A DNA stretch of 64,000 bases from Kribbibacterium absianum (GTDB taxonomy: Bacteria; Actinomycetota; Coriobacteriia; Coriobacteriales; Atopobiaceae), in contig NZ_JASJEX010000002.1 of the NCBI RefSeq assembly GCF_030067705.1, forward strand, positions 310,001 through 374,000. The letters are read 5' to 3'. Of the stretch, positions 1 through 64,000 are shown piece by piece (within the stretch, counting starts at the first letter, position 1; every line of letters begins with the position of its first letter). Below the pieces are notes generated by a model. The model did not search any database and was not told where the DNA came from. It was given only the letters and a program-made list of their open reading frames with translations. The translations under genes were made by a program, and so were the position numbers.

Positions 1-520
1 CCGTGGCCACCGAGTCCCCGCTCCGGCCCATGGCCTCGTACAGGCTCGTGGTCGAGAAGTCCTCGCCGCCCAGCGCCTCATATCCCTCCTGCGGCACGTA
101 GCTCTCCACCAGCACGTTGGGCTGGCCGTCGGCGTAGCGCAGGCGCAGCAGGCGCCACACCGGCGCGCCGGGCGCCAGCTCCAGCGCCTCGGCCACGGCG
201 TCCTTGGCCGACTCGGCGCGAAAGTCCAGCACCGTGGTGGACGGCACATGGCCGCCCGATCGCAGCGCGTCGTCAAAGCTCGAGACCTCCATCGCGAAGG
301 ACTGGCTCACGCGCGGGCGCGTCACGATGGTGCCGCGGCGCCGGCGACGCTCCAGATAGCCGTCGTCGGCGAGGATCTGGATGGCCTGGCGCACCGTCGG
401 CCGGCTGACGCCGTACTGCTCGGCGAGCTCCAGCTCCGTGGGGATGGTCTGGCCTTCGGGATAGGTGCCGTCGAGGATCTTCGCGAGCAGGTCCTCTTTG
501 ATGGTGTCGTAAAGCGTCAT
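1..520 (-). CDS. GntR/HutC-family transcriptional regulator (3' end outside window)
   Basis: The reading frame starts at 520 on the minus strand (ATG after GAGGAACCC) and is still open at base 1, so about 173 residues are visible. Residues 1-70 form a GntR winged helix with the recognition region YGVSRPTVRQAIQIL. From about residue 80 the sequence looks like a UTRA ligand domain (SFAMEVSSFDD, then VWRLLRLRYADGQPNVLVESYVP), as in the HutC subfamily, which bind sugars, sugar phosphates or amino acids. It is divergent from deoC with 145 bases between the starts, so control of deoC and of itself is a reasonable inference. The effector cannot be read from the sequence. Confidence 0.88.
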   Translation of the reverse strand, partial: MTLYDTIKEDLLAKILDGTYPEGQTIPTELELAEQYGVSRPTVRQAIQILADDGYLERRRRRGTIVTRPRVSQSFAMEVSSFDDALRSGGHVPSTTVLDFRAESAKDAVAEALELAPGAPVWRLLRLRYADGQPNVLVESYVPQEGYEALGGEDFSTTSLYEAMGRSGDSVAT

Positions 521-591
521 GGGTTCCTCGGGTCACGGTCGCTCCGTTGTGAGCCATTCTAATGAAATGACGAATAGCTGACAAAACAGGC

Positions 592-619
592 TAGACATTC
601 TCAATAAGTCAGACATAAT
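592..619 (+). promoter_or_regulatory. Candidate sigma-70-type promoter for deoC
   Basis: TAGACA at 592-597 and CATAAT at 614-619 are separated by 16 bases, upstream of the deoC start at 666. AGACAT occurs twice here (593-598 and 611-616), which could be part of a GntR operator. No transcription start data; inference from sequence only. Confidence 0.4.
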
Positions 620-665
620 GGGCGACGAAAGCTTACCAATGGCTGCTCAACCGAAAGGACCCGTC

Positions 666-1373
666 ATGAACTACACCCTCACCGACCTCGCCCTTCTCGT
701 TGACCACACCAACCTCCACCCCGACGCGACCCGCGAGGACATGGCCAAGCTCTGCCGTGAGGCCAAGGACTACGGCTTCCGCATGGTGGCCATCAACTCT
801 TGCCAGTCCAAGCTGTGCTCGGAGCTGCTCGAGGGCTCCGACGTGCACACCGGCGCCGCCATCGGCTTCCCGCTGGGCCAGACCACGACGGCCGTCAAGG
901 TGTTCGAGACCAAGGACGCCATTGCCAACGGCGCGAACGAGATCGACTACGTGGTGAACCTCACCGAGGTCAAGGCCGGTAACTGGGACTACATCGCCGA
1001 CGAGATGCGCCAGATTGTGGCCCTGTGCGACGAGGCCGGCATCCCCTCCAAGGTGATCTTTGAGAACTGCCTGCTCACCGACGATGAGAAGGTCAAGCTC
1101 TGCGAGATCGCCAACGAGGTGCGCCCGACCTTTGTGAAGACCTCCACCGGCTTCTTCACCGGCGGCGCGACCGTTGAGGACGTGAAGCTGATGCGCGGGC
1201 ACTGCGTGCCGGAGGTGCAGGTCAAGGCTGCCGGCGGCATCCGCGACGCGGACGCGTTCCTCGAGATGGTGCGCGCGGGCGCCACGCGCATCGGCACCTC
1301 CTCGGGCATGCGGATCATTGACGAGCTGCGCGAGCGCATGGCCGCCGACGGCGTGGAGTCCTACGATCTGTAA
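666..1373 (+). CDS. deoC: Deoxyribose-phosphate aldolase
   Basis: Class I aldolase that splits 2-deoxyribose 5-phosphate into glyceraldehyde 3-phosphate and acetaldehyde, the last step of deoxynucleoside catabolism in the cytoplasm. The 235 residues match the usual short bacterial DeoC. The Schiff-base lysine is Lys158 in [12 protein letters not shown]. The second lysine sits in VKAAGGIRD (Lys188) and the acid in NEIDYVVN (Asp94). I start at 666 because GAAAGGAC precedes that ATG; an upstream in-frame ATG at 618 lacks such a site and adds non-family sequence. It is a single gene, divergent from the GntR regulator and followed by a palindromic repeat. Confidence 0.97.
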
Positions 1374-1385
1374 ACCAAGAAACGT

Positions 1386-1440
1386 GACAAAATGCTCCGT
1401 CCCCATTGTCACGGTGACATTGGGGACGGAGCATTTTGTC
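1386..1440. repeat. Long palindromic repeat, GGGGACGGAGCA family
   Basis: A 55-base near-perfect inverted repeat: the left arm contains TGCTCCGTCCCC and the right arm GGGGACGGAGCA, with GACAAAA/TTTTGTC at the ends; mismatches are only near the centre. It lies between deoC and the aldo/keto reductase. The same core recurs at 25299-25357. It could end deoC transcription, but the shared core suggests a repeat element. Confidence 0.8.
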
Positions 1441-1472
1441 ATCTAGTGCGAACAATGATGAGGAGGCCTTTC

Positions 1473-2396
1473 ATGAAGCACGTGTTGGTGGGCGGCATCG
1501 ACCGCTGCGCAATCGTCCAGGGCGCCTGGCACATCGAGGACAAGACCCCCGAGCAGGTCGCGGGCCTGATCCAGCTGCAGCTGGACCGGGGCGTGGACTT
1601 CTGGGACCACGCGGACATCTACGGGGCCGGCCGCTGCGAGCAGGTTTTCGGCGAGGCGCTGCGCCGCATGCCGGCTGCCACGCGCGACCGCCTCGTGATC
1701 CAGTCCAAGTGCGGCATCCGGCCCGGCGCGTTCACGCAGTACGACTTCTCGCGCGAGCACATCCTCGCGTCCGTCAACGGCAGCCTCGAGCGCCTCGGCG
1801 TCGAGAAGCTCGACTACCTGCTGCTGCACCGGCCGGACCTTCTGATGGAGCCCGAGGAGGTCGCGAGCGCCTTCGACACCCTCCACGAGCAGGGAAAGGT
1901 CCTGCACTTCGGCGTCTCCAACTGCACACCCGGCCAGATTGAGCTGCTCAAGACGGCCGTGCGCCAGCCGCTCGAGGCGAACCAGCTCCAGCTCTCGCTG
2001 GCCCACACGCTGCTGTTGGACGCCGGCGCCAACCTCAACCTCGCGCGCGACGCCGGCATCGGCCGTGACGCCGGAGTGCTGGACTACTGCCGCATCCACG
2101 GCGTCACGGTGCAGTGCTACAGCCCGTTCCAGTACGGGTTTTTTGAGGGGTCGTTCATCGACAGCCCCGAATACCCCCAGCTCAACGCTGTGCTCGGTCG
2201 CCTGGCCGAGCAGTACGGCACCACCAAGAACGGCATCGCGGCGGCGTGGCTGCTCCGCCACCCCGCGCAGATGCAGGTGCTGGTCGGCACGACGAACCCC
2301 GAGCGGCTCGCGGCCATCGACGAGGCCGCGGACATCGTGCTCACCCGCGCGGAGTGGTACGAGCTCTACGCGGCCGCCGGCAACCAGCTGCCGTAA
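1473..2396 (+). CDS. Aldo/keto reductase
   Basis: NAD(P)H-dependent cytoplasmic oxidoreductase of the AKR superfamily, 307 residues, closest in layout to YdhF-type enzymes. Visible catalytic residues are Asp45 and Tyr50 (DHADIYGAG), Lys79 (IQSKCGI) and the histidine in LLLHRPD near residue 126. The C-terminal part has the cofactor-loop pattern VLVGTTNPERL. The start at 1473 follows AGGAGG at 1461-1466. The substrate is unknown. It is followed by a hairpin shared with the convergent patatin gene. Confidence 0.92.
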   Translation: MKHVLVGGIDRCAIVQGAWHIEDKTPEQVAGLIQLQLDRGVDFWDHADIYGAGRCEQVFGEALRRMPAATRDRLVIQSKCGIRPGAFTQYDFSREHILASVNGSLERLGVEKLDYLLLHRPDLLMEPEEVASAFDTLHEQGKVLHFGVSNCTPGQIELLKTAVRQPLEANQLQLSLAHTLLLDAGANLNLARDAGIGRDAGVLDYCRIHGVTVQCYSPFQYGFFEGSFIDSPEYPQLNAVLGRLAEQYGTTKNGIAAAWLLRHPAQMQVLVGTTNPERLAAIDEAADIVLTRAEWYELYAAAGNQLP

Positions 2397-2408
2397 CGCC
2401 TGCGAGAA

Positions 2409-2452
2409 GGCCCCTGTCGCCACGGTTTCGGAGACGTTGGCGGCAGGGGGCC
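2409..2452. terminator. Bidirectional terminator hairpin between convergent genes
   Basis: GGCCCCTGTCGCCA pairs with TGGCGGCAGGGGGCC around a 15-base loop, between the stop codons of the aldo/keto reductase (2396) and the patatin gene (2458). No long T run on either side. Confidence 0.6.
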
Positions 2453-2457
2453 TCGTC

Positions 2458-3495
2458 CTACTCGTTCGTCTTGGCGTCGGGCTCCTCGGCCTGCGCGTTC
2501 TCGACGGCCTCGATCTGCTCGGCGCCCTCGGGCGCGCCCTCGTCCTTGGCGGGCGCGCGGAACAGCTTTGCCAGCATGTCGATGCCGGCGCGCCGCGCGG
2601 CGTTCCAGAGGCTCGGTCGAGCGGCGCCCCAATCCACCGGGTGCGTCTGCAGGTACGAGGTGGCCAGGTCGATCACTTCTTGTCCGCACCCCGGGTTGAA
2701 GGTGTCGCTCCCCGGCACCGGGATGTTGATCGCGATGTCCGCCGCCTGCGCGTAGAGCTCCTCCAGCTGCTGGGACCCGTAGTTCATGCACGTGTTCATC
2801 AGGTTCAGCACGTTGAGGTTCGCGACCGGGGGATAGGTGTGCAGCATGTGCACGCCCACCACGGCGTCGACCGACTCGCGGTCGAACAGCGGCGTGGGCA
2901 GGTTCATGCGACAGCCGCCGTCCACCAGGGTGTGGCCCATGAACGTGACCGGCTGCACCATCATCGGGTACGCGCCCGAGCAGCTGATGCAGGTGGCGAG
3001 GTCCAGGTCGTTGGACGCGATGAGGTCCCAGTTGCCCGTCGTGCGCGCGAAAAAGCCGTCCTCGCCGGTGAACACCACGAGCTTGCCGGTGATGATGTCC
3101 ACCGCGCAGATGGCGAGCGGGAGCTTGAGGTCCGCGAAGGTCTTGACGCCGGCCTTCTCGAGCAGCGGCTCGACGGCGTCCACCAGCACGCCGTTGTCCA
3201 TGAAGCCGTTCTTGGTGACGGCGGCCAGCAGGTGCCGGCGCGCGTTCTTGATGACGTCCTGGCTCTTGATCTGCTCGTCCATCTCGAGGAGCAGGTTTGC
3301 GATGGCCGTGCTGTCGAGCCCGGCCGCCACAAGCGTCGCCACGAGCGAGCCCATCGAGGTTCCCGCCACGGCGCCGGTCTCGATGTTGTTCCTCTCCATA
3401 TCCGCCAGCACGGCCACCTGCGAAAAGGCCCGCCAACCGCCCCCGGCGAGCGCGAGGCCCACGCCGTCGAGGTGCTTCTTGGTCTCCTGCGCCAT
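2458..3495 (-). CDS. Patatin-like phospholipase
   Basis: Serine hydrolase of the patatin family (Ser-Asp dyad acyl hydrolase), 345 residues. The oxyanion-hole motif GGGWR is at 18-22, the nucleophile Ser47 lies in GTSMG (45-49), and the catalytic Asp192 lies in DGG. There is no signal peptide, so it is probably cytoplasmic or membrane-associated. The start at 3495 follows GGGAG eight bases upstream; the frame is open further upstream but runs into the palindromic repeat at 3513. The last 40 residues are acidic and low in complexity. It is monocistronic. The lipid substrate cannot be inferred. Confidence 0.93.
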   Translation of the reverse strand: MAQETKKHLDGVGLALAGGGWRAFSQVAVLADMERNNIETGAVAGTSMGSLVATLVAAGLDSTAIANLLLEMDEQIKSQDVIKNARRHLLAAVTKNGFMDNGVLVDAVEPLLEKAGVKTFADLKLPLAICAVDIITGKLVVFTGEDGFFARTTGNWDLIASNDLDLATCISCSGAYPMMVQPVTFMGHTLVDGGCRMNLPTPLFDRESVDAVVGVHMLHTYPPVANLNVLNLMNTCMNYGSQQLEELYAQAADIAINIPVPGSDTFNPGCGQEVIDLATSYLQTHPVDWGAARPSLWNAARRAGIDMLAKLFRAPAKDEGAPEGAEQIEAVENAQAEEPDAKTNE

Positions 3496-3512
3496 GTCAT
3501 CGACTCCCATCC

Positions 3513-3545
3513 ATGTGCATTTAGGGACAGTCCCTAAATGCACAT
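3513..3545. repeat. Palindromic repeat, TTAGGGACAGTCCCTAA family (copy 1)
   Basis: A 33-base palindrome, perfect except for the single central base, with arms GTGCATTTAGGGAC and GTCCCTAAATGCAC. It lies 18 bases upstream of the patatin start. The same 29-base core occurs at 38925-38953, and a variant at 41762-41790. Confidence 0.85.
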
Positions 3546-3900
3546 CGCAGTGTTCTGGCACGACAAATAGATGCCCATAGTACAGGACGAGCGATCGGGG
3601 GCGATGCGCTTAGGGTTGCGTTTCAGTAAGCCTGGTTGTGTGCGAGGGAGTCGCGCGGGGCTCGGCTGGAAGTTTGCGGGGAACCGTTTCCCCGCAAACT
3701 GCGACCACCGACTTGCGGAGAACCGTTTCCCCGCAAGCGAGCGACGACACAAAACCCCAGGTGGACGTGGCTCGAACAGGTGAGCAGGGCGCGTTTCCCC
3801 GCAACCGGTTGAATGACTTTGCGGAGAAGCGTTTCCCCGCAACCCCGCGATGTCGCAGCTCTCGCAACGCGACGGCAGCCCCCTGCTGTGGCGCGATAGC
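3546..3900. repeat. Gene-free stretch with GGGGAAACGTTTCCCC-type repeats
   Basis: I see no gene here. The stretch holds several copies of a short palindrome: 3671-3700 (arms AGTTTGCGGGGAA and TTCCCCGCAAACT), 3711-3739 (left arm with an A for G change), a half copy near 3787-3800, and 3818-3843. The same family recurs at 15719-15879. Confidence 0.75.
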
Positions 3901-3923
3901 AAAAGAGCCCCATGTCGGGGCTC
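3901..3923 (-). terminator. Terminator of the first tRNA-Arg
   Basis: Read on the minus strand, GAGCCCC pairs with GGGGCTC and is followed by TTTT, just past the tRNA 3' end. It fits a Rho-independent terminator. Confidence 0.75.
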
Positions 3924-3934
3924 TCGGATGCTCG

Positions 3935-4011
3935 TGGTGCGGCATACAGGATTCGAACCTGTGACCTTTTGATTCGTAGTCAAACGCTCTATCCAGCTGA
4001 GCTAATGCCGC
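3935..4011 (-). tRNA. tRNA-Arg(ACG)
   Basis: 77 bases including an encoded CCA end. The acceptor stem GCGGCAT pairs with ATGCCGC, the anticodon loop is CTACGAA (anticodon ACG, reading CGN codons after A34 deamination), and the T-loop GGTTCGAATCC is standard. It is identical to the copy at 4136-4212. Confidence 0.97.
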
Positions 4012-4103
4012 GAAGCAAGAGAGAGTATTGCGGAGCCGTCGCGCGCTGTCAAGCACGGATTGACTGAAATCGATGCCGTAGCTGCGGCGCTGTCGCGTGG
4101 CAA

Positions 4104-4125
4104 AGAAAAAGGCCCCGAGGGGCCC
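4104..4125 (-). terminator. Terminator of the second tRNA-Arg
   Basis: Minus-strand hairpin GGCCCCTCGGGGCC followed by TTTTTC, directly downstream of the tRNA at 4136-4212. Confidence 0.8.
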
Positions 4126-4135
4126 GAAGAAGCGC

Positions 4136-4212
4136 TGGTGCGGCATACAGGATTCGAACCTGTGACCTTTTGATTCGTAGTCAAACGCTCTATCCAGCTG
4201 AGCTAATGCCGC
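4136..4212 (-). tRNA. tRNA-Arg(ACG), second identical copy
   Basis: The same 77 bases as 3935-4011, displaced by exactly 201 bases. The 5' flank GAAGCAAG is also shared, but each copy has its own terminator, so the two are separate transcription units made by a short tandem duplication. Confidence 0.97.
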
Positions 4213-4324
4213 GAAGCAAGGAACAGTATGCCCACGCCCCGGGGCGAAGTCAAGGAGCTTTTCGAAAGCCGGGGAACTTTTTTGCAAGGCCGCGGCCCGT
4301 TTATGCAGCCGCGCAGGTCAAACG

Positions 4325-4353
4325 AAAAAGGCGCCCGAGCTTTCTCGGACGCC
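4325..4353 (-). terminator. Terminator of tRNA-Ser
   Basis: Minus-strand hairpin GGCGTCCGAG / CTCGGGCGCC followed by TTTTTC, a few bases past the tRNA-Ser 3' end. Confidence 0.75.
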
Positions 4354-4364
4354 TGGTCAGTCAC

Positions 4365-4455
4365 TGGCGGAGAGCGAGGGATTCGAACCCTCGATAGGAT
4401 TGAGTCCTATACTCGCTTAGCAGGCGAGCACCTTCGGCCTCTCGGTCAGCTCTCC
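4365..4455 (-). tRNA. tRNA-Ser(GCT)
   Basis: 91 bases with encoded CCA. Acceptor stem GGAGAGC/GCTCTCC, anticodon loop CTGCTAA (anticodon GCT for AGC/AGT codons), and the long variable arm TATAGGACTCAATCCTAT typical of serine tRNAs. Confidence 0.97.
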
Positions 4456-4470
4456 GGGTGCGCAAGCATT

Positions 4471-5466
4471 CTAGCCGATAACCGCTCTCGGTGAAAGCAA
4501 CCCTGCCATAAAGTCCGCGTCCGCCACCACATCGTCGTGCCGCACGCGACTCCAGGCAAAACCGCCGAGCAGCTCGTCCGGGCGCAGGGGCTCGGGTTTC
4601 TCGAGCAGCCCGACCGCACTGGCCAACGCGCCGACAATCGCTTCCGGGGCAACGCCTTCCGCTCGCAGCGCCCCCAGGTCGAGGTCCCGATCGCGCTTGG
4701 ACAGCCGCCGGCCGTCCGGTGCCACCAGCAGAGGCACGTGCGCGTAGTCCACCTCCGGCAGCCCGAGCAGTCGCTGCAGGTAGCGCTGGCGCGGCGCGGA
4801 CCCCAGCAGGTCGCGTCCGCGCACCACTTGCGTGACCCCCTGCGCAGCGTCGTCCACTACCACGGCCAGCTGGTAGGCAAAGACCCCATCGCTCCGGCGC
4901 ACGAGGAAGTCACCCACATCGGTGGCCAGCGTCTGCTCGCAGGGCGGCTGGATGAGGTCGGGCACCGTAATGAACCCTGCGGAATCGCTGGCTTCCGGTA
5001 CGCGCAGCCGTAGCGCCGGCGCCCGTAGTGCGCGTTTCTCGGCCACTTGCTCCGGTGTCAGGTTCCGGCATGTGCCCGCGTATACGTACGTGCCATCGCT
5101 CGCGTGGGGCGCCGACGCGGTGTGGAGCTCGGCGCGGGTACAGAAGCAGGGGTAGGTGAGGCCCTGCTCGGTCAGGGTCGCGAGGGCGGCTTCGTAAGCA
5201 TCCGTGCGTTGCCGCTGGTAGACGGGGTCGCCGTCCCAATCGAGGCCCAGCCAGATCAGGTCCTCCATCAGCTGCTGGGCCACGTCCGGCCGCTGGCAGC
5301 GAGGGTCCAAGTCCTCCACGCGCATCACGATGGAACCGCCCGCACTCCGGGCGCCGAGCCACGCGAGCAGCGCGGACAGGGCGTTGCCCAGGTGCATGCG
5401 GCCGGAAGGGCTCGGGGCGAAACGCCCGACGGTGGGCGGTGTGGCGGTGGTGTCCAAGGTCTCCAT
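4471..5466 (-). CDS. gluQ: Glutamyl-Q tRNA(Asp) synthetase
   Basis: A GluRS-like catalytic domain without an anticodon-binding domain, 331 residues. Family members attach glutamate to the queuosine base of tRNA-Asp. The N-terminal FAPSPSGRMHLGNA carries the HIGH-type signature and LSKRDRDLDLG the KMSKS-type signature. CFC near residue 111 and AGTC near residue 130 are the zinc ligands of the family. The start at 5466 follows GAGGGAC. It lies just downstream of repeat cluster 5486-5599. It could be misread as a truncated glutamyl-tRNA synthetase, but length and domain content fit GluQ. Confidence 0.92.
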   Translation of the reverse strand: METLDTTATPPTVGRFAPSPSGRMHLGNALSALLAWLGARSAGGSIVMRVEDLDPRCQRPDVAQQLMEDLIWLGLDWDGDPVYQRQRTDAYEAALATLTEQGLTYPCFCTRAELHTASAPHASDGTYVYAGTCRNLTPEQVAEKRALRAPALRLRVPEASDSAGFITVPDLIQPPCEQTLATDVGDFLVRRSDGVFAYQLAVVVDDAAQGVTQVVRGRDLLGSAPRQRYLQRLLGLPEVDYAHVPLLVAPDGRRLSKRDRDLDLGALRAEGVAPEAIVGALASAVGLLEKPEPLRPDELLGGFAWSRVRHDDVVADADFMAGLLSPRAVIG

Positions 5467-5485
5467 GTCCCTCAGCGTAGCTGGC

Positions 5486-5599
5486 TGGACGCTTCGGTCA
5501 AAGCCATTTGTCCACGGTTGGACGCTTCGGTCAAAGCCGTTTGTCCACGCTCCAGCCGACCGGAGCGTGGACAAACGGCTCTCTCCGAAGAAGCGTCCA
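5486..5599. repeat. TGGACGCTTCGG...TTTGTCCACG repeat cluster 1
   Basis: Three copies of a roughly 31-base unit: two direct (5486-5516, 5519-5549) and one inverted (5566-5599, with a 3-base AAG duplication). Copies 2 and 3 face each other and form a hairpin with a 19-base perfect stem (AGCCGTTTGTCCACGCTCC pairs with its complement) and an 8-base loop. This pair-with-loop layout resembles BIMEs made of REP sequences. Confidence 0.85.
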
Positions 5600-5770
5600 C
5601 GCGCGCTCGGGACCGCAAAGAAAGACATGAAAACGCATGACCGGCCAGACTGGGTCTTTGACAATTCTGTGACCGAGTTCTGACCGCTGCGCGGCTGTTT
5701 CTGAAGTGACGACCTGAAAACATCGTGTACGTGGAGGGAAGTCAAAGGCGCGAACAGAAAGGACAGCGTC

Positions 5771-6411
5771 ATGGTGGAATCCAATCTCAACCGCAGATTG
5801 TTCTTGAAGGCGGGGACATTGGCCATGGTCGGCCTTCTCGTGCCGCGTACTGCCAGAGCGGCGGAGTCGAGCGTGGCATCTGTCGATGTGCCTCAGTTGG
5901 TATTGACGCCGGCGCCCGGGGTCGAATTGCCCTCAACCCAGCTGGAGCAGCAGCAGCTAGCCGCAATTCGCGAAGAAGTGGAGGCTCTGATTGCGGCCGA
6001 TGCTTTGCACTATTCGTCGCGCCCCACCTACGAGACTGTCTACGGAGCCACAAAACCGTCATCGGTGACTTCAAGGCTGTCGCCAACCAACCCACCGATG
6101 GCTATAGCATGAATACCGGCGGAACGGTGAGCCTGTCCTGGACAGGAGGAGGTTCTTACAGCATTGGAGTGTCGTTCGCAGCCCCGTTCGGGTCCTTTAG
6201 CATCAGCGCCGCTATCGGCAAGGCTGGCGTGACCGGGGTTTCTGCGAACATTCCCCGTGGTGGTCGTTGGAAGGTTTACACGCGATCCGTCTACTCCTGC
6301 AAACCCTACGTGGTCTATCGGGTGGTGAACGGCAAGCGCACGCTCTGGAGCCGAAACCTCAATACACTGCCCGAGTGGAACAAGTTCGACATCAGCGTGC
6401 GGAAGGTCTGA
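5771..6411 (+). pseudogene. Frameshifted Tat-signal secreted protein
   Basis: Coding sequence is continuous but changes frame once. The first part (from 5771, after GAAAGGAC) encodes a twin-arginine signal, NRRLFLKAG, a hydrophobic stretch and a likely cleavage site after ARA. The second part, to the stop at 6411, carries KTVIGDFKAVANQPTDGYS and a Gly/Ser/aromatic-rich C-terminus. The switch falls in the A-run at 6052-6055: one extra A would fuse the parts into a protein of about 214 residues. Without it the first frame stops at 6112. This may be a real mutation, phase variation or a sequencing error. The family is not recognised. It sits 12 bases before a response regulator and may be co-transcribed with it. 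Confidence 0.7.
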
Positions 6412-6423
6412 TCGGGGGAATCC

Positions 6424-7110
6424 ATGAGTCGCCTTTACGTGGTGGACGACGACGAGTCCACGCGCGTGCTCTTGACCGCCTACCTGGAGCAGGCGGGTCA
6501 TGAGGTGAAGGCGCTTGAGAGCGGCGCGGCGCTTCTCAAGGAGGAGCGCCTGCGCCCTGCCGACCTCGTGGTGCTGGACGTGATGATGCCGGGCATGGAT
6601 GGCTTCCAAACCTTGGTGGCCTATCGTGTCCTGTCGAAAGCGCCGGTGGTGTTCCTCACTGGCAGGGACGCGGAGCCGGACTATTGCGCGGGGCTGGCTC
6701 TGGGGGCGGACGATTACATGGCCAAACCGGTGCGGCCTGCCATGTTGGTGGCCAAGGTCTCGGCTCTGCTCCGGCGTCAGCGGGACGAACAAGGGCACGG
6801 GCGCTTGGCTTCCGTGCCTCAGTGCGGCAACCTGCGGTTTGACGAATCCTCCCACGCCTTTCTCGTAGAGGACGTTCCAATGAGGCTCACGCCCACCGAG
6901 GAGCGCCTGTTGCTCTTTTTCATGGCGCGGTTCGAGGGCGCCGTCAGTCGAGAAGAGGTGCTCCGCGAAGTGTGGGGGTTGCCTGACGGCGTGGAGTCGC
7001 GCGTCGTAGACGAGACCAACCGGCGCGTGCGCAGAAAGCTCGCGGCCGCCAACGCGGATGTCTCCATCCAAACCATCTGGGGCTACGGGTTTCGGCTCGC
7101 GCTTCTGTGA
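6424..7110 (+). CDS. OmpR/PhoB-family response regulator
   Basis: Two-domain DNA-binding response regulator, 228 residues. In the receiver domain the acidic pocket is DDD (8-10), the phospho-acceptor Asp52 (VVLDVMMPG), the switch threonine lies in VFLTGRD, and Lys101 in YMAKPVRP. Residues 130-228 form the winged helix (MRLTPTEERLLLFF, ending TIWGYGFRL). The start follows GGGGGAA. It is paired with the kinase 12 bases downstream and follows the frameshifted Tat-signal gene; the three look like one operon. Confidence 0.95.
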   Translation: MSRLYVVDDDESTRVLLTAYLEQAGHEVKALESGAALLKEERLRPADLVVLDVMMPGMDGFQTLVAYRVLSKAPVVFLTGRDAEPDYCAGLALGADDYMAKPVRPAMLVAKVSALLRRQRDEQGHGRLASVPQCGNLRFDESSHAFLVEDVPMRLTPTEERLLLFFMARFEGAVSREEVLREVWGLPDGVESRVVDETNRRVRRKLAAANADVSIQTIWGYGFRLALL

Positions 7111-7122
7111 CGAGGAGCTGAC

Positions 7123-8388
7123 ATGGGCAAAGAAGGGGTTAGGCAGCTCAAACGACCGCTGACCTGGACCGCCGCAGCGTTGACTGTGGCGCTGGTGTGC
7201 TGCCTCTATTGGACGGGATCGGGTCTCTTGGAGCGCAAGTGCACCGAGGCGCTGGAGCGAATCCAGCAGAACGGTAGCGACGATCCCTGGCCCTCCTTGG
7301 TGGTGCAAGCTCAGAGCCTTTCCCCCGAGGACCTCTACGGCAGCCAACGATTCTTGGGGGAGGAAAAGCGGGGCACGGGGGACGCCTATCGCATCGAGGA
7401 CACGACGCTCCGCTGGTCTATCGGCAATTACTACGAGGTTAGGCGGCAGCATCGCGGAGAACGAGTGCCCCTGTATTGGGTGCACCTCTTTCACCAGGAC
7501 TCTTACTGGGCCTGGTGCTATGTGGCTCAAGATAGCTGGGGCCCCGATGGCGCGGCGGGGGCATTGGGGGCCGGCGATTGGGTGGTCTTTATCGATGTCT
7601 CGACCGCCATGCGAATGCTGCAGATGTCCACCGGCGTTCTAGTGCTCGTTGGCGTCGCGCTGACGCTGTTGGTGGGTCTGGCCGAGCGTCGGCTCGTGCA
7701 GACGCAGGAACGAGCACGCCAGAGGGAGCGCGACTTCTTTGCCAACGCTTCGCACGAGCTGCGGGCCCCGCTCATGTCCGTGGGAGGCTACGCGGACGCT
7801 CTGGAGGACGGCCTGGTGCCCCTGAACGAGGCAGCCTCCTCCATACGATCCGAGGCTCAGCGTATGGAGGGTCTGGTGAGCCAGATTCTGGCTCTGGCAA
7901 AGGCCGATGCTGGAAAGGTTCCGGTGCGGGCTCACCGGTGCGATGTACGCGAGCTGGTGTACGAGGCCCTCGGGGTCGAAGGGATCGAAGGGATGTCCGA
8001 GAAGCGGGTGACCGTTGACGCTCCGGAGCCGCTTCCTTTTGTGTGCGATCCCGACTTGACGTTCTCCACCGTCTCGAACCTGGTGACCAACGCCTGGCGT
8101 CATGCCGCCTCTTGCGTAAGGGTGGAGGCGCGGGTGGAAGAGGGGCGCCTTTGTGTGCGGGTCTCGAACGATGGGGATACAATCGCGCCCGAAAGGGTCG
8201 AAGAGCTGTTCGAACGCTTTCACACGGGCCCAGGAGGCCAAACCGGATTGGGGCTTGCGCTCGCACGCGAGTATGCACGGCTGCAAGGAGGCGACGTGAC
8301 GGCCTCGGTGGAGGCGGGGCGGACCTGTATGGTGGTGTCGTTGCCCGAAGGGAAGGCGTGCTCCTCGCAGACGTCGGCCGAAGCTTGA
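7123..8388 (+). CDS. Membrane sensor histidine kinase
   Basis: 421 residues. Membrane segments at about 14-32 and 170-188 enclose a sensor domain of roughly 135 residues outside the membrane, rich in Trp and Tyr. The phospho-acceptor His211 is in ASHELRAPL, the N box is NLVTNAWRHA, and the G box is GLGLALAREYARLQGG. The start follows GAGGAG. The partner is the regulator at 6424. The signal is unknown; with the Tat-exported gene in front, an envelope stimulus is plausible. Confidence 0.95.
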   Translation: MGKEGVRQLKRPLTWTAAALTVALVCCLYWTGSGLLERKCTEALERIQQNGSDDPWPSLVVQAQSLSPEDLYGSQRFLGEEKRGTGDAYRIEDTTLRWSIGNYYEVRRQHRGERVPLYWVHLFHQDSYWAWCYVAQDSWGPDGAAGALGAGDWVVFIDVSTAMRMLQMSTGVLVLVGVALTLLVGLAERRLVQTQERARQRERDFFANASHELRAPLMSVGGYADALEDGLVPLNEAASSIRSEAQRMEGLVSQILALAKADAGKVPVRAHRCDVRELVYEALGVEGIEGMSEKRVTVDAPEPLPFVCDPDLTFSTVSNLVTNAWRHAASCVRVEARVEEGRLCVRVSNDGDTIAPERVEELFERFHTGPGGQTGLGLALAREYARLQGGDVTASVEAGRTCMVVSLPEGKACSSQTSAEA

Positions 8389-8417
8389 GGCCGGGCCCAG
8401 CCCTGAGAAAGGAAGCT

Positions 8418-9059
8418 ATGGCCCAGATTCTGTTCATGCGCCACCCCGAGACCGAGGGCAACGTCGCCCATTGGTACTCCGGGCGCCGCAACGTCGAGCT
8501 TTCCGACCGCGGCGCCGAGCAGTGCGCTCGGGCCATTCGCGCCCTCGTGGCGTGGCAGCCGGACGTCATCGTCTCGAGCCCGCTCGTGCGCTGCCGGTCC
8601 ATCGCGTTCGGTGCGGCCATCTGCCTCGGGCTCGAGCCCATCATCGACGACCGCCTCATCGAGATCGACTTCGGCGCCATCGAGTCGATGACCTCGAGCG
8701 AAGCACGCGCCCAGGGGCTGGTTTTCCCGTGGCCGGTGGACGAGGACGGTGTGTCTCACCCGGTGCCCGGCGGCGAGTCGTTCGAGCATATCGAGGCGCG
8801 GGCGCAGGCGTTCCTGGACGACGTTCGCTGGCTCGATGGCCGCATCGCCTGCGTGGCCCATGGCGGTATGATGCGCGCGATCATGGCCGCGGCCTACGGC
8901 ATGGACCTCTCCAAGTTCTGGGACATGTCCATCGACAATGTGACGTCGCAGATCTTCCTGGCCCAGGACGGGAGATTGCAGCTCTCGGCCATGGGCCTGA
9001 CGCCGGAGGAGGTGGCCGCCCGCGGCCTCGCCTGGCAGGCCGAACGGCGCGAGACCTGA
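8418..9059 (+). CDS. Histidine phosphatase family protein
   Basis: 213-residue cytoplasmic member of the phosphoglycerate-mutase-like histidine phosphatases. The catalytic RHP motif is at residues 8-10, within FMRHPETEGN. The second arginine/acid region is VSSPLVRCRSIAFG and the second histidine is in CVAHGGMMRAI. The start at 8418 follows GAGAAAGGA; upstream the frame overlaps the kinase gene and has no family sequence. It is followed by a strong hairpin. Members act on phosphosugars or other phosphoesters; the substrate here is unknown. Confidence 0.92.
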   Translation: MAQILFMRHPETEGNVAHWYSGRRNVELSDRGAEQCARAIRALVAWQPDVIVSSPLVRCRSIAFGAAICLGLEPIIDDRLIEIDFGAIESMTSSEARAQGLVFPWPVDEDGVSHPVPGGESFEHIEARAQAFLDDVRWLDGRIACVAHGGMMRAIMAAAYGMDLSKFWDMSIDNVTSQIFLAQDGRLQLSAMGLTPEEVAARGLAWQAERRET

Positions 9060-9086
9060 CCGCGCCCCGGCTCGTCGTCGCACAAG

Positions 9087-9121
9087 AAGGGCCGCGTCCC
9101 AACTCGGGAGCGCGGCCCTTT
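9087..9121. terminator. Bidirectional terminator hairpin
   Basis: AAGGGCCGCG pairs with CGCGGCCCTT around a short loop, between the convergent phosphatase and ferritin genes; CTTTCT follows on the plus strand and CTTGTG on the minus strand. Confidence 0.75.
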
Positions 9122-9142
9122 CTCGTCTCGTGCGACTGTGCC

Positions 9143-9670
9143 TTAGCGCGGCATCTCGGCGCTGGTAGAGGCGGCCACGCGGCTGCCGTACTTCTCGTCC
9201 AGCGCGAACAGGCCCTCGGGGGTGACGCCGAAGAGCTTCATGTCGTCCATCATGTCGATGCAGGTGATCTCTTCCTCCTGCTGCTCGGCGATGTAGTACT
9301 CCAGGAACTTCTTGGTGCGGTAGTCGCCCTCGTTCACGGACTCGGTGTAGATCTGGTTGATGGAGTCGGTGATGAAGCACTCGTGCTCGTAGGCCAGCTC
9401 GATGCCGTTGGCGGGGTCGGAGACCTGCTTCTGCGGCGCGGCGATCGGCTCCAGGACCGGCTTCACGTCGTTGTCGAGCAGGTACGTGCGGATCCTCATG
9501 GCGTGGGCCTTCTCCTCGGAGGCCTGGACCACGAACCAGTTGGCGAAACCGCGCAGGCCGTAGTCGTCGTACCAGTCGGCGAAGGACAGGTAGAGGTACG
9601 CGCTGTAGAGCTCCTTGTTGAGCTGCTCGTTCAACAATTGCTGGATCTTCTCGGAGAGACGCAACTTCAT
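9143..9670 (-). CDS. ftnA: Ferritin
   Basis: Non-haem iron-storage ferritin, 175 residues, the normal length of bacterial FtnA. The four-helix ferroxidase pattern is visible: ELYSAYLYLSFADW in helix A, EEKAHAM in helix B, and EHECFITDSIN and AEQQEEE later. It oxidises Fe(II) and stores Fe(III) in a 24-subunit shell. The start at 9670 (MKLRLSEK) follows AAAGGA; a TTG start three codons earlier would leave no space for the ribosome site. It is monocistronic, divergent from the DUF2207 gene. Confidence 0.96.
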   Translation of the reverse strand: MKLRLSEKIQQLLNEQLNKELYSAYLYLSFADWYDDYGLRGFANWFVVQASEEKAHAMRIRTYLLDNDVKPVLEPIAAPQKQVSDPANGIELAYEHECFITDSINQIYTESVNEGDYRTKKFLEYYIAEQQEEEITCIDMMDDMKLFGVTPEGLFALDEKYGSRVAASTSAEMPR

Positions 9671-9778
9671 AGAGATCAATCCTTTCTCGATGGGGTGTTC
9701 CGTGCCGCAGCTGTCCGTTACATTGGAGACGGCTGCGTCGACACTCCTGAGAGGTCGTACCCCAGAGAAAGGTTTGTG

Positions 9779-11716
9779 ATGAGGACGTTCTCAATCAGCA
9801 AACGCGTGCGGTCGGCTGCCGTTGCGGTCGCCCTGTTCCTCGCGGCCCTGCTGGCCGCGCCGGTGACCGCGCTGGCCGTAGACTACACGATGGGGCCCGT
9901 GACCATCGATGCCGTGCTCGCTGCGGACGGCACGCTCACTGTGACCGAGGACCGCACGTTCAACTTCGACGGTCACGCGAACGGTGTCTATTGGAAGATC
10001 CCGACGGGCACCTACGAGGGCCGGGAGATCGCGCCCGTGGTCGAGAGCTGCGGCGTCGTGGAGGACGGCCAGTACGAGCGGTTCTCGGACAGCTCGAGCG
10101 GCGACGACCACACCTACGAGCTTTCGGATTACTCCAGCTACACGCAGGTGAAGCTCTACAACCAGGCGGACGACGAGCCCGTGACGTTCCGCGTGGTCTA
10201 CAAACTGCCGCAGCTGGCGACCGCCTGGGCGGACACCGGCGAGCTGTACTGGAAGTTCGTGAGCGACGGCTGGGACGAGCCCACCGACAACGTCACCTGC
10301 ACCATCCATCTGCCGGTGCCGAGCGGCCAGACCGTCAAGGCCGGCGACAACGTGCGCGCCTGGGGTCACGGGACGCTCGACGGCAACGTGTCCTTTGACG
10401 GCAACGACGTTGTGTTCACGGTGCCCCGCGTGGGCACCGCCGACTATGCCGAGGCGCGCGTCACGTTCCCGGTGAGCTGGCTCGCCTCGACGCGCTCGAG
10501 CGAGAACCGGCTGGACGCGATCCTCGCGGAAGAGCAGCAGTGGGCGGACGAGGCCAACGCCAGGCGCGAGGCAGTGCGCGCGGAGCAGACGGGCCTCGGC
10601 GTCGTCTTCTGCGCCGTGGGCGCGGGGGCCTGCGCGATCGTGTGGCGCACCTGGCGTCGCTACAAGGAGAACCACCGGGCGCTGTTCCAGGACGAGTACT
10701 TCCGTGACGTGCCGAGCGCGGACCATCCGGCGGTGCTCGGCGCGCTCTACCACGGCGGCTCGGTGGGCACCGAGGAGTTCACGGCCACCCTCATGCACGT
10801 GAGCGACCAAGGCGCGGTGGAGCTCAACCACGTCGAGTATCCCGGCTCGTTCGGCCGCACCAAGGAGGACTACCAGCTGGTCCGCGTGCCGAGCAAGGCG
10901 GAGGCGCTCACGAGCCCCATCGACCGCGACCTGATGCGCATGCTCTTCGAGCGCGTGGCGCCCAAGACCAAGAGCTCCCGCGACCTTCACGGGGACGGGC
11001 ACGTGACGCTGCTGTTCTCCGAGATGAAGCGCGTGGCCAAGAAGCACCCCGAGCGCTACATGGACGCCTATGACGACTGGAAGGGCGCCGCCGAGGGGGA
11101 GGCCATCGAGCGGGGGTTCTTCACGGACGACTCCCGGGGAGGCCGCGGCTGGCTGGTGCTGGCGATCGTGGCGTGCGCGCTCGCGCTGTGCATCGGCCTC
11201 GCCGGGGCGATTGAGCTGGAGCCGCCCGCATGGGTGTGGCTCACGCTCCTTCTGCCGGTGGCGGGGTTGGTGGCCGCCATCGTGGCCCTCGCGCACATGA
11301 AGGCGCTCTCCCGCGAGGCCATCGAGCTGCGCGCCCAGCTGGAGGCGCTCCGCCGTTGGCTCAAGGACTTCACGCGGCTCAAGGAGGCCGTGCCCAACGA
11401 CGTGATCCTCTGGAACCGCCTGCTCGTGATGGCGGTGGTTCTCGGCGTGGCCGACGAGGTGATCGAGCAGCTGCAGGTCGCGATGCCGGAGCTGCTGACG
11501 GACCCGGACTTCGTGCCCACCTACGTGTGGGTGAGCGGTCATGGCTCCATGGAGCCGCCGAGCGCCGCCTTTGCGAGCGCGGCGGCCGCCAGTTACCAGG
11601 CGAGCAGCGCGGCCATCGCGGCGTCGAACAACAGCTCCGGCGGCGGTGGTGGCGGCGGCTTCTCCGGCGGCGGAGGCGGCGGCTTCGGCGGCGGCGGAGG
11701 CGGCGGCGCGTTCTAG
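9779..11716 (+). CDS. DUF2207 domain membrane protein
   Basis: 645 residues. A signal peptide (about 1-34, ending VTALA) precedes the extracytoplasmic DUF2207 domain, with the conserved start DYTMGPVTIDAVLAADG and the pattern NGVYWKIP. Membrane segments lie near 272-293, 457-478 and 483-505. The last 30 residues are almost only Gly, Ser and Phe, typical of this family. Its role is unknown; it is thought to be an envelope protein. The start at 9779 follows AGAGAAAGG; the frame continues far upstream antisense to ferritin, which is not coding. A terminator follows. Confidence 0.9.
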   Translation: MRTFSISKRVRSAAVAVALFLAALLAAPVTALAVDYTMGPVTIDAVLAADGTLTVTEDRTFNFDGHANGVYWKIPTGTYEGREIAPVVESCGVVEDGQYERFSDSSSGDDHTYELSDYSSYTQVKLYNQADDEPVTFRVVYKLPQLATAWADTGELYWKFVSDGWDEPTDNVTCTIHLPVPSGQTVKAGDNVRAWGHGTLDGNVSFDGNDVVFTVPRVGTADYAEARVTFPVSWLASTRSSENRLDAILAEEQQWADEANARREAVRAEQTGLGVVFCAVGAGACAIVWRTWRRYKENHRALFQDEYFRDVPSADHPAVLGALYHGGSVGTEEFTATLMHVSDQGAVELNHVEYPGSFGRTKEDYQLVRVPSKAEALTSPIDRDLMRMLFERVAPKTKSSRDLHGDGHVTLLFSEMKRVAKKHPERYMDAYDDWKGAAEGEAIERGFFTDDSRGGRGWLVLAIVACALALCIGLAGAIELEPPAWVWLTLLLPVAGLVAAIVALAHMKALSREAIELRAQLEALRRWLKDFTRLKEAVPNDVILWNRLLVMAVVLGVADEVIEQLQVAMPELLTDPDFVPTYVWVSGHGSMEPPSAAFASAAAASYQASSAAIAASNNSSGGGGGGGFSGGGGGGFGGGGGGGAF

Positions 11717-11720
11717 CGAC

Positions 11721-11765
11721 GGACGGGGCCGGGGCCTGCGGAGGACCCCGCCCCGTCCTTGTTTT
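11721..11765 (+). terminator. Rho-independent terminator after the DUF2207 gene
   Basis: GGACGGGG pairs with CCCCGTCC, followed by TTGTTTT, starting 4 bases after the stop codon. Confidence 0.85.
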
Positions 11766-11950
11766 ATGCGCCCTCCGTGCATGGAACGAGCGTTGGGTCA
11801 GTTGGTGCATTAAATACGGGGACGGGAGTATACAAACGACGAGATGTCCGGCCATTTACCGCTGAAAACGGAAATGCGACCGCTCCCCGCAGTGCATAAA
11901 CCCTTCACACCCTTGCCCAGTTGTCTCGGGTATATCTGAAAACACCGATG

Positions 11951-11985
11951 CGCCCCGCCGTTCTGGCGGGGTGTCCCGTTTTAGG
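11951..11985 (+). promoter_or_regulatory. Hairpin leader (possible attenuator) of carbamate kinase
   Basis: CCCCGCC (11953-11959) and GGCGGGG (11965-11971) form a stem with a 5-base loop, followed by TGTCCCGTTTT, 20 bases before the carbamate kinase ribosome site. A terminator-like hairpin inside a 5' leader suggests attenuation, though an upstream terminator is also possible. The rest of 11766-12004 has no gene. Confidence 0.4.
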
Positions 11986-12004
11986 CACTGGGAGGAGCAC
12001 CAGC

Positions 12005-12976
12005 ATGGCTGAGTCCGAATACAAGAAGGCGCCGGGCAAGCCCGACCGTATCGTGGTGGCCCTGGGCGGCAACGCCCTCGGCGACAACCCCAAGGAGCAG
12101 ATGGAGCGCATCAACGTCGCCGCTCCGGCGCTGCTCGACCTCATCAACGAGAAGAGCGAGATCGTCATCACCCACGGCAACGGCCCGCAGGTCGGCATGA
12201 TCCAGAAGGCCTTCGCCATCGCGAGCGACGCGAACCCCAGCGTCCCCGCCATGGACCTGCCCGAGTGCGGCGCCATGTCCCAGGGCTACATCGGCTACCA
12301 CCTGCAGAAGGGCATCGGCAACGAGATCCGTCACCGCGGCAAGCCTTGGCACGTCGCGACCATCGTCACCGAGGTCGAGGTGGACAAGGACGACCCCGCG
12401 TTCGAGAACCCCACGAAGCCCATCGGCCAGTTCCTGACCAAGGAGCAGGCGGACATGCAGAAGCTCGAGAACCCCGACTGGACGTTCGTCGAGGACTCCG
12501 GCCGCGGCTATCGTCGCGTCGTCGCCTCCCCGCAGCCCAAGGCCATCGTGGAGATCGGCTCCATTCGTCACCTGCTTGACGCCGAGTACATCGTCATCGC
12601 CTGCGGTGGCGGCGGCATCCCCGTGTACGAGCAGGACAACGCCCTGGTGGGCGTCGGCGCCGTCATCGACAAGGACCTCGCCGGCGAGCTTCTGGCCGAG
12701 GACGTCGATGCCGAGAAGCTCATCCTGTTGACCGCCGTCGATCACGTGGCCATCAACTTCGGCAAGCCGGACCAGGAGGACCTCACCGACATCACCGTCG
12801 AGCAGGCCAAGAAGTACGTGGAGGAGGGCCAGTTCGGCAAGGGCTCCATGGAGCCGAAGGTCAAGGCGGCCATCAAGTTCGCCGAGTCCCGCCCCGGCCG
12901 CGTTGCCATTATCGGCAGCCTGGAGAAGGCCGCCGCAGCGGCGAACGGCGAGTCCGGCACCCGCATCCACCTGTAG
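12005..12976 (+). CDS. arcC: Carbamate kinase
   Basis: Converts carbamoyl phosphate and ADP to ATP, CO2 and ammonia in the cytoplasm; 323 residues, of normal length. The nucleotide loop is VVALGGNALG at about 15-24; ITHGNGPQVG and IACGGGGIPV are further family signatures. The start at 12005 follows GGGAGGAG. It stands alone with its own terminator, 10 kb from the putrescine carbamoyltransferase locus and 24 kb from the second transcarbamylase cluster. I infer that it serves one or both, since no other carbamate kinase is in the window. Confidence 0.96.
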   Translation: MAESEYKKAPGKPDRIVVALGGNALGDNPKEQMERINVAAPALLDLINEKSEIVITHGNGPQVGMIQKAFAIASDANPSVPAMDLPECGAMSQGYIGYHLQKGIGNEIRHRGKPWHVATIVTEVEVDKDDPAFENPTKPIGQFLTKEQADMQKLENPDWTFVEDSGRGYRRVVASPQPKAIVEIGSIRHLLDAEYIVIACGGGGIPVYEQDNALVGVGAVIDKDLAGELLAEDVDAEKLILLTAVDHVAINFGKPDQEDLTDITVEQAKKYVEEGQFGKGSMEPKVKAAIKFAESRPGRVAIIGSLEKAAAAANGESGTRIHL

Positions 12977-13038
12977 AAGGGCCGCGGCTCAGGGTCTCTT
13001 CTCGGCCCCGAAGCCTTCGCTTCCGAGCGCGTCGTTGA

Positions 13039-13072
13039 GCGCCGTCCCGCATCGTGCGGGGCGGCGCTTTGT
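13039..13072 (+). terminator. Terminator after carbamate kinase
   Basis: GCGCCG(T)CCCGC pairs with GCGGG(G)CGGCGC around ATCGT, followed by TTTGTC, 63 bases after the stop. Confidence 0.75.
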
Positions 13073-13185
13073 CGTGCGCGGAGGGGTCGACGGCCACGAG
13101 CGGACGTTGCGCGCGCGGCGCTCAGAGGGGTGGTTCTGCGGTACCCTAGATACTCGTTCAATGCGCTTTCAACCAAGGAGGCCCT

Positions 13186-14799
13186 ATGGCGGACGCGCCC
13201 ATCAAGCGAGCGCTGGTCAGTGTCACCGACAAAGAGGGCGTGGTGGACTTCTGCCGCGTCCTTTCCAAGGAATGCGGCGTGGAGATCATCTCCACCGGTG
13301 GCACGGCGCGCGTGCTGCGCGAGGCCGGCATCCCGGTGGAGGAGATCAGCGACTACACCGGCTTCCCCGAGATGATGGACGGCCGTGTGAAGACCCTGCA
13401 CCCGATGGTGCACGGCGGCCTGCTCGCCAACCGCGACGTTCCCGAGCACATGGCCGAGGCGGCCGAGCACGGCATCCCGATGATTGACCTTGTGGTGGTG
13501 AACCTCTACGAGTTCGAGAAGACCGTCGCCGACAAGGACGTCACCTTTGCGAACGCGATCGAGCACATCGACATCGGCGGCCCCTCGATGCTGCGCTCCG
13601 CCGCCAAGAACGCGGCCAGCGTGACCGTGGTGTGCGACCCGGCCGACTACACCCGCGTTCTCGAGACCATGGAGCACAACCACGGCGCCACGACCCTTGA
13701 GCTGCGGCTCGAGCTGCAGGCCAAGGTCTTCGCGCGCACGGCGGCCTACGACACCGCGATCGCCAACTGGCTGGCCGACGAACTGGCCAAGAACCAGGGC
13801 GCGAGCGAGAGCGGTCCTGCGACCGTGTTCCCCGAGCGCCTCTCGCGCAGCTGGGTCAAGGCCGAGGACCTGCGCTACGGCGAGAACCCGCACCAGGCGG
13901 CGGCGTTCTACCGCGACGGCGACGCGGCGCCCTGCTCGCTGGCCAACGCGGTGCAGCTCAACGGCAAGCCCCTCTCGTACAACAACCTGCTCGACACCGA
14001 CGCCGCGTGGGCGGCCGTCCGCGAGTTCGACGAGCCGGCCTGCGTGATCTTGAAACACCAGAACCCCTGTGGCTCCGCGACCGCCAAGGACGTGACCGCC
14101 GCCTACGACAAGGCCTACGCCTGCGACCCGGTGAGCGCGTTCGGCGGCATCATCGCCTGCAACCGCGAGGTGCCGCTCGACCTGGTGGAGCACTTTGCGG
14201 ACCAGAACAAGCAGTTCGTGGAGGTGCTCATCGCCCCGGGCTACACCGAGGAGGCGCTCGACCGCCTGGCCAAGCGCAAGAACCTGCGCGTCCTGCAGAC
14301 CGGCGGCGTCGACCGCCCGGCGGCCCTCGAGGCGCGCACCATCGACGGCGGCGTGCTCGTGCAGGAGGTGGACCTGGCCAGCGAGGACCCGTCCACCTTC
14401 ACCGTGGTGACCGAGCGCGAGCCCTCCGAGCAGGAGCTGCACGACCTGCTGTTTGGCTGGAAGGTCGTGAAGACTGTGAAGTCCAACGCGATCCTCATCG
14501 CCAAGGACGACGCGGGCATCGGCATGGGGCCGGGGCAGCCCAACCGCGTGGACTCCGCGAGGATCGCCTGCGACCGCGCGCACGCGGCCTGCGAGCGCAT
14601 GGGCGTGCCGGCCGAGAACCTGGCCGCGGCGAGCGACGCGTTCTTCCCGTTCCGCGACGACGTGGACGAGCTGGCGGCCCGCGGCGTGACCGCGATCATC
14701 CAGCCGGGCGGCTCGGTGCGCGACGAGGAGGTCATCGAGGCCTGCAACGAGCACGGCATCGCGATGGTCTTCACGGGCGTGCGGCACTTCCGGCACTAG
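13186..14799 (+). CDS. purH: Bifunctional AICAR transformylase / IMP cyclohydrolase
   Basis: Catalyses the last two steps of IMP synthesis: formylation of AICAR with 10-formyl-tetrahydrofolate, then ring closure. 537 residues, close to the usual length. The N-terminal cyclohydrolase (MGS-like) domain has STGGTARVL and GRVKTLHPMVHGG. The transformylase domain contains KHQNPCG near residue 289 and DAFFPFRDDVDE near the end. AAGGAGG precedes the start. It is monocistronic or leads into the unknown gene at 14959. Confidence 0.98.
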   Translation: MADAPIKRALVSVTDKEGVVDFCRVLSKECGVEIISTGGTARVLREAGIPVEEISDYTGFPEMMDGRVKTLHPMVHGGLLANRDVPEHMAEAAEHGIPMIDLVVVNLYEFEKTVADKDVTFANAIEHIDIGGPSMLRSAAKNAASVTVVCDPADYTRVLETMEHNHGATTLELRLELQAKVFARTAAYDTAIANWLADELAKNQGASESGPATVFPERLSRSWVKAEDLRYGENPHQAAAFYRDGDAAPCSLANAVQLNGKPLSYNNLLDTDAAWAAVREFDEPACVILKHQNPCGSATAKDVTAAYDKAYACDPVSAFGGIIACNREVPLDLVEHFADQNKQFVEVLIAPGYTEEALDRLAKRKNLRVLQTGGVDRPAALEARTIDGGVLVQEVDLASEDPSTFTVVTEREPSEQELHDLLFGWKVVKTVKSNAILIAKDDAGIGMGPGQPNRVDSARIACDRAHAACERMGVPAENLAAASDAFFPFRDDVDELAARGVTAIIQPGGSVRDEEVIEACNEHGIAMVFTGVRHFRH

Positions 14800-14958
14800 G
14801 TGCCCTGCAACGGCAACGTTCGGCGCAGAGGCGGCCGGCGTCCCCACGGGCGTCGGCCGTTTCCTTTCGCCCTGAGGCCGCGCTGGCTCGCCTGGCGCGT
14901 CTGGCCCTCGAACGGGGTCGAGGTGGCACTATGATGCCCGGTGACGAAAGGGGCGCCC

Positions 14959-15654
14959 ATGCTTGACCCGGAACGCGACTACACCGACAGCGACCTTGCG
15001 GCCCTCGAGGCCGAGGAGCTCGAGAGAGTGAAGGACTTCTCGCTGGGGGAGCCGGCGCTCGTGTGTCGGTGGCGCCTGGCGGAGCGGTCGCTGCCACTGG
15101 CGAACCGCCATATGCGCGCGTTGGGAGCGCGGACGGTGAACGGCGCGCCGCTGACGCCGGAGCTGCTCGGCTGGGTGCGGCAGCACGTGGAGTGGACGCT
15201 CGGCGACGGCGCCTGGGAGCACCCCGACGGCGTGCTGATGCTCGTGATCGACAAGGACGGTCACGCGGCCATGAGCCTGGGGGAGTTCGAGCCGCTGGCG
15301 GACGCGAACGTTGCGGCGCTGCGGGGCCGCGCTCGGCTGGCGGCCAGCGAGCAAGCCGAGACGGGCGTGGCGCCGGAGGTGCTGTTCGCCGAGCGGGACG
15401 GAGCGGTGGTGGTCGGGCTGGCCGAGGACGCGCCCCGGGCCGGGGCGGTGTCGCTGGTCGTGGATCTGGCCTCCACGCTGGGGGTTCCGGTGAGCTTCGA
15501 CCCGACGCTGGCAGATAGCGACGATGCCGCGGTGTTCTTGGTCTCCGATGAGCACGGCGTGGTGCCGGCGAGCGACGGCGAAGGGTCGCTGGGGAGGCGC
15601 TTCTCGGAGCACTACGCGAAGCTGCTCGCGTCCACGAAGCCGCCGCGCCGCTAG
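14959..15654 (+). CDS. Conserved-looking protein of unknown function
   Basis: 231 residues, no signal peptide or membrane segment, acidic N-terminus (DYTDSDLAALEAEELERVKD). I do not recognise a family. The middle (HPDGVLMLVIDKDGHAAMSLGEF) and the end (VFLVSDEHGVVPASDGEG) look like a folded alpha/beta protein. Start chosen at the ATG at 14959 after GAAAGGGG; a GTG at 14941 is the alternative. Codon use matches the neighbours and GC at third positions is very high, so it is a real gene. It may be co-transcribed with purH (160 bases apart). Confidence 0.75.
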   Translation: MLDPERDYTDSDLAALEAEELERVKDFSLGEPALVCRWRLAERSLPLANRHMRALGARTVNGAPLTPELLGWVRQHVEWTLGDGAWEHPDGVLMLVIDKDGHAAMSLGEFEPLADANVAALRGRARLAASEQAETGVAPEVLFAERDGAVVVGLAEDAPRAGAVSLVVDLASTLGVPVSFDPTLADSDDAAVFLVSDEHGVVPASDGEGSLGRRFSEHYAKLLASTKPPRR

Positions 15655-16117
15655 GTCGCCTGCCTTGTCGGCTGGCCGAGCGGTTTGCTCGGGGCGCGCA
15701 GGTTGCGGGGCCGTTTGGCTTGCGGGGAAACGGTTCCCCGCAAACGGCAGCTCGGTTTTGTGGGGAAACGACGTGGCCCCCGCTCGCTATCTCGGGTTTC
15801 TCGCGCTTGGTGTCGCAATAGGGTGCGTTTCTCCGCAAAGACCCGCGCGGTTTTGCGGAGAAACGTTTCCCCACAAACAGGAAACCGGCCTGCGTCGTCG
15901 GTGTCGCGGCATGGGGACCTCGATGAACGTCTGATGTCGGATGGTTGTGAATCAAATCGCGGAAGCTGTTGCGCTCCCGAGCGATTCGTGGTTCCGTGGA
16001 ACGTGGGCGACGGTCGATTCGTTGTCCGGGCGCGGGCGTGGCGGGCCTTACAGAGGTGTGAGACGGGCCCTCCCGCACCCGTGCCACAATGTCGGGAGTC
16101 AATGTGAGGGAGGCATC
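15655..16117. repeat. Gene-free stretch with GGGGAAACGTTTCCCC-type repeats
   Basis: No gene seen. Copies of the same family as at 3671-3843: 15719-15747 (TTGCGGGGAAACGG then TTCCCCGCAAACGG), a partial copy at 15757-15773, another partial at 15823-15840, and 15851-15879 (TTTTGCGGAGAAACG then TTTCCCCACAAA, with matching changes in only part of the stem). The remaining 240 bases before 16118 probably hold the promoter of the next operon. Confidence 0.7.
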
Positions 16118-16780
16118 GTGGCGCGCATCGCGATTCTCGAGGACGACGCGGCGATCCGTGACGCGCTGGCAGAGCTGCTCGCGCGCCAGGGTCACGAGGC
16201 GGTGCCGGTCACGGACTTCATGCGCGCGGTGCCGGCCCTGCTCAAGGTCGAGCCGGACCTGGTCCTGCTCGACCTCGGTCTTCCCGGCGTGGATGGCACG
16301 GCCGTCTGTCGCGACTTCCGCGCGCAGTCCAACGCGCCCGTCATCGTGGTGACGAGCCGCGACGACGAGCTGGACGAGGTCCTTTGCATGCGCCTCGGCG
16401 CCGACGATTACGTCACCAAGCCGTACCGCCCGCACGTGCTGCTTGCCCGCATCGAGGCCGTGCTGCGCCGGATCGGGGCCGGCGCCGTGCCCCTGCTGCG
16501 CCACAAGGGCGTGACGCTCGACATCGAGGCCGCGACCGTCTCCACCGAGCAGGGCTCCGTGGAGCTCACGCGCAACGAGCTCAAGATCCTCGCCCTTCTC
16601 ATGCGCAATGCCGGCTCGGTGGTGTCGCGCTCGGCGCTCATGTGCGAGCTGTGGGACTCCGATGCCTTCATCGACGACAACACGCTCACCGTGAACATCA
16701 ACCGCCTGCGCCAGACGCTCGAGCGCGTGGGCGCCCGCGACCTGCTCGTGACTCATCGCGGCCGCGGCTACTCGGTGTGA
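16118..16780 (+). CDS. OmpR-family response regulator (BceR-like)
   Basis: 220 residues. Receiver domain with acidic pair at 9-10, phospho-acceptor Asp52 (LLDLGLPG), VVTSRDD and Lys101 (YVTKPYRP); C-terminal winged helix with ELTRNELKILALL and NRLRQTLE. It starts at GTG 16118 after GAGGGAGG. The next genes are an intramembrane-sensing kinase, a small membrane protein and a BceAB-type transporter, so this is the regulator of an antimicrobial-peptide sensing and detoxification module. Confidence 0.93.
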   Translation: MARIAILEDDAAIRDALAELLARQGHEAVPVTDFMRAVPALLKVEPDLVLLDLGLPGVDGTAVCRDFRAQSNAPVIVVTSRDDELDEVLCMRLGADDYVTKPYRPHVLLARIEAVLRRIGAGAVPLLRHKGVTLDIEAATVSTEQGSVELTRNELKILALLMRNAGSVVSRSALMCELWDSDAFIDDNTLTVNINRLRQTLERVGARDLLVTHRGRGYSV

Positions 16781-16782
16781 CC

Positions 16783-17826
16783 ATGGGGCTGCTGCGGTAC
16801 CTGCGCGACCACCTGGCCTCCGAAGTGGTGTTCCTCTGTGCGTTCTTCCTCGTGGGCTGGTCGCTGGCGCTCACCGAGACCTCGCAGGACACGGGGCTCC
16901 TCGTGCTGCTCGTGCTCGCGCTCGCGGAGGCGGCGCGGATCGCGATCGGCTATCTGCCCTCGGCGCGCTACTGGCGCGAGCTGCGCGAGGTCGCCGACGC
17001 CTTGAACCCGCTCTTCGTTGCTGCGGACCTTCCGGAGCCCACCTCGAGCGAGGCCCGCGCGGCCGACGACGCCATCGACGCCGTGCGCACCGAGGCCCAG
17101 CGGCAGGTCTCGGAGGCGCGGCGCGACGCCGCCGAGTACCGCGACTTCATCGAGCTGTGGAGCCACGAGGTCAAGACGCCCCTCGCGGCTGCGTCCCTGG
17201 AGCTGGCGAACCATCCCGGCGAGACGGCGGAGGCCTTGGCGCCCCAGCTCCAACGCGTGCAGTCCTACGTGGACCAGGCGCTCTTCATGGCGCGCAGCTA
17301 CACCGTGGGCCGCGACTACGTGGTGCGGCGCGTGCCGCTGTCGCAGGTGGTGGGCGTGCCGGTGCGCGAGCGCATGAGCACGCTGATGGCCGCAGGCGCC
17401 CGGGTCTCCACGGAGGGCCTCGACCAAGAGGTGCCCTGCGACCCCAAGTGGACCTCGTTCATCGTGGGGCAGCTGATCGACAACGCGGTGAAGTACGCGG
17501 CGGACCGACCGCTGGAGATCCACCTGTCCGCCGAGCGCCTGGGCACCGGGACCGCCGCCGAGCGCGTGGTGCTCCGTGTGGCCGACAACGGCGTGGGCAT
17601 CGCGGCGCAGGACCTGCCGCGCATCTGGGACAAGGGCTTCACCGGCGAGAACGGCCGCACGACGGCGGGGGGCACGTCCACCGGCATCGGCCTCTACCTG
17701 GTGCGCACGCTCTGCGACAAGACCGGCCTCTCCTGCACGGCCTTCTCGGACGGGCGCACGGGGACCGCCGTGGAGGTCACGTTCCCGGCGCTCGGCCTCC
17801 CTTACGCGGGTGTCACGCAGGCGTAA
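16783..17826 (+). CDS. Intramembrane-sensing histidine kinase (BceS-like)
   Basis: 347 residues. Two membrane helices (about 15-32 and 38-57) are joined by only a few residues, so there is no extracytoplasmic sensor; such kinases take their signal from the partner ABC transporter. The phospho-acceptor His128 is in WSHEVKTPLAA; the N box is QLIDNAVKYA and the G boxes are ADNGVGIA and STGIGLYLV. It starts 2 bases after the regulator's stop codon, within one operon. Confidence 0.94.
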   Translation: MGLLRYLRDHLASEVVFLCAFFLVGWSLALTETSQDTGLLVLLVLALAEAARIAIGYLPSARYWRELREVADALNPLFVAADLPEPTSSEARAADDAIDAVRTEAQRQVSEARRDAAEYRDFIELWSHEVKTPLAAASLELANHPGETAEALAPQLQRVQSYVDQALFMARSYTVGRDYVVRRVPLSQVVGVPVRERMSTLMAAGARVSTEGLDQEVPCDPKWTSFIVGQLIDNAVKYAADRPLEIHLSAERLGTGTAAERVVLRVADNGVGIAAQDLPRIWDKGFTGENGRTTAGGTSTGIGLYLVRTLCDKTGLSCTAFSDGRTGTAVEVTFPALGLPYAGVTQA

Positions 17827-17901
17827 GCCCGCGTGATGGTTGCGCGATGCGCGCTCCCGCATCCTGAGAGTCGTCAGACAACGACCCGAAGGAGCAACCC
17901 T

Positions 17902-18045
17902 ATGCATGCGCTCAGCACGTACTTCGAGGAGAACGACCGGCTCATGGCCGGCGAGATGTCCACCGGCGAGCTGGTGGTGTGGACCGTGATGATGACCGTC
18001 CTGGGGTGGGCCATGATGGCCGCGCTCTGGGTGTTCGCCCGCTAA
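17902..18045 (+). CDS. 47-residue single-span membrane protein
   Basis: A short gene with a good ribosome site (AAGGAGCAACCCT) and typical codon use. The first 25 residues are polar and acidic (STYFEENDRLMAGEMSTGEL), followed by one helix of about 20 residues rich in Val, Met, Trp and Ala, ending in FAR. It lies between the BceS-like kinase and the BceA-like ATPase, 9 bases ahead of the latter. I do not know a named family. Its position suggests an accessory or signalling subunit of the transporter-kinase complex. Confidence 0.75.
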   Translation: MHALSTYFEENDRLMAGEMSTGELVVWTVMMTVLGWAMMAALWVFAR

Positions 18046-18054
18046 GGAGGCACC

Positions 18055-18828
18055 ATGACCAACGTGTTGGAGGTAAGGAACCTCGAGAAGGTCTACGGGT
18101 CCGGACGCGGCTCGACCACGCAGGCGCTGGCGGGCGTGAGCTTCTCGGTGGCCACCGGCGAGACCGTCGCCATCATGGGCCCGTCGGGCTCCGGCAAGAC
18201 CACGCTGCTCAACTGCATCGCCACCATCGACCGCCCCACCTCCGGCGAGGTGATCGTCAACGGCCAGGACGTCGCGGCGCTCAGGCAGCGGCAGCTGGCG
18301 GCGTTTCGCCGCACGGAGCTGGGGTTCATCTTCCAGGACTCCAACCTGCTCGACACCCTCACCTGCTTCGAGAACATCGCCCTGCCGCTCACGATCAGCC
18401 GTGTGAGGCCGGCGGAGATCAAGACCAGCGTGGAGACGGTCGCGACCACGCTGGGGGTGGCGGAGCTGCTCGACAAGTACCCCTACCAGGTGTCCGGCGG
18501 CCAGGCGCAGCGGGTCGCGGCGGCCCGGGCCATCGTGGCGAACCCGTCGCTCGTGCTGGCGGACGAGCCCACCGGGGCGCTCGACTCCAAGAACTCCCAG
18601 ATCCTTCTGGAGTGCTTCGAGTCGCTCAACCAGCGCTTCGACTCCACGATCCTCATGGTCACGCACGACGCGTTCGCGGCCAGCTTCTGTCATCGCGTGC
18701 TGTTCATCCGCGATGGCCGGCTGTTCACCGAGCTGCGCCGGGGCGACAAGGGGCGCCACGACTTCTTCGACGACGTGATGCGCGTCGTCGCGGTGATCGG
18801 CGGCGGCGCGGACGGTGATGGCCGATGA
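18055..18828 (+). CDS. ABC transporter ATP-binding protein (BceA-like)
   Basis: 257-residue ATPase of the MacB/LolD/BceA class. Walker A GPSGSGKTT is near residue 42, the signature is SGGQAQR, Walker B LVLADEPTGALDS, and the H-loop VTHD. It overlaps the permease start by 4 bases (ATGA), so the two are translationally coupled. By family, it powers a transporter that removes peptide antibiotics from their lipid targets and signals to the kinase at 16783. Confidence 0.95.
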   Translation: MTNVLEVRNLEKVYGSGRGSTTQALAGVSFSVATGETVAIMGPSGSGKTTLLNCIATIDRPTSGEVIVNGQDVAALRQRQLAAFRRTELGFIFQDSNLLDTLTCFENIALPLTISRVRPAEIKTSVETVATTLGVAELLDKYPYQVSGGQAQRVAAARAIVANPSLVLADEPTGALDSKNSQILLECFESLNQRFDSTILMVTHDAFAASFCHRVLFIRDGRLFTELRRGDKGRHDFFDDVMRVVAVIGGGADGDGR

Positions 18829-21071
18829 TCGGCAAGCTCGCCCTCGGCAACGTGCGCCGCTCGCTCCGCGACTACGCCATCTACTTCGTCACCATCGCGC
18901 TCGGCGTGGCGGTGTTCTACGCGTTCAACACCATCGACCAGCAGTCGCAGTTCCTCTCCGAATCCACGAGCGACACGCTGCAGCTGGTCTCGACCATCAT
19001 GACGGCGCTCACCTACATGCTGGCCGTGGTGCTCGGCTTCCTGATGGTCTATGCCAACAACTTCCTGATCCGGCGCCGTCGCGAGGAGTTCGGCCTGTAC
19101 CAGGTGCTCGGCATGGAGCGTCGACAGGTGTCCGCGATCATGCTGGTGGAGACGCTCGTGGCGTCGCTTGGCGCGTTCGCCGTGGGCATCGCGCTCGGGC
19201 TGCTGCTGAGCCAGTTCCTCGTGTTCGTCTCGGCCGCGCTCTTCAACGACACGGTCAAGCAGTTCAAGTTCATCTTCTCGCCCGAGGCGCTGCTCACGGT
19301 GACGGTCTGCTTCGCGATCACGTTCCTCGTGATGCTGCTGTTCAACCTGCGCACGGTGCGGTCCGTGCGGCTGGTGGAGCTCATGAGCTCTGGGCGCGAG
19401 AACGAGAGCCAGCGGCTGCGCCCGCTGCCGCTCTGCATCGTGCTGCTGGCGGTGTCGGTGGGCCTGATCGTGTGGGCCTACGTGCGGCTCACCCACGACG
19501 GCCTGCCGGTGATGCTGGACTCCGACAGCGAGATGACCCGCTTCTGGATCACGACGGCCATCGTCACGGTGGGCACGTTCGGTCTCTTCTGGAGCCTCCC
19601 GACGGTGCTGATCGCCGTGCAGCGCCATATTCCGGCCCTCTATCTGCGCGACCTGCACATGTTCACGGACCGTCAGATCGCGAGCCGCGTGAACTCCGCG
19701 TCCGTCACGATGGCCGTCACGGCGATGGTGCTGTTCCTCGCGATGACGTCGGTCTCGGCGGGCATGTCCATCAGCTCTGGCATCAACGCGGGGCTCGAGA
19801 CCAGCGCGCCGTTCGACACGTCGGCCTCCTTCTATTACTACGACGCGCCGGTGTCGGCGGACGTCTCCGAGCAGAACTGGGCCCAGGGCTGGACCGCCGC
19901 AGGCCAGGACCCGGAGGACGGCCTGAGCAACGCCACGTCGGACACCGAGGCAAGGATTGCCCGCGCGACGGAGCCGGTGGACCTCAAGGCGCTCCTGGCG
20001 TCGCAGGGGGTGGATTGGGACGCGCTGGCGTCGGGCGTGGCGCAGGCCAATGTGTACAGCCAGGTCGGGGGCTCCACGGCGCAGTACGGTGCCACCGCAC
20101 CGGCGTCCTCTGAGCCGCTCTCTGTTGCGAGGTTCGTGCCCTATGCGAAGGATGCCGCCACCGCAGCGGTGCTCGGGTCGACCGCCGACGAGAACTACCT
20201 GCCGGTGGTGCCGCTCTCCTCGTACAACGCGCTCCGCGAGCTGCTCGGCATGGAGCCGATGACGCTGGCCGGCGACGAGTACCTGCTCACGTCCAACGTC
20301 GGCGACAAGGTCACGAAGGACCTGTACGACCCCGCGCTGGCCGACGGCCTCGCGTTCCAGTTGAACGGCGTGACGCTGCGCCCGGCGCAGAGCACCTGCG
20401 TCACCGACAAGAGCGCCGCGTTCCTCAACTCGGCGACGGGCTGGAACACCGGGAGTGTGGTCGTGCCGGATGAGCTGGTGCGCGGCCTGCCGCTTGCGAA
20501 CAGCTACCTCGCGGCGATGGCCAAACCGGGGCAGGAACAGGCGCTGGAGGACGCCGTGAGCCATGCGTGGCCGGACGACGACAAGCGTGCCGGCTATGAG
20601 AACGGGTACCTCGTGGGCTTCGTGTCGCAGATCGTCGGGCACACGGATGCCGTCGCGGGCAGCTTCACGATGACGGGGCTCGTGGGTTACATGGCCGTGT
20701 ACATCGGCTTCGTGCTGGTGGTGAGCTGCGCGAGCATCCTCGCGATCCAGCAGCTGTCCGGCGTGGTGGACTCGCGGCACCGCTGCAAGCTGCTGTCCGA
20801 CCTGGGCGCGCCGAGCCGACTGATCGGCCGGTCCATCCTGGCGCAGGTGCTGTTCTACTTCTGTGCGCCGCTCGTGGTCGCGCTGTGCCACTCGGCGGTG
20901 GCGTTGAAGCAGGTCATCGATGTCGTGGCGGTCTTGACGGCCGTCGACATCCTCGGCACGGTGTGGCTGGCCTTCGCGATCTTTGGCGTGGTGTACGGCG
21001 GCTATCTGCTCGTGTGCTACGGGCTGTCGTGGAGCACCATCGCGCGCGACATCCGGCTGGCCCGGCGATAA
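18825..21071 (+). CDS. ABC transporter permease (BceB-like, FtsX domains)
   Basis: 748 residues. Layout is that of BceB permeases: one N-terminal helix (about 17-36), an FtsX-type group of helices, and a large extracytoplasmic domain (roughly 310-610, starting after SISSGINAGLETSAPFD) before the last helices (near 625-740). The loop is the presumed peptide sensor. It ends in a positively charged tail (RDIRLARR). It is the last gene of the 16118-21071 operon and is followed directly by a repeat cluster. Confidence 0.93.
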   Translation: MIGKLALGNVRRSLRDYAIYFVTIALGVAVFYAFNTIDQQSQFLSESTSDTLQLVSTIMTALTYMLAVVLGFLMVYANNFLIRRRREEFGLYQVLGMERRQVSAIMLVETLVASLGAFAVGIALGLLLSQFLVFVSAALFNDTVKQFKFIFSPEALLTVTVCFAITFLVMLLFNLRTVRSVRLVELMSSGRENESQRLRPLPLCIVLLAVSVGLIVWAYVRLTHDGLPVMLDSDSEMTRFWITTAIVTVGTFGLFWSLPTVLIAVQRHIPALYLRDLHMFTDRQIASRVNSASVTMAVTAMVLFLAMTSVSAGMSISSGINAGLETSAPFDTSASFYYYDAPVSADVSEQNWAQGWTAAGQDPEDGLSNATSDTEARIARATEPVDLKALLASQGVDWDALASGVAQANVYSQVGGSTAQYGATAPASSEPLSVARFVPYAKDAATAAVLGSTADENYLPVVPLSSYNALRELLGMEPMTLAGDEYLLTSNVGDKVTKDLYDPALADGLAFQLNGVTLRPAQSTCVTDKSAAFLNSATGWNTGSVVVPDELVRGLPLANSYLAAMAKPGQEQALEDAVSHAWPDDDKRAGYENGYLVGFVSQIVGHTDAVAGSFTMTGLVGYMAVYIGFVLVVSCASILAIQQLSGVVDSRHRCKLLSDLGAPSRLIGRSILAQVLFYFCAPLVVALCHSAVALKQVIDVVAVLTAVDILGTVWLAFAIFGVVYGGYLLVCYGLSWSTIARDIRLARR

Positions 21072-21079
21072 CCGCGCCG

Positions 21080-21427
21080 CGGACGCTTGGGAGAGAGCCG
21101 TTTGTCCACACCTGGACGCTTCGGAGAGAGCCATTTGTCCACGCTGGACGCTTGGGAGAGAGCCGTTTGTCCACGCTTCGATCGGTTGGAGCGTGGACGT
21201 TTCGCTTTGACGGGCGTGCCCGGCGCTGGTAAAGGGGCTGCGCCCATCTAGCCCGGCCCTGGGCCGCCCGTCGATGCCGCGCCTGGACGCTTGGGAGAGA
21301 GCCATTTGTCCACGCTCCGGCCCGCTGGAGCGTGGACAAATGGCTTTGACCGGAGCGTCCAACCGTGGACAAACGGCTTTGACCGGAGCGTCCAACCGTG
21401 GACACTTCGCTCTCTCCGAAGCGTCCA
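21080..21427. repeat. TGGACGCTTCGG...TTTGTCCACG repeat cluster 2
   Basis: No gene in this stretch. It holds about eight copies of the 31-base unit: three direct copies (from 21080, 21113 and 21145), a diverged inverted copy near 21188, another direct copy from 21283 facing an inverted one across CTCCGGCCCGCTGGAG, then two further inverted copies to 21427. Two sub-types occur: GGAGAGAGCC and GGTCAAAGCC in the middle of the unit. Confidence 0.85.
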
Positions 21428-21434
21428 GGTGCCG

Positions 21435-22436
21435 TTAGGCCGTCTCCCAGAAGTTGCGGCGCAGGTCGTCGCGACTCTTTGCCCCGGCTTTCTTCACGAT
21501 GTTGTGCACATGCGTCTTCACCGTGCCCACCGAGAGGAAGAGCTCGTCCGCCATCTCGGTGTTGCTCTTGTTCTCCAGCACGAGCGCCAGCACCTCGCGC
21601 TCGCGGGCGGTGAGGCCGTGCTGCTCGGCGAAGCGGGGGAGGCGCTCGTCGCGGTGGTGGGTGAACGTCTCGTCCGCGCCGTCCTTTGCCGGGGCCGGTG
21701 CGGGCGGCTGTCGCAGCCGGAACTGCAGCACGTCGAGCGCCTGCGCGCAGGAGACCCATGCGAGCGCAAGGAGCATGACGTTCTCGGCAAAGTTGCGCTC
21801 GGCCAGGTACAGCGGCAGCGACGCCACGTACAGCGGGTCGAGCACGATGATCACGAGCAAGTCCTCGGCCGTGATGGCCACGAGGCCCACGGCCATCCAG
21901 GTCAGCCATTTCTTGGCCCCGATGAGCCAGGGCCGGTCCTTCGGCTCGCTGGCGAGCGACCGCCATGCGTACACCAGCATGAAGGCCAAAAAGACCTGGC
22001 GGCACGTGTAATACAGGAACTGCCGCACCGCCCCATAGGGGAGCAGCGCCACGCAGGCCACGTGCGCGGCGAGGAACGCGCCCGTCGGCAGGAGCCACCG
22101 CTTGACGTCGAACCGCTCGAGCCAGCACAGCGCCGCCGCCCAGAGTGCCCCCAGCAGCAACGTGGAGAGAGCGGTGCGGGCGACGGGATTGATGATCTCG
22201 TAGTACGCGGCCTCTGGGAACGCGATGTTCTGGCTCAGGAACTCCTCGAGGAAGATCGCGCCCAGCTCGCAGAAATACAACAAGAAGAACGACCCGAGCG
22301 CCACGTGGGCGCGCGACCGCGTGGCGCCTGCCGCCGCAAACTGCAGCAGCCCCGCGCCAATGCACACCACCAGAATCACGAGCGTGTAGAAGAAGAAAAA
22401 GCCGTTCACGCCGGCCCCTCTCGCCGTCCCTTCCAT
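21435..22436 (-). CDS. Membrane-bound LuxR-family regulator (AguR-like)
   Basis: 333 residues. The first about 230 form roughly seven hydrophobic helices (for example FFFFYTLVILVVCIGAGLL). The C-terminus is a LuxR helix-turn-helix (LTAREREVLALVLENKSNTE, then SVGTVKTHVHNIVKKAG). A second possible start, GTG at 22409, has the better ribosome site (GAGAGGGG) and would begin at the first helix. It is divergent from the agmatine genes. In lactic acid bacteria the agmatine locus is controlled by AguR, a membrane LuxR protein that senses agmatine; position and architecture suggest the same role here. Membrane LuxR proteins are, however, common in this bacterial class. Confidence 0.85.
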   Translation of the reverse strand: MEGTARGAGVNGFFFFYTLVILVVCIGAGLLQFAAAGATRSRAHVALGSFFLLYFCELGAIFLEEFLSQNIAFPEAAYYEIINPVARTALSTLLLGALWAAALCWLERFDVKRWLLPTGAFLAAHVACVALLPYGAVRQFLYYTCRQVFLAFMLVYAWRSLASEPKDRPWLIGAKKWLTWMAVGLVAITAEDLLVIIVLDPLYVASLPLYLAERNFAENVMLLALAWVSCAQALDVLQFRLRQPPAPAPAKDGADETFTHHRDERLPRFAEQHGLTAREREVLALVLENKSNTEMADELFLSVGTVKTHVHNIVKKAGAKSRDDLRRNFWETA

Positions 22437-22510
22437 GGTGTCCCTACATTACGGGCAATCGCTGGGGCCACATCCGTCTATTCGGCGGGCGTAAACCCCC
22501 TCTCAACCCC

Positions 22511-22539
22511 ATCAACCCCCTGTTGAGCTGCGGGTTGAT
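22511..22539. promoter_or_regulatory. Candidate operator for the agmatine locus
   Basis: ATCAACCC (22511-22518) and GGGTTGAT (22532-22539) form an 8-base inverted repeat with 13 bases between, in the 254-base gap between the divergent LuxR gene and ptcA. An additional CAACCCC lies just upstream. A weak promoter (TTGGAT at 22542, AATAAA at 22565) follows. Confidence 0.45.
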
Positions 22540-22690
22540 TCTTGGATCAAATCCATGAGCGGCCAATAAACCCAGTTCAACTTGCCTACAGAAAACATCG
22601 GCGCCACGGTGGTTCTCGACAAGCGGGCCCGCAAGGCCCCCAAGCCACCGGTCGCCGGCGGGGCGGCCGCAGAGCGCAAAGGAGACGGAC

Positions 22691-23755
22691 ATGGCAAAGG
22701 GTTTCCCGAAGGACTTCATCGACACCAACGAGCTCACGAAGGAGCAGATCCTCCAGATCGTCGACCTGTCCATCGCGATGAAGCGCTGCATCAAGAACGG
22801 CTACTATCCGCCCCTGCTGAAGAACCGCACGCTCGGCATGATCTTCCAGCAGGTCTCCACCCGCACCCGCATCTCCTTTGAGACGGCGATGACGGACCTC
22901 GGCGGCCACGCGCAGTTCTACGGCCCGGGCACCATCCAGCTGGGCGGCCACGAGTCCATCGAGGACACCGCCCGCGTCATGGGGTCGCTCGTCGACGTCC
23001 TGATGGCCCGCGTCGACACCCACGCGGACGTCGTGCAGCTCGCGAAGCACTCCCAGGCCCCTGTGCTCAACGGCATGAGCGACTTCAATCACCCGACTCA
23101 GGAGATCGGCGACCTGATGACGATGATCGAGAACCTCCCCGAGGGCAAGAGGATCGAGGACTGCACGCTCGCCTTCATCGGCGACGCGACGCAGGTCTGC
23201 GTGTCCCTGATGTTCGTCTGCTCCAAGATCGGCATGCACTTCGTGCAGTTCGGGCCCAAGGGCCACCAGATCACCGACGGCGCCCTGATGAAGGACGACT
23301 CCGTGGACCTGCTCGCCATCGGCGAGGCCAACTGCAAGGAGTCCGGCGGCACCATCACGATCAGCGATGACATCGACTGCATCAAGGGCGCGGACTTCAT
23401 CTACACCGACGTTTGGTACGGCCTCTACGACGAGCAGGAGTCCGGCGAGGACTACCTGCAGGTCTTCTATCCCAAGTACCAGGTGACGCCCGAGATGATG
23501 GACTACGCGGGCCCCGACTCCAAGTTCATGCACTGCCTGCCCGCCACGCGCGGCGAGGAGGTCGTGGACGCCGTCATGGACGACGAGCACCGCTCGCTCT
23601 GCTGGGACGAGGCCGAGAACCGCAAGCACTCCATCCGGGGCCTGCTCGCGACCTTCTGCCCCTGGAACGTCGAGACCGACCAGGTGGGCGAGGCCAAGGA
23701 CGAGCTGGTCAAGGCCCTCGCCGCGATGTCCTTCCCCACGGACGTCGTCGAGTAG
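22691..23755 (+). CDS. ptcA: Putrescine carbamoyltransferase
   Basis: Phosphorolyses carbamoylputrescine to putrescine and carbamoyl phosphate. 354 residues. The carbamoyl-phosphate loop STRTR is at 56-60 and HPTQ at 134-137. The features that separate this enzyme from ornithine carbamoyltransferase are all present: GDATQVC, the substrate loop [17 protein letters not shown] and [14 protein letters not shown]-terminal extension follows the core, as expected for PTC. AAAGGAG precedes the start. It heads the operon with the permease and agmatine deiminase. Confidence 0.95.
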
Positions 23756-23775
23756 CACGCCGCCCCGCCGGCGGG

Positions 23776-23799
23776 CGCCCCGGGCCCCGGTCCGGGGCG
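23776..23799 (+). terminator. Intercistronic hairpin between ptcA and the permease
   Basis: CGCCCCGG and CCGGGGCG form a strong stem 21 bases after ptcA, with no T run. More likely an mRNA-processing or partial termination signal than a full terminator. Confidence 0.4.
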
Positions 23800-23839
23800 T
23801 CCGACACGTTTCGAACTCGTCCTCTACGAAAGGCCCCTC

Positions 23840-25276
23840 ATGGCTGGCAAGAAGTTCTCCTTCATGAGCGTGATCCTCTCGGTGATCTGCGTGGTCTTCG
23901 TCGCCGAGGCCGCCGCCCCTGCGGCCGCCATCGGAAACCAGCAGTTCTTCTGGTGGATCTTCCTCATCATCACGTTCCTGCTGCCCTACGGCATGGTGGT
24001 CGCCGAGCTGGGCACCACCTACGACTCCGACGGCGGCATCTACGATTGGGTCCGCGACGCCCTCGGCGACAAATGGGGCGCCCGCGTGGCCTACTACTAC
24101 TGGATCAACTTCCCGCTCTGGATCGCGTCTCTGGCCACGCTGTTCCCGGACATCATCGGCATGGTGTTCGGCGTGGAGTTCAACCTGGTGGCGACCGTGG
24201 GCATCGAGCTCGCGTTCACCTGGATCGTCGTGCTCATGGCCACGTCCAAGGTCTCCGACTCCGCGTGGGTGCTCAACGGCGGCGCCATCCTGAAGGTCGC
24301 CATCGCCGTGACCGTGGGCGCGCTCGGCATCTGGTACGCGATGAACAACGGCTTCGCGAGCGACATGAGCCCGGCCACGTTCCTGCCGGACTTCACCTCC
24401 ACGAGCGCCCTCGGCTACCTCTCGATCATCATCTTCAACTTCATGGGCTTCGAGGTCATCTGCACCTTTGCCAAGGACATGGAGAACCCCGAGCGCGACA
24501 TCCCCAAGGCCATCATCGTCGGCGGCCTTGCCATCGCGGCCATCTACCTCTTCTGCTCGTTCGGCATCGGCGCGGCCATCCCGGCCGACCAGATCGACCC
24601 GGACTTCGGCATGATCGTGGCCGTGCAGACCATGGTGGGGGACTCGCCGCTCTTCGCGATCATCTCCATCGTGTTCCTGATCACGCTGTTCGCGAACATG
24701 GCCAGCTGGTCCTTCGGCGTCAACTTCGTGGCCGACTACGCCGCCAAGCACGGCAACATGCCCAAGCCCTTCGGCATCGAGTCGCCCAAGACCGAGATGC
24801 CCAACGGCGCCAATGTGATCAACGGCATCGTGGCCTCGCTCGTCCTCATGATTCAGCTCATCCCGGTGGACGCGATCGCCAACGGCCTCTTCTGGATGCT
24901 CTTCGCCACGAGCGTCGTGTTCCTGCTCTTGACCTACATCCCGATGTTCCCCGCGTTCATCAAGCTCCGCAAGGTGGACGCCAAGCGGCCGCGCGTGTTC
25001 ACGTACCCCTTCAGGGGCACCGCGATGAAGGTCACGCTGGCCATTCCGGTGATCGAGCTTGTGCTCGCCATCGTCGCGACCCTGGTGCCGTTCTCGGCCG
25101 AGGAAGTGCCCGAGAAGCTCCCGATGATCGCCATCTTCATCGTGCTGCTCCTGGTGGGCGAGGTCATACGCGTGCTGTCCGCCAAGGGTCGCACCGAGGA
25201 GTTCAAGGGCCTCACCGCCGAGGAGGCCGAGATGCGCCTCGCCGACGAGCGGACCCACGGTCTGGATCACCTGTAA
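23840..25276 (+). CDS. aguD: APC-family permease, probable agmatine/putrescine antiporter
   Basis: 478 residues, about 12 membrane helices, amino acid-polyamine-organocation superfamily. N-terminal region VICVVFVAEAAAPAAAIGNQ and AELGTTYDSDGGIYDWVRDA (the conserved glycine-rich helix 1/2 region). In known agmatine loci the gene next to ptcA encodes the agmatine/putrescine exchanger, so I infer the same. It is closely similar throughout to the permease at 26737, including TTYDSDGG and ENPxRDIPKAI, so one or both may have another amine substrate. Confidence 0.85.
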   Translation: MAGKKFSFMSVILSVICVVFVAEAAAPAAAIGNQQFFWWIFLIITFLLPYGMVVAELGTTYDSDGGIYDWVRDALGDKWGARVAYYYWINFPLWIASLATLFPDIIGMVFGVEFNLVATVGIELAFTWIVVLMATSKVSDSAWVLNGGAILKVAIAVTVGALGIWYAMNNGFASDMSPATFLPDFTSTSALGYLSIIIFNFMGFEVICTFAKDMENPERDIPKAIIVGGLAIAAIYLFCSFGIGAAIPADQIDPDFGMIVAVQTMVGDSPLFAIISIVFLITLFANMASWSFGVNFVADYAAKHGNMPKPFGIESPKTEMPNGANVINGIVASLVLMIQLIPVDAIANGLFWMLFATSVVFLLLTYIPMFPAFIKLRKVDAKRPRVFTYPFRGTAMKVTLAIPVIELVLAIVATLVPFSAEEVPEKLPMIAIFIVLLLVGEVIRVLSAKGRTEEFKGLTAEEAEMRLADERTHGLDHL

Positions 25277-25285
25277 CTCGCACAG

Positions 25286-25357
25286 ACCACCTGCAAAAGG
25301 GGACGGAGCACTTTTGCAGGTGGTTAGAAGAGCTATTTGCAGGAATGCTCCGTCCCC
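25286..25357. repeat. Nested inverted repeat, GGGGACGGAGCA family
   Basis: An outer 14-base stem (ACCACCTGCAAAAG with CTTTTGCAGGTGGT, 25286-25324) encloses GGGGACGGAGCA. That core has its complement TGCTCCGTCCCC at 25345-25357, giving alternative pairings. It lies between the permease and aguA and shares its core with the repeat at 1386-1440. Confidence 0.75.
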
Positions 25358-25383
25358 TTCTTCAGGACTAGAAAGGAACCGCC

Positions 25384-26586
25384 ATGCGCACCATCACCGA
25401 GTCCGAGTCCACGCCTGCGGCCGACGGCTACGCGATGCCCGCCGAGTTCGCCCCGCAGGACCGCGTGTGGATGGGCTGGCCCCACCGCACCGACACCTGG
25501 GCCCACGGCGCCAAGCCGGCCCAGGCCCAGTATGCCAACGTCGCGCGCGCCATCGCGCAGTTCACTCCCGTCTACATGTGCGCCAACGAGTGCGACTACG
25601 CCAACTGCAAGGCCGTCTTCGAGGACGACCCCAATGTGACCGTGGTCGAGATGTCCACCAACGACGCGTGGTTCCGCGACACCGGCGCCACGTTCGTCAC
25701 CAACGGCGAGGGCGGCAAGCGCGCCGTGCACTGGCACTTCAACGCCTACGGCGGCGCCATCGACGGCCTCTACGCGCCCTGGGACTTCGACGAGCAGATC
25801 GCCGTCAAGATGGCCGAGCTGGCCCACGCCGACTGCTACCGCCCGGACGACATGATCCTCGAGGGCGGCTCCATCACGGTGGACGGCGAGGGCACCGTCA
25901 TCGTGACCGACCAGTGCCTGTTGAGCCCCGGCCGCACCGCCTCCGCTGTGCGCGAGGAGCCCGACGAGGACGACATCTGGCCCACCTACGCCAACACCTT
26001 CCAGCCCTGGTCCGAGCCGCTCCGCGCCTACATGACCGAGCACCTCAAGGACTATCTCGGCGTCGAGAAGGTCATCTGGGTCAAGGAGGGCATCGACCCC
26101 TGCGAGACGAACGGCCACATCGACGACGTCGCCACGTTCATTGCCCCCGGCGCCGTGGCCTGCATCTGGACCGACGACCCCGACTACCCGTTCTACCGTC
26201 AGTGCCACGAGGCCTACGAGACGCTGTCCAACGCCGTCGACGCCCAGGGTCGCACGCTCAGGGTGCACAAGCTGCCGATGCCCGTGAAGCCGGTCTACAT
26301 GGACGAGGCCTCCTGCGCGTCCATCGACGTGGACGAGAACGCCGAGCCCCGTGTGCCGGACGAGCCGCTCATCGCGAGCTACATGAACTTCCTCGTGACC
26401 AACGGCGGCGTCATCACCCCGCAGTACGGCGACGAGAACGACGCGCTCGCCATCGAGACGCTGCAGCGCATCTACGACGAGGAGTGGGGCGCCGGTGCCT
26501 ACACCGTGGTGGGCGTCCCCAGCGAGCAGGTGGTGTACGGCGGCGGCAACATCCACTGCATCACGCAGCAGGAGCCGCGCGCCTAA
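25384..26586 (+). CDS. aguA: Agmatine deiminase
   Basis: Hydrolyses agmatine to N-carbamoylputrescine and ammonia; 400 residues, guanidino-group-modifying fold. Conserved segments are WPHRTDTW near the N-terminus, NDAWFRDTGATF (catalytic Asp), EGGSITVDG, CETNGHIDDVATF (catalytic His-Asp) and the nucleophilic cysteine near residue 392 in GGGNIHCITQQEP. The start follows GAAAGGAACC. It works with ptcA and the permease upstream; the carbamoyl phosphate produced would go to the carbamate kinase at 12005. Confidence 0.96.
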   Translation: MRTITESESTPAADGYAMPAEFAPQDRVWMGWPHRTDTWAHGAKPAQAQYANVARAIAQFTPVYMCANECDYANCKAVFEDDPNVTVVEMSTNDAWFRDTGATFVTNGEGGKRAVHWHFNAYGGAIDGLYAPWDFDEQIAVKMAELAHADCYRPDDMILEGGSITVDGEGTVIVTDQCLLSPGRTASAVREEPDEDDIWPTYANTFQPWSEPLRAYMTEHLKDYLGVEKVIWVKEGIDPCETNGHIDDVATFIAPGAVACIWTDDPDYPFYRQCHEAYETLSNAVDAQGRTLRVHKLPMPVKPVYMDEASCASIDVDENAEPRVPDEPLIASYMNFLVTNGGVITPQYGDENDALAIETLQRIYDEEWGAGAYTVVGVPSEQVVYGGGNIHCITQQEPRA

Positions 26587-26594
26587 GGCTCTCG

Positions 26595-26625
26595 GCGCCC
26601 GGGGCCGCGCGCCCCGGGCGCTTCG
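26595..26625 (+). terminator. Hairpin after aguA
   Basis: GCGCCCGGGGC and GCCCCGGGCGC form an 11-base perfect stem with loop CGCGC, 8 bases after aguA, followed by TTCGATTCC. Probably a terminator or partial terminator ahead of the second permease. Confidence 0.6.
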
Positions 26626-26736
26626 ATTCCGCACGCGTTCCCAACCCCCGAAAGGGCTGATATCACCCACACAACCTCAGGGTGAGACGCCTACCCGTCG
26701 GCACGTCCGCCCTGCTCCCCTCGAGAGGGGGCCGTC

Positions 26737-28161
26737 ATGGCTCGCAAGAAGTTCTCTCCTATAGACGTGGTCCTGTCCGTCATCTGCGTGGTCTTCACCA
26801 TCGAGGCCGCCGCGCCCGCGAGCGCCATGGGCAACGTGCAGTTCTTCTGGCGGATCCTGCTGATCGTCACGTTCCTGGTTCCCTATGGCCTCGTGGTCGT
26901 CGAGCTCGGCACCACGTACGACTCAGACGGCGGTTTGTACGATTGGGTTCGCGAGGGGCTCGGCGATGCCTGGGCCGCTCGCTGCTCGTGGTACTACTGG
27001 GTCAACTTCCCGATGTGGATGGCCAGTCTGGCCTGCCTGTTCCCGAGCATCATGAACTCGCTCTGGGGCATCGAGCTGTCGATGCCGGTGCGGATCCTCA
27101 TCGAGCTGGCCTTCGTGTGGGGCGTCACCGCGCTCGCCTTCTCGCCGGTGTCCGATGCCGAGTGGATCATGAACGGCGGTGCTGTGATCAAGGTGTTCAT
27201 CACGGCTGTTGTGGCCGGAGCGGGCATCTGGTTCGCCGCGACAAATGGGTTCGCAAACGACCTCGCCTTCGAGACGTTCCTGCCGAACCTTGCCAGCGCG
27301 GACTCCCTCACGTACCTCTCGGTCATCCTCTTCAACTTCATGGGCTTCGAGGTCGTCGCCACCTTCACCAGCTCCATGGAGAACCCCCAGCGTGACATCC
27401 CCAAGGCCATCGTGGTGGGCGGCATCGTGATCGCGGCCATCTACATTCTGTGTGGCATCGGCATCGGCGCCGCCGTGCCCGTGGAGGAGCTGTCGCTGGA
27501 CTCCGGCATCGTGGACGCCGTCATCGCGATGCTCGGCGCGAGCCACCCTCTCACGCTTGCCGTGGGCGTCGTGTTTCTCGTCACGCTCTTCGCGAACATG
27601 ACGAGCTGGTCGTTCGGCATCAACTCGGTGGCCAGCTACGCGGCCAGGCACGGGAACATGCTCGCGCCGTGGGGGATTCTTTCCAAGAAGACGGGCATGC
27701 CCAACGGCTCTGCGGTCATGACGGCCGTCGTGGCGTCCGTGGTGCTCTGCCTGCAGCTGGTGCTCCCGGCCGAGGTGACCGAGAACATCTTCTGGGTGCT
27801 CTTCTCCACCAACGTCGTGTTCCTGTTGCTCAGCTATCTGCCGATGTTCCCGGCGTTCTGGCAGCTGCGCAAGCATGACGACCGCCCGCGCGTGTTCCGC
27901 GCGCCCTTTGAGGGCGGCCTGCTCGCCGTGGTGCTGGTGATTCCGGCCGTCGAGCTGGTGCTGTCCATCGTCGCCACCATCGTGCCCCTCAACGGCACGG
28001 CGGACGAGCTGGCCAAGCTGCCGATGCTGTTTGCCACGATTGGGCTCGTGGCGCTCGGCGAGGTGGTGCGCGTGGTGTCCAAGCGCGGCCGGGGCGAGGA
28101 CTACCGCGGCGTCCGAGCCTGCGGCCCTTCCGACGGTTGGGCTGGCGACCTGTCCGCCTAG
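26737..28161 (+). CDS. APC-family amino acid/polyamine permease, second copy
   Basis: 474 residues, about 12 helices, the same family and the same conserved blocks as the permease at 23840 (MARKKFSPIDVVLSVICVVF, ELGTTYDSDGGLYDWVREG, ENPQRDIPKAIVVGG), so the two arose by duplication. GAGAGGGG precedes the start. It is placed after the aguA hairpin and before a repeat cluster, so it may be expressed separately. Substrate unknown; agmatine, putrescine or a related amine is likely from context. Confidence 0.88.
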   Translation: MARKKFSPIDVVLSVICVVFTIEAAAPASAMGNVQFFWRILLIVTFLVPYGLVVVELGTTYDSDGGLYDWVREGLGDAWAARCSWYYWVNFPMWMASLACLFPSIMNSLWGIELSMPVRILIELAFVWGVTALAFSPVSDAEWIMNGGAVIKVFITAVVAGAGIWFAATNGFANDLAFETFLPNLASADSLTYLSVILFNFMGFEVVATFTSSMENPQRDIPKAIVVGGIVIAAIYILCGIGIGAAVPVEELSLDSGIVDAVIAMLGASHPLTLAVGVVFLVTLFANMTSWSFGINSVASYAARHGNMLAPWGILSKKTGMPNGSAVMTAVVASVVLCLQLVLPAEVTENIFWVLFSTNVVFLLLSYLPMFPAFWQLRKHDDRPRVFRAPFEGGLLAVVLVIPAVELVLSIVATIVPLNGTADELAKLPMLFATIGLVALGEVVRVVSKRGRGEDYRGVRACGPSDGWAGDLSA

Positions 28162-28183
28162 TCCGCCATCCCTCCCGCGAATC

Positions 28184-28324
28184 TGGACGCTTCGGAGAGA
28201 GCCATTTGTCCACGCCTGGACGCTTCGGAGAGAGCCATTTGTCCACGCCTGGACGCTTCGGAGAGAGCCATTTGTCCACGCTCCGATCGGCTGGAGCGTG
28301 GACAAATGGCTTTGACGGGGGCGC
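28184..28324. repeat. TGGACGCTTCGG...TTTGTCCACG repeat cluster 3
   Basis: Three near-identical direct copies at about 33-base spacing, then one inverted copy across CTCCGATCGGCTGGAG. The direct copies are almost identical, so they were duplicated recently. Confidence 0.85.
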
Positions 28325-28362
28325 CAGCTCCCCGCGACGTGCTCTGGATGGCCGTTCGCGGC

Positions 28363-28980
28363 CTAGTCGACCTTGGCGTAGGCGTCGGCCGGCCCCTCGG
28401 GCTCGGCGGTCTCGGACCACTGGAAGTTGTCGCTGCCGTTGTCCTGGAGGTCGAAGTAGGTGGTGGTCCCAGCCTGGCCGGTGAGGCAGAGCTTGGCCGA
28501 GCCGTTCTTCACCAGGTCGGTGATGTCGAAGCTCCGGTCGTAGTAGTGCAGCCACGTGCGCCCGTCGTCACCGGTGACGATGTCCACGCCCATGGTATCG
28601 GCCACCTCCTGCGCCGAGAGCGCTCGCTCATTTCCGTTGCCGTCGTACTCCACGCCGCCGCCTCCCACGACCTCGCCGGTGGGATTGCCCTCGCCGTCGA
28701 GCACGGTGAACTCGTAGCTGCCGTCATCGATGGGCTCCGCCACCATCGTGCGCTGCTCGCCTCCGAGCCACGCGTTCACGGTGGTCCTAAAGCCCCCCAG
28801 GTCCGTCGCGTAGGCTGTGCCGGCGCCGCCCAGTGTCAGGGCCGCCACCAATGCCAGGGCCGGCCCCAGCGCCACGTGCTTGTTCGCTTTGCGCTCCACC
28901 GTGTCTACCTCCAGAGAGATGTGGTCGGGGGCATGGAGCGCGCCGAACGCCTTCTTGTAGTTGTCCGAGTTACGACTCAT
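28363..28980 (-). CDS. Probable membrane anti-sigma factor
   Basis: 205 residues. A cytoplasmic N-terminus of about 35 residues (NSDNYKKAFGALHAPDHISL) is followed by one membrane helix (near 36-58, LGPALALVAALTLGGAGTAYA) and an extracytoplasmic domain with repeated Asp/Gly turns. It overlaps the end of the ECF sigma gene by 11 bases. Sigma/anti-sigma coupling of this type is standard, and the short N-terminus resembles that of Firmicutes-type anti-sigma proteins. No zinc motif is seen, so it is not a ZAS-type factor. The signal is unknown. Confidence 0.75.
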   Translation of the reverse strand: MSRNSDNYKKAFGALHAPDHISLEVDTVERKANKHVALGPALALVAALTLGGAGTAYATDLGGFRTTVNAWLGGEQRTMVAEPIDDGSYEFTVLDGEGNPTGEVVGGGGVEYDGNGNERALSAQEVADTMGVDIVTGDDGRTWLHYYDRSFDITDLVKNGSAKLCLTGQAGTTTYFDLQDNGSDNFQWSETAEPEGPADAYAKVD

Positions 28981-29452
28981 CGCTCCACTCCTCCTTGAGC
29001 GCCCGTTTGAGCTGCTTGCGGCCGCGTGACAGCCGCGTCTTCACCGCGCCTTCGCTGATCTTCAGCACCTGGGCCACCTCGCGAACGGACAGGTCCTCGT
29101 AGTAGAACAGGTGCACCGCCACCCGCTGCTTTTGTGGCAGGCGCATCACCTCGGCGAACAACGACTCCGCCTGGGGGTCCTCAAAGGCCAGCGTGTCCAT
29201 GTAGTCGTCCAGGGGCACGGACTTCCTGCGCCAGAGCTGGCGCGTCACGCTCACGGCCTTGTTCACCGTGACGCGCAGGAGCCAAGCCTTGATGTGCTCC
29301 TCGTCCTCGAAGTCCTTGCTCGACGTGTGGTAGGCGATGAACGCGTCCTGCACCACGTCCTCGGCGTCGGCCGCGTTCCTGCACACGTTGAATGCCACCG
29401 CAAACAGGTGATCCTTGTGCTCCTCGATCAGCTCCTGTGTGTCTGCTCTCAT
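28970..29452 (-). CDS. ECF-type RNA polymerase sigma factor
   Basis: 160 residues, with sigma-2 region (DHLFAVAFNVCRNAADAEDVV, AYHTSSKDFEDEEHIKAWLL) and sigma-4 region (MRLPQKQRVAVHLFYYEDLS, then KISEGAVKTRLSRGRKQL). No sigma-3, as expected for the ECF group. It is first in a two-gene operon with its probable anti-sigma factor. Its target promoter is not obvious in the window. Confidence 0.94.
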   Translation of the reverse strand: MRADTQELIEEHKDHLFAVAFNVCRNAADAEDVVQDAFIAYHTSSKDFEDEEHIKAWLLRVTVNKAVSVTRQLWRRKSVPLDDYMDTLAFEDPQAESLFAEVMRLPQKQRVAVHLFYYEDLSVREVAQVLKISEGAVKTRLSRGRKQLKRALKEEWSDES

Positions 29453-29522
29453 CTAAGCGCTCTCGTCTGCTTTCCGGTCTGAAGGGCCCTTCATTAGCAA
29501 CACGCACGAGGGGAGCGAAAGG

Positions 29523-30782
29523 TTACAAGGCCACGAGCGATGTTTGGCAGAGCTTCGTCACCGGCTTGAGAAGGCGCTCCTCAAGCTCATCCATACCGGG
29601 AATCTGGCTCTCCTCGTTCAGAACGTGAGCCATGGCCGCAGGAATCTCGGTGGCCAGGGCCGCCATCATTTCGGCCAGGTCGCCCCCCGAGATCTCTGCC
29701 TCCTCAAGCCCGTTGTCATCGGCGAACTTCTGCAATCGCCGGGCGCTCACTCGCCCGGCGCGAGCCTCTCCGGCAATGCCCATTGCGAGCTTGATGGTCT
29801 CCTTCGGTCTCGTGTAGGGGAGTACAGAGGCCACGTCGTAGAGAGGGGCCAGGTACGCGGCATCGCGGTCGAGCAGGACCGAATAGTTCTTGGCGTGCGC
29901 GTCGGTGGCGCCGGTCAAGTAGTTGAAGAAGAGCATCTGGAGGAACCCGCGCACGTTCTTCTGAGCCGGCGCGCCCGTCTTCAAGAGGAGGCCGACAATC
30001 TCGTTGGCGGCAGGCCCGCCGTCCTGGGGATACTTGTTGCCAGGCATGACGGAGAACGCCTGACAGAGGTCCTCTTGGTGGATGCGGACAACCTGTCCGG
30101 CTGCATCGCGAGCCCGGTCGTAGCGGGTCGACACGATGGCGGGCTCATCCTCGAACAGGAGATACTGGGTTTCCGCGGCTCGCAGCCCGACTGCCCGAGC
30201 TGTCTTAAGGCACACATACTCGTTGAGCGCCTGCAGCTTGAGCCCGGGAATGCCAGGCTTGAGGATGTGCGTCGTGGCGGCCCCGCCCTCGCACTGGAAC
30301 CAGCGCCCGTCCTCGCGGCGCAGTGCGAACTTTGCCTGTGCGCCTCCCAGCGACCACCGCTCTCGCGCGCGGAGCCATCCGTCGGCAATGCGCTCTCGGC
30401 CTTGGCGCAGGCGTTCGGCGATGTCGCGGTTCGTCAGGGGGACGAGGCGATCTTCGCGTGACTGGTCCTGGCCTGGAGCAAAGACCTGCACGGCGCCGGG
30501 ACAGTCGAGGCCCATGACCGACAGGAGCGCGAACGGGTTGCGCCCGGAGACGTCGAACTCGAGGCCCGCGCGGCGCCGAACCTCGCTGTCTTCGGGAAGC
30601 AGACCCTCTAGGTAGGGGCGCACCTTGTTGTCGCCATAGGTGCTCTGGGACACCGGCATCGAGAGGGAGAGCGGCACGCCCATGTAATCAGGCGCGTAGG
30701 AGAAAGACAGCGAGCCGTTGCCGGACTGCGTGAGCGCGCCTGCCTCGAGACCGGCTATGGCCACGGTGAGCTGCCTACTCAT
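29523..30782 (-). CDS. hipA: HipA-like serine/threonine kinase toxin
   Basis: 419 residues. N-terminal HipA domain (SFSYAPDYMG, then SRNPFALL-type region) and a kinase domain with SLGGAQAKFALRRED (nucleotide loop), ATDAHAKNYSVLLD (catalytic Asp) and APLYDVASVLPY (metal-binding Asp). E. coli HipA phosphorylates glutamyl-tRNA synthetase and induces persistence; related kinases have other targets. The start at 30782 follows GAGGTGGG and overlaps the hipB stop by 8 bases; ATG 30788 is too close to the ribosome site. Together with HipB it forms a type II toxin-antitoxin pair. Confidence 0.93.
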   Translation of the reverse strand: MSRQLTVAIAGLEAGALTQSGNGSLSFSYAPDYMGVPLSLSMPVSQSTYGDNKVRPYLEGLLPEDSEVRRRAGLEFDVSGRNPFALLSVMGLDCPGAVQVFAPGQDQSREDRLVPLTNRDIAERLRQGRERIADGWLRARERWSLGGAQAKFALRREDGRWFQCEGGAATTHILKPGIPGLKLQALNEYVCLKTARAVGLRAAETQYLLFEDEPAIVSTRYDRARDAAGQVVRIHQEDLCQAFSVMPGNKYPQDGGPAANEIVGLLLKTGAPAQKNVRGFLQMLFFNYLTGATDAHAKNYSVLLDRDAAYLAPLYDVASVLPYTRPKETIKLAMGIAGEARAGRVSARRLQKFADDNGLEEAEISGGDLAEMMAALATEIPAAMAHVLNEESQIPGMDELEERLLKPVTKLCQTSLVAL

Positions 30783-31080
30783 AGTCATCCCACCTCAAGA
30801 GGACGCTCTGGAGCGTGGCGGTGTACTCCTCGCCCTGGGAGCGGGCCACCGGGATGGGTCCGCTCTTCAGCTGGAGACCGAGCCCGAGAAACGACAGCAC
30901 GCGCACCAGGCGGTCGAGAGAAATGCCTGTGGCAGTTCCCTTTTCGATCTGTCGCACCAGGCGCTCGGAAACATCCGCGCCCTCCGCCAATTCTTCCTGG
31001 GTCAGGCCTTGTGCACGTCGCGTCTCGCGCACGCAGGCGCCCAACGTCCGAGCGAGCACAAAGGTGTCGTCAGTAGCCAT
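30775..31080 (-). CDS. hipB: HipB-like antitoxin / repressor
   Basis: 101 residues, an XRE-type helix-turn-helix (RETRRAQGLTQEELAEGADV, then SERLVRQIEKGTATGISLD) with a short C-terminus. The start at 31080 follows GGGAGGATCT. HipB proteins bind HipA and repress their own operon through palindromes upstream; two such sites are visible at 31126-31168. The frame extends further upstream without family sequence and across the promoter. Confidence 0.94.
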   Translation of the reverse strand: MATDDTFVLARTLGACVRETRRAQGLTQEELAEGADVSERLVRQIEKGTATGISLDRLVRVLSFLGLGLQLKSGPIPVARSQGEEYTATLQSVLLRWDDYE

Positions 31081-31118
31081 AGATCCTCCCCAGGGTTGCG
31101 AGGAAATCCAGTAAGAGA

Positions 31119-31168
31119 AGCATATCGGCATAATTATGCCGGTGTCAAGAGCGGCAGAAAAATGCCGC
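31119..31168 (-). promoter_or_regulatory. hipBA promoter with two GGCA-N6-TGCC operators
   Basis: On the minus strand, TTGACA (31143-31148) and TATGCT (31119-31124) are 18 bases apart. The spacer is almost entirely a perfect 16-base palindrome (31126-31141, CGGCATAATTATGCCG). A second site with the same spacing, GGCAGAAAAATGCC, lies at 31153-31166, centres 26 bases apart. This fits autorepression by HipB. Confidence 0.7.
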
Positions 31169-31231
31169 CAGGTTCTCGCGAGAACGGGGCGTCGGCGGGA
31201 TCTCACCTGGCCTTGGCCCCTATGCTGGTCG

Positions 31232-31906
31232 CTACGCTCGTGCGGGACGCCTTGCCCAGCGCCTCTCGTCAAGCCGGCGGATGACCTTCGAGAAGCCCTT
31301 GGTGCACACGCCCACGCAGAGCGCCGCGGCAACGGTGCCCTCGCGCACGCCCGCCGGGGCGCCCAGACACACGACCGCGCAGACGAGCGCGACCACGACG
31401 CAACTCACATCGAAGGCCACCTTCACGTTGCCGAACACCGCGCCGGTCTTGTGCGCCACGGCCTGCACGATACCCTCGCCGGCCGCCACGGTCAGGTCGC
31501 TCCGGATCTCCAGGCTCACGCCGAGCGCCAGCGTCACGATGCCTGCAGCGCACAGGAGCCACTGGGCCACGTAGCTGTCGGGGGTGTCAAAGGGGAGCAG
31601 CGCGTTCCAGAGGTCGATGGCGCCGCCCATGCCCGCGGCCATCAGGAGCTGCAGCAACGTGGTCCAGGATACCTCGCGCCGCAGGATTGCGAACTGCGCC
31701 AGCACGAAGAACGCGTTCACGATGATGGTGGTGGTTCCCACCGTGAGGCCGCTGATCTGCGCCGTCACGTAGGGGATGGAGCTGATGGGCGACGTGCCGA
31801 GGCTCGCTTTGATTTGCAGGCTCACCCCAAGGCCCATCAGCAGCAGGCTGCACGCCAAGAGCAGGCAGCGCAGCAGCGGGTGACCCGACCTTACCGATTC
31901 GGACAA
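31232..31906 (-). CDS. YczE/YitT-like integral membrane protein
   Basis: 224 residues, about five to six membrane helices, with the family start GLGVSLQIKASLGTSPISSI and the repeated motif GVSLEIRSDLTVAAGEG in the second half. The function of this family is unknown. It lies 15 bases after the MarR gene and on the same strand, so the two form an operon. Its C-terminus is strongly basic (RRLDERRWARRPARA). Confidence 0.85.
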   Translation of the reverse strand: MSESVRSGHPLLRCLLLACSLLLMGLGVSLQIKASLGTSPISSIPYVTAQISGLTVGTTTIIVNAFFVLAQFAILRREVSWTTLLQLLMAAGMGGAIDLWNALLPFDTPDSYVAQWLLCAAGIVTLALGVSLEIRSDLTVAAGEGIVQAVAHKTGAVFGNVKVAFDVSCVVVALVCAVVCLGAPAGVREGTVAAALCVGVCTKGFSKVIRRLDERRWARRPARA

Positions 31907-31921
31907 CGAGGACGTAGAGCC

Positions 31922-32362
31922 TCACTCCTTCCCAACGGGGTCTGTGGTTTCCAGGGCGGTACACGTGGCGGCCAGCAAGCGCTTCAGTTCTTGCAGCTCA
32001 GCGGCTGTGAGCGCGTCCGCCACGGGCTGCTCGGCCCGAGCAAACACCGGCCCGAGGTCTGCGGCCGCCCGCGCGCCCGCCGGGGTCAGGGTCACAAAGA
32101 CCGACCTCTTGTTGCCCTCGTGCCGCCCGCGCGAGATGAGCCCCTGCTTCTCCATGCGGTCGAGCAGCGCGCCCGTCGTGGCGCGCTCGATCAGGCAGCC
32201 TGCGGCGATGGTGGCCTGGTCGGCCTCCCCGTGGCGGGCGAGGAACTCGAGCACCTTGGGCTGTCCGGGGGTTAGGCCCAGCTCCGACGCGCCGGCGGTC
32301 ACCCGGCGGTGCATCAGGGTCTGCGCGCGCATCAGCAGCTCGTGGAGCGAGTCCGGTGCCAT
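31922..32362 (-). CDS. MarR-family transcriptional regulator
   Basis: 146 residues, winged helix of MarR type (LTPGQPKVLEFLARHGEAD, RATTGALLDRMEKQGLISRG, then SVFVTLTPAG). The start at 32362 follows GGGAGGCGCC. The gene is upstream of the YczE-like membrane gene and preceded by three consecutive palindromes at 32373-32407, so it probably represses its own operon. Confidence 0.92.
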   Translation of the reverse strand: MAPDSLHELLMRAQTLMHRRVTAGASELGLTPGQPKVLEFLARHGEADQATIAAGCLIERATTGALLDRMEKQGLISRGRHEGNKRSVFVTLTPAGARAAADLGPVFARAEQPVADALTAAELQELKRLLAATCTALETTDPVGKE

Positions 32363-32372
32363 GGCGCCTCCC

Positions 32373-32407
32373 AATACTGTTAGTATTCTTACTGTAAGTA
32401 TGCATAC
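32373..32407 (-). promoter_or_regulatory. Three palindromes upstream of the MarR gene
   Basis: AATACTGTTAGTATT (32373-32387), CTTACTGTAAG (32388-32398) and GTATGCATAC (32398-32407) lie end to end just upstream of the MarR start, covering the expected promoter. The first two share the core TACTGT. Likely MarR operators. Confidence 0.55.
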
Positions 32408-32496
32408 CATATCACGACCGGCCCTGCGGCTCAAAACACATCCCGAGTACCGGTTCCCCTTAGACTGGAGCCACACTGAAGAGAAGGGCCCGGAGC

Positions 32497-32880
32497 GTGA
32501 TACTCGGCATCGGCGCGGACATGGTGAGCATCTCGGAGATCAAGCGGCTGCTCGAGGAGCCGTCGGGCGCCTTCGCGCGCCGAACGTTCACCGAGCGCGA
32601 ACGCGAGCAGGCCGGCTGGGCCGGCCCCGATGCTGTCACCGATGCCTGCGCCTCCCGGCTCGCTGGGACCTTTGCGGCGAAAGAAGCCACGTTCAAGGCC
32701 GTCGCGCAGCCCTTTGACCTGCGCCTAGTCGAGGTTCCCCGCGCGGACACCGGTGCCCCGTATATCGAGACAACCGGCCCGCTGGAGCCCGTTCTCGCGG
32801 CCGCCGGTGTCACGGCCCTGCACCTCTCCATCACCAACGAGGCCGGCCTGGCCGTCGCCATGGTCCTCGCGGAAGGCTAG
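32497..32880 (+). CDS. acpS: Holo-[acyl-carrier-protein] synthase
   Basis: Transfers 4'-phosphopantetheine from CoA to acyl carrier protein. 127 residues, GTG start. Magnesium ligands are in GIGADMVSI (Asp8) and FAAKEATFKA (Glu near 68); TFTERE is also conserved. Divergent from the MarR gene. Confidence 0.95.
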   Translation: MILGIGADMVSISEIKRLLEEPSGAFARRTFTEREREQAGWAGPDAVTDACASRLAGTFAAKEATFKAVAQPFDLRLVEVPRADTGAPYIETTGPLEPVLAAAGVTALHLSITNEAGLAVAMVLAEG

Positions 32881-32896
32881 CCGTCCGCGAGGACCA
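32861..32896 (+). terminator. Hairpin overlapping the acpS stop
   Basis: TGGTCCTCGCGGA pairs perfectly with TCCGCGAGGACCA (13 base pairs, 10-base loop). The stop codon is in the loop. No T run follows. Confidence 0.55.
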
Positions 32897-32934
32897 TTCG
32901 TGCGGATGCGTCCCTCGCCGAGAAGGGAGGCCTC

Positions 32935-33434
32935 GTGCTCACGGCTCCAATCCACGCGGCTCGCCGCTGGCACTGCTCACGATGGGCTACTGGTTGCTCA
33001 TGGCGTTCCAGCTGTTCGTGTGCGTGATCAGCCACTCGCTGGCGCTCCGCACGATGATCCGGCTCTACGCGCCGGTCTGGCTTATCGTCGGTTCCATCCT
33101 CCTTTTTGTGCCTGTCGCCAATCTGGGGCGTGTTGACGGCCGCTGACGTGCGTCACCCGCTCTTCGCGATGATGGTCTGCGTGCTCACCAGCTCAGTTGC
33201 GTTCATCGTCTACTCGTTGGATCCCAGCCGTGGCTCTGGGCAGAGCTGGCCGACGCCGCCATCTTGGTGGCGCTACTGCGCTCGACGGGCATCTGGACGG
33301 TAGCGCTCACGTTGGCGGGGCTGGCGGTGTGGAAGCTCTGGCGCGTGCGGTGCGGCAAGCCGGACCAGGGCGCGACGATGTCCACGGGCGCCCATACGGT
33401 CGTGGAGCGGCGTGAGGCGCTTGAGCGCCACTGA
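32935..33434 (+). pseudogene. Decayed small membrane protein gene
   Basis: A GTG at 32935 has a strong ribosome site (AGGGAGG), but the frame then changes three times. Segments with clear membrane-protein character are GYWLLMAFQLFVCVISHSLA (from 32982), then after a shift near 33120 DVRHPLFAMMVCVLTSS, then after a shift near 33226 WLWAELADAAILVALLRSTG to the stop at 33432-33434. Joined, they give about 165 residues with four or five helices and a charged tail. The frames alternate 1-0-1-0, so small insertions and deletions caused the damage. The family is not recognised. It may be inactive or the sequence may contain errors. Confidence 0.6.
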
Positions 33435-33438
33435 ATTG

Positions 33439-33523
33439 GTGACGCAGTGCGTCACGTTTTTTGACGACTCCCAAAACGGAACTCAGTGTGTTCCATTTTG
33501 CTATGCACTGCGTGGCGAATTGA
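33439..33523. repeat. Short palindromes between pseudogene and ATPase
   Basis: GTGACGCAGTGCGTCAC (33439-33455) is followed by GTTTTTTG and could terminate transcription. AAAACGGAAC and GTTCCATTTT (from about 33474 to 33500) form a second inverted repeat. From 33524 to 33659 I see only A-rich sequence (several CAAAAAC or TAAAAAC-type words) and no gene. Confidence 0.5.
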
Positions 33524-33659
33524 GCCGAACCCGCTACCGGAAGAACCGCTGCGAACTCTCCGCTAGGTCGTCCCAGCAAAAACTAAAAACTGCAGCAACT
33601 TGTAAAAACCACAGCAAACCGTAAAAATGGCATCAACCAGTAAACGAGAGGAGCATCTC

Positions 33660-34739
33660 GTGGCGAGCAATCCCTTTAACCCGGGTTTTGGCCATGTGCC
33701 GGCTCGTATTGCGGGCCGTGCGGCGATTCAAGCGGACCTGCGCCAGGCGCTCGAGGTCGGCAGGGACGACCCGAATCTCTGCACGCTCTTAGTTGGCCCG
33801 CGGGGCACGGGCAAGACCGCTCTTCTCAACCTTTCGCTGCGCTGGGCCCAGGAGCTCGACTGGGCGGTGGCCAGCGTCACCACTGGCCCTGACATGCTCC
33901 AGCAGGTGATTGAGCAAACCATGCTTGCCGTCCAGAAGCTGCCTCATGTGGACGGCGTCAAGGTGAAGACGCCGGTTGTCGAGGTTTCCCTTACGGGCGG
34001 TCTGGCGGAGACCGGCACATGGCGAACTCGCATGTCGCTGCTTCTCGATGCCTTGAATGCAAAAGGTCGCGGGCTTCTCATCTGCGTTGACGAAGTCCTT
34101 GCCCAAGATCCCGCGCTCGTGTCTCTTGTGGCGGACTACCAGCAGCTCTCGGCATCCGAGGGCAAAAAGGTCGCGTTGTTTATGGCCGGCCTTCCGGACA
34201 ACGTGCGCGACGTCAAGAAGGACAAGATTGCCTCGTTCTTGCGCCGAGCCCGCATGCAACAGCTGGGAGCCATTCCGTCCGGAGACGTGCGCGAGGCGAT
34301 GACCCTGTCGTTTGCTGACTCCGGGCAGACGATTGAGCCTCGAGCGCTCGATTCCATGATCACCGCGATTGCTGGTTATCCCTATCTCTTCCAGCTGGTG
34401 GGCTATTACACCTGGCGCTATGCGCAGGGAGCCGGGGTTGTGACGGCACAGCACGCAGGGCCGGGGATTGAGTCCGCGCGAGATGAAATGCGCGAGACGG
34501 TGATTGATGCAACGCTGGCGGACCTGTCCGACGGCGACCTGTCTTTCTTGGCGGCCATGCTTCCCGACCAGGAGAAGTCCACCCTAATAGACCTAGGGCA
34601 ACGCCTGGGGCGCAGCTCCGGGCATGTAAGCACCTACAAAAAGCGCCTTCTGCGTGCCGGCGTCATTACCACCGTGGGTCGCGGACGCGTCCGCTTCGCC
34701 CTGCCCGGGCTTCGGGAGGCTCTGGAGGAGGAGTCCTAG
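33660..34739 (+). CDS. P-loop ATPase of unknown role (AAA_16-like)
   Basis: 359 residues from GTG 33660, chosen because GAGAGGAG stands 6 bases upstream; an ATG at 33627 has no such site. Starts SNPFNPGFGHVPARIAGR. Walker A GPRGTGKTAL is near residue 45 and Walker B LLICVDEVLAQD near 145. The C-terminal 90 residues contain a winged-helix-like part (LGQRLGRSSGHVSTYKKRLL, then VGRGRVRFALPG). Similar proteins are stand-alone cytoplasmic ATPases whose function is not known. Its base composition is lower in GC than that of neighbours, which may indicate acquisition. Confidence 0.8.
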   Translation: MASNPFNPGFGHVPARIAGRAAIQADLRQALEVGRDDPNLCTLLVGPRGTGKTALLNLSLRWAQELDWAVASVTTGPDMLQQVIEQTMLAVQKLPHVDGVKVKTPVVEVSLTGGLAETGTWRTRMSLLLDALNAKGRGLLICVDEVLAQDPALVSLVADYQQLSASEGKKVALFMAGLPDNVRDVKKDKIASFLRRARMQQLGAIPSGDVREAMTLSFADSGQTIEPRALDSMITAIAGYPYLFQLVGYYTWRYAQGAGVVTAQHAGPGIESARDEMRETVIDATLADLSDGDLSFLAAMLPDQEKSTLIDLGQRLGRSSGHVSTYKKRLLRAGVITTVGRGRVRFALPGLREALEEES

Positions 34740-34791
34740 GCTTTCCCGGTGCCGTGGCACATACTGCGCGCCGGACGGCGACATGAAATAA

Positions 34792-34826
34792 GCGCCCCGA
34801 CCTGCGGGGTCGCAGATCGGGGGCGT
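34792..34826. terminator. Shared terminator between ATPase and MarR genes
   Basis: GCGCCCCGACCTGCG pairs with CGCAGATCGGGGGCG around GGGT. On the minus strand it is followed by TTATTTC, so it mainly serves the MarR gene. Confidence 0.75.
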
Positions 34827-34853
34827 GCTTGGGCCCTCGAATCGGGCGTTCGC

Positions 34854-35549
34854 TTACTCGTCGTCCTCGACGATGTCCTCCTCGACGAACTCCGCGTAGC
34901 GCAGGCCGCAGGCGCTGGCCTCGCGCACGGCGTCGACCACTTCGGCGCGGCGCGCGGCGCGGGCGGCGGGGCTGTGGTGGTGATGGCCGCAGGGCGGGAC
35001 GGGCGGCTCGGGCATCAGGCCATGCCCGTGGCGGCAGTGCGGCGGGCGCGACCCCTCCGGCCCGAAGTCATCGTCCGGGCCAAACAGGCGCTCACGGGCC
35101 TCGGCGCGCTCCTTCAGCGCTTCGCGCTCCTCGTCGGTGAGCTGTGCCTCCAGGTTGAGGATCAGCCGGTCGAGCAGGGCGCCGAGCGTCTGCAGCTCCT
35201 CGTCCGAGAAGCCCGCGAACAGCGCCTCGTCAAAGGGCCTGGGCGCCTCCTGGGCGCGGCCCCTGTCGGTCAGGTACACGAGCATCACACGGCCGTCGTC
35301 GGGGGACTGGCGGCGCTCGATGAGTCCGTCGCGCTCCATGCGGCCGAGCACCTCGTTGAGCGATGACACGCGGATGCCGAGCACCTCGGCCAGGTCGCGC
35401 GTGCTGACGCCGTCCTTGAGCTTGAGGAACGTGAGGATGCGGCCCTGGCCGCGGTGGGCGTCTCGGCGCCGGCGCTTCCCGCGGCGGACGCCGCCCATCA
35501 GGCGCTGCACGGTCATGAGCTTCTGGGCGATGGTCTCCTGGGTCTCCAT
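34854..35549 (-). CDS. MarR-family regulator with Cys/His-rich tail
   Basis: 231 residues, longer than normal MarR (about 145). The winged helix is at residues 40-110 (VSTRDLAEVLGIRVSSLNEV, LIERRQSPDDGRVMLVYL). After the dimerisation helix comes a tail from about 165 with HCRHGHG and PPCGHHHH, then an acidic end (EFVEEDIVEDDE). The tail could bind a metal such as nickel, zinc or copper. The start at 35549 follows GAGGTAACC. Its own upstream region has three ACAGGTRCC sites. Confidence 0.88.
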   Translation of the reverse strand: METQETIAQKLMTVQRLMGGVRRGKRRRRDAHRGQGRILTFLKLKDGVSTRDLAEVLGIRVSSLNEVLGRMERDGLIERRQSPDDGRVMLVYLTDRGRAQEAPRPFDEALFAGFSDEELQTLGALLDRLILNLEAQLTDEEREALKERAEARERLFGPDDDFGPEGSRPPHCRHGHGLMPEPPVPPCGHHHHSPAARAARRAEVVDAVREASACGLRYAEFVEEDIVEDDE

Positions 35550-35564
35550 GGTTACCTCGATTCA

Positions 35565-35642
35565 ACAGGTACCGGTAATAACTTGTCTGGAGACTATGAC
35601 AGGCACCTGTTAAACCGTCAACAGGCTTCTGACGGTACCTGT
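35565..35642. promoter_or_regulatory. Three ACAGGTRCC sites upstream of the MarR gene
   Basis: ACAGGTACC at 35565-35573 (plus), GGCACCTGT at 35602-35610 and GGTACCTGT at 35634-35642 (both inverted). They lie between the divergent MarR and TetR genes and are likely operators of one of them. Confidence 0.5.
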
Positions 35643-35734
35643 AGAAACTGTGAAGGGGATTCGGTGCCCCTGCGGCTAATATTGTCCCTAGATAAAGTTA
35701 TGCGCCTAGCACAGTTGACCATAAAGGAGCGGCC

Positions 35735-36406
35735 ATGGGGGAGTACTCGGTGGGCATCGCCACCCGCAGCAAGATCTACGACGTGGCCAAGCGTCTCTTC
35801 TACGAGCAGGGGGTCAAGGCCACGAGCTATGCCCAGATCAGCCGCGAGGCGGAGGTCAACAAGGGCCTCATCCCCTACTACTTCAAGACGAAGCCCAAGC
35901 TGGCGATGCAGGTGGACCGGGAGTTCCTGGGCGGCATTGACGACGCCATTTGGGGTCACTGGGGCGAGGACGGCCTCACGGACCCCGAGTTCCACATGAT
36001 CTACGAGCTTCTGATGTTTCGGTTGCTCGGGCGCGATCCGCAGGTGTTGCGGTTCTACAGCGACGTGATGGGCGATCCCGACTGTCACGACGCGTGCCTC
36101 GCATTGCAGCGGGAGACGATGGGCCAGATAGCGATGGGCTCCGGCATCGCGGTGTCCGACGCCGCGCTCCAGACCATCGTCGCGATGGTGAACGGCACCG
36201 AGTCCGAGCTGGTGCACGCGCTTCAATCGGCCCAGCTGCACGAGTCGGTCGAGGATTTCGTGCGCCGGGACGTTCTGTGCTGCTACTTCCTTCTCGGCGC
36301 GGACACAGCCGCAGTGGAGGAGGTCTTCGATCGCTCGCTCGACCTGTGCGAAGGCCTGACGCTGGCCTGCGGGCCGGATTTCTCGGTGTCGGTTGTCGCG
36401 TCGTAG
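35735..36406 (+). CDS. TetR-family transcriptional regulator
   Basis: 223 residues. N-terminal helix-turn-helix at 10-58 (RSKIYDVAKRLFYEQGVKAT, SYAQISREAEVNKGLIPYYF). The C-terminal ligand and dimer domain has no recognisable signature; it contains several Cys and Met residues. AAGGAG precedes the start. It is immediately upstream of the second transcarbamylase cluster on the same strand (246 bases), so it may control that cluster. A TGACCA word lies just before its own start (35716-35721) and a full TGACCA inverted repeat before the cluster. Confidence 0.9.
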   Translation: MGEYSVGIATRSKIYDVAKRLFYEQGVKATSYAQISREAEVNKGLIPYYFKTKPKLAMQVDREFLGGIDDAIWGHWGEDGLTDPEFHMIYELLMFRLLGRDPQVLRFYSDVMGDPDCHDACLALQRETMGQIAMGSGIAVSDAALQTIVAMVNGTESELVHALQSAQLHESVEDFVRRDVLCCYFLLGADTAAVEEVFDRSLDLCEGLTLACGPDFSVSVVAS

Positions 36407-36561
36407 GCGACGGGCGGCCACGAGGTCATACGGTCGGTGCGACCCCCATGGTCTCGTGATGGATTCTCAGAGCGAAGTCGCGCCGAACCCCATGGGATTC
36501 GCCCGTTCGGCCGGCCAAACCTTCCGCTGACCCTCAGATATTGGTCGCGACAAAAATTGAC

Positions 36562-36626
36562 TTGACATAAATTGCGGAGTCCCCCTATTCTCATGCCATC
36601 GAATTGACCACGAATAAATTTGGTCA
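36562..36626 (+). promoter_or_regulatory. Promoter and candidate operator of the second transcarbamylase cluster
   Basis: TTGACA (36562-36567) and TATTCT (36586-36591), 18 bases apart, give the clearest promoter in this region. Just downstream, TGACCA (36605-36610) and TGGTCA (36621-36626) form an inverted repeat with a 10-base spacer, well placed to block transcription. Confidence 0.6.
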
Positions 36627-36652
36627 CAGACAACATGAGAAAGGGCACGCCG

Positions 36653-37756
36653 ATGAGAGTCCCACCCAAGCTACGCCGGAACAACCACCTGGTTAGCACA
36701 GCGGATCTGTCCGCCAAAGAGCTGCGTGACATCCTGCATCTGATGAAGCTGCTCAAGGACGCCCATGTCCAGGGCGTGCAGCTGCCGCTCCTCAAGGACA
36801 AGGTGCTCGCGATGATCTTCGAGATCAGCTCCACGCGCACCCGCTGCTCGTTCGAGAACGCGATGACGTACCTGGGTGGCCACGCCGAGTTTCTCGCGAT
36901 GAGCAACCTGCAGATCGGCGACGGCCATGAATCTATGCGCGACACCGCCGAGGTCATCAGCCGCATGTGCGACGGAGTGATCATGCGATGCAACGACCAT
37001 GCCTACCTCGAGGAGTTCGCCAGGTACTCCTACGTGCCGGTGTTCAACGGCATGACGATGGACGGCCACCCCACCCAGGTGCTCGCAGACGTGTTCACGA
37101 TGATGGAGCACCTGCCGGGCGTGCCGTTGCAAGACGTGACCGTCATGTACATGGGCGACAACAACGACAACGCCGACAAGCTGGTGCCGATCCAGCGCGA
37201 GATGATGTGGATGTGCGCGAAGCTCGGCATGACCTATATCGCCTGCGGGCCCCGTGCCATGTGGCCCAACGAGGCCGACACCGCTCAGTTCGAGCGCTTT
37301 GCCGAGGAGAACCACTCGGGCGCTCGTCTCATTTGCACTGAGGACCCGTTCGAGCACATCGCGGACGTCGACTTCACGGTCTCCGATTCCTTTGTCTACG
37401 GCATGCCGGAAGGCCCGGCGTACGACGCCCGTCGCGCGGCCCTGATGCCTTATCAGGTGAACCAGGCCCTGGTGGATGCTGGCAAGCCGAGCCTCGGGGT
37501 TCTCCACTGCCTGCCCTGCGAGCGTGACTGCGAGGTCACGTCCGAGGTGCTCGACGGCCCCAACTCCCTGGCCTTTGAGGAGGCCGAGAACCGCCTCCAC
37601 GCCCAGAAGGCGATCCTCGTCTGGTTCATGTACGCAGATCCGACGCCGCCCGAGCTCACCACCTACCACATGGGCAAGGTCGAGGGCTTCCTGCACGGTG
37701 CCGAGCGCGACGTGCCGTCCTCCGTCTACCACCTGGACCACTCGGAAGAGCAGTAA
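36653..37756 (+). CDS. Divergent transcarbamylase A (ornithine/putrescine carbamoyltransferase superfamily)
   Basis: 367 residues. The carbamoyl-phosphate motifs are intact: STRTR (60-64), HPTQ and HCLP. The substrate-side motifs are not those of known enzymes: GDNNDNADKL in place of GDATQV or the ornithine-type GDxxNN, FVYGMPEGP in place of the SMG loop or WYGLYDE, and HCLPCERDCEV. The start at 36653 follows AGAAAGGG. It is first in a four-gene cluster with a close paralogue 24 bases downstream. I infer a transcarbamylase for a substrate other than ornithine or putrescine; automatic tools would probably call it ornithine carbamoyltransferase. Confidence 0.85.
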   Translation: MRVPPKLRRNNHLVSTADLSAKELRDILHLMKLLKDAHVQGVQLPLLKDKVLAMIFEISSTRTRCSFENAMTYLGGHAEFLAMSNLQIGDGHESMRDTAEVISRMCDGVIMRCNDHAYLEEFARYSYVPVFNGMTMDGHPTQVLADVFTMMEHLPGVPLQDVTVMYMGDNNDNADKLVPIQREMMWMCAKLGMTYIACGPRAMWPNEADTAQFERFAEENHSGARLICTEDPFEHIADVDFTVSDSFVYGMPEGPAYDARRAALMPYQVNQALVDAGKPSLGVLHCLPCERDCEVTSEVLDGPNSLAFEEAENRLHAQKAILVWFMYADPTPPELTTYHMGKVEGFLHGAERDVPSSVYHLDHSEEQ

Positions 37757-37779
37757 CCCTCAGGAAGGAGATCCATCCC

Positions 37780-38907
37780 ATGAACCCTGCCCAGACCAAG
37801 CGCGCCGAGACCTGCGCCCTGCGCGTTAACCCCCAGCTCACCGACCACGACCACTACCTTGACTGGAAGGACCACACCCGCGAGGAGGTGCTGCGCGTCC
37901 TCGAGGTGACGCGCCTGCTCAAGGAGGCCCACCGCCAGGGCGTGCGCCCGCAGATCCTCTCGGGCAAGGTGCTCGGCATGATGTTCTTCGAGAGCAGCCT
38001 CCGCACCCGCGTGTCCTTCGAAGCGGCCATGGCCCAGCTGGGCGGCCACGCGGAGTTCCTGACGCCCAAGACCATGCATGTGGGCGATGGCAACGAGTCC
38101 ATGCGCGACACCGCCGAGGTGCTCTCCCGCATGTGCGACGCCATTCTGATCCGCGCCGAGGACGACGCCGTGACCCGCGAGTTCGCGAAGTTCTCCTATT
38201 GCCCCGTGATTGACGGCGGCGGCATGAGCTACCACCCGAGCCAGGTCATCGCGGACGTCTTCACGATGCAGGAGCACCTGCCGGGTGTGCCCTTTGAGGA
38301 CATGACCGTGATGTTCATGGGCGACAACAACAACGACTCGCAGTTCGCCTGCGTGCCGGTTCAGCGCTCGCTGATGAACATCTGCGCGATTCTCGGCATG
38401 CGCTACATTGCCTGCTCGCCGGAGTCGCTGCAGCCGACGGCCGAGGACGTCGCGACGTTCGAGCGTCTGGCGGAGCTCAACGGTTCCGGCGCTCAGTTGG
38501 TCGTGACGGACGACCCGGACGAGCACATCGCCGAGGCGGACTTCCTGGTGGGAGAGGTCTTCACCTTCAAGGGCATGGCCGAGCACACGGGCCTTTCGGA
38601 CGAAGAGCTCCGGGCCGTGCGCTGGGACGTGCTGTACCCCAAGTACCAGATCAACGCCGAGCTGGTGGCCAAGGCCAAGCCCACGGTGGGCGTCATGCAC
38701 TGCATGCCCGGCAATCGCGACGAGGAGATCACCACCGAGGTCTGGGATGGTCCGCACTCCCTGCTCTTCGAGGAGGCCGAGAACCGCCTCCACGCCCAGA
38801 AGGGCATCTGCGCCTGCGTGATGTACGACGGCGAGCCGCCCGCGCCGCTGGTCGCGTACCACACCGGCCGCGTCGAGGCCGCCCTGGCGGAGACCCTGGC
38901 CTACTAG
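37780..38907 (+). CDS. Divergent transcarbamylase B, altered carbamoyl-phosphate motifs
   Basis: 375 residues, a paralogue of the previous gene: same GDNNN loop, HLPGVPFEDMTVMFMG, and ENRLHAQKG near the end. Key motifs differ: SLRTR (73-77) instead of STRTR, HPSQ instead of HPTQ, HCMP instead of HCLP, and EVFTFKGMAEHTG as substrate loop. It may be a specialised enzyme or a partner subunit for the first paralogue (family members are trimers with active sites at subunit interfaces). AAGGAGATCC precedes the start, 24 bases after gene A. Confidence 0.83.
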   Translation: MNPAQTKRAETCALRVNPQLTDHDHYLDWKDHTREEVLRVLEVTRLLKEAHRQGVRPQILSGKVLGMMFFESSLRTRVSFEAAMAQLGGHAEFLTPKTMHVGDGNESMRDTAEVLSRMCDAILIRAEDDAVTREFAKFSYCPVIDGGGMSYHPSQVIADVFTMQEHLPGVPFEDMTVMFMGDNNNDSQFACVPVQRSLMNICAILGMRYIACSPESLQPTAEDVATFERLAELNGSGAQLVVTDDPDEHIAEADFLVGEVFTFKGMAEHTGLSDEELRAVRWDVLYPKYQINAELVAKAKPTVGVMHCMPGNRDEEITTEVWDGPHSLLFEEAENRLHAQKGICACVMYDGEPPAPLVAYHTGRVEAALAETLAY

Positions 38908-38924
38908 CCCATCAATCTCACAAC

Positions 38925-38953
38925 GTGCATTTAGGGACAGTCCCTAAATGCAC
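38925..38953. repeat. Palindromic repeat, TTAGGGACAGTCCCTAA family (copy 2)
   Basis: The 29-base core is identical to that in 3513-3545. It lies inside the cluster, between transcarbamylase B and the deiminase, 16 bases before the latter's start. Confidence 0.85.
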
Positions 38954-38968
38954 ATGAAGGAGGAAACC

Positions 38969-40372
38969 ATGAAGAAGCGCATGGCCGCTGAGTGGGAGCC
39001 CGCCGTCGGCGTTCTTGTCGCATGGCCCGCGTCGCTGCCCCAGGCCCTGCTCGTCAAGCTCACCAATGACACCAACGTCCACTTCCTGTGCGCCGATGAG
39101 GACGCGACCGCCGAGGCCGCCGAGACGCTCTCCCAGATGGGCGCCAACCTCGAAAACGTGAGCTACCTCATCGTGCCCAAGGGCGACGATTCCACGTGGC
39201 CGCGCGATTGGGGCCCGCAGCCCCTCTTCGACGAGGACGGGAACTACTACGTCATCGGCCCGCGCTACGTGCTGTCCACGCCGTTCTGTGGCACAGAGCA
39301 CGAGCCCGAGCTCTTCTGCGCTCCTTGGGGCGAGGAGAGGACCCCGCTCAGCCAGTTCGAGGGCGACACTTCCGACGACCTCGCCGCCGAGGCCATCGCG
39401 CGCCAGCTCCGTCTGGGCTATATCAAGGCGCCCTTCGCTTTCACCGGTGGCAACGTGCTCAACGACGGCGTTAACACCATTCTCTCCACCGAGGTCCTCA
39501 TAGCCGAGAACCGCTTCCAGGGCCAGTCGCCCGAGGCCTACTTCACCAACGTGGCCAAGGCCACCGGCATGACCAACTACATCGTGCTCTCGGATTACGA
39601 GCACTTCTCGCTCAACCATGTGGACTGCTTCCTGAAGCCGCTCGACGAGCGCAGGCTCCTGGTGGTGCGTCCCCCCAAGGACCATGAGCTTTACCCCGTC
39701 TACCAGGACATCGTCGAGAACGAGATCCCTCGCTGCACCAACTCGTACGGCGATCCCTGGGAAGTGGTTCCGGTTGATTCGGGCGTCGTTCGCTCGGGGG
39801 AGGGCATCGCCGCGTACGTCAACTCCCTGATCCTCAACGATTGCGTCTACGTGCCGATGTACGGCATCCCGGAGGACGAGCGGGCGCTGCAGCAGTGGCG
39901 CGATGCGATGCCCGGCTATGACGTGCAAGGCTTCACGTTCGAGGTGGCCGACGAGCCGTTTGCCTATAACCCGGACGGCCTGTACGGCGAGGTGGGCTGG
40001 GACCCGGGCGATGTGCTCCACTGTCGCACTCGCGCCATTTGGGATCCCCAGATGCTGCATGTGGACGTGCCCGGGCCCGTTGGCACGCCCGGTGCCGAGG
40101 GCCCCGTCACGGTCGTCGCGAACATCCATGCCTACAGCGCTCGTCCGCTCGTGGCCGAGAAGACCAACCTCTGCTGGCGTGTGTCCGGTGGCGAGTTTCA
40201 GGCTGTGCCGCTCAAGCCGGGGAGCGCCCATGACCAGTATGCGGCCGACATTCCTGCGCAGCCGGCGGGCACCACGGTCGAGTACTACGTCGAGTGCGGC
40301 GACGAGTCGGGTCGCGTCAACACGAGCCCACACGGGGCGCCCAAGCAGTTCCTGAGCTACGTCGTCGCATAG
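38969..40372 (+). CDS. Agmatine/peptidylarginine deiminase-family protein with C-terminal Ig-like domain
   Basis: 467 residues from ATG 38969, after AAGGAGG. The fold is that of agmatine deiminase and bacterial peptidylarginine deiminase (PF04371): STWPRDWGPQ with Asp80, FTGGNVLND, LNHVDCFLKPLD (His-Asp near 217-219) and the presumed nucleophile near residue 352 in VLHCRTRAIWD. Residues about 370-467 form a beta-rich Ig-like domain (VTVVANIHAYSARPLVAEK, then VEYYVECGDESGRVNTS), as in the Porphyromonas gingivalis enzyme. Unlike that secreted enzyme there is no signal peptide. The substrate is unknown; the neighbours suggest a small guanidino compound whose ureido product feeds the transcarbamylases. 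Confidence 0.82.
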   Translation: MKKRMAAEWEPAVGVLVAWPASLPQALLVKLTNDTNVHFLCADEDATAEAAETLSQMGANLENVSYLIVPKGDDSTWPRDWGPQPLFDEDGNYYVIGPRYVLSTPFCGTEHEPELFCAPWGEERTPLSQFEGDTSDDLAAEAIARQLRLGYIKAPFAFTGGNVLNDGVNTILSTEVLIAENRFQGQSPEAYFTNVAKATGMTNYIVLSDYEHFSLNHVDCFLKPLDERRLLVVRPPKDHELYPVYQDIVENEIPRCTNSYGDPWEVVPVDSGVVRSGEGIAAYVNSLILNDCVYVPMYGIPEDERALQQWRDAMPGYDVQGFTFEVADEPFAYNPDGLYGEVGWDPGDVLHCRTRAIWDPQMLHVDVPGPVGTPGAEGPVTVVANIHAYSARPLVAEKTNLCWRVSGGEFQAVPLKPGSAHDQYAADIPAQPAGTTVEYYVECGDESGRVNTSPHGAPKQFLSYVVA

Positions 40373-40456
40373 GAGCGCGATCCCACGAATCGTTCAGCTA
40401 CGGACGTGTTGGCCCCCGACACGTCCCATCCCATCCCTCCCGAAGGAGGTCTCGCA

Positions 40457-41668
40457 ATGCAGCTCTCCAAGATGCAAAAGACGCTGCTCATCGCCGCAAT
40501 CATCATCTCCAACGTAGCCGTCATGGGCGACTACGCCGTGTATCCCATCGTCGACGGCCTCTACTCGCTCTTTGGTGATCAGACTGGCTGGGTGGACACC
40601 TGGGTGGCCATGCCCCAGTGGGTGCAGGTCGTCTTCTCGTTTGCTGCGGCCGCGTTGCTGACGCGCATGTCCACCAAGGGCGTGCTGCTGCTCGGTGGCG
40701 TGTGCTTCACGGTGGGTGGCCTGTTCGGCGCCATTGTCCCCGCCATCGAGTTCATGACGTTCATGCGCTTCCTGTTTGGCGTGGGCATCGCGCTCGTCAA
40801 CGTGGCTGGCGTCTCCGTGCTGGCCCAGGCGTTCACCGACGAGGGCGAGTACAACAAGGTCATGGGCTGGTACAACGCTGGGCAGGCCTTGATTGGCGCC
40901 GGTATCTCCGCCCTGGCCGGCAACTTGGCCCTGCTGGGCTGGTCACACGTGTTCTGGATCTTCATCGCCGCAGCGGCCATGACGGTCATGTTTGCGGTGT
41001 TCGTTCCCACGCTGCGGGACGAGGAAATGGCGGAGGAGGGCGTATCCGGCCCGACCGGCATGGTCTCCGGCGCCTTCTGGCTCGCTGCCATCGCTGTGAT
41101 CGTGTTCTCCGTGGGCTACGCCATCGCTTCCTACTACGTGTCCTCCTACGTGATCGAGAACGGCATCGGCAACGAGACCATGGCCGGCTACCTGGGCTCT
41201 GTGGGCACCGTCGGCTCGTTCGTTTTCTGCCTGGGCTATGGCAAGGTCTACGAGAGGATGCACCGCTGGGTCGCCGTGGCCGCCTATGGCCTGTGCGCCG
41301 TCGTGTTCCTGCTGCTTGCCGTGGCGCCGGGCGCGGCTGTTGCCTACGTGGGCTACTTCCTGCTGGGTGTGGGCATGGGCGTCTGCGCGTCCTACAGCTA
41401 CGGCATCGTGCCGGAGCACTGCTCGTCCGACCGTGTGGACTTTGGCATCGCCGTGATGACCGCCGTCATGTGCCTGGGCTACGCCGTGGCCAGCTACTTT
41501 GTCTCCTTCTTGCAGGAGGTCACCGGCACGAGCCTCTACACCCCGATGTTCCTCGTCGCTGCCGTGATGGCGCTGGTGGCCTGTGCGATCGAGGTTGTCT
41601 CGCACGCGGCCGCGTTCCAGCCTAAGGGCACCTGCACTCCGACGCGAGAGGGGCTGCCACAGGCCTAG
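40457..41668 (+). CDS. MFS transporter
   Basis: 403 residues, about 12 membrane helices, major facilitator superfamily. The start at 40457 follows GAAGGAGG. It begins KMQKTLLIAAIIISNVAVMG and has FMRFLFGVGIALVNVAG with the loop after helix 4. It is the last gene of the cluster and probably imports its substrate or exports the product. The agmatine locus uses APC-type permeases instead, which supports a different compound here. Confidence 0.9.
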   Translation: MQLSKMQKTLLIAAIIISNVAVMGDYAVYPIVDGLYSLFGDQTGWVDTWVAMPQWVQVVFSFAAAALLTRMSTKGVLLLGGVCFTVGGLFGAIVPAIEFMTFMRFLFGVGIALVNVAGVSVLAQAFTDEGEYNKVMGWYNAGQALIGAGISALAGNLALLGWSHVFWIFIAAAAMTVMFAVFVPTLRDEEMAEEGVSGPTGMVSGAFWLAAIAVIVFSVGYAIASYYVSSYVIENGIGNETMAGYLGSVGTVGSFVFCLGYGKVYERMHRWVAVAAYGLCAVVFLLLAVAPGAAVAYVGYFLLGVGMGVCASYSYGIVPEHCSSDRVDFGIAVMTAVMCLGYAVASYFVSFLQEVTGTSLYTPMFLVAAVMALVACAIEVVSHAAAFQPKGTCTPTREGLPQA

Positions 41669-41679
41669 CCCCGGCGGCG

Positions 41680-41751
41680 GACATTTGCGAGAGCCGTTTG
41701 TCCATGCCCGGCGCCAGGCCGCGTGGACAAACGGCTCTCTCCGAAGCGTCC
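41680..41751. repeat. TGGACGCTTCGG...TTTGTCCACG repeat cluster 4
   Basis: One degraded direct copy (GAGAGCCGTTTGTCCATG) facing one intact inverted copy (CGTGGACAAACGGCTCTCTC onward to CCGAAGCGTCC) across CCCGGCGCCAGGCCG. It follows the MFS gene and can fold as a terminator-like hairpin. Confidence 0.8.
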
Positions 41752-41761
41752 GGGGCACCGC

Positions 41762-41790
41762 GTGCATTCGGGGGCAGTCCCCGAATGCAC
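41762..41790. repeat. Palindromic repeat, covarying variant (copy 3)
   Basis: 29 bases, GTGCATTCGGGGGC / GTCCCCGAATGCAC. Relative to copies 1 and 2 two base pairs are changed on both sides of the stem, and one A-T pair has become a G-T pair. Confidence 0.8.
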
Positions 41791-41802
41791 GCACATGCGC
41801 GG

Positions 41803-42357
41803 CTAGTACGGAGCGCTCAGTGGCCTCAGCTTCTTCAGCCGCTCCCACATCACGCGTTTCTCGGCCGGGTCATCCAGCGCCGCCTCGAAGCCGCCCAGGC
41901 TGCACGTCCTCATGCCGAGCAGCTCCACGAGCCGCCCCGGCTCCAACAGCGCTGCGTCCAGGTCCTCAAAGGCAACCAGTTCCGGCGCGTAGGCCTCTTG
42001 CAGCGCGCGGGTCGCGGCCGCATCGACGGGGATCAGCGTGCTCGGCGCCAGCGACGACACCGCGCGCCTCAGCACGTCCGGCGACAACGGGGCGCCGTGG
42101 ACGTCCACCGTCAGCAGCGCGCACCAGTCCTCGGGTGCGTAGCCCAGCTGCTCCAGCGACGCCCGCAGTCCGTCTCCGTCACGCCCGGACAGGGGAGCGG
42201 CGCCGTTCCGTTCGGCCTCGTTGGGCTCGCCCTTGAGGAAGAGCACCGTCGCGAAGGCGTTCCCGGCCATGCGCGCGCCGGCCGCTGCGAGCGCGTTCAT
42301 CTCGGCCGTCGCCTTGGCCACATAGGCGGTGCGCTTCTCTTCCTCGCGTCCTGGCAC
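41803..42357 (-). CDS. Protein of unknown function
   Basis: 184 residues from a GTG at 42357 after GAGGGGGAGCC. No signal peptide, membrane helix or motif I recognise. The middle (WCALLTVDVHGAPLSPDVLR, then LIPVDAAATRALQEAYAPEL) looks like an alpha/beta cytoplasmic protein; the last part is rich in Leu, Arg and Lys. Third-position GC matches real genes here. Stands alone, divergent from thioredoxin. Confidence 0.65.
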   Translation of the reverse strand: MPGREEEKRTAYVAKATAEMNALAAAGARMAGNAFATVLFLKGEPNEAERNGAAPLSGRDGDGLRASLEQLGYAPEDWCALLTVDVHGAPLSPDVLRRAVSSLAPSTLIPVDAAATRALQEAYAPELVAFEDLDAALLEPGRLVELLGMRTCSLGGFEAALDDPAEKRVMWERLKKLRPLSAPY

Positions 42358-42529
42358 GGCTCCCCCTCTCTACGGCACGGAAGGGAGTCCCGTGCTCGGA
42401 ATATGTGGGGCGCCGGAAGAATTCTTTCAGAATGCCGCCCAGCGCCATGAAATCCATTCTACGGGTATACCTGATCCAACGACAGAACCGGGCGGCCACG
42501 AGCGTCGCCCCGCACAGTGGAGGTATTCC

Positions 42530-42850
42530 ATGGCGGTGAAGGAACTTAACGCATCTAACTTTGATGAGACCATCAACAACGCCGACAAGCCCGTCCTCGT
42601 GGACTTCTGGGCCAGCTGGTGCGGCCCCTGCCGCTTGATGTCGCCGATCGTCGACGAGCTTGCCGGCGAGATGGCCGACGTGCTCGAGGTCTGCAAGTGC
42701 AACGTCGAGGAGAACCAGGACCTGGCCATCCGCTACCAGGTCATGAGCATCCCCACGCTGATCCTCTTCAAGGGCGGCAAGCCGGCCCACACGATGGTGG
42801 GCGCCCAGCCGCGCGCGAAGCTCGCGCAGGAGCTGGCCAAGTACCTGTGA
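42530..42850 (+). CDS. trxA: Thioredoxin
   Basis: 106 residues, the usual length. Redox motif WCGPC (Cys31, Cys34), the conserved FWASWCGPCR and the cis-proline in MSIPTLILFKGG. It reduces protein disulfides in the cytoplasm. GTGGAGG precedes the start, and a strong terminator follows. Confidence 0.97.
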   Translation: MAVKELNASNFDETINNADKPVLVDFWASWCGPCRLMSPIVDELAGEMADVLEVCKCNVEENQDLAIRYQVMSIPTLILFKGGKPAHTMVGAQPRAKLAQELAKYL

Positions 42851-42883
42851 TCCATTGTCTATACGGGGGCGCGTGCCCCTGCG

Positions 42884-42913
42884 AGCGCCCGGCACCCGTG
42901 TCGGGCGCTTTTT
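42884..42913 (+). terminator. Terminator after trxA
   Basis: AGCGCCCGGCAC pairs with GTGTCGGGCGCT, followed by TTTTTC. Confidence 0.9.
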
Positions 42914-42920
42914 CATGCCC

Positions 42921-43036
42921 GTGAGACACTCTAAAGAGACAAGACTGTCTCATGGTCGCAGTGAGACGATCTCGTCTCTTCAAACTGTCTCACCGCCGCT
43001 GCGTGAGACGATCCTGTCTCTTTAAACTGTCCCAAA
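42921..43036. repeat. GTGAGACGATCYTGTCTC repeat cluster
   Basis: Three tandem units of about 34 bases starting GTGAGAC (42921, 42961, 43003). Each has a middle GAGACA/TGTCTC part and ends ACTGTCTCA or ACTGTCCCA, so each can form a GTGAGAC-GTCTCAC hairpin. The last unit has lost one pairing. No gene from 42851 to 43151. Confidence 0.75.
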
Positions 43037-43151
43037 CCGTCCTGCGGTTGGCTGCAGCAGGTCCCGTGGAAACGAGGGGCGGCATCCGGGTGCCTCGGCG
43101 CCCTTTGGTAGCATCACACAAGACGAACAAACGCGAGCGAGGAGACGCCCC

Positions 43152-43859
43152 ATGGCTCAGGTGCTCGACATCAAGAAGGTCACCGTCGGACCCACCAGCT
43201 TCACCGCCACGGTGGACGTGGTGGAGGGCGCCCCGCTCATGACGAGCGAGAACGTCGAGGCCACCGCCCGCATCTACTGGCTCATGCCGTCCATCGCCGA
43301 GCAGGTCTGCCTCGGCGACGCCTCCGAGAAGTTCCAGGACGTCATGGGCGACACCGAGCTCCCGCACCTGATGGAGCACGTCGCGGTGGAGCTGCTCGCG
43401 CGCACCGGCATGGCGGGCGACATCACTTGTGGCCGCACGCGGCACGTCTCGGAGCGCACCTTCGAGGTGGAGTTCGCGTGCCCGGACGACGTCCTCGTGG
43501 CCGCCGCGCTCTCCTCGGCCGTGTTCATCGTCGAATGGGCCTTCTCCGGCGCCGACCCCGAGCTGGCGCCCAACGTTGACGCCATCGTCGAGGGCATCGC
43601 GCAGCTCACGTCCGCGAGCTTCGGCATGGAGGGCGACGAGGCCGTGCCCGCCGCAGAGCCGGGCCTCCCGAGCGAGGCCGAGTGGCAAGAGGCGGCCGTC
43701 GAGGCCGAGCAGCCGGTCGAGGCCGACGAGGTCGAGGTGGACGAGCCCGAGGCCGCACCCGAGCCGCCCGTGGACGCGCAGGAGGCCGAGGTGGTCGTCG
43801 ACGAGGGCCCGTCTCTGGACGATTCGATGGCGTTTGTGCCTCCCACCCGCCGCATGTAG
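43152..43859 (+). CDS. Stand-alone cyanophycin-synthetase N-domain-like protein
   Basis: 235 residues. Residues 40-131 resemble the N-terminal domain of cyanophycin synthetase: ELPHLMEHVAVELLARTGM (69-87), CGRTRHVSERTFEVEF (93-108) and VLVAAALSSAVFIVEWAF. The ATP-grasp and ligase domains of that enzyme are absent. The C-terminal 75 residues are very acidic and Pro/Ala-rich and end FVPPTRRM. Function unknown. Cyanophycin is an Asp-Arg polymer, and the window has much agmatine-type metabolism, but this gene is not in those clusters. The start follows GCGAGGAGA. Confidence 0.7.
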   Translation: MAQVLDIKKVTVGPTSFTATVDVVEGAPLMTSENVEATARIYWLMPSIAEQVCLGDASEKFQDVMGDTELPHLMEHVAVELLARTGMAGDITCGRTRHVSERTFEVEFACPDDVLVAAALSSAVFIVEWAFSGADPELAPNVDAIVEGIAQLTSASFGMEGDEAVPAAEPGLPSEAEWQEAAVEAEQPVEADEVEVDEPEAAPEPPVDAQEAEVVVDEGPSLDDSMAFVPPTRRM

Positions 43860-43973
43860 CGGCTCACATCGATACTGAAGAGTGGGTATACAGTCGCGGA
43901 AGCACATGCGACTTCGAAAAGCGCTCCGGCGCAGTTGCGACGCAGGCGCGCCGCCGTTACCGAGGAGGATCTG

Positions 43974-44402
43974 ATGAGCAAGGGCATAAGCGGACTGGGC
44001 TTCCTGTTCGGCGCTGTGATCGGCGCGGGCATCGGCGCCGTGGCCGGCATTCTGATGGCGCCGCGCAGCGGCGAGGAGACCCGTGCGATGGCCGCCGACT
44101 CCGTGAACGACGCGTGGGACAAGGCCGTCGACGCCTACGAGAAGGGCGCCAGCCAGGTCTCCGCGAAGCTCAACGACGTGTCGCCCGTCGTCAACGCCAA
44201 GACCGACGAGCTCCGCGCCAAGGTGGACCTGGCCCGCGAGCGCATGGACCAGCTCCGCTCCACGCTGTCCGACTCCGTGAACCAGGCCGCCGGCGCCGTG
44301 CAGGAGACGCTGGACTCCGTCGCTCCCGAGGCTGCCGAGAAGGCCGCCCCTGCCGAGAAGCCGGCGACGGACGTGCACGTGGAGGCTCCGACCGAGGCCT
44401 AG
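43974..44402 (+). CDS. YtxH domain protein
   Basis: 142 residues from ATG 43974 after GAGGAGG. One N-terminal membrane helix (about 8-28, GFLFGAVIGAGIGAVAGILM) followed by APRSGEETR, the family signature, and then a long amphipathic helix with heptads likely to be a coiled coil. YtxH proteins are small envelope or stress proteins of unknown role. It is near the PRC-barrel gene at 44566 but separated by a weak hairpin. Confidence 0.88.
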   Translation: MSKGISGLGFLFGAVIGAGIGAVAGILMAPRSGEETRAMAADSVNDAWDKAVDAYEKGASQVSAKLNDVSPVVNAKTDELRAKVDLARERMDQLRSTLSDSVNQAAGAVQETLDSVAPEAAEKAAPAEKPATDVHVEAPTEA

Positions 44403-44565
44403 CGGCCCGACGGACGGTCCCCGCGGGTTGCGGGACTTTCTTAAAGTTGTGATGGTGTTGTGAGCGGCCTTCAGCGCATGCTGGGGGTCGCTCGCGGCCA
44501 CTCGCGCATCGATGGGTTTGGGTTAGCATGGCGCGAGTGACCGCATTCGAGGAGGAGGGGCCGTC

Positions 44566-45531
44566 ATGGCCACGTGGGAGCAGCTCGGCAACGCCCGCAC
44601 GTACGTGCCGCGCCATAGAAAGGCCGATGCCACCGAGGAGCCCAAGCCCAAGCGGCTCGGCCGCCTGCACCACTTGGTCTTCTCGCCCGACGGCCGTCGC
44701 GTGGTCGGGGCGATGGTCAAGCGGCCCGATGTGGCCGGCATGGTCAAGCGCGAGGACCAGTTCGTCGCGCTCGACCGCATCTTCGAGTACGAGAACGGCG
44801 TGATCGTCCAGGGCGACGACGCGTTCGACGGCGCGGCCGCCAAGCGCCTCGGCATCGACCTGGACCGGTGTCTCATCTGGGACGGCATGGACGTCGTCAC
44901 CGAGAAGGGCGACCCGCTCGGCTACGTGGTGGACATCGAGTTCGACGGCACCACCGGCGAGCTGCGCCAGGTGAACTCCGTGGACAGCGGCATGAGCCAG
45001 TCGCTCGTGGGCTCGGTCCCCATCCCGGGCGACCTCGTGCTGGGGTACCGCGCGGGCGCCATGGTCGTGAAGAACGAGGCCAAGGACCTCCAACTCACCG
45101 GCGGCATCATGGGCGCGGCGGGCACGGCGGTGGGCAAGGCCCAGGTCAAGGCCAAGGAGGCCGGCGAGAAGACCGGCAAGGTGGTGGGGGAGGCCGTCGA
45201 CAAGGGCAGCTTCGCGCTCGGCCGTGCGATCGGCCACGCCCGGAACGCGGTCCAGGAGGCCATGGCCGACGACGACCCCTGCGAGATGCCCGTCCCGGAA
45301 GGCGACGCGCACAAGCCTGAGCCGGACGGCCAGGACACGGAGCCGCCCCTCTACGTGCCGAGCGGCTCCTACGAGAGCGACATCGAGAAGAAGGCCGGCG
45401 AGCCGCAGGAGCCTGCCAAGCCCAAGGAGTCCACCGTGGACGCGGCCACCAAGGCCGTCGGCCGCCAATTGGGCAAGACCAAGGGGATGTTCGGCGCGTT
45501 CATGAAAGAATTCAAAGAGGCGAGCAAATAG
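44566..45531 (+). CDS. PRC-barrel domain protein
   Basis: 321 residues. Two PRC-barrel-like segments: residues 28-85 (RLGRLHHLVFSPDGRRVVGA) and 105-160 (VVTEKGDPLGYVVDIEFDGT). Then an Ala/Lys-rich helix region and a Pro/Glu-rich tail. No membrane helix. PRC barrels bind RNA or partner proteins; the role here is unknown. GGAGGAGGGG precedes the start. Confidence 0.82.
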   Translation: MATWEQLGNARTYVPRHRKADATEEPKPKRLGRLHHLVFSPDGRRVVGAMVKRPDVAGMVKREDQFVALDRIFEYENGVIVQGDDAFDGAAAKRLGIDLDRCLIWDGMDVVTEKGDPLGYVVDIEFDGTTGELRQVNSVDSGMSQSLVGSVPIPGDLVLGYRAGAMVVKNEAKDLQLTGGIMGAAGTAVGKAQVKAKEAGEKTGKVVGEAVDKGSFALGRAIGHARNAVQEAMADDDPCEMPVPEGDAHKPEPDGQDTEPPLYVPSGSYESDIEKKAGEPQEPAKPKESTVDAATKAVGRQLGKTKGMFGAFMKEFKEASK

Positions 45532-45574
45532 CTCAAACGCACGACCGGCCCTTCGGGGCCTGACGGGGGTTTTC

Positions 45575-47200
45575 ATGAGGAGCGGTTCAGACAAGCGAGC
45601 CACGGGCCACGTCTCACGGCATGCGTCCCGGCGCCATGACGCGCCGCCGGCGCATGCGCGCCATGGGAGCGGCGCCCCGGGATCCGCGCCGGCGGGGATC
45701 AACCCCCTGATGTCGGGTCAGCGGGGGGCCGGAACGACGCCCCATCAGGGTCGCGTGCGGCACCTCGACCTGCCGGACCCTGAGGCCGTCTCTGAGAACC
45801 CGGGCCCCGCGCCCGCGAGCGAAGCGCCGGCGGAGGCGCGGACGTCCCACGGGAAGGAGCATCCGGCCAGCACCGTGCAGGCCGGCTATCGCGCCCCCGT
45901 CAAGAACCCATACCTCGAGACCGGCGCGAGCCTCGGCCGCGTGACTCAGGGCCCGAGGCCCGTCTGGGACAAAGACGAGGAGCGCCGCCGCAAGCGGGGC
46001 ACCACCCGCAAGGCGCTGCTCATCCTGCTCGCCGTCGTGCTCGTCATCGCCGGCATCTGGGCCTTCGCGTGGTTCAACCGCAGCGTGACGATCACGCTCA
46101 ACGGCGGGGAGGCCTCCGTCAAGGTGGGTAGCACCATCGAGCAGATCATCGAGGCCAAGGGCATCGCCCCCAAGCCGGGCAACCTCGTGAGCGTGACGGG
46201 GACGCTGCTCGAAGAGGGGAAGGGCAACCCCTACTCGGTGAAGAACGGGGACGCCGACCTCACACAGGACCAGGCGGCCGCGCTCAAGGTGGAGGGCGGC
46301 GAGAACCTCACCATCGGCGACGGCACGGACCTGACGGAGCCCTACACCTCCGAGACGAAGGAGGTTCAGCCCAAGCTGCTGATGGAGGGCGCCTGGGGCG
46401 CGGTGGCCTACGTGAGCCAGTGGGGCAAGCCGGGGGTTCAGGAGTTCAAGACCGGTACCATCTCCGGCGAGACGGACGCCGGCACGATGACGCAGGAGGT
46501 GCAGGACTGCGTCATCACCCTGGCCAACCCCACCCCTGCGGACGGCAAGAAGCTCGCGGCCCTCACCTTTGACGACGGCCCCTCCGCCTACACCCAGAAG
46601 TACCTGGACATCCTGGCCCAGCACGGCGCCAAGGCCACGTTCTTCTGCCTTGGTGAGAACATCAGCAACTACCCGGAGCAGGCCAAGGCCATCGTCGACG
46701 CCGGGTGCCAGATCGCGAGCCACACCGAGACCCACTCGGAGCTGCCCAAGCTGACGGCCGAGGACCTCCAGTCGGAGCTCACGGGCACCTTCACGAAGAT
46801 CAAGGACGCAACGGGCGTCTCGACCACCGTGATCCGCCCGCCCTACGGCGAGTTCAACGAGCGGGCCTGGCTCAACTCCGGCGGCAAGCTGAGCGCCTCG
46901 ATCCTCTGGACCCAGGACAGCCTCGACTGGAAGCTGCCGGGCGTCGACACCATCGTGAAGAACTCCCTCGCCAACCTCAGCTCCGGGCCCATCATCCTGA
47001 TGCACGACGGCGGCGGCAACCGCGACCAGGACGTCCAGGCGCTGCCCCAGATCATCGAGGCCCTGCAGGCGGACGGCTACCAGCTCGTGACCATCGACGA
47101 GCTGCTGGCGAGCGACCCCTCGATCCCGAGCGACATCGCGTCGGGCAACGCGACGATACCCGAGGGCTGCGTCTGGCCCACGGAGCTCGCCGACGCGTAG
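45575..47200 (+). CDS. Membrane-anchored polysaccharide deacetylase
   Basis: 541 residues. Basic, Pro-rich cytoplasmic N-terminus (1-145), one membrane helix (about 147-167, ALLILLAVVLVIAGIWAFAW), an intermediate domain, and a NodB domain from about 325: TFDDGPS (metal Asp and catalytic base), SHTETHSEL (metal His pair), RPPYGEFN and HDGGG. Such enzymes remove acetyl groups from cell-wall glycan, often peptidoglycan. The intermediate domain (VTITLNGGEASVKVGSTIEQ) resembles a small ubiquitin-like or SLBB-type fold, which is inference. Confidence 0.92.
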   Translation: MRSGSDKRATGHVSRHASRRHDAPPAHARHGSGAPGSAPAGINPLMSGQRGAGTTPHQGRVRHLDLPDPEAVSENPGPAPASEAPAEARTSHGKEHPASTVQAGYRAPVKNPYLETGASLGRVTQGPRPVWDKDEERRRKRGTTRKALLILLAVVLVIAGIWAFAWFNRSVTITLNGGEASVKVGSTIEQIIEAKGIAPKPGNLVSVTGTLLEEGKGNPYSVKNGDADLTQDQAAALKVEGGENLTIGDGTDLTEPYTSETKEVQPKLLMEGAWGAVAYVSQWGKPGVQEFKTGTISGETDAGTMTQEVQDCVITLANPTPADGKKLAALTFDDGPSAYTQKYLDILAQHGAKATFFCLGENISNYPEQAKAIVDAGCQIASHTETHSELPKLTAEDLQSELTGTFTKIKDATGVSTTVIRPPYGEFNERAWLNSGGKLSASILWTQDSLDWKLPGVDTIVKNSLANLSSGPIILMHDGGGNRDQDVQALPQIIEALQADGYQLVTIDELLASDPSIPSDIASGNATIPEGCVWPTELADA

Positions 47201-47202
47201 CC

Positions 47203-47937
47203 CTACGCCGCCGAGAAGGACCACAGCCCCCGCGCCTGGCCGAGCACCTGTGCGAGGTCCCAGCCCTGCCGCGTGCGCGGCTGCGAGTTCGGGTCCATCA
47301 CGTGCACGGTGCCGTCGGTGCCCAGAGACGTGAGCACGATGAAGTGCCCCGTGCTCGTGAAGTCCCCTGGGCCCATGGACGCGATGACCGGCCGGCCGGC
47401 CTCGAGCGCTCCCGTGACCGCCTCGACGGTGGCCGGCTCTTCACGGCCGTCCAGTCCCAGCCCCCGCGCCCCGTCCGTCATCAGCGTCCAGGCCGTGAGG
47501 CCGTCGTCCACGTGGCCGTTGCCCTCGCTGTAGGCCGCGACCACCGGGGGCGTCAGCGACTCGTTGCCCGTCAGCGCGATCGCGACCGCCGCGAGGCAGG
47601 TGGGCCCGCAGCCGGAGGACCCGATGGTCGCGCCGGCGTAGGGCTCGTCGGCCCACTGGGGGTCCGTCTGGTAGAGCGCCGGCACGTGACCCGCGCGCCA
47701 CGTGGAGGGGGAGTCGCTCAGGTAGGGGGCCGCGACGGCCGAGCTCGCGTGCGCGAGCCCCCAGGTGAAAAGCACCGCCGCGACGACCACGAGCGCGAGC
47801 ACCACGAACGGCCACCGGCGCCGCGGCGGCGCCTCCCACGGCCTCGGCGACGGGAACTCGTTGGAGCACGCCCGGGCGATGCCGGCGCGGGAGACCTTCT
47901 CGTAGGAAACGTAGACGGGGGTCTGGATGTGGCTCAT
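47203..47937 (-). CDS. Membrane-anchored C39-like cysteine peptidase
   Basis: 244 residues from ATG 47937 after GGAGCGCCC. N-terminal cytoplasmic part, a helix at about 43-65 (WPFVVLALVVVAAVLFTWGL) and an outside C39-like domain: SGCGPTCLAA (nucleophile Cys), TGHFIVLTS (His) and VMDPNSQPR (Asp). No ABC parts are present, so it is not a bacteriocin exporter. It is convergent with the deacetylase (2 bases apart), and both are likely cell-wall or surface proteins. Confidence 0.88.
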   Translation of the reverse strand: MSHIQTPVYVSYEKVSRAGIARACSNEFPSPRPWEAPPRRRWPFVVLALVVVAAVLFTWGLAHASSAVAAPYLSDSPSTWRAGHVPALYQTDPQWADEPYAGATIGSSGCGPTCLAAVAIALTGNESLTPPVVAAYSEGNGHVDDGLTAWTLMTDGARGLGLDGREEPATVEAVTGALEAGRPVIASMGPGDFTSTGHFIVLTSLGTDGTVHVMDPNSQPRTRQGWDLAQVLGQARGLWSFSAA

Positions 47938-48044
47938 GGGCGCTCCGATCCTCTTGGCTGCCGATGCCAATAGGATGGGCTCCGGGGGCCCGGGAAGGGC
48001 GACGGACCCCTTACCGCCGCCTTACAGCCTCGTCATGCCCGCGC

Positions 48045-49568
48045 CTACTTCGTGCGGGCGGTGCTCTTCACGTCCATCGACATCGTCTGGAAGCGGTCCT
48101 CCATGTACGAGTTGTCGTAGTGGACCGCGCAGAACTTCTCGATGGGCGTGGTCTCGGGCACGCCCGCCTCGCGCAGGTACCAGCAGTCGATGGCGACGAG
48201 CGTGGCCGCGCCGTCAAAGATCATGAGGATCGCGCAGATGGTGGTCAGCGTGTAGCGCCAGCCCCACGGGATCTTCTTGACGAACCACAGCATGACCGGC
48301 AGGAAGAGCTTGACCCACACGAGGCCGAGCGCGCCCCAGCAGCACATGTACATGAAGTTCGTGCGGCCGTCGATGTTGAGGAACGTGCCCGAGTAGTCCC
48401 AGGCCGTGATGCCGAAGGCCGTCTGCAAGAACCAGCTGGTGAAGAACTCGAACGCCCCGCCGATCACCGCACTCACAAGGAAGATGAACCACCACGGCTT
48501 GTCGTGGAACCGGTTGAGCGCGATGGTCATCAACAGGGCGCCGAAGCCGTAGATGGGCGACAGGGGCCCCCACAGCATGCCGGCGCGGTCCTGGTAGGCG
48601 TGGAAGATCACGAGGTGCGTGACGGTCTCCACGATGAGGCCGAGCACCGACGCGATGGTGAAGATCCAAAAGATGTTGAAGAAGTTGAGCGTGATGTAGC
48701 CCTTGCCCGAGCGCTTGCCCGGGACCACGGTGCGCTCGTCGGACGTGCTGCGGATCATGTCCCGGAGCGACTCGGTGTCCGTCTTGCGGTTGGCGCGCTC
48801 GAGGGCCAGCTCCGGGTCCCAGTAGCTGTGGAGCGCGATGAGGAGCGCGGAGACGAGCCCGTAGATCACCAGCGTGCTCGTCATGCCGAAGACCATCAGG
48901 TGGCAGAGGATGACGCCGGAGACCTCCACGACCATGACCTCGACCAGGTGCAGGCGCCCCTTGTCCTCCCCGCGCACCATGCGGAGCGCAAGGATCGGGA
49001 ACCCGGCGCAGAGGCCGAAGAGCAAGAGGCACTCCACCGCGAAGACCACGAGGGTCACAAAGAGGTTGCCCGTGTTGCCGCCATCGGAGATGTCCGTCCC
49101 CGCCTGCACGGCGAGCGAGATGAACAGCGGCACCATGAACGCGCCGGCCACGGCGCAGAGCACCGCATAGGTGGCCGTCGTGCGGGTCACGGTGTGGCCG
49201 AGGAGCGACACGAAGTTCGGGGAGATGTGCTCGCCGTTCTTGCGGAGGATGCCCTTGCCGGCCTTGGCCACCTGCTGGGCGCTGGGCGTGGCCGTGGCGA
49301 TGAGGGGTGCCGCGTGCTTCGGCGCCGGTTCGGGAGCCGGTGCGGGGGTGGGCTCATCGGGCACCACGGGGCCTGAGATGAGGTCGGCGATCTCGTCGTG
49401 CCCTTGGGCGCGGAGCTGCTTGTTGAGGGCGCGGCGCTCGGCCAGGAGCCGCTGCTCCTCGGCGTGCACCTGCTCGATTCGCTTGTCCAGCGCGGCGCGC
49501 TGCTCCTCTGCGGTGGGGGCCGCGCCCTGCTGGGGGTCGGTGGCGCCTGTCGTGGGTTCGTCAGCCAT
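48045..49568 (-). CDS. ABC_trans_CmpB-type (putative ABC transporter type IV) membrane protein
   Basis: 507 residues. N-terminal 20-60 is a charged coiled coil (EEQRAALDKRIEQVHAEEQR), then a Pro/Ala linker and about ten membrane helices. The C-terminal half has the family signature AGMLWGPLSPIYGFGALL and a following WWFIFLVSAVIGGAFEFFTS. Function unproven; the family name comes from early annotation. It is followed by no obvious partner ATPase. Confidence 0.82.
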   Translation of the reverse strand: MADEPTTGATDPQQGAAPTAEEQRAALDKRIEQVHAEEQRLLAERRALNKQLRAQGHDEIADLISGPVVPDEPTPAPAPEPAPKHAAPLIATATPSAQQVAKAGKGILRKNGEHISPNFVSLLGHTVTRTTATYAVLCAVAGAFMVPLFISLAVQAGTDISDGGNTGNLFVTLVVFAVECLLLFGLCAGFPILALRMVRGEDKGRLHLVEVMVVEVSGVILCHLMVFGMTSTLVIYGLVSALLIALHSYWDPELALERANRKTDTESLRDMIRSTSDERTVVPGKRSGKGYITLNFFNIFWIFTIASVLGLIVETVTHLVIFHAYQDRAGMLWGPLSPIYGFGALLMTIALNRFHDKPWWFIFLVSAVIGGAFEFFTSWFLQTAFGITAWDYSGTFLNIDGRTNFMYMCCWGALGLVWVKLFLPVMLWFVKKIPWGWRYTLTTICAILMIFDGAATLVAIDCWYLREAGVPETTPIEKFCAVHYDNSYMEDRFQTMSMDVKSTARTK

Positions 49569-49678
49569 GGGGTCTCCAGGGTCTTCGCGGGTCGAATGTC
49601 CCCTTCATACCCGCAAACAGCGACCTCCCCGAAAAGCGTCCCTTCAGGCTGGCGCGCCGGAGGGCTTGCGGCCCGGCG

Positions 49679-50026
49679 CTAGTGCTTCTTGGTCGCTTGC
49701 GCCGCGAGGTACTCCTCGAAGGTGTCGTACACCACGCGCTCGCGGACCGCCGGAGCGCCGGCCAGCACCTCGGCGGCCCGGCGCCGGCCGTTCTTGCAGC
49801 GGGGCGACGTGAGCGGGCAGTGATGGCCGCACCCGTCGCACGTCAGGCCCTTGAGCAGCTTCTCCTGTTCGGAGGTCAGGTGGTCCATCGCGTGCTTCCT
49901 CGTCTTCTTCCAGGCCTTCCGGAGCTTCTTCTCGCGCTTCTTCCCCAGCTCGGCGCGGAGCTTCTTGAGAAGCTTCTTCCGCGCGCGTTTCTCGCGCTTC
50001 TTGGCCTTCTTGGCTTTCTTGCCCAC
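49679..50026 (-). CDS. Lysine-rich small protein with Cys/His cluster
   Basis: 115 residues from GTG 50026 after GAGGACTGACC, two bases after the stop of the lipase-like gene, so co-expressed with it. The first 60 residues are mainly Lys and Arg (KKAKKREKRARKKLLKKL). CDGCGHHCPLTSPRC then looks like a metal site. The C-terminus (VVYDTFEEYLAAQATKKH) is helical. I know no named family. A nucleic-acid-binding role is possible. Confidence 0.65.
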   Translation of the reverse strand: MGKKAKKAKKREKRARKKLLKKLRAELGKKREKKLRKAWKKTRKHAMDHLTSEQEKLLKGLTCDGCGHHCPLTSPRCKNGRRRAAEVLAGAPAVRERVVYDTFEEYLAAQATKKH

Positions 50027-50028
50027 GG

Positions 50029-51381
50029 TCAGTCCTCGCTTCTGTCTGAGAACCACAGCGCCAGCACCCCGATGAGGGTCGCCCCGCCCGCCACGGCGAG
50101 CACCGCCTGCAGCCCTTGGGTCGTCAGGCCGAGCAGGCGCGCCAGCGACGAGAAGCGCCTCCGGCGCGTCTCGGTCCTGCGGTACCGTGCCATCTCCTCG
50201 GCGGACAGCGGCGTTTCGGGGTCAAGGGCCGGCGCCGGCGCCACGAAGTCCTGAACCGCGGCGCCCGCTGTCTCGGCCAGTTGCGCGGCCGAGTCCTGCA
50301 ACGTGATGCTCGCCAGCTCCATGAGCAGGCCGATCACGTAGTCCCGCATGGCCGGGTCGGCATCGGCCATCTGGCTCACGACGCTCGTGACCACCGAGGG
50401 GTCACCGGACAAGAGGTCGGAGAGCGTCCGCACCCCGGCCGCCTCCAGGCAGTCGAAGAACTCGCCGAACAACTCGCGCCGCTTCTCCTGGTTCGCCGAG
50501 CCCAGCCACTGGTCGAAGGCCGCGTTGACCTTCCGGGCGCTCGGCAGGAGCTCCTGCGGCTCCACGCCGACGAACTCGGTGCCCCGCACCTGCCAGCCCA
50601 TCGCGCTGTGCTGCATCACGCCCTGGTCGCTCGAGAGGACGATCTTCGTGGGCTCCAGCACGTCGAGCAGCTGTCCCACCACGTCGAACGCCGGCACATA
50701 GGTGCGCACGCGGTCGCGGATGCGGTCGAGCGCGCTCGCCGGCAGCACGCCCTCGTCGAAGCCGGGGCCGTCGTCGTTCCAGACCACGGAGATCTTGTCG
50801 CGCACGGCCTGGTCGCAGAGGGCCGCCGCGTACACGGCCAGGTTGCCGCCCTTGGAGTGGCCGCCCACCATGATGGGGGCCGGGATGTCTGCGCAGGTCA
50901 CGTTCAGGTACGTGACGGCGTCCCGCTGGGAGGTCACGGTGCCGTAGGTCATCTCGAAGTCCTCGCGCCAGCCCACGATCGTGTCGTCCGTGCCGCGGAA
51001 CGTCACGTACGTGGAGCCGTCCGAGAGCCGCACCTGGAACACGGCGAGCTGCTCGGACTCCGCCACGTCCGTGCGGGAGTGGAGGCGCCCCACGAGCGCG
51101 CCCGAGAAGCGCCGTCCTTCGGCCAGCTTCTGGGGCAGCAGCGACGTGAGCGGCGAGATGACGCCGGCATGCCCGTAGATGGTGCCCTTGCCGTGGAGCT
51201 TGCGGAACTCCTCGGCTGCCTCGGCCATCGTGACCCAGGTGTCCTCGGTGGCCCAGGGCACGACGCCCTCGAAGGCCACGTAGGACAGCTGGGCGAGGAT
51301 CGCGTTGTCCACCTCGTTGAAGGGCACCTGATCCAGGGGCACGTCGCCGAACCAATCCAAGTAGTCGAGCATGTTGGCCAT
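50029..51381 (-). CDS. DUF2974 (Mbeg1-like) alpha/beta-hydrolase protein
   Basis: 450 residues from ATG 51381, after GAGGAAGAGACCC. Starts MLDYLDWFGDVPLDQVPFNE, the family start. The nucleophile elbow is GGHSKGGNLA near 170; FRGTDDTIVGWREDF is the second family block. A single hydrophobic helix lies near the C-terminus (about 425-445), so it may be membrane-anchored. Predicted serine esterase or lipase with unknown substrate. Confidence 0.85.
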   Translation of the reverse strand: MANMLDYLDWFGDVPLDQVPFNEVDNAILAQLSYVAFEGVVPWATEDTWVTMAEAAEEFRKLHGKGTIYGHAGVISPLTSLLPQKLAEGRRFSGALVGRLHSRTDVAESEQLAVFQVRLSDGSTYVTFRGTDDTIVGWREDFEMTYGTVTSQRDAVTYLNVTCADIPAPIMVGGHSKGGNLAVYAAALCDQAVRDKISVVWNDDGPGFDEGVLPASALDRIRDRVRTYVPAFDVVGQLLDVLEPTKIVLSSDQGVMQHSAMGWQVRGTEFVGVEPQELLPSARKVNAAFDQWLGSANQEKRRELFGEFFDCLEAAGVRTLSDLLSGDPSVVTSVVSQMADADPAMRDYVIGLLMELASITLQDSAAQLAETAGAAVQDFVAPAPALDPETPLSAEEMARYRRTETRRRRFSSLARLLGLTTQGLQAVLAVAGGATLIGVLALWFSDRSED

Positions 51382-51539
51382 GGGTCTCTTCCTCACTGGG
51401 CGCCGGGACGGTCGTCGCTCCCGTTCCCTGCTGCTATGGGCCGTGCGTGTGCCACGGGTGCTTCCTACCCGTAGAAGGTCGGTATGTCCGGTACCATGCT
51501 GCATGCTGTTTTGCAACTAGCTTTCCCAAGGAGCCCGCT

Positions 51540-52124
51540 ATGGCCCGCCGCGCCGTGACCTTCGCCCTGACCGCCCTGCTCGTCTGTGCCCCGGCCTCTG
51601 TGCTCGTGGGCTGCGACGCCACGGCCGGTGGTTCGGGCGCGGCAACGACCTCCGGCGAGACCACCACCGGGCGCCGCTTCACCGTTCCCGCTGCGTTCTT
51701 TGGCAACAAGGCCGCCTCCGCCTGCGAGGAGGTGCTCGAGAACTACGGCGCCCAGGACATCGAGCGCAACGCTGACGGCTCCTACACGGTCTCCATGACC
51801 GACGCCGGCTACGAGCGGTTTGTGGCCGACGACCTCTCCGCCACCGAGCAGGTCCTCGATGCGATCCCCGGCGCCAAGGGCTACTCGCGCATCACCCACG
51901 TGAGCTACAACGAGGACCTCACCGAGGTCACGTTCACCTGCTCCTCGGGCGGCAGCCTCGGTGACGCGGGCGACAATGCCGCCAACACGGCGATCTACGT
52001 CTGCTGCCTCCACCAGACCATCGCCGGTGTGAGCGACCTCGACTGCACGGTCACCTTCAAGGACCCGGCCGGCGGTGTCATCGCGACCTACTCGGCGCAG
52101 GACATCCTCTCCAATGCCTCCTAG
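51540..52124 (+). CDS. Putative lipoprotein of unknown function
   Basis: 194 residues from ATG 51540 after AAGGAG. A lipoprotein signal peptide ends ASVLVGC at Cys25, followed by a Ser/Thr/Gly linker and a globular domain (RRFTVPAAFFGNKAASACEE, YTVSMTDAGYERFVADD). There are three to four further cysteines. Family not recognised. Surface or membrane-anchored by inference. Confidence 0.75.
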   Translation: MARRAVTFALTALLVCAPASVLVGCDATAGGSGAATTSGETTTGRRFTVPAAFFGNKAASACEEVLENYGAQDIERNADGSYTVSMTDAGYERFVADDLSATEQVLDAIPGAKGYSRITHVSYNEDLTEVTFTCSSGGSLGDAGDNAANTAIYVCCLHQTIAGVSDLDCTVTFKDPAGGVIATYSAQDILSNAS

Positions 52125-52743
52125 GCTGTCCTCATTGTGCTACTGGGTGCATAAAAAATAGGTTAGAATGCATCAAGCATCCTGAAGAATGGGCAATAGG
52201 TTGAGCGTCTTGAAGGAATCCTGATGCCGATTCGCTCCTCCGGTGCAGATTCATAGGAATCGAAGCACTTCAAATCACAAATCACGGTCGGCGAATCTTG
52301 AACGGATACTGAACATACCGACGTTCGCCGTACTGTCGTGGATCATCTGGGCGTTTGTGCAACCGGTTGCGGGGACCGTTCGGCGCCAAACCGGGAAAAA
52401 ACTATCTCGTCCTGTGAACGGTTTTCACCTATTCATCGACGGCAATCGAAGCTAAACCGCAGGTCAGCCTCTGTCTTTGACCCGCTGGGGCGGGTGGCGC
52501 CCGTCGGTGTGTCGAAGTCGGCTCCCCGTCGCCCGGGCGAGCAGGATGCGACCATTCCGGGAACGTTTATCCCTTCGCGCTTAAACGAAAGCGTTCGCGG
52601 GGCATCCCGAAGCGTTTTGCAGGTCAAAGTGACAAAAGGCGCACTTTAAGATGATTGGGACTTTCTTGAAGACCGACCCTTCACAAATCAGCCCAAAGTG
52701 CATAACATAGGGGCAGTTGTCAAAATAGGCGGGTGAGGTCTCC
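52125..52743. other. AT-richer gene-free stretch
   Basis: About 620 bases with no good gene and clearly lower GC than the surroundings. It contains several short A/T-rich words (TGCATAAAAAATAGG, TAAACGAAAGCG) and CAAAGTGCATAACATAGGGG near the ArsR start, where the promoter of 52744 must be. I cannot assign an RNA. Confidence 0.5.
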
Positions 52744-53223
52744 ATGAAGAGCATCGGCTGCGCCGCCATCTTCAAGGCCCTGGCAGACGAGAACAGGGTC
52801 GACATCGTTCGGTTCATCGCTCGGCATCCAGGGGTGACGGCGAGCGCCCTGCTCGACCGCCTGGACATCGCGCAATCCACTCTGTCCCACCATATGAAGG
52901 TGCTTGTGTCGGCCGGTCTCGTCAATGTGAAGCGCAGGGGCAAGTGGACCCACTACTCCATCAACGTCGAGACGGTGGACCGTCTGGAGCGCTTCCTCAA
53001 CGGCCTGCGCTCGCCGCGCTCCGTCAAGTCTCGCCGTCCGGCCCGCGGCGGCGTGCCGGACCTGGAGGTGCCCGACGTCGAGCAGCCCGAGGCCACGGTC
53101 ATCCACATGGGCGCAGCGGTCGCGGCCGACGAGATCGCCGACTTCCGCCACGAGCAGCCACGGGCGGCCGAGCTCCTCTCGGAGGAGTGGCGCGGCGGCA
53201 GCGATCGAAGACCGGTCCGGTGA
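52744..53223 (+). CDS. ArsR-family transcriptional regulator
   Basis: 159 residues. Helix-turn-helix at 8-80 (IFKALADENRVDIVRFIARH, SALLDRLDIAQSTLSHHMKV, RRGKWTHYSIN). The usual metal-binding cysteine pair of ArsR/SmtB is missing; a single Cys6 is present. The tail of 75 residues is basic then acidic and unrelated to the domain. It is upstream of the large transporter at 53383 with a terminator between them. Confidence 0.88.
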   Translation: MKSIGCAAIFKALADENRVDIVRFIARHPGVTASALLDRLDIAQSTLSHHMKVLVSAGLVNVKRRGKWTHYSINVETVDRLERFLNGLRSPRSVKSRRPARGGVPDLEVPDVEQPEATVIHMGAAVAADEIADFRHEQPRAAELLSEEWRGGSDRRPVR

Positions 53224-53224
53224 G

Positions 53225-53249
53225 CGGGGGACGAGAGTCCCCCGTTTTT
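53225..53249 (+). terminator. Terminator after the ArsR gene
   Basis: CGGGGGAC pairs with GTCCCCCG around GAGA, followed by TTTTT, 2 bases after the stop. Confidence 0.92.
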
Positions 53250-53382
53250 GTGGCGAGAGGGTGGAGGCGTCGGTGCGGGGTACCCTCGTTTCAGCTTGAG
53301 CCGCGCTCGACGATGGACAAACTGAATCCATGGTATCCTGTGCCACCGGCTCGCGCCAACGGACCTTAAAGGAGGCCCCCTC

Positions 53383-56300
53383 ATGCTGCAGCTCACGGAT
53401 ATCGTCAAGGAGTATCCGGTCGGCGGTGGCACGGTCACCGCTCTCAACGGGGTGTCGCTTACGTTCCGCGACAGCGAGTTCGTCGCGATCCTCGGCCAGT
53501 CGGGCTGCGGCAAGACCACGCTGCTCAACATCGTGGACGGCCTCGACCGCTACACCTCGGGCGACCTCAAGGTGAACGGCCAGTCCACCAAGGACTACTC
53601 GGACGCGGACTGGGACGCCTACCGCAACCACGAGATCGGCTTCGTGTTCCAGAGCTACAACCTGATCCCGCACCAGTCGGTGCTCGCGAACGTCGAGATG
53701 GCGCTCACGTTGTCCGGCGTGCCGGCGTCCGAGCGCAGGGCCCGCGCGACGGAGGCCCTCGAGAAGGTGGGCCTCGGCGACCAGCTGAACAAGCGCCCCA
53801 CGATGATGAGCGGCGGCCAGATGCAGCGCGTCGCCATCGCCCGCGCCATCGTGAACAACCCGTCCATCATCCTGGCCGACGAGCCCACCGGCGCCCTCGA
53901 CTCCAAGACCTCCGTGCAGATCATGGACCTGCTCCAGGAGATCGCGTCCGACCGCCTCGTGATCATGGTCACGCACAACCCAGAGCTGGCCGAGCGGTAC
54001 GCGACGCGCATCGTCAAGCTGTCCGACGGCCAGGTGGTGAGCGACTCGAACCCGCTCACCGAGGCAGAACTGGCGCAGATCGTGCCGGAGCCGCGGCCCC
54101 GTCACACGCACCTGCCGTTCGTCGCGGCACTGGGCCTCTCGGCCAACAACCTGCGCACCAAGAAGGGGCGCGCGTTCCTGACGGCCTTCGCGGGCGCCAT
54201 CGGCATCATCGGCATCGCGTTGATCCTGTCTCTGTCGAGCGGCATGAACGACTACATCCAGAAGCTCGAGACCGACGTGATGGGCGACTACCCCATCGAG
54301 ATCGACCAGACCACCGTGAACATGAGCACCGCTGGGGAGCGCGCCGAGTACGCGTCGGACGTGCTCGGGTCCTCGGGCTCCGGCTCCTCGGACGACCTGC
54401 TGGAAGAGGCGGCAAAACCCGAGGACGCCCCCGACCCCGGAAAGGTGACCTCCGACAACCTCGTGGCCCGCACCTACGACATGCTCGACGACGCGATGGT
54501 CAAAAACGACCTCGGCGCCTTCAAGCGCTACATCGAGAGCCACTCCGCCAAGATCGACCCCTACGTGACGGCCGTGACCTACTCCTACACGGTGGATGCG
54601 CAGGCCTATCGCGACAACGACGGCGAGGCGCTGCTCGTGTCGCCGGCGTCGCTGTTCTCGTCCTCGTCGGGCGGCTACGCCTCGACGGGCATGTCGCTCA
54701 TGGGCGGGCTCAACTGCCAGTGGAGGCAGCTCACGGACAGCCAGACCATCCGCGAGAACCACTACACCCTTGAGGCCGGCGACTGGCCCCAGGAGGCGGA
54801 CGAGGTGGCGCTCGTCGTGGACGAGGACGGCCAGATCAGCGACTACCTGCTCTACGTGCTCGGCTACCTCGACATCGACGCGATGAACGACATGGTGGAG
54901 AAGGCCGAGAACAACGAGCAGGTCACCGACGACGAGACCCACAGCTTTGGCTACGAGGAGATGCTCGGCAAGGAGTACACGGTCTTCTCGCCGTCGCAGC
55001 TGTACCAGAAGAACGGCGACGTCTACGTGGACATGGCCGACGACCAGAGTTTCATGAACGAGAAGATGGCCTCGGGGGACGGCCAGAAGGTGAGGATCGT
55101 GGGCGTGCTCCGCGCCACCGACGCCGCCTCCTACACCGGCGGCGTGGTGTACACCGGCAAGCTCACCGAGCGCCTCATGGAGGTCGCCGCCGAGCAGGAC
55201 GTGGTGAAAGCGCAGCTGGGGAGCCCGAACGTCAACGTGCTGACCGGCAAGGAGTTCACCGCGGACACGGGCAACTTGGCCGCGATCGACTCCTACATGA
55301 TGGGCAACATGGCCTCCATGTTCTCGAGCGCCGGCGAGGTCGGGGAGATGAGGCAGCTCGGCGTGGCCCGCGACGGGGCGGCGCGGCTCACCGCCGACCT
55401 GGCGTGGGGCTCCACGTTCGGCGCCCGACAGGTGGACGACGAGACGGGCGCGGGCGCGAGCGACGCCGGCGGTGCGGGCTCCGGCGCCGGGGGAACTGAC
55501 ACCGGAGGAACAGGCACCGGGGACGCTGGCACCGGTGGCACCGACACGCCGGGCGGCACGGACACGCCGGGCGGCGGCACCGACACGCCGGGCGGTGGCA
55601 CCGACACGCCGGGCGGTGGGGACACGCCGGGCGGCACCGACACTCCCGACCCCTCCCTCTCGGAGCTGCAGAAGGCCATCCTCGATGCGGTGAACAAACT
55701 GACGCCCGAGCAGCAGCAGGCGCTGCTCGGCCTCATGGCCAAGGTGGCCGCGGGCGAGGACGTCACGGTGGACGACATCGTCGAGTCCGGGCTGCTGACC
55801 CAGGAGCAGGTGGACGCCGTGACCGGCGCCGTGCAGGAGCAGCTCGAGAGCTACGTGCAGCGCTACATCAAGGAGCACCAGGCCCAGATCATGGAGCAGC
55901 TCCTCGGCTCGATGGACACTGACGAGCTGGTCAAGCGGTACCTCGGCTCGCTGGACACGGACGAGCTGCTCAAACAGTACCTGGGCTCGATGGACACGAG
56001 CGCGCTGCTCGCGCAGATGATGGGCTCCGGCGATATGAGCGCCCTGATGCAGCAGCTGCTGGCGAGCGGCGCCATCGATCCGGCCGCCCTGATGCAGGAC
56101 TATCTAAGCGGCCTTTCCCAGGAGGAGCTTCTCGCGCTCATCGGCTCCGGCATCGACGGCAGCGAGCTACAAGAGCTGATGAGCTCGATGAGCAGGGCCC
56201 AGAGCGGCGCCAACACCTACGACGCCGTGATGGAGGAGCTGGGCTACGCGACGCCGGACCAGCCGAGCGCGATCACGTTCTATCCGGTGGACTTCGAGGG

Positions 56301-56823
56301 CAAGCAGGAGGTCCAGGACTTCATTGACGAATACAACGCGCAGGCGCCCGAGGACGAGCGGGTCACCTACACGGACTTCGTGGGCATCATGACGCGGTCC
56401 GTCTCCCAGATCATCGACATCATCACGGCGGTGCTCGTGGCCTTCGTGTCCATCTCGCTCGTGGTGAGCTCCATCATGATCGCGATCATCACCTGGATCA
56501 GCGTGCTCGAGCGCACCAAAGAGATCGGCATCCTGCGCGCCATCGGCGCGTCCAAGGGGGACGTCACGCGCATCTTCAACGCCGAGACGTTCATCGAGGG
56601 GCTCCTCTCCGGCGTGCTGGGCGTGGCGGTGACGGTGGCCCTCGACGTGCCGATCAGCCAGATCATCTACGACAGCTACGGGGCGGAGAACATCGCGACG
56701 CTGCCGTGGTACTACGCGCTGATGCTGATCGGCATCAGTGTGGTGCTCACGTTCGTTGCCGGCTTCATACCGGCTCGTTTGGCCGCGAGGAAGGACCCGG
56801 TGGAGGCGCTGCGCAGCGAGTAG
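53383..56823 (+). CDS. Large fused ABC ATPase-permease (MacB/FtsX type)
   Basis: 1146 residues. ATPase domain 1-220: Walker A GQSGCGKT (38-45), signature SGGQMQR (143-149), Walker B IILADEPTGALDS (162-174). First membrane helix about 264-285, then an extracytoplasmic domain of about 720 residues, and three C-terminal helices (about 1005-1130) of FtsX type. Inside the loop, residues 700-755 are Gly/Thr/Pro/Asp repeats (units such as TDTPGGG) and 840-880 repeat GSxDTxxLLxxYL. Family members expel antibiotics or lipoproteins or act on the cell wall. GAGGCC precedes the start (AAAGGAGG). It has no separate periplasmic adaptor. Confidence 0.9.
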   Translation: MLQLTDIVKEYPVGGGTVTALNGVSLTFRDSEFVAILGQSGCGKTTLLNIVDGLDRYTSGDLKVNGQSTKDYSDADWDAYRNHEIGFVFQSYNLIPHQSVLANVEMALTLSGVPASERRARATEALEKVGLGDQLNKRPTMMSGGQMQRVAIARAIVNNPSIILADEPTGALDSKTSVQIMDLLQEIASDRLVIMVTHNPELAERYATRIVKLSDGQVVSDSNPLTEAELAQIVPEPRPRHTHLPFVAALGLSANNLRTKKGRAFLTAFAGAIGIIGIALILSLSSGMNDYIQKLETDVMGDYPIEIDQTTVNMSTAGERAEYASDVLGSSGSGSSDDLLEEAAKPEDAPDPGKVTSDNLVARTYDMLDDAMVKNDLGAFKRYIESHSAKIDPYVTAVTYSYTVDAQAYRDNDGEALLVSPASLFSSSSGGYASTGMSLMGGLNCQWRQLTDSQTIRENHYTLEAGDWPQEADEVALVVDEDGQISDYLLYVLGYLDIDAMNDMVEKAENNEQVTDDETHSFGYEEMLGKEYTVFSPSQLYQKNGDVYVDMADDQSFMNEKMASGDGQKVRIVGVLRATDAASYTGGVVYTGKLTERLMEVAAEQDVVKAQLGSPNVNVLTGKEFTADTGNLAAIDSYMMGNMASMFSSAGEVGEMRQLGVARDGAARLTADLAWGSTFGARQVDDETGAGASDAGGAGSGAGGTDTGGTGTGDAGTGGTDTPGGTDTPGGGTDTPGGGTDTPGGGDTPGGTDTPDPSLSELQKAILDAVNKLTPEQQQALLGLMAKVAAGEDVTVDDIVESGLLTQEQVDAVTGAVQEQLESYVQRYIKEHQAQIMEQLLGSMDTDELVKRYLGSLDTDELLKQYLGSMDTSALLAQMMGSGDMSALMQQLLASGAIDPAALMQDYLSGLSQEELLALIGSGIDGSELQELMSSMSRAQSGANTYDAVMEELGYATPDQPSAITFYPVDFEGKQEVQDFIDEYNAQAPEDERVTYTDFVGIMTRSVSQIIDIITAVLVAFVSISLVVSSIMIAIITWISVLERTKEIGILRAIGASKGDVTRIFNAETFIEGLLSGVLGVAVTVALDVPISQIIYDSYGAENIATLPWYYALMLIGISVVLTFVAGFIPARLAARKDPVEALRSE

Positions 56824-56875
56824 AAGCTGCGTTGCGGCATGGGACTGTCATCGGCCGGCAAGGGTCCGGGCTCTG

Positions 56876-57346
56876 TCACCAGCGCAGGGTGGCCACCAGC
56901 CGCTGGGGCTCCAGCAGCAGGTCCAGCGCGTCCGTGATGGAGGTCACGCCCACATCCACGCACGGGAGCAACGCCGCGCACACGCCCTCTCGGCCGACCA
57001 CGGCCACCGATAGGGCCGCCGCTTGGCACATCGCGCGGTCGTTCCTCCCGTTGCCGATGCAGCAGCAGGACTCGGCGCCCAAGTTGCGGACAATGGCAAG
57101 CTTCTCGGACTCGGCCGCCCCTCTCGGGAACGTGCGCACCTGGGCGCCGGTGCCCGCGCACTGGGCCCGGGCGGTGCCGTGGGTGTCGGCCGTGAGCACG
57201 TGGACCTGCAAGGACTCGGCGAGACGGGCCATGCGCTCACGTGCCTCGGGCAGGAGGCGCCCGTCGAGGGCGATGGTCCCGTTGAGGTCCAGCACCAGGT
57301 GCTCCAGGTGCAGCTGTTGGCCGCCGGGGATGTTGATGGCGATCAT
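56876..57346 (-). CDS. HAD-family hydrolase (soluble P-type-ATPase-like phosphatase)
   Basis: 156 residues from ATG 57346 after AAGGAGG. Motif I is DLNGT (nucleophile Asp), motif II LTADT, the lysine in ESEKLAIV and motif III GNGRNDRAM, as in the catalytic part of P-type ATPases. No membrane part. It lies 58 bases after pstB on the same strand and may be read through from the phosphate operon. Confidence 0.85.
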   Translation of the reverse strand: MIAINIPGGQQLHLEHLVLDLNGTIALDGRLLPEARERMARLAESLQVHVLTADTHGTARAQCAGTGAQVRTFPRGAAESEKLAIVRNLGAESCCCIGNGRNDRAMCQAAALSVAVVGREGVCAALLPCVDVGVTSITDALDLLLEPQRLVATLRW

Positions 57347-57404
57347 GATCCTCCTTGGGTGCATCAAAGCCTGGGCGAGTGCGAGAAGGGGGCTGCCGCT
57401 CCTG

Positions 57405-58148
57405 TCACGAGTAGAGCTCCTCCAGCACCGCGGCCCCCGGGCCTGTCTCGGCGAACAGCTCCTCGGCGGGTCCTTGCCACGCCACGCGGCCGGCCGAGAG
57501 GCAGAGCACGTCGTCGGCCACGCGCCGGGCCTGACCCAGGTTGTGCGTCACCAGCACGATGGCGCAGCGGTCCTTGAGCCCGATGATCGTCTCCTCCACG
57601 CTCGCCGTGCTCGCCACGTCCAGGCTGGAGCAGGGCTCGTCCAGCAGGAGCGCCTGGGGCTCTGCCGTGAGCGCCCGCGCGATGCACAAACGCTGCTGCT
57701 GGCCGCCGGAGAGCGTCAGCGCGCTGCGCTTGAGGTCCCCGCCCAGCTCGTCGTAAAGGCCTACCTGACGGAGCGCCTCCACGGCGATGCGAGTGAGCCC
57801 GGCGCGCCCGCGCACGCCACGGTACCGGGGCACATAGGCCAGGTTCCTGAGCACGGAAAGTGGGAAGGGGCACGGCTGCTGGGTCACAAGGCCCACGAGC
57901 GCTCGCGCGTCGTCTGCCGCCAGCGTGCCGAGGTCCTGCTCTCCGAGGCGCACCGAACCGGTCCAGCGCGTGCCGGTTGTGAGCTCCAACGTGCGGTCGA
58001 TGCAGGCGAGTAGCGTGGATTTGCCACAGCCCGAGGGGCCGAGCACTGCGAGCACGCGGCCAGGCCGGGTGGCAAACGCAACGTCGCGCAGGGTTTGGCG
58101 GTCACCGTACCAGGCACAGAGCCCCTGCACGCTCAGCGACGCAACCAT
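57405..58148 (-). CDS. pstB: Phosphate ABC transporter ATP-binding protein
   Basis: 247 residues. Walker A GPSGCGKST, signature LSGGQQQRLCIARA, Walker B ALLLDEPCSSLD, H-loop VTHN. The order S-CA-B and the overlap with the permease (16 bases) identify it as PstB. The start at 58148 follows GGAAGGAGGAGG. Provides energy for high-affinity phosphate uptake. Confidence 0.92.
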   Translation of the reverse strand: MVASLSVQGLCAWYGDRQTLRDVAFATRPGRVLAVLGPSGCGKSTLLACIDRTLELTTGTRWTGSVRLGEQDLGTLAADDARALVGLVTQQPCPFPLSVLRNLAYVPRYRGVRGRAGLTRIAVEALRQVGLYDELGGDLKRSALTLSGGQQQRLCIARALTAEPQALLLDEPCSSLDVASTASVEETIIGLKDRCAIVLVTHNLGQARRVADDVLCLSAGRVAWQGPAEELFAETGPGAAVLEELYS

Positions 58149-59971
58149 CGCCTCCTCCTTCCTGCGGCAAAGCCCGAGACGGCCAGGTTGCATACCAACA
58201 CCAGCGCCATCAACACGAACGCCGTGGCGTAGACCTGGGGCACCGTGGTTCCCTGGGCGAGCATCAGATACAGGTGCAGTGGCAATGCCATGGCTGGCTG
58301 GAGAACGCCTGCCGGCGCTGGCGCAAACGCCACGCCGCCGCAGAACACCAGCGGGGCCGTGGCCCCCAGTGCGTAGAGGCCTCCCAACGCCACCGCCGAG
58401 ACCACCTCCCCCGTGCAGGCCGGCACCACCAGCGTGCGCAGCACGTGGACGCGCGAGCAGCCCAGGGCAAGGCCGGATTGCAGCAGGTCTCGAGGGACGT
58501 CGCGCAGGGCTTTCTCGGCGCGCACCTCGATGAAGGGCAAGATCATGATGGCCAAGGCCGCACCGCCCGCCAGAACCGAGCGGCCCAGGCCCATCCCGCG
58601 CACGATCGCGGCGTAGGCGAAGAGGCCGCACACGATGGAGGGCGCGCCGGCGGCCACGGCCATGAGGTGGCCCACCGCGCGGCCGGCGCGGGTGCCGTCC
58701 AGCCAAAACACCGTCACGAGCGCACAGGCCAGCGCCAGCGGGGCGGCGATCACGAGCGCAGTGCCCACGAACCAGAGGCTGCCCCAGATGGCCGGTGCGA
58801 TGCCGCCCTCCGTGCCGAGAACCGTCCCGGCCGGTGCCTGGGTCACAAAGTCCCAGCTCATGACCGGCGCTCCTTGCACGAACACGTATCCAAAGAGGAA
58901 CAGCACGCAGCCGGCGGCCAGCGCGGCCGCCACCGCCGCCCAGGCTCTGACCAGCCCCGCGCCCGCGCGCCCCCACAGCCACAGGGAGTCCGAGGCGGCC
59001 GTCCGGCGCGCCGCGCGCCGCTCCACGGCCAGCGCCAACGCGTCCACCACGAACACGATGGCCATCAGCGTGAACCCGGCTCCAAAGAGCGCGCTCATGT
59101 GGAGGCTCCCGGCCTGGGCGGTGCCCATTTCCAGGGTGATCAACGATGCGATTGTCTCGGCTTTGCCCAGCAGGCGCGGTGCGAGGTTGGCGTTGCCGAC
59201 CACCATCATCACGGCCATGGTCTCGCCCATGGCCCGCCCAAACGCCATCATCAGGCTGGGCCCCATGCGGCGGAGCGCGCAGGGCAGCACGATGGCGTAG
59301 GCGGCGTGCCAGCGCCCCACGCCCAGCGTGGCGGAGGCGCGCAGGCATTGGGCGCCCACGGCGTCCATGGTCTCGGCGAGCGCAGAGGTGGTGTAGGGCA
59401 GCAGCATGACGGCCAACACCGCGGCCGCTGCCAGCACGCACTGGCCCGAAGGATGGCCCAGCGTGATGAAGGCCTTGACCACCACCACGAGGCCCACGAA
59501 CCCAAACACCACCGAGGGCACGCCCGCGAGCAGGTCGATAAGGCTGGTGAGCGTCGTGCGCACGCTCGGCCGCGCCCCGCAGGAGAGAAAGAGCGCGCAG
59601 CCGGCCGCCACACAGAAGGAGAGCGCCAGCCCCAGGGCGGAGACGGCCATTGTGGCCAGCACAAAGTTGAGGATCCCGAAGGACGTTCCCGTGCCAAAGT
59701 CCACGGGCATCCAGGTGGTGCCGAGCAAGAACGGCGCCAAGCCGATTTCTGTGACCACCGGCCAGCTCTCCCAAGCCACCGTGAGGCCCACGGAGCCCAA
59801 CAGCAGGCAGGCGCAGAGGGCCAGGCATGCCAGCAGCCAAGTGGCGAGCCGGTCGCGAAGCCGACCGGCGGGCGAGCCGCCAGCCCGCGACGCGAGCCGG
59901 CCCGGCGCTCCCCGCACAGAGTCAAGGCAGCGCCGGGCCCGGGTGGGAACCTTGTCGGCAGTCAAGGCCAC
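58133..59971 (-). CDS. pstCA: Fused PstC-PstA phosphate permease
   Basis: 612 residues, twice the normal permease length. First half (to about 310) is PstC-like with the EAA-type loop (SATLGVGRWHAAYAIVLPCA) and the second half is PstA-like with ALGCSRVHVLRTLVVPACTG. Each half has about six helices. In most bacteria pstC and pstA are separate. GTG start at 59971, 3 bases after the pstS stop. Confidence 0.9.
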   Translation of the reverse strand: MALTADKVPTRARRCLDSVRGAPGRLASRAGGSPAGRLRDRLATWLLACLALCACLLLGSVGLTVAWESWPVVTEIGLAPFLLGTTWMPVDFGTGTSFGILNFVLATMAVSALGLALSFCVAAGCALFLSCGARPSVRTTLTSLIDLLAGVPSVVFGFVGLVVVVKAFITLGHPSGQCVLAAAAVLAVMLLPYTTSALAETMDAVGAQCLRASATLGVGRWHAAYAIVLPCALRRMGPSLMMAFGRAMGETMAVMMVVGNANLAPRLLGKAETIASLITLEMGTAQAGSLHMSALFGAGFTLMAIVFVVDALALAVERRAARRTAASDSLWLWGRAGAGLVRAWAAVAAALAAGCVLFLFGYVFVQGAPVMSWDFVTQAPAGTVLGTEGGIAPAIWGSLWFVGTALVIAAPLALACALVTVFWLDGTRAGRAVGHLMAVAAGAPSIVCGLFAYAAIVRGMGLGRSVLAGGAALAIMILPFIEVRAEKALRDVPRDLLQSGLALGCSRVHVLRTLVVPACTGEVVSAVALGGLYALGATAPLVFCGGVAFAPAPAGVLQPAMALPLHLYLMLAQGTTVPQVYATAFVLMALVLVCNLAVSGFAAGRRRRWLRR

Positions 59972-59974
59972 GAG

Positions 59975-60934
59975 CTACTCGGCCGGCGTGAAGGACGGGA
60001 TGTAGCCGTTCTGCTCCACGACCTCTTTGCCGGTTTGGGAGAAGACGTAGTCGATGAAGGCCTGTTGGGCCGGCGTGGGGTCGCCCTTTCCCACAAACAT
60101 CACCGGGCGCTGGATCTTGTACTCGCCGGAGACGATGGTCTGCTCGGTGGGCTCCACGCCGTCCACCTTGAGCGCGCGCAGCACCTGGCCGTCCGCGTTG
60201 GCCTTGTTGTAGGCGCCAAAGCCCGCGTAGCCGATGGCCCAGGGGTTGTTGGCGATGTTGGTGGCCAGTTCGGTCATGGAGGCGGACTGCGTGGCGGTGT
60301 CGGTCACGGTCTTGTCGCCCATCACGGTCTTTTGGAACACCTCGTAGGCACCGCCGGACAGGTCGCGGATGAACACCTGGATGGGCTCGGCGGGCAGGCT
60401 CGGGTCCACCTGGTTCCAAGTGGACAGCTCGCCGGAGAAGATCTGGGCGATGGTGTCGGTGGAGAGGTCGTCCAGCGTGATGGGGTTCTGTGCGTTGACG
60501 GAGACGGTGAGCGCGTCCTTGGCCACCTCGTAGACCTTGTAGTCGCCCAGGGCTTGCTTCTCCTCGTCCTTGAGGTCCCGGGCCAGCATGCCAAAGTCGC
60601 AGGTGCCGTCCTCCAGGGCCGAGACGCCCACGCCCGAGCCGCCGGGCGCCACATAGATGGAGATGTCCTTGTCGGGCAGCTCGGCGTTGGCCTTGTCCCA
60701 GGTCACGTACTCGTCGGTGAAGGAGCCGGCCAGCGACGAGATGATGGGATAGAGCGAGGTGGACCCGCAGAACATCACCGAGGACTTGAAGTCGCCTGTC
60801 TGCTCGGCCTGAGTCTCGGGAGCCTGGGTGTCCGGCGCCTTCTGGGCATTGCAGCCCATCAGGGTCACGGCGCAGAGCGCGCAGCAGAACAGGCCCAGCA
60901 AGCGGGCGAGCGGGGTGGCGGCGGGGCGATGCAT
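59975..60934 (-). CDS. pstS: Phosphate-binding lipoprotein
   Basis: 319 residues. Lipoprotein signal with CAVTLMGC, then a periplasmic-binding-type domain: FCGSTSLYPIISSLAGSF, APGGSGVGVSALEDGTCDFG (the phosphate-binding loop), PWAIGYAGFGAYNKAN and a C-terminal domain. Start at 60934 after GAGAGGAG. First gene of the pst operon; no phoU follows. It captures phosphate outside the membrane. Confidence 0.92.
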   Translation of the reverse strand: MHRPAATPLARLLGLFCCALCAVTLMGCNAQKAPDTQAPETQAEQTGDFKSSVMFCGSTSLYPIISSLAGSFTDEYVTWDKANAELPDKDISIYVAPGGSGVGVSALEDGTCDFGMLARDLKDEEKQALGDYKVYEVAKDALTVSVNAQNPITLDDLSTDTIAQIFSGELSTWNQVDPSLPAEPIQVFIRDLSGGAYEVFQKTVMGDKTVTDTATQSASMTELATNIANNPWAIGYAGFGAYNKANADGQVLRALKVDGVEPTEQTIVSGEYKIQRPVMFVGKGDPTPAQQAFIDYVFSQTGKEVVEQNGYIPSFTPAE

Positions 60935-61493
60935 GGGGTCTCCTCTCGATCGGTCTGTGGCCAAGGGCAGGCGGCGCGATTAGGCACCCGATGGGCGTAT
61001 CACCAATCGGTAGCTGGCAAAAGCATTCCCTGTGGCTGTATTTGGGGATGGTAGGGGACTCGTGGCGGGGAGCCGATGTTTTCTTGTGTGGCACTCGGTT
61101 TCGTACCGCTTGCCAAAACATAACGACCGCTGGGCTGGGGGTGGGGCCGCGCGGGGCGGAGGCGTCGACGCGGAGTGCCGGGCGCGCTCCCTTTGCGTTG
61201 CGATCGCAACGCAAAGCAAAAGCCGTTGCGCCATTGAATGGTTCAACTGGGGTTTTGCTCCTGCTGAACCATGCGCCGAGTCTTTGTGTTGCGATCACAA
61301 ACCAAAGCGACCCCACAGGTTTGCGAATGCAAACGCCCGACGCCTCATCGGTGCAATCGCCTCTGCAGTTTGTCTGCAGTTCCGCAGAGCCGGTACCACT
61401 TGTTGCAGACTTGCTCGCTGGGCGCGCGCCTCGATGCTGCGCGCTCCTATACTTTTGAGTTGTCCGTTCTTTTTCCAAAGAAAGAGGCCGTTC
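60935..61493. promoter_or_regulatory. Gene-free region with duplicated 26-base near-palindrome
   Basis: Between the divergent pstS and PTS IIB genes. A perfect palindrome at 61191-61216 (arms CTTTGCGTTGCGA, complement TCGCAACGCAAAG) is repeated with four changes at 61282-61307. A further weak copy, GTTTGCGAATGCAAAC, is at 61319-61334. TGGTTCA (61239) and TGAACCA (61265) make another inverted repeat between the copies. Probable operators; no pho-box-like element is clear. Confidence 0.6.
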
Positions 61494-61793
61494 ATGTACA
61501 AGGCGCTCGTCGCATGCAAGGCGGGTCTGGGCTCGTCGATGATGCTCAAGGTCAAGGCCGACCAGGTGATCAAGGAGAACGAGTTCCCCATCACCACCCA
61601 GCACGGCTCGCTCGACGCGGTGCCGGACTTCCACGGCGACCTGATCCTCACGCAGACGGACATGGCCGGCAAGGTGGAGGCCCCGGCGGGCGTGTACGTG
61701 GCCACGGTCGAGAACATCCTCGACAAGGAGGAGATCAAGGCCGCGCTCGAGGGCTTCCTCAAGACGAAGGACTGGCAGCCGGCCGCACGATAG
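61494..61793 (+). CDS. PTS system IIB component (SgaB/UlaB-like), orphan
   Basis: 99 residues. Starts MYKALVACKAGLGSSMMLKV, with the phosphorylated Cys8 in the CxxGLGSS loop of ascorbate-family IIB subunits. AAAGAGGCC precedes ATG 61494. No IIA or IIC gene is in the window. It could serve a transporter elsewhere or act as a regulatory phosphoprotein. A perfect terminator follows. Confidence 0.85.
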   Translation: MYKALVACKAGLGSSMMLKVKADQVIKENEFPITTQHGSLDAVPDFHGDLILTQTDMAGKVEAPAGVYVATVENILDKEEIKAALEGFLKTKDWQPAAR

Positions 61794-61804
61794 CCGAGAC
61801 TCGA

Positions 61805-61831
61805 GGGGTGCTTTCGGGCACCCCTTTTTTT
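61805..61831 (+). terminator. Terminator after PTS IIB
   Basis: GGGGTGC and GCACCCC form a stem with loop TTTCGG, followed by TTTTTTT. Confidence 0.93.
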
Positions 61832-61896
61832 GATGCGGCTGCCGGACACGGGAGCCGCAGCTTTGTGAGCGTGTGACGGGAGACGAAGGAGGCGCG

Positions 61897-63141
61897 ATGG
61901 CGCGGATCGAGAAGGTGCTGATTGGCCAGTCGGGCGGCCCCACGGCCGTCATCAACGCAAGCCTGGCCGGGGCCGTTCGGTCCGCTCGTGCGCTGGGCGC
62001 CCCCGTTCTCGGAATGGCCCATGGCATCGAGGGTCTGCTCCATGACGAGGTCGTGGACTTGGACGTTGCCGTGCCGGACGACCGGAGCCTCGACGTGCTC
62101 CGCTCCACGCCCGGCAGCTACCTCGGGTCGTGTCGGTACAAGCTCCCAAGCCCTGAGGAGGCGCCGGCCGTCTACGACGCGTTGCTCGGCACTCTCGACC
62201 GCCTGGGCGTCGGCGTCGTGGCGTACATCGGCGGCAACGACTCGATGGACACCATCGACAAGCTCGGCCGCTACGGGGAGGCGGCGGGCAGCGCCATCCG
62301 CTTCATGGGCGTGCCGAAGACCATCGACAACGACCTGGTGGCCCAGGACCACACGCCCGGCTACGGCAGCGCGGCCAAGTTCGTGGCCACCTGCGTCTCC
62401 GAGCTCGCGTGCGACGCCTCGGTGTACCCGGTCAAGAGCGTGCTCGTGGTGGAGACCATGGGGCGCGACGTGGGCTGGCTCGGCGCGGCATCTTCGTTGG
62501 CATGGACGGCGGGGTCTCGAGGCCCGGACATTGTGCTCGTGCCCGAGGCGCCCGTCTCGCTCGATGCGTTCCTTGACAAGGTGTCGAACCTCTTGGCCGT
62601 GCAGGACTTTGTGATGGTGGCGGTGAGCGAGGGGGCCCGCGGCCTCGACGGGCAGCCCCTTTATGCGGAGGAGGGCGCGAGGGAGGACGCGTTCGGCCAC
62701 GCGGCGTCCCAGGCCGGCGTCGGCGGCTTTCTGGCGCGTCTCGTGTCCGAGCGGCTCGGTTGCAAGGCGCGCGGGGTGGAGCTGTCCACGCTCCAGCGCT
62801 GTGCCGCCCATGTGGTCAGCGGGCGCGATCGCGAGGAGGCGGAGGCGCTCGGAGCGCTGGCGGTGCGCGTCGGTCTCGAAGGCCGGAGCCGCGGGATGTC
62901 GTGCCTCGCTCGCGTGAGCGACCTTCCCTACGAGGTGCGCCTCGGCGTCACGGACGTCTCCGCGGTCGCCAACGAGGTGCGCCAGCTTCCCGGGTCGTGG
63001 ATCGCGAATGACGGCATGGGCGTCACGGCGGAGTTCGAGCGGTACGCGCGGCCGCTCGTGGAGGGAACGGACACGTGCCGCTGGGTGGACGGCGTGCCCT
63101 GGCACCTCAGGACGCCCTTCGGGGAGACCGTGGCCCTCTAG
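61897..63141 (+). CDS. Diphosphate-dependent 6-phosphofructokinase
   Basis: 414 residues. GGNDSMDT and PKTIDNDL are the motifs of the pyrophosphate-using group; ATP enzymes have GGDGS and PGTIDND. Also GYGSAAKF and ETMGRDVGW. Converts fructose 6-phosphate to the 1,6-bisphosphate reversibly in glycolysis. The start at 61897 follows GAAGGAGG. It is monocistronic. Confidence 0.93.
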   Translation: MARIEKVLIGQSGGPTAVINASLAGAVRSARALGAPVLGMAHGIEGLLHDEVVDLDVAVPDDRSLDVLRSTPGSYLGSCRYKLPSPEEAPAVYDALLGTLDRLGVGVVAYIGGNDSMDTIDKLGRYGEAAGSAIRFMGVPKTIDNDLVAQDHTPGYGSAAKFVATCVSELACDASVYPVKSVLVVETMGRDVGWLGAASSLAWTAGSRGPDIVLVPEAPVSLDAFLDKVSNLLAVQDFVMVAVSEGARGLDGQPLYAEEGAREDAFGHAASQAGVGGFLARLVSERLGCKARGVELSTLQRCAAHVVSGRDREEAEALGALAVRVGLEGRSRGMSCLARVSDLPYEVRLGVTDVSAVANEVRQLPGSWIANDGMGVTAEFERYARPLVEGTDTCRWVDGVPWHLRTPFGETVAL

Positions 63142-63452
63142 GCAGTCGCAACGGTTCTCTAACCACCGGTCAGAGCGGTTAGAATTGCAGAAATACTTGT
63201 GTCCATGCTCTCACGGTGTGGGAGGTACCGTTCGCCGAACCACCTTCTGGTGGCATCGGTGTATCTGGCGCTGTCGGTTTATGCACTCGGGATAACTGGC
63301 AGTAATGTAGCCATAGATACTATGTTAGTTGATGAAACAAAAGAGAACACGACGGGTCAGATCTGGCAAGCCTCAGAGCTGAAAAGGTTGTAACGATCAA
63401 GCCAAATGATCCGCGCTACAGTCTTTCTGGACGTTTTCAGAAAGGAGCGGAG
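63142..63452. other. Gene-free stretch with weak hairpin
   Basis: CTAACC and GGTTAG (about 63160-63183) form a weak stem shortly after the phosphofructokinase stop. Then A/T-rich sequence with GATACTATG, which may hold the promoter for 63453. A TTG-started frame of about 64 residues (63199-63393) exists but has no ribosome site. Confidence 0.4.
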
Positions 63453-64000
63453 ATGGGCGTGGCGGCGGGTTGGCAGGACGGGGCGGCTCTTGTGGGGACG
63501 CAGGTCTCGGCGCTCTACCAGGCGGAGCCTCCGCGGGTGCGCCGGCGGAGGCTGGCGTCTCGGCTCGTCTCGGCCGCTCGTTCGGGTGCCCCGGTCACGC
63601 TCTGCGCCTGCCGTGGCGCCGGCGCCACATCCCTGCTGAGGGACGCGGCCGCGCTTTGGCGCGAGGAGGGCGGCGAGGTGCGGTTTGTCTCGCTGCGTGG
63701 CGCTCCGGCGGCCGATGTGCCCGCGCTCCTGCGTCGGGCGAGGGAGTGCCTCGCCGGCGTCGTCGCGCCCACGCTGCTTCTGGTGGACGACATGCCGGGG
63801 CTCGAGGAGTTCACGGCGCGCGACGCGGCCTGCGAGCTGGAGCTCCTTGCCCGGCTCGTGCCCACTGTGTGCGCGACGGGGCCGGACGGCGAGCTGCTCG
63901 TGGAGGCGCTCGGCGAGCACCCCGCATGGGACACCAGCGAGCTGGGCGTCCGCTACGACGAGGTGGAGCACTGGCGCGTCGGCGACCTCTCGACGCGGGG
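63453..64000 (+). CDS. Large protein with degenerate P-loop (3' end outside window)
   Basis: Visible part 182 residues, start at ATG 63453 after AAAGGAG. CACRGAGATSLLRDAA near residue 50 is in the position of a Walker A motif but has Ala where Lys is expected; PTLLLVDDMPGLEEF near 105 is a Walker-B-like segment. The layout is like STAND/LuxR-type ATPase regulators (MalT-like), but the rest is not visible. It is open at the right edge. I cannot name the family. Confidence 0.6.
   Translation, partial: MGVAAGWQDGAALVGTQVSALYQAEPPRVRRRRLASRLVSAARSGAPVTLCACRGAGATSLLRDAAALWREEGGEVRFVSLRGAPAADVPALLRRARECLAGVVAPTLLLVDDMPGLEEFTARDAACELELLARLVPTVCATGPDGELLVEALGEHPAWDTSELGVRYDEVEHWRVGDLSTR

Follow-up and report, generated by a model that had tools for sequence, protein, structure and literature searches.

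Within the window, by which we mean the whole 64 kb stretch of DNA analysed here, a TetR-family regulator gene, two transcarbamylase genes (TC1 and TC2), a deiminase gene and a gene for an MFS transporter lie on one strand between positions 35735 and 41668 (Table 1). The original prediction described two transcarbamylases, a deiminase-fold enzyme carrying an Ig-like tail, and an MFS transporter beside a TetR gene, and the gene calls and domain matches confirmed this composition. The predicted promoter of TC1 consists of TTGACA at 36562-36567, a gap of 18 bp and TATTCT at 36586-36591, and TTGACA or TTGACT precedes TC1 at the same spot in the equivalent loci of three relatives (L005, L010 and L011). 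The deiminase probably starts at ATG 38969 rather than at 38948, since its homologues begin at that residue and AAGGAGGAAACC sits before it. The palindrome that follows TC2, ahead of the deiminase gene, belongs to a family with about 28 members in the genome (fold z -5.05); it is probably outside the system, since it was not found in the genomes of the three relatives. The cassette genes have a GC content of 0.63-0.67 and a GC3 of 0.87-0.94, close to the values of the window, so that composition gives no sign of a recent foreign origin.

Table 1. Coordinates of the cassette, its candidate regulatory sites and the agmatine genes of the window.
Feature	Position	Strand	Evidence
TetR-family regulator, 223 aa	35735-36406	+	PF00440, E 2.3e-10
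Candidate TetR operator AATATTGTCCCTAGATAAAGTT, upstream of TetR	35678-35699	+	top motif score in 64 kb
Second operator-like site (weaker), across the TTGACA -35 box	36553-36574	+	second-ranked motif score
Sigma-70-like promoter of TC1, TTGACA-18-TATTCT	36562-36591	+	sequence read directly
Inverted repeat TGACC-N12-GGTCA, putative element between promoter and TC1	36605-36626	+	
TC1, transcarbamylase, 367 aa	36653-37756	+	OTCace_N and OTCace (TC1/TC2 E 4e-43 to 7e-33)
TC2, second transcarbamylase, 375 aa	37780-38907	+	OTCace_N and OTCace; SLRT motif, acidic specificity residues
Near-perfect REP-like palindrome between TC2 and deiminase gene	38925-38953	.	
PPAD-like deiminase, catalytic domain and Ig-like tail	38948-40372	+	PAD_porph PF04371, E 1.6e-26
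MFS transporter, 405 aa	40451-41668	+	MFS_1 PF07690, E 3.1e-36
Putrescine transcarbamylase (PTC)	22691-23755		543 bits, cut-off 500
Agmatine deiminase (AgDI)	25384-26586		457 bits, cut-off 381.8
Carbamate kinase (CK)	11981-12976		above curated cut-off of its TIGR model

The closest solved relative of the deiminase by sequence is PPAD, the peptidylarginine deiminase of the gum bacterium Porphyromonas gingivalis (E 1e-27; profile E 7e-48), with both domains covered. The predicted fold matches PPAD (4ytb) over 475 columns with a TM score of 0.84 (by target) and an E-value of 1.4e-34, and the Ig-like tail is modelled as seven strands, mostly with pLDDT 85-95. After PPAD come agmatine deiminases and similar enzymes with a single domain, at E 4e-19 or weaker. 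D87, H224, D226, N297 and C359 are invariant across six homologues and correspond to D130, H236, D238, N297 and C351 of PPAD; the Cys/His/Asn triad, the guanidinium-binding Asp pair and the build of a catalytic propeller followed by an Ig-like domain are all present. The cassette enzyme differs from PPAD in that it is only about 23% identical, lacks a signal peptide and is encoded in an operon with transcarbamylases.

The two enzymes also differ where PPAD holds its substrate. PPAD cannot do without R152, which binds the carboxylate of the substrate, while R154 and Y233 assist (PMC4487231). R152 and R154 fall in an unaligned stretch (between PPAD chain positions 97 and 113), where, as judged by alignment, the substrate loop of the new deiminases is longer by about 30 residues and has no Arg or Lys that is conserved; the position of Y233 is Ser or Asn. 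The protein begins directly with the catalytic domain and is thus not exported by a signal peptide. Together with the lack of conservation of R152 and Y233, this suggests a cytosolic enzyme that would not hold its substrate by a C-terminal carboxylate as PPAD does. Structure prediction, proposed at the outset as a way to view the substrate pocket, yielded the two-domain PPAD fold but modelled the substrate loops poorly (pLDDT below 50), and the apparent loss of the carboxylate clamp is therefore read from the alignment.

TC1 and TC2 of all four genomes that carry the cassette form one clade (support 99/99), which in the tree lies towards PTC but is separate both from it and from ornithine carbamoyltransferase (OTC). 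Some branches of this tree are long (YgeW, TC3) and the ATCases are placed unstably, so that we relied on the TC1/TC2 grouping alone. The carbamoyl-phosphate motifs of the superfamily (SxRT, HPxQ and HxLP) are intact as STRT, HPTQ and HCLP in TC1 and as SLRT, HPSQ and HCMP in TC2. Given the latter three and an intact ENR, we rejected an inactive TC2, and a knotted YgeW-type enzyme was rejected on scores of 36-54 bits against cut-offs of 453-500. TC1 and TC2 have a PTC-type C-terminal extension, with 42-56 residues after ENR compared to 16 in coriobacterial-type OTCs. In the TC2 model (pLDDT 85.8), residues 355-374 form a C-terminal helix equivalent to helix 13 of PTC, and the best fold match is PTC itself (4a8p, E 4.6e-32).

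The substrate-binding residues are distinct from those of either known enzyme. The ornithine signature, comprised of a DxxxSMG loop and a Lys before STRT, is absent from both proteins, the Lys position being Ile in TC1 and Glu or Asp in TC2. The PTC signature is a 230-loop of the form (Y/W)(G/W)(V/L/I)x and a Gln two residues before STRT (PMC3282769). TC2 has FKGM with Glu or Asp and thus neither element, whereas TC1 approaches the loop with YGM, but has Ile for the Gln. The original prediction that these enzymes lack the ornithine and putrescine signatures therefore holds for ornithine in both and for the PTC loop in TC2, but is less clear-cut for TC1. Against the putrescine transcarbamylase model TIGR04384 (cut-off 500), TC1 and TC2 reached 299 and 301 bits, compared to 543 for the PTC of the window. 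The NCBI ornithine carbamoyltransferase model TIGR00658 (cut-off 280.85) placed TC1 above (300.9) and TC2 below (272.6), a cut-off that does not discriminate, since the bona fide PTC encoded elsewhere in the window also passes (301.1). TC1 keeps the N and D of the OTC ornithine positions. The true TC2 proteins (those of the host, G010 and G401) carry Glu or Asp where OTC has Lys, and their counterparts of N167 and D231 are Asp and Glu; such an acidic pocket would fit a cationic amine. The second transcarbamylase of G208 (TC2x) belongs to a different branch with ordinary Gln, Asn and Asp at these positions, so that the second transcarbamylase may not have the same specificity in every cassette.

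Of 399 genomes from the order, which we take from gene content to lie within Coriobacteriia, 4 contain the deiminase (4 of 123 genera), and a search with TC1 returned exactly the same four genomes with two matches each, TC1 and the second transcarbamylase. The probability of such co-occurrence by chance is about 1e-9 if the genomes are treated as independent, ignoring shared descent. The co-occurrence of the genes, put forward originally as a check, is thus borne out for the deiminase and the transcarbamylases, and the matching gene set was present in the three other genera; the four genera belong to three families. The general layout is TetR, TC1, an APC permease (missing from the cassette of the window), deiminase and TC2, as seen in G401 (L011, 1013-7105) and G208 (L010, 4294-10261). 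The G010 locus (L005) is expanded to TetR, TC1, APC, two deiminases, TC2, two APC and CK, with a third deiminase on the opposite strand, giving three APC permeases, three deiminase copies and a CK within the same gene run; further CKs are located at the agmatine locus of that genome. In G208, AgDI and CK lie directly upstream of the cassette. The cassette of the window has the order TC1, TC2, deiminase and then the MFS gene, with no CK inside and, unlike those of the three relatives, no APC gene. A TetR-like gene occupies the same place in L005, L010 and L011 and is thus kept in all four cassettes. Between genera, TC1 is 66-81% and TC2 80% identical, leaving out the second transcarbamylase of G208, which is of a different branch.

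The place of the MFS protein as a core member of the cluster was not upheld. The transporters of the relatives are amino-acid/amine permeases of the APC family, and since their loci yielded no homologue of the MFS gene, its product is at best a local substitute for the APC permease. Its only matches in the PDB were spurious ones to designed proteins over 28 residues. A scan of genome contigs gave a single distant match (Arthrobacter, 24%). Among plasmids, the deiminase matched only AgDI-type proteins (24-29%) and TC1 a 40% identical PTC-like gene in an ordinary-looking Vibrio agmatine operon. The gene set of the cassette was not found in the literature searched.

The G208 locus (L010) has three palindromes ahead of TetR and TC1, namely AATATTATCTTTAGATAATATT and two variants of it. 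A weight matrix was built from these three alone. Applied to the window, it placed the site at 35678, before TetR, as the best 22-mer in 64 kb (score 19.1, compared to 8.7 for the best outside the cassette), followed by the site at 36553 in the promoter region of TC1. The top five sites in L005 and the top three in L011 likewise fall before TetR or TC1. We also scanned whole genomes with the consensus, allowing ≤3 mismatches, with the reversed consensus as a control. The site at 35678 was the sole match in the 2.18 Mb host genome. The other matches were at cassettes only, except for one site with three mismatches in G208, and the control gave 0 throughout. G010 had no match at this threshold, its sites being more degenerate. 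The cluster has its own predicted promoter and operator, as first proposed, and the shared sites are good evidence that one TetR would act on its own cassette; its family suggests a repressor.

The complete agmatine set that was said to be present elsewhere is indeed found in the window, where PTC, AgDI and CK each score above the curated TIGR cut-off and are joined by two APC permeases. No other full-length carbamate kinase than this CK was found in the host genome. The cassette resembles the agmatine pathway (AgDI-PTC-CK, as in E. faecalis and E. lenta) in bringing together genes for a deiminase, transcarbamylase, permease and CK, and in the PTC-like fold of its transcarbamylases with their C-terminal helix. 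It differs in that its deiminase is PPAD-type and ends in an Ig-like tail, its two transcarbamylases form a clade apart and it has a TetR operator of its own, shared with relatives and specific to the cassette, while the full agmatine set stands separately in the same genome. With the arginine deiminase pathway (ADI-OTC-CK) it shares the overall logic, but the ADI of the host is of another family and is located on contig C4 with its own OTC, and the cassette transcarbamylases lack the OTC residues described above.

At the level of the sequences, the gene set, its conservation, the intact catalytic residues and the shared operator are all evident, and the cassette is a genuine variation on the deiminase-transcarbamylase-kinase theme, conserved and under specific regulation. 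The catalytic residues and carbamoyl-phosphate motifs agree with the pathway type originally envisaged, and the catabolic direction is supported by the CK in the G010 cassette and the AgDI and CK beside that of G208. We consider it reasonably likely that the cassette is an inducible operon through which a cationic guanidino compound is fermented by an ATP-yielding deiminase pathway. The compound would enter through the MFS protein (an APC permease in the relatives), and the PPAD-like deiminase would convert its guanidinium to a ureido group and ammonia. TC1, TC2 or both would split the ureido compound by phosphorolysis into an amine and carbamoyl phosphate, and from the latter the CK at 11981-12976 would make ATP. 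The amine would be exported, and the neighbouring TetR would repress the operon via the palindromic operator.

The substrate is probably neither arginine nor agmatine. The specificity residues point to a compound without the carboxylate of arginine, with an agmatine homologue (homoagmatine), a diguanidine (arcaine) or an amidinated polyamine as candidates; a cationic, agmatine-like substrate is favoured because the PPAD-type pocket lacks the carboxylate clamp and the TC2 pocket is acidic. A second, divergent agmatine pathway, in which the PPAD-like enzyme would produce N-carbamoylputrescine and TC1 and TC2 would be PTCs with altered loops, induced under other conditions, seems fairly unlikely to us. 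It is consistent with the fold, clade and C-terminal helix of the transcarbamylases, with the YGM of TC1, with AgDI as the next closest fold after PPAD, with the adjoining AgDI and CK in G208 and with the result that no separate AgDI was found in the 86% complete assembly of G401. However, three of the four carriers, the host and G208 included, have a separate AgDI, the deiminase reached only 35.4 bits over 43 residues against the AgDI model TIGR03380 (cut-off 381.8), both transcarbamylases reached about 300 bits against 500, and TC2 lacks the PTC loop and Gln. The genes could also represent a set of isozymes, the host already having an arginine deiminase, an OTC and the agmatine set.

The specificity of PPAD, the closest solved relative, for C-terminal arginine raises the prospect of a carboxylate-bearing substrate, for instance arginine itself, homoarginine or small peptides whose last residue is arginine. 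The amino-acid/amine permeases of the relatives would agree with this, as would the score of TC1 above the OTC cut-off, which the PTC of the window shares. Given that R152 and Y233 are not conserved, that the transcarbamylases lack the lysine and SMG loop by which OTC holds the carboxylate of ornithine and that the deiminase is not exported by a signal peptide, we find such a substrate quite unlikely. A cassette in decay, or running biosynthetically, might account for the patchy spread (4 of 399 genomes), the rearranged gene order in the window and the REP-like palindrome before the deiminase gene, but is very improbable: every frame is open with its catalytic residues intact, TC1 and TC2 are well conserved across genera, and CK lies in or adjoining the cassettes of two relatives.

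Within the favoured reading of a guanidino compound degraded for ATP, the presence of two transcarbamylases might mean that they serve two ureido compounds or form a mixed trimer. A bis-guanidino or guanidino-polyamine substrate would then be deiminated in two steps, and the TC2 pocket would take an amine with a second cationic group. We consider this extension rather unlikely. If true, the cassette would provide an energy pathway for that class of compounds, for which no deiminase route is known to us.

The general idea has been raised before. E. lenta has two complete and two partial agmatine operons, of which the second complete one is unresponsive to agmatine, and Noecker et al. (2023) proposed for it either a wrong annotation or "metabolism of a related compound" (PMC10234575). 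The paper on the PPAD structure supposed that PPAD descends from an agmatine enzyme with one domain, to which C-terminal domains were added later (PMC4487231), a proposal that an intracellular two-domain relative makes testable. The present analysis places such a PPAD-like deiminase, without a signal peptide, in catabolic operons of a distant bacterial group, and provides a short, testable gene list for a guanidine-degrading pathway in relatives of bacteria that live partly on arginine and agmatine.

The palindrome GTGCATTTAGGGACAGTCCCTAAATGCAC occurs in about 28 copies across the host genome, one of them directly upstream of the ribosome-binding site of the deiminase gene, and in none in the three relatives' genomes. 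It is a REP-like element, possibly mobilised by a REP-associated transposase. The GC3 of the AAA-type ATPase gene in the window (0.73) was clearly below that of the remaining measured genes (0.87–0.97), and this gene may be newly acquired. Judged by its length and motifs, the further transcarbamylase of the host genome is probably YgeW-type.

Coordinates of the features in the window, the host genome and two relatives
Feature	Location	Position
Palindrome GTGCATTTAGGGACAGTCCCTAAATGCAC	Window	38925–38953; 3515–3543
AAA-type ATPase gene	Window	33627–34739
Divergent transcarbamylase gene (398 aa)	L018, host genome (G000:C1, around 163353–163811)	3276–4472
Arginine-deiminase-family gene, then TC2-related transcarbamylase and transporter-like genes	L027 (G401:C4)	2461–6560
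Deiminase, TC3 and MFS transporter genes, adjoining the G208 cassette	L010 (G208:C28)	11117–14919
PTC-like, APC-like permease and AgDI genes (one additional set)	L010 (G208:C28)	16123–19739

The transcarbamylase of the G401 locus is kin to TC2 (43%), with the loop WWYHG and the motif HPLP, and its gene set possibly represents one more unassigned pathway. In G208, the deiminase adjoining the cassette belongs to PAD_porph and scored 130 bits against the agmatine deiminase (AgDI) model (cut-off 382), while TC3 is a highly divergent transcarbamylase in which HCLP is replaced by HELP; these genes apparently form one more uncharacterised deiminase cassette. The putrescine transcarbamylase (PTC)-like gene of the additional set has HYLP and a loop altered to WYDG. 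G208 thus carries a string of deiminase cassettes on a single contig.

Follow-up and report, generated by a model that had tools for sequence, protein, structure and literature searches.

The described systems closest to the locus analysed here are the putrescine carbamoyltransferase (PTC)/agmatine deiminase pathway of the aguBDAC type, the ornithine carbamoyltransferase (OTC)/arginine deiminase pathway, the knotted transcarbamylase YgeW and the P. gingivalis deiminase PPAD, which is exported. The residue two positions before the STRT motif is Lys in OTC and Gln in PTC (accessible text of PMC4581275, section 10, and of PMC3282769), and PTC has a C-terminal extension of about 20 residues with a helix-13 signature (for the signature, accessible text of PMC3282769). 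PPAD can citrullinate free L-arginine according to the accessible text of PMC4893104. In E. lenta, a second complete agmatine deiminase operon was not induced by agmatine, which its authors put down to misannotation or to use of a related compound (accessible text of PMC10234575); this supports the view that such extra operons do not all serve agmatine.

The window, meaning the whole 64,000-nucleotide stretch of the Kribbibacterium absianum genome that was analysed, contains the following genes.

11921..12976, + strand, carbamate kinase ORF, true start probably downstream (TIGR00746, 367.8 bits; cut-off 358.25)
22691..23755, + strand, ordinary PTC (TIGR04384, 543.2 bits; cut-off 500)
25384..26586, + strand, agmatine deiminase, AguA (TIGR03380, 457.0 bits; cut-off 381.8)
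35735..36406, + strand, TetR-type regulator (PF00440), upstream of A in all four carrier genomes, with homologues in L033, L034 and L039
36653..37756, + strand, transcarbamylase A, 367 aa, complete ORF (Pfam OTCace_N and OTCace)
37780..38907, + strand, transcarbamylase B (375 aa), a paralogue that matches A at 52%
38948..40372, + strand, PPAD-like deiminase with a C-terminal Ig-like domain (PF04371, 1.6e-26)
40406..41668, + strand, MFS transporter, probable permease of the cluster (PF07690, 3.8e-36)

The TetR-A-B-deiminase-MFS cluster lies on one strand, with A and B 23 bases apart and B separated from the deiminase gene by 40 bases. It holds no carbamate kinase gene; the window's copy is 24 kb upstream. 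The ordinary PTC, an APC antiporter-type protein and AguA stand together in the window (22691-26586), and the same genome carries ArcA with OTC on another contig, YgeW and carbamate kinase. As PTC with AguA and OTC with ArcA are both present, the putrescine and ornithine roles are already filled.

With the PTC/agmatine deiminase pathway, the A/B cluster shares the transcarbamylase fold, the carbamoyl-phosphate motifs, a sister position in the tree, a C-terminal extension with the helix signature, coupling to a deiminase, an amine antiporter-type transporter (three of four genomes) and carbamate kinase, but it differs in the Ile in place of Gln before STRT, the 240s loop, a 180s loop longer by 7-8 residues, a PPAD-like partner instead of AguA, the presence of two transcarbamylases, and a score of 299 bits against a PTC cut-off of 500. 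The OTC/arginine deiminase pathway has the same fold, carbamoyl-phosphate motifs and pathway logic, whereas A is without the SMG loop and the ornithine-binding Lys and has a partner other than ArcA. YgeW resembles A in the length of the 180s loop, but A has neither the extended 120s loop nor the long 240s-loop insertion and is distant from YgeW in the tree.

Carbamoyl-phosphate side and substrate loops of A

The features of A that bear on its specificity are as follows.

36824..36826, + strand, Ile58, at the position two residues ahead of STRT (Lys in OTC, Gln in PTC)
37154..37207, + strand, lengthened 180s loop GDNNDNADKLVPIQREMM, residues 168-185; the D169-A189 span counts 19 residues
37385..37438, + strand, 240s (substrate) loop DSFVYGMPEGPAYDARRA, residues 245-262, which by alignment stands where OTC has DxxxSMG
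37631..37753, + strand, PTC-like C-terminal extension with VEGFL, matching the PTC helix-13 signature by sequence

An earlier sequence-only reading had placed at 36653-37756 a transcarbamylase with an intact carbamoyl-phosphate side and replaced substrate loops. The ORF and the intact side were confirmed: STRTR (residues 60-64), R112, HPTQ (139-142), HCLP (285-288) and NR (313-314) are present, and S60, R62, T63, R64, R112, H139, P140, Q142, P288, N313 and R314 were invariant in an alignment of 22 transcarbamylases. The superfamily motifs SxRT, HPxQ and HxLP accordingly read STRT, HPTQ and HCLP in A. As to the loops, VYGMPEGP does occupy the substrate-loop position (residues 248-255, 37394-37417), the 240s loop being DSFVYGMPEGP in A against DVWVSMG in OTC and DVWYGLY in PTC. 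GDNNDNADKL was found at residues 168-177 (from 37154) as described, but "replaced" is incomplete, as this region is also lengthened by an insertion, with 19 residues in the D169-A189 span compared with 12 in PTC and 12-13 in OTC, so that A is longer by seven. Ile58 is a third change, absent from that reading, and is Ile in all four A proteins. Its claim that the loops of the paralogue are altered as well also held, B having a 20-residue 180s loop and a different 240s loop.

The A proteins of three other genomes share 66-81% identity with A and have a 180s loop of equal length; the odd loops of A are therefore not due to chance. Two of the three keep VYGMP or VFGMP together with DNADKLVPIQ or DNVDKLVPIQ, and the A protein of genome G267 has CEGSD and AAYDHNTPVQ. 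At the C-terminus, the helix-13 signature reads VEGFL in the window and VEALL, VDAFL and VQGFL in the other three, so the extension characteristic of PTC is present, and the C-terminal helices (333-340 and 343-353) fall in a low-confidence part of the AF2 model.

The substrate signatures of OTC, PTC and the diaminopropionate/diaminobutyrate enzymes do not fit A. In place of the OTC Lys and DxxxSMG it has Ile58 and DSFVYGM, and the PTC Gln is Ile in four of four A proteins. The PTC motif (Y/W)(G/W)(V/L/I)x of the 230/240s loop is VYGM in the gapless register, with YGMP one residue later. The motifs of diaminopropionate/diaminobutyrate transcarbamylases, (T/S)RWQTTG or TRWQSMG and HDLP, are DSFVYGM and HCLP in A; a Streptomyces protein (L066) carries them as expected.

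B reads SLRT, HPSQ and HCMP (Met for Leu) at the superfamily motifs. Two before STRT, the four B proteins have Glu (two), Asp (one) and Gln (one, Eggerthella sinensis); their 180s loops count 19-20 residues, and their 240s loops are unlike that of A. The 240s loop of E. sinensis B (L007:9185-10261), DAWWYHG, resembles those of the ADI-partner relatives described below, unlike the three other B proteins, and may reflect a loop exchange or a retained ancestral loop.

Family placement and relatives of the A/B pair

Among NCBIfam models, A scored 300.9 bits with TIGR00658 (cut-off 280.85) and 299.4 bits with the PTC model TIGR04384 (cut-off 500). By cut-off A would thus be named ornithine carbamoyltransferase. 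The true PTC of the window also passes TIGR00658, at 301.1 bits, so NCBIfam is not decisive for A; B falls below it at 272.6 bits.

Two trees were made. The first (43 rows) held 14 of the 21 non-E. sinensis loci, leaving out L015, L020, L021, L024, L026, L027 and L028. The second (51 rows) was made with loop columns removed and gained the PTC of E. faecalis and the OTC of P. aeruginosa; NRPS_Strep1, NRPS_Strep2, L066, L013, L016, L023 and L005 were dropped from it as long branches or near-copies, and it had no N-acetylornithine transcarbamylase (AOTC) row. In both trees A and B formed one clade (100/99) outside the ornithine, putrescine, YgeW and aspartate clades. In the first, this clade branched with PTC (97/98) but did not fall within the PTC clade (100/100). 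In the second, it grouped with relatives whose partners are ADI, AguA2 or AguA (96/99) and, with the AguA3 partners added, at 80/82; this whole group was sister of the PTC clade (100/99, including the E. faecalis PTC), the two being joined at 95/97. A and B are therefore not equidistant from all known clades. B as a single group was weak in the second tree (91/58) and split in the first, and C_Esin and PyrB were on long branches.

The sequence-only reading had named such a placement as its check, and A grouped inside none of the ornithine, putrescine and YgeW clades; AOTC was placed as a fragment in the first tree only, and N-succinylornithine transcarbamylase (SOTC) was outside the comparison. 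No match over the AOTC cut-off was found in 12 genomes, and oxamate transcarbamylase is not known to be homologous. These placements support a real A/B sub-family on the PTC branch, beside the PTC clade. The separate sub-family of that reading is thus upheld, while its "own substrate" can reasonably be inferred from gene context, namely the PPAD-like partner and the PTC and OTC already present.

The AF2 model of A (pLDDT 86, pTM 0.84) matched OTCs best among solved structures (VIA; Z up to 43.4, 307 residues), followed by PTC (VIA; Z 41.4-42.1 over 312-338 residues, C-terminal extension included) and AOTC (Z 36.6). OTCs were also the best solved-structure matches of A itself. As the alignment behind the model was mostly OTC, loop topology in the model is not independent evidence.

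Second-tier relatives comprised 15 loci in 14 genomes (288-372 bits), and all 15 had a deiminase nearby, of another type than PPAD-like. Among the partners that were scanned, the ADI-like ones of L093 and L094 were below the arcA cut-off, the AguA ones of L101 and L103 and the AguA3-type ones of L098 and L034 were above the AguA cut-off, and the AguA2 type was remote (L097, 134 bits). The 180s loop had 23 residues with ADI-like, 16 with AguA, 16 with AguA3 and 22 with AguA2 partners. Loop length and loop sequences track deiminase type in these relatives, to which near-copies within types contribute; the exception, D_Esin, has an AguA3 partner, 15 residues and a loop of its own, and in the second tree is placed away from the remaining AguA3 partners. 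PTC and OTC also adjoin their deiminases, so adjacency alone is a family habit; the new part is the match of loop type with deiminase type. The five AguA-partner relatives (288-301 bits) do not stand out by score from ordinary PTC and OTC (best Bacillota score 293 bits) and are therefore set apart only by the tree. Transcarbamylase C of E. sinensis (L007:12539-13603), beside an AguA2-type deiminase, has GN for GD before the 180s loop and HELP for HCLP, and its branch is long.

The PPAD-like partner and distribution of the set

The cluster deiminase matched PPAD structure 4yt9 (phmmer, E 1.2e-27) across its deiminase and C-terminal parts, the match reaching residue 415 in a PPAD chain of 432 residues. 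Its D87, H224, D226, N292 and C359, the counterparts of PPAD Asp130, His236, Asp238, Asn297 and Cys351, were invariant in six of six PPAD-like proteins. The AF2 model, built on two sequences, had a mean pLDDT of 48.6, higher in the beta-rich part (370-474). The catalytic residues and the deiminase plus C-terminal Ig-like domain are as in P. gingivalis PPAD, whereas the gene shares its operon with transcarbamylase genes, PPAD-like proteins have Ser or Asn at the position of Tyr233, and the Arg152/Arg154 clamp is probably not conserved, that stretch being unaligned and holding no invariant Arg among the six proteins. No export signal was seen in the N-terminus, judged by eye, in contrast to PPAD; the protein starts MHMKEETMKKRMAAEWEPA and begins MKKRMAAEWEPA after a short lead. 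By the same judgement, the enzyme would be cytosolic.

A-level matches were found in three of 150 relatives, the own genome included (E<=1e-90), and A/B-level matches (657-690 bits) in three of 396 genomes of the class. The PPAD-like gene was found in three of 297 genomes of the order and two of 396 of the phylum; the carriers in the order sample were the same three genomes as those with A/B matches in the class sample, and G010 has both. A, B and the PPAD-like deiminase thus occur together in four genomes (own, G010, E. sinensis (G133) and G267), all with TetR, and at that match level no genome in these overlapping, non-identical samples had only part of the set. The three other carriers belong to different genera. 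There, an APC antiporter-type protein takes the transporter role, against MFS here. The order is TetR-A-APC-PPADlike-B in E. sinensis and G267, and TetR-A-APC-PPADlike-PPADlike-B-APC-APC-carbamate kinase in G010, where a third PPAD-like gene is divergent; carbamate kinase is thus inside the G010 cluster, and it adjoins that of E. sinensis. In all, the G010 stretch (L033:223-11407) holds three PPAD-like deiminases, three APC transporters, one A and one B. The first 20 kb of E. sinensis L034 hold four deiminase genes (AguA, PPAD-like, AguA2 type and AguA3 type) with transcarbamylases A, B, C and D, carbamate kinase and transporters.

None of 348 Bacillota genomes had an A/B-level match, the best profile score being 293 bits against 657-690 for A/B; of the 12 best Bacillota loci, one had a PTC loop and eleven SMG (in L109, SMG was printed and STRT mis-located by the script). 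Plasmids gave only OTC-like matches (534 records, all <60% identity) and five weak AguA-like ones. PPAD-like relatives were present in 20 of 296 Bacteroidota genomes at E<=1e-15, two at 413-433 bits, and the three neighbourhoods of the 20 that were read, including those of the two top-scoring relatives, had no transcarbamylase motif. Bacteroidota loci L128 and L129 have PPAD-like ORFs of 516-534 aa with lipoprotein-like N-termini by eye and no transcarbamylase motif nearby. Among the papers listed, with subscription journals thinly covered, no title or abstract opening described this module.

Proposed energy route and alternative readings

From the observed sequences, tree, gene order and co-occurrence we infer the steps, reaction direction and substrate of a route analogous to those of arginine deiminase and agmatine deiminase. 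A transporter would bring in a guanidino compound, which the cytosolic PPAD-like deiminase would hydrolyse, releasing ammonia and leaving a ureido (N-carbamoyl) compound. Phosphorolysis of that compound by A and/or B would give an amine and carbamoyl phosphate, from which carbamate kinase would make ATP. The two transcarbamylases and the deiminase probably gain energy from some compound other than arginine or agmatine, and on balance we favour a catabolic role for A, with B, in a third guanidino-fermentation route alongside the arginine and agmatine ones. In A, the altered 240s loop, the longer 180s loop and Ile58 would suit a product amine that is neither ornithine nor putrescine. The lost OTC lysine and SMG loop, with the probable absence of the PPAD carboxylate clamp, are a weak hint at a compound without arginine's carboxylate. 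Counting against a third route are A's score above the loose OTC cut-off, its position on the PTC branch, its PTC-like C-terminal extension and the placement of the window's carbamate kinase gene outside the cluster; the set is also in four genomes only, making the sub-family rare. A is best seen as one half of a conserved A/B pair on the PTC branch, tied to a cytosolic PPAD-like deiminase; the sequence-only interpretation was right in kind but incomplete. If the favoured route is true, cut-off names such as ornithine carbamoyltransferase hide an energy route by which gut actinobacteria use a guanidino compound of dietary, host or microbial origin; the locus would then point to a family whose deiminases and transcarbamylases shifted specificity in step, making substrate-loop rules testable.

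More tentatively, A/B may be one branch of a radiation in gut actinobacteria of Coriobacteriia type, where each of several deiminases (PPAD-like, ADI-like, three AguA types) has a separate transcarbamylase with re-cut 180s and 240s loops. These bacteria would then ferment a range of guanidino compounds that have yet to be reported as energy sources; A and B would jointly handle one that needs two transcarbamylases, such as a diguanidino compound or two related ureido products. It is somewhat unlikely, and would be compatible with the favoured route, that A and B form one hetero-oligomeric enzyme or that one is a regulatory subunit: the two are together in four of four genomes, the 15 second-tier stretches have one transcarbamylase each, and active sites of transcarbamylases are shared between subunits (accessible text of PMC4581275), but the carbamoyl-phosphate site residues are kept in both.

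We regard as unlikely that A and/or B works on putrescine (N-carbamoylputrescine) as a diverged duplicate of PTC with another loop. The sister position (95/97), the C-terminal extension and the likeness of YGMP to the PTC motif, one residue out of register, all lean this way. Variant-loop relatives also adjoin agmatine deiminases, as in G172 and G300, where no PTC was over cut-off (the AguA cut-off was checked for G172); loop change alone therefore proves no new substrate, and some variant-loop relatives may be PTCs whose changed loop still serves putrescine. G267 has A and B and no PTC over cut-off, so A or B could replace PTC there. Against it, a true PTC is present in the own genome, G010 and E. 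sinensis, all four A proteins have Ile rather than Gln before STRT, gapless VYGM misfits the PTC motif, A scores well short of the PTC cut-off (299 of 500), and the cluster deiminase is PPAD-like rather than AguA.

That A and/or B is an OTC phosphorolysing citrulline, which the PPAD-like deiminase would supply from free or C-terminal arginine, appears quite improbable. The activity of PPAD on free L-arginine (PMC4893104, accessible text) and the OTC structures that best match A (VIA; Z 43.4) are consistent with it, but A is outside the OTC clades and without DxxxSMG and the Lys before STRT, the genome already has ArcA and OTC, and PPAD-like proteins have Ser or Asn for Tyr233 and no invariant Arg around the expected Arg152/Arg154.

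A knot like that of YgeW, AOTC and SOTC in A and B is hardly credible: the 180s loop has YgeW's length (19 residues) and its VPIQ stretch is like YgeW's VPQ, but that length is unremarkable given the 16-23 residues of the relatives, and this free variation, with a 120s loop of 26 residues as in OTC and PTC against 42 in YgeW, where an extended 120s loop marks knotted transcarbamylases (accessible text of PMC4581275), lowers the idea, as do the single proline in A's 180s loop, the distance from YgeW in the tree and the better alignment of the model to OTC and PTC (Z 41-43) than to AOTC (36.6), though OTC rows dominated the model's alignment.

Elsewhere in the window, a 29-base repeat, GGACGCTTCGGAGAGAGCCATTTGTCCAC, occurs with its variants in nine copies of up to 3 mismatches, where none is expected by chance, at 5487, 21081, 21114, 21146, 21285, 28185, 28218 and 28251 on the + strand and 41723 on the - strand; the three copies near 28.2 kb are tandem, with a 33-base period.
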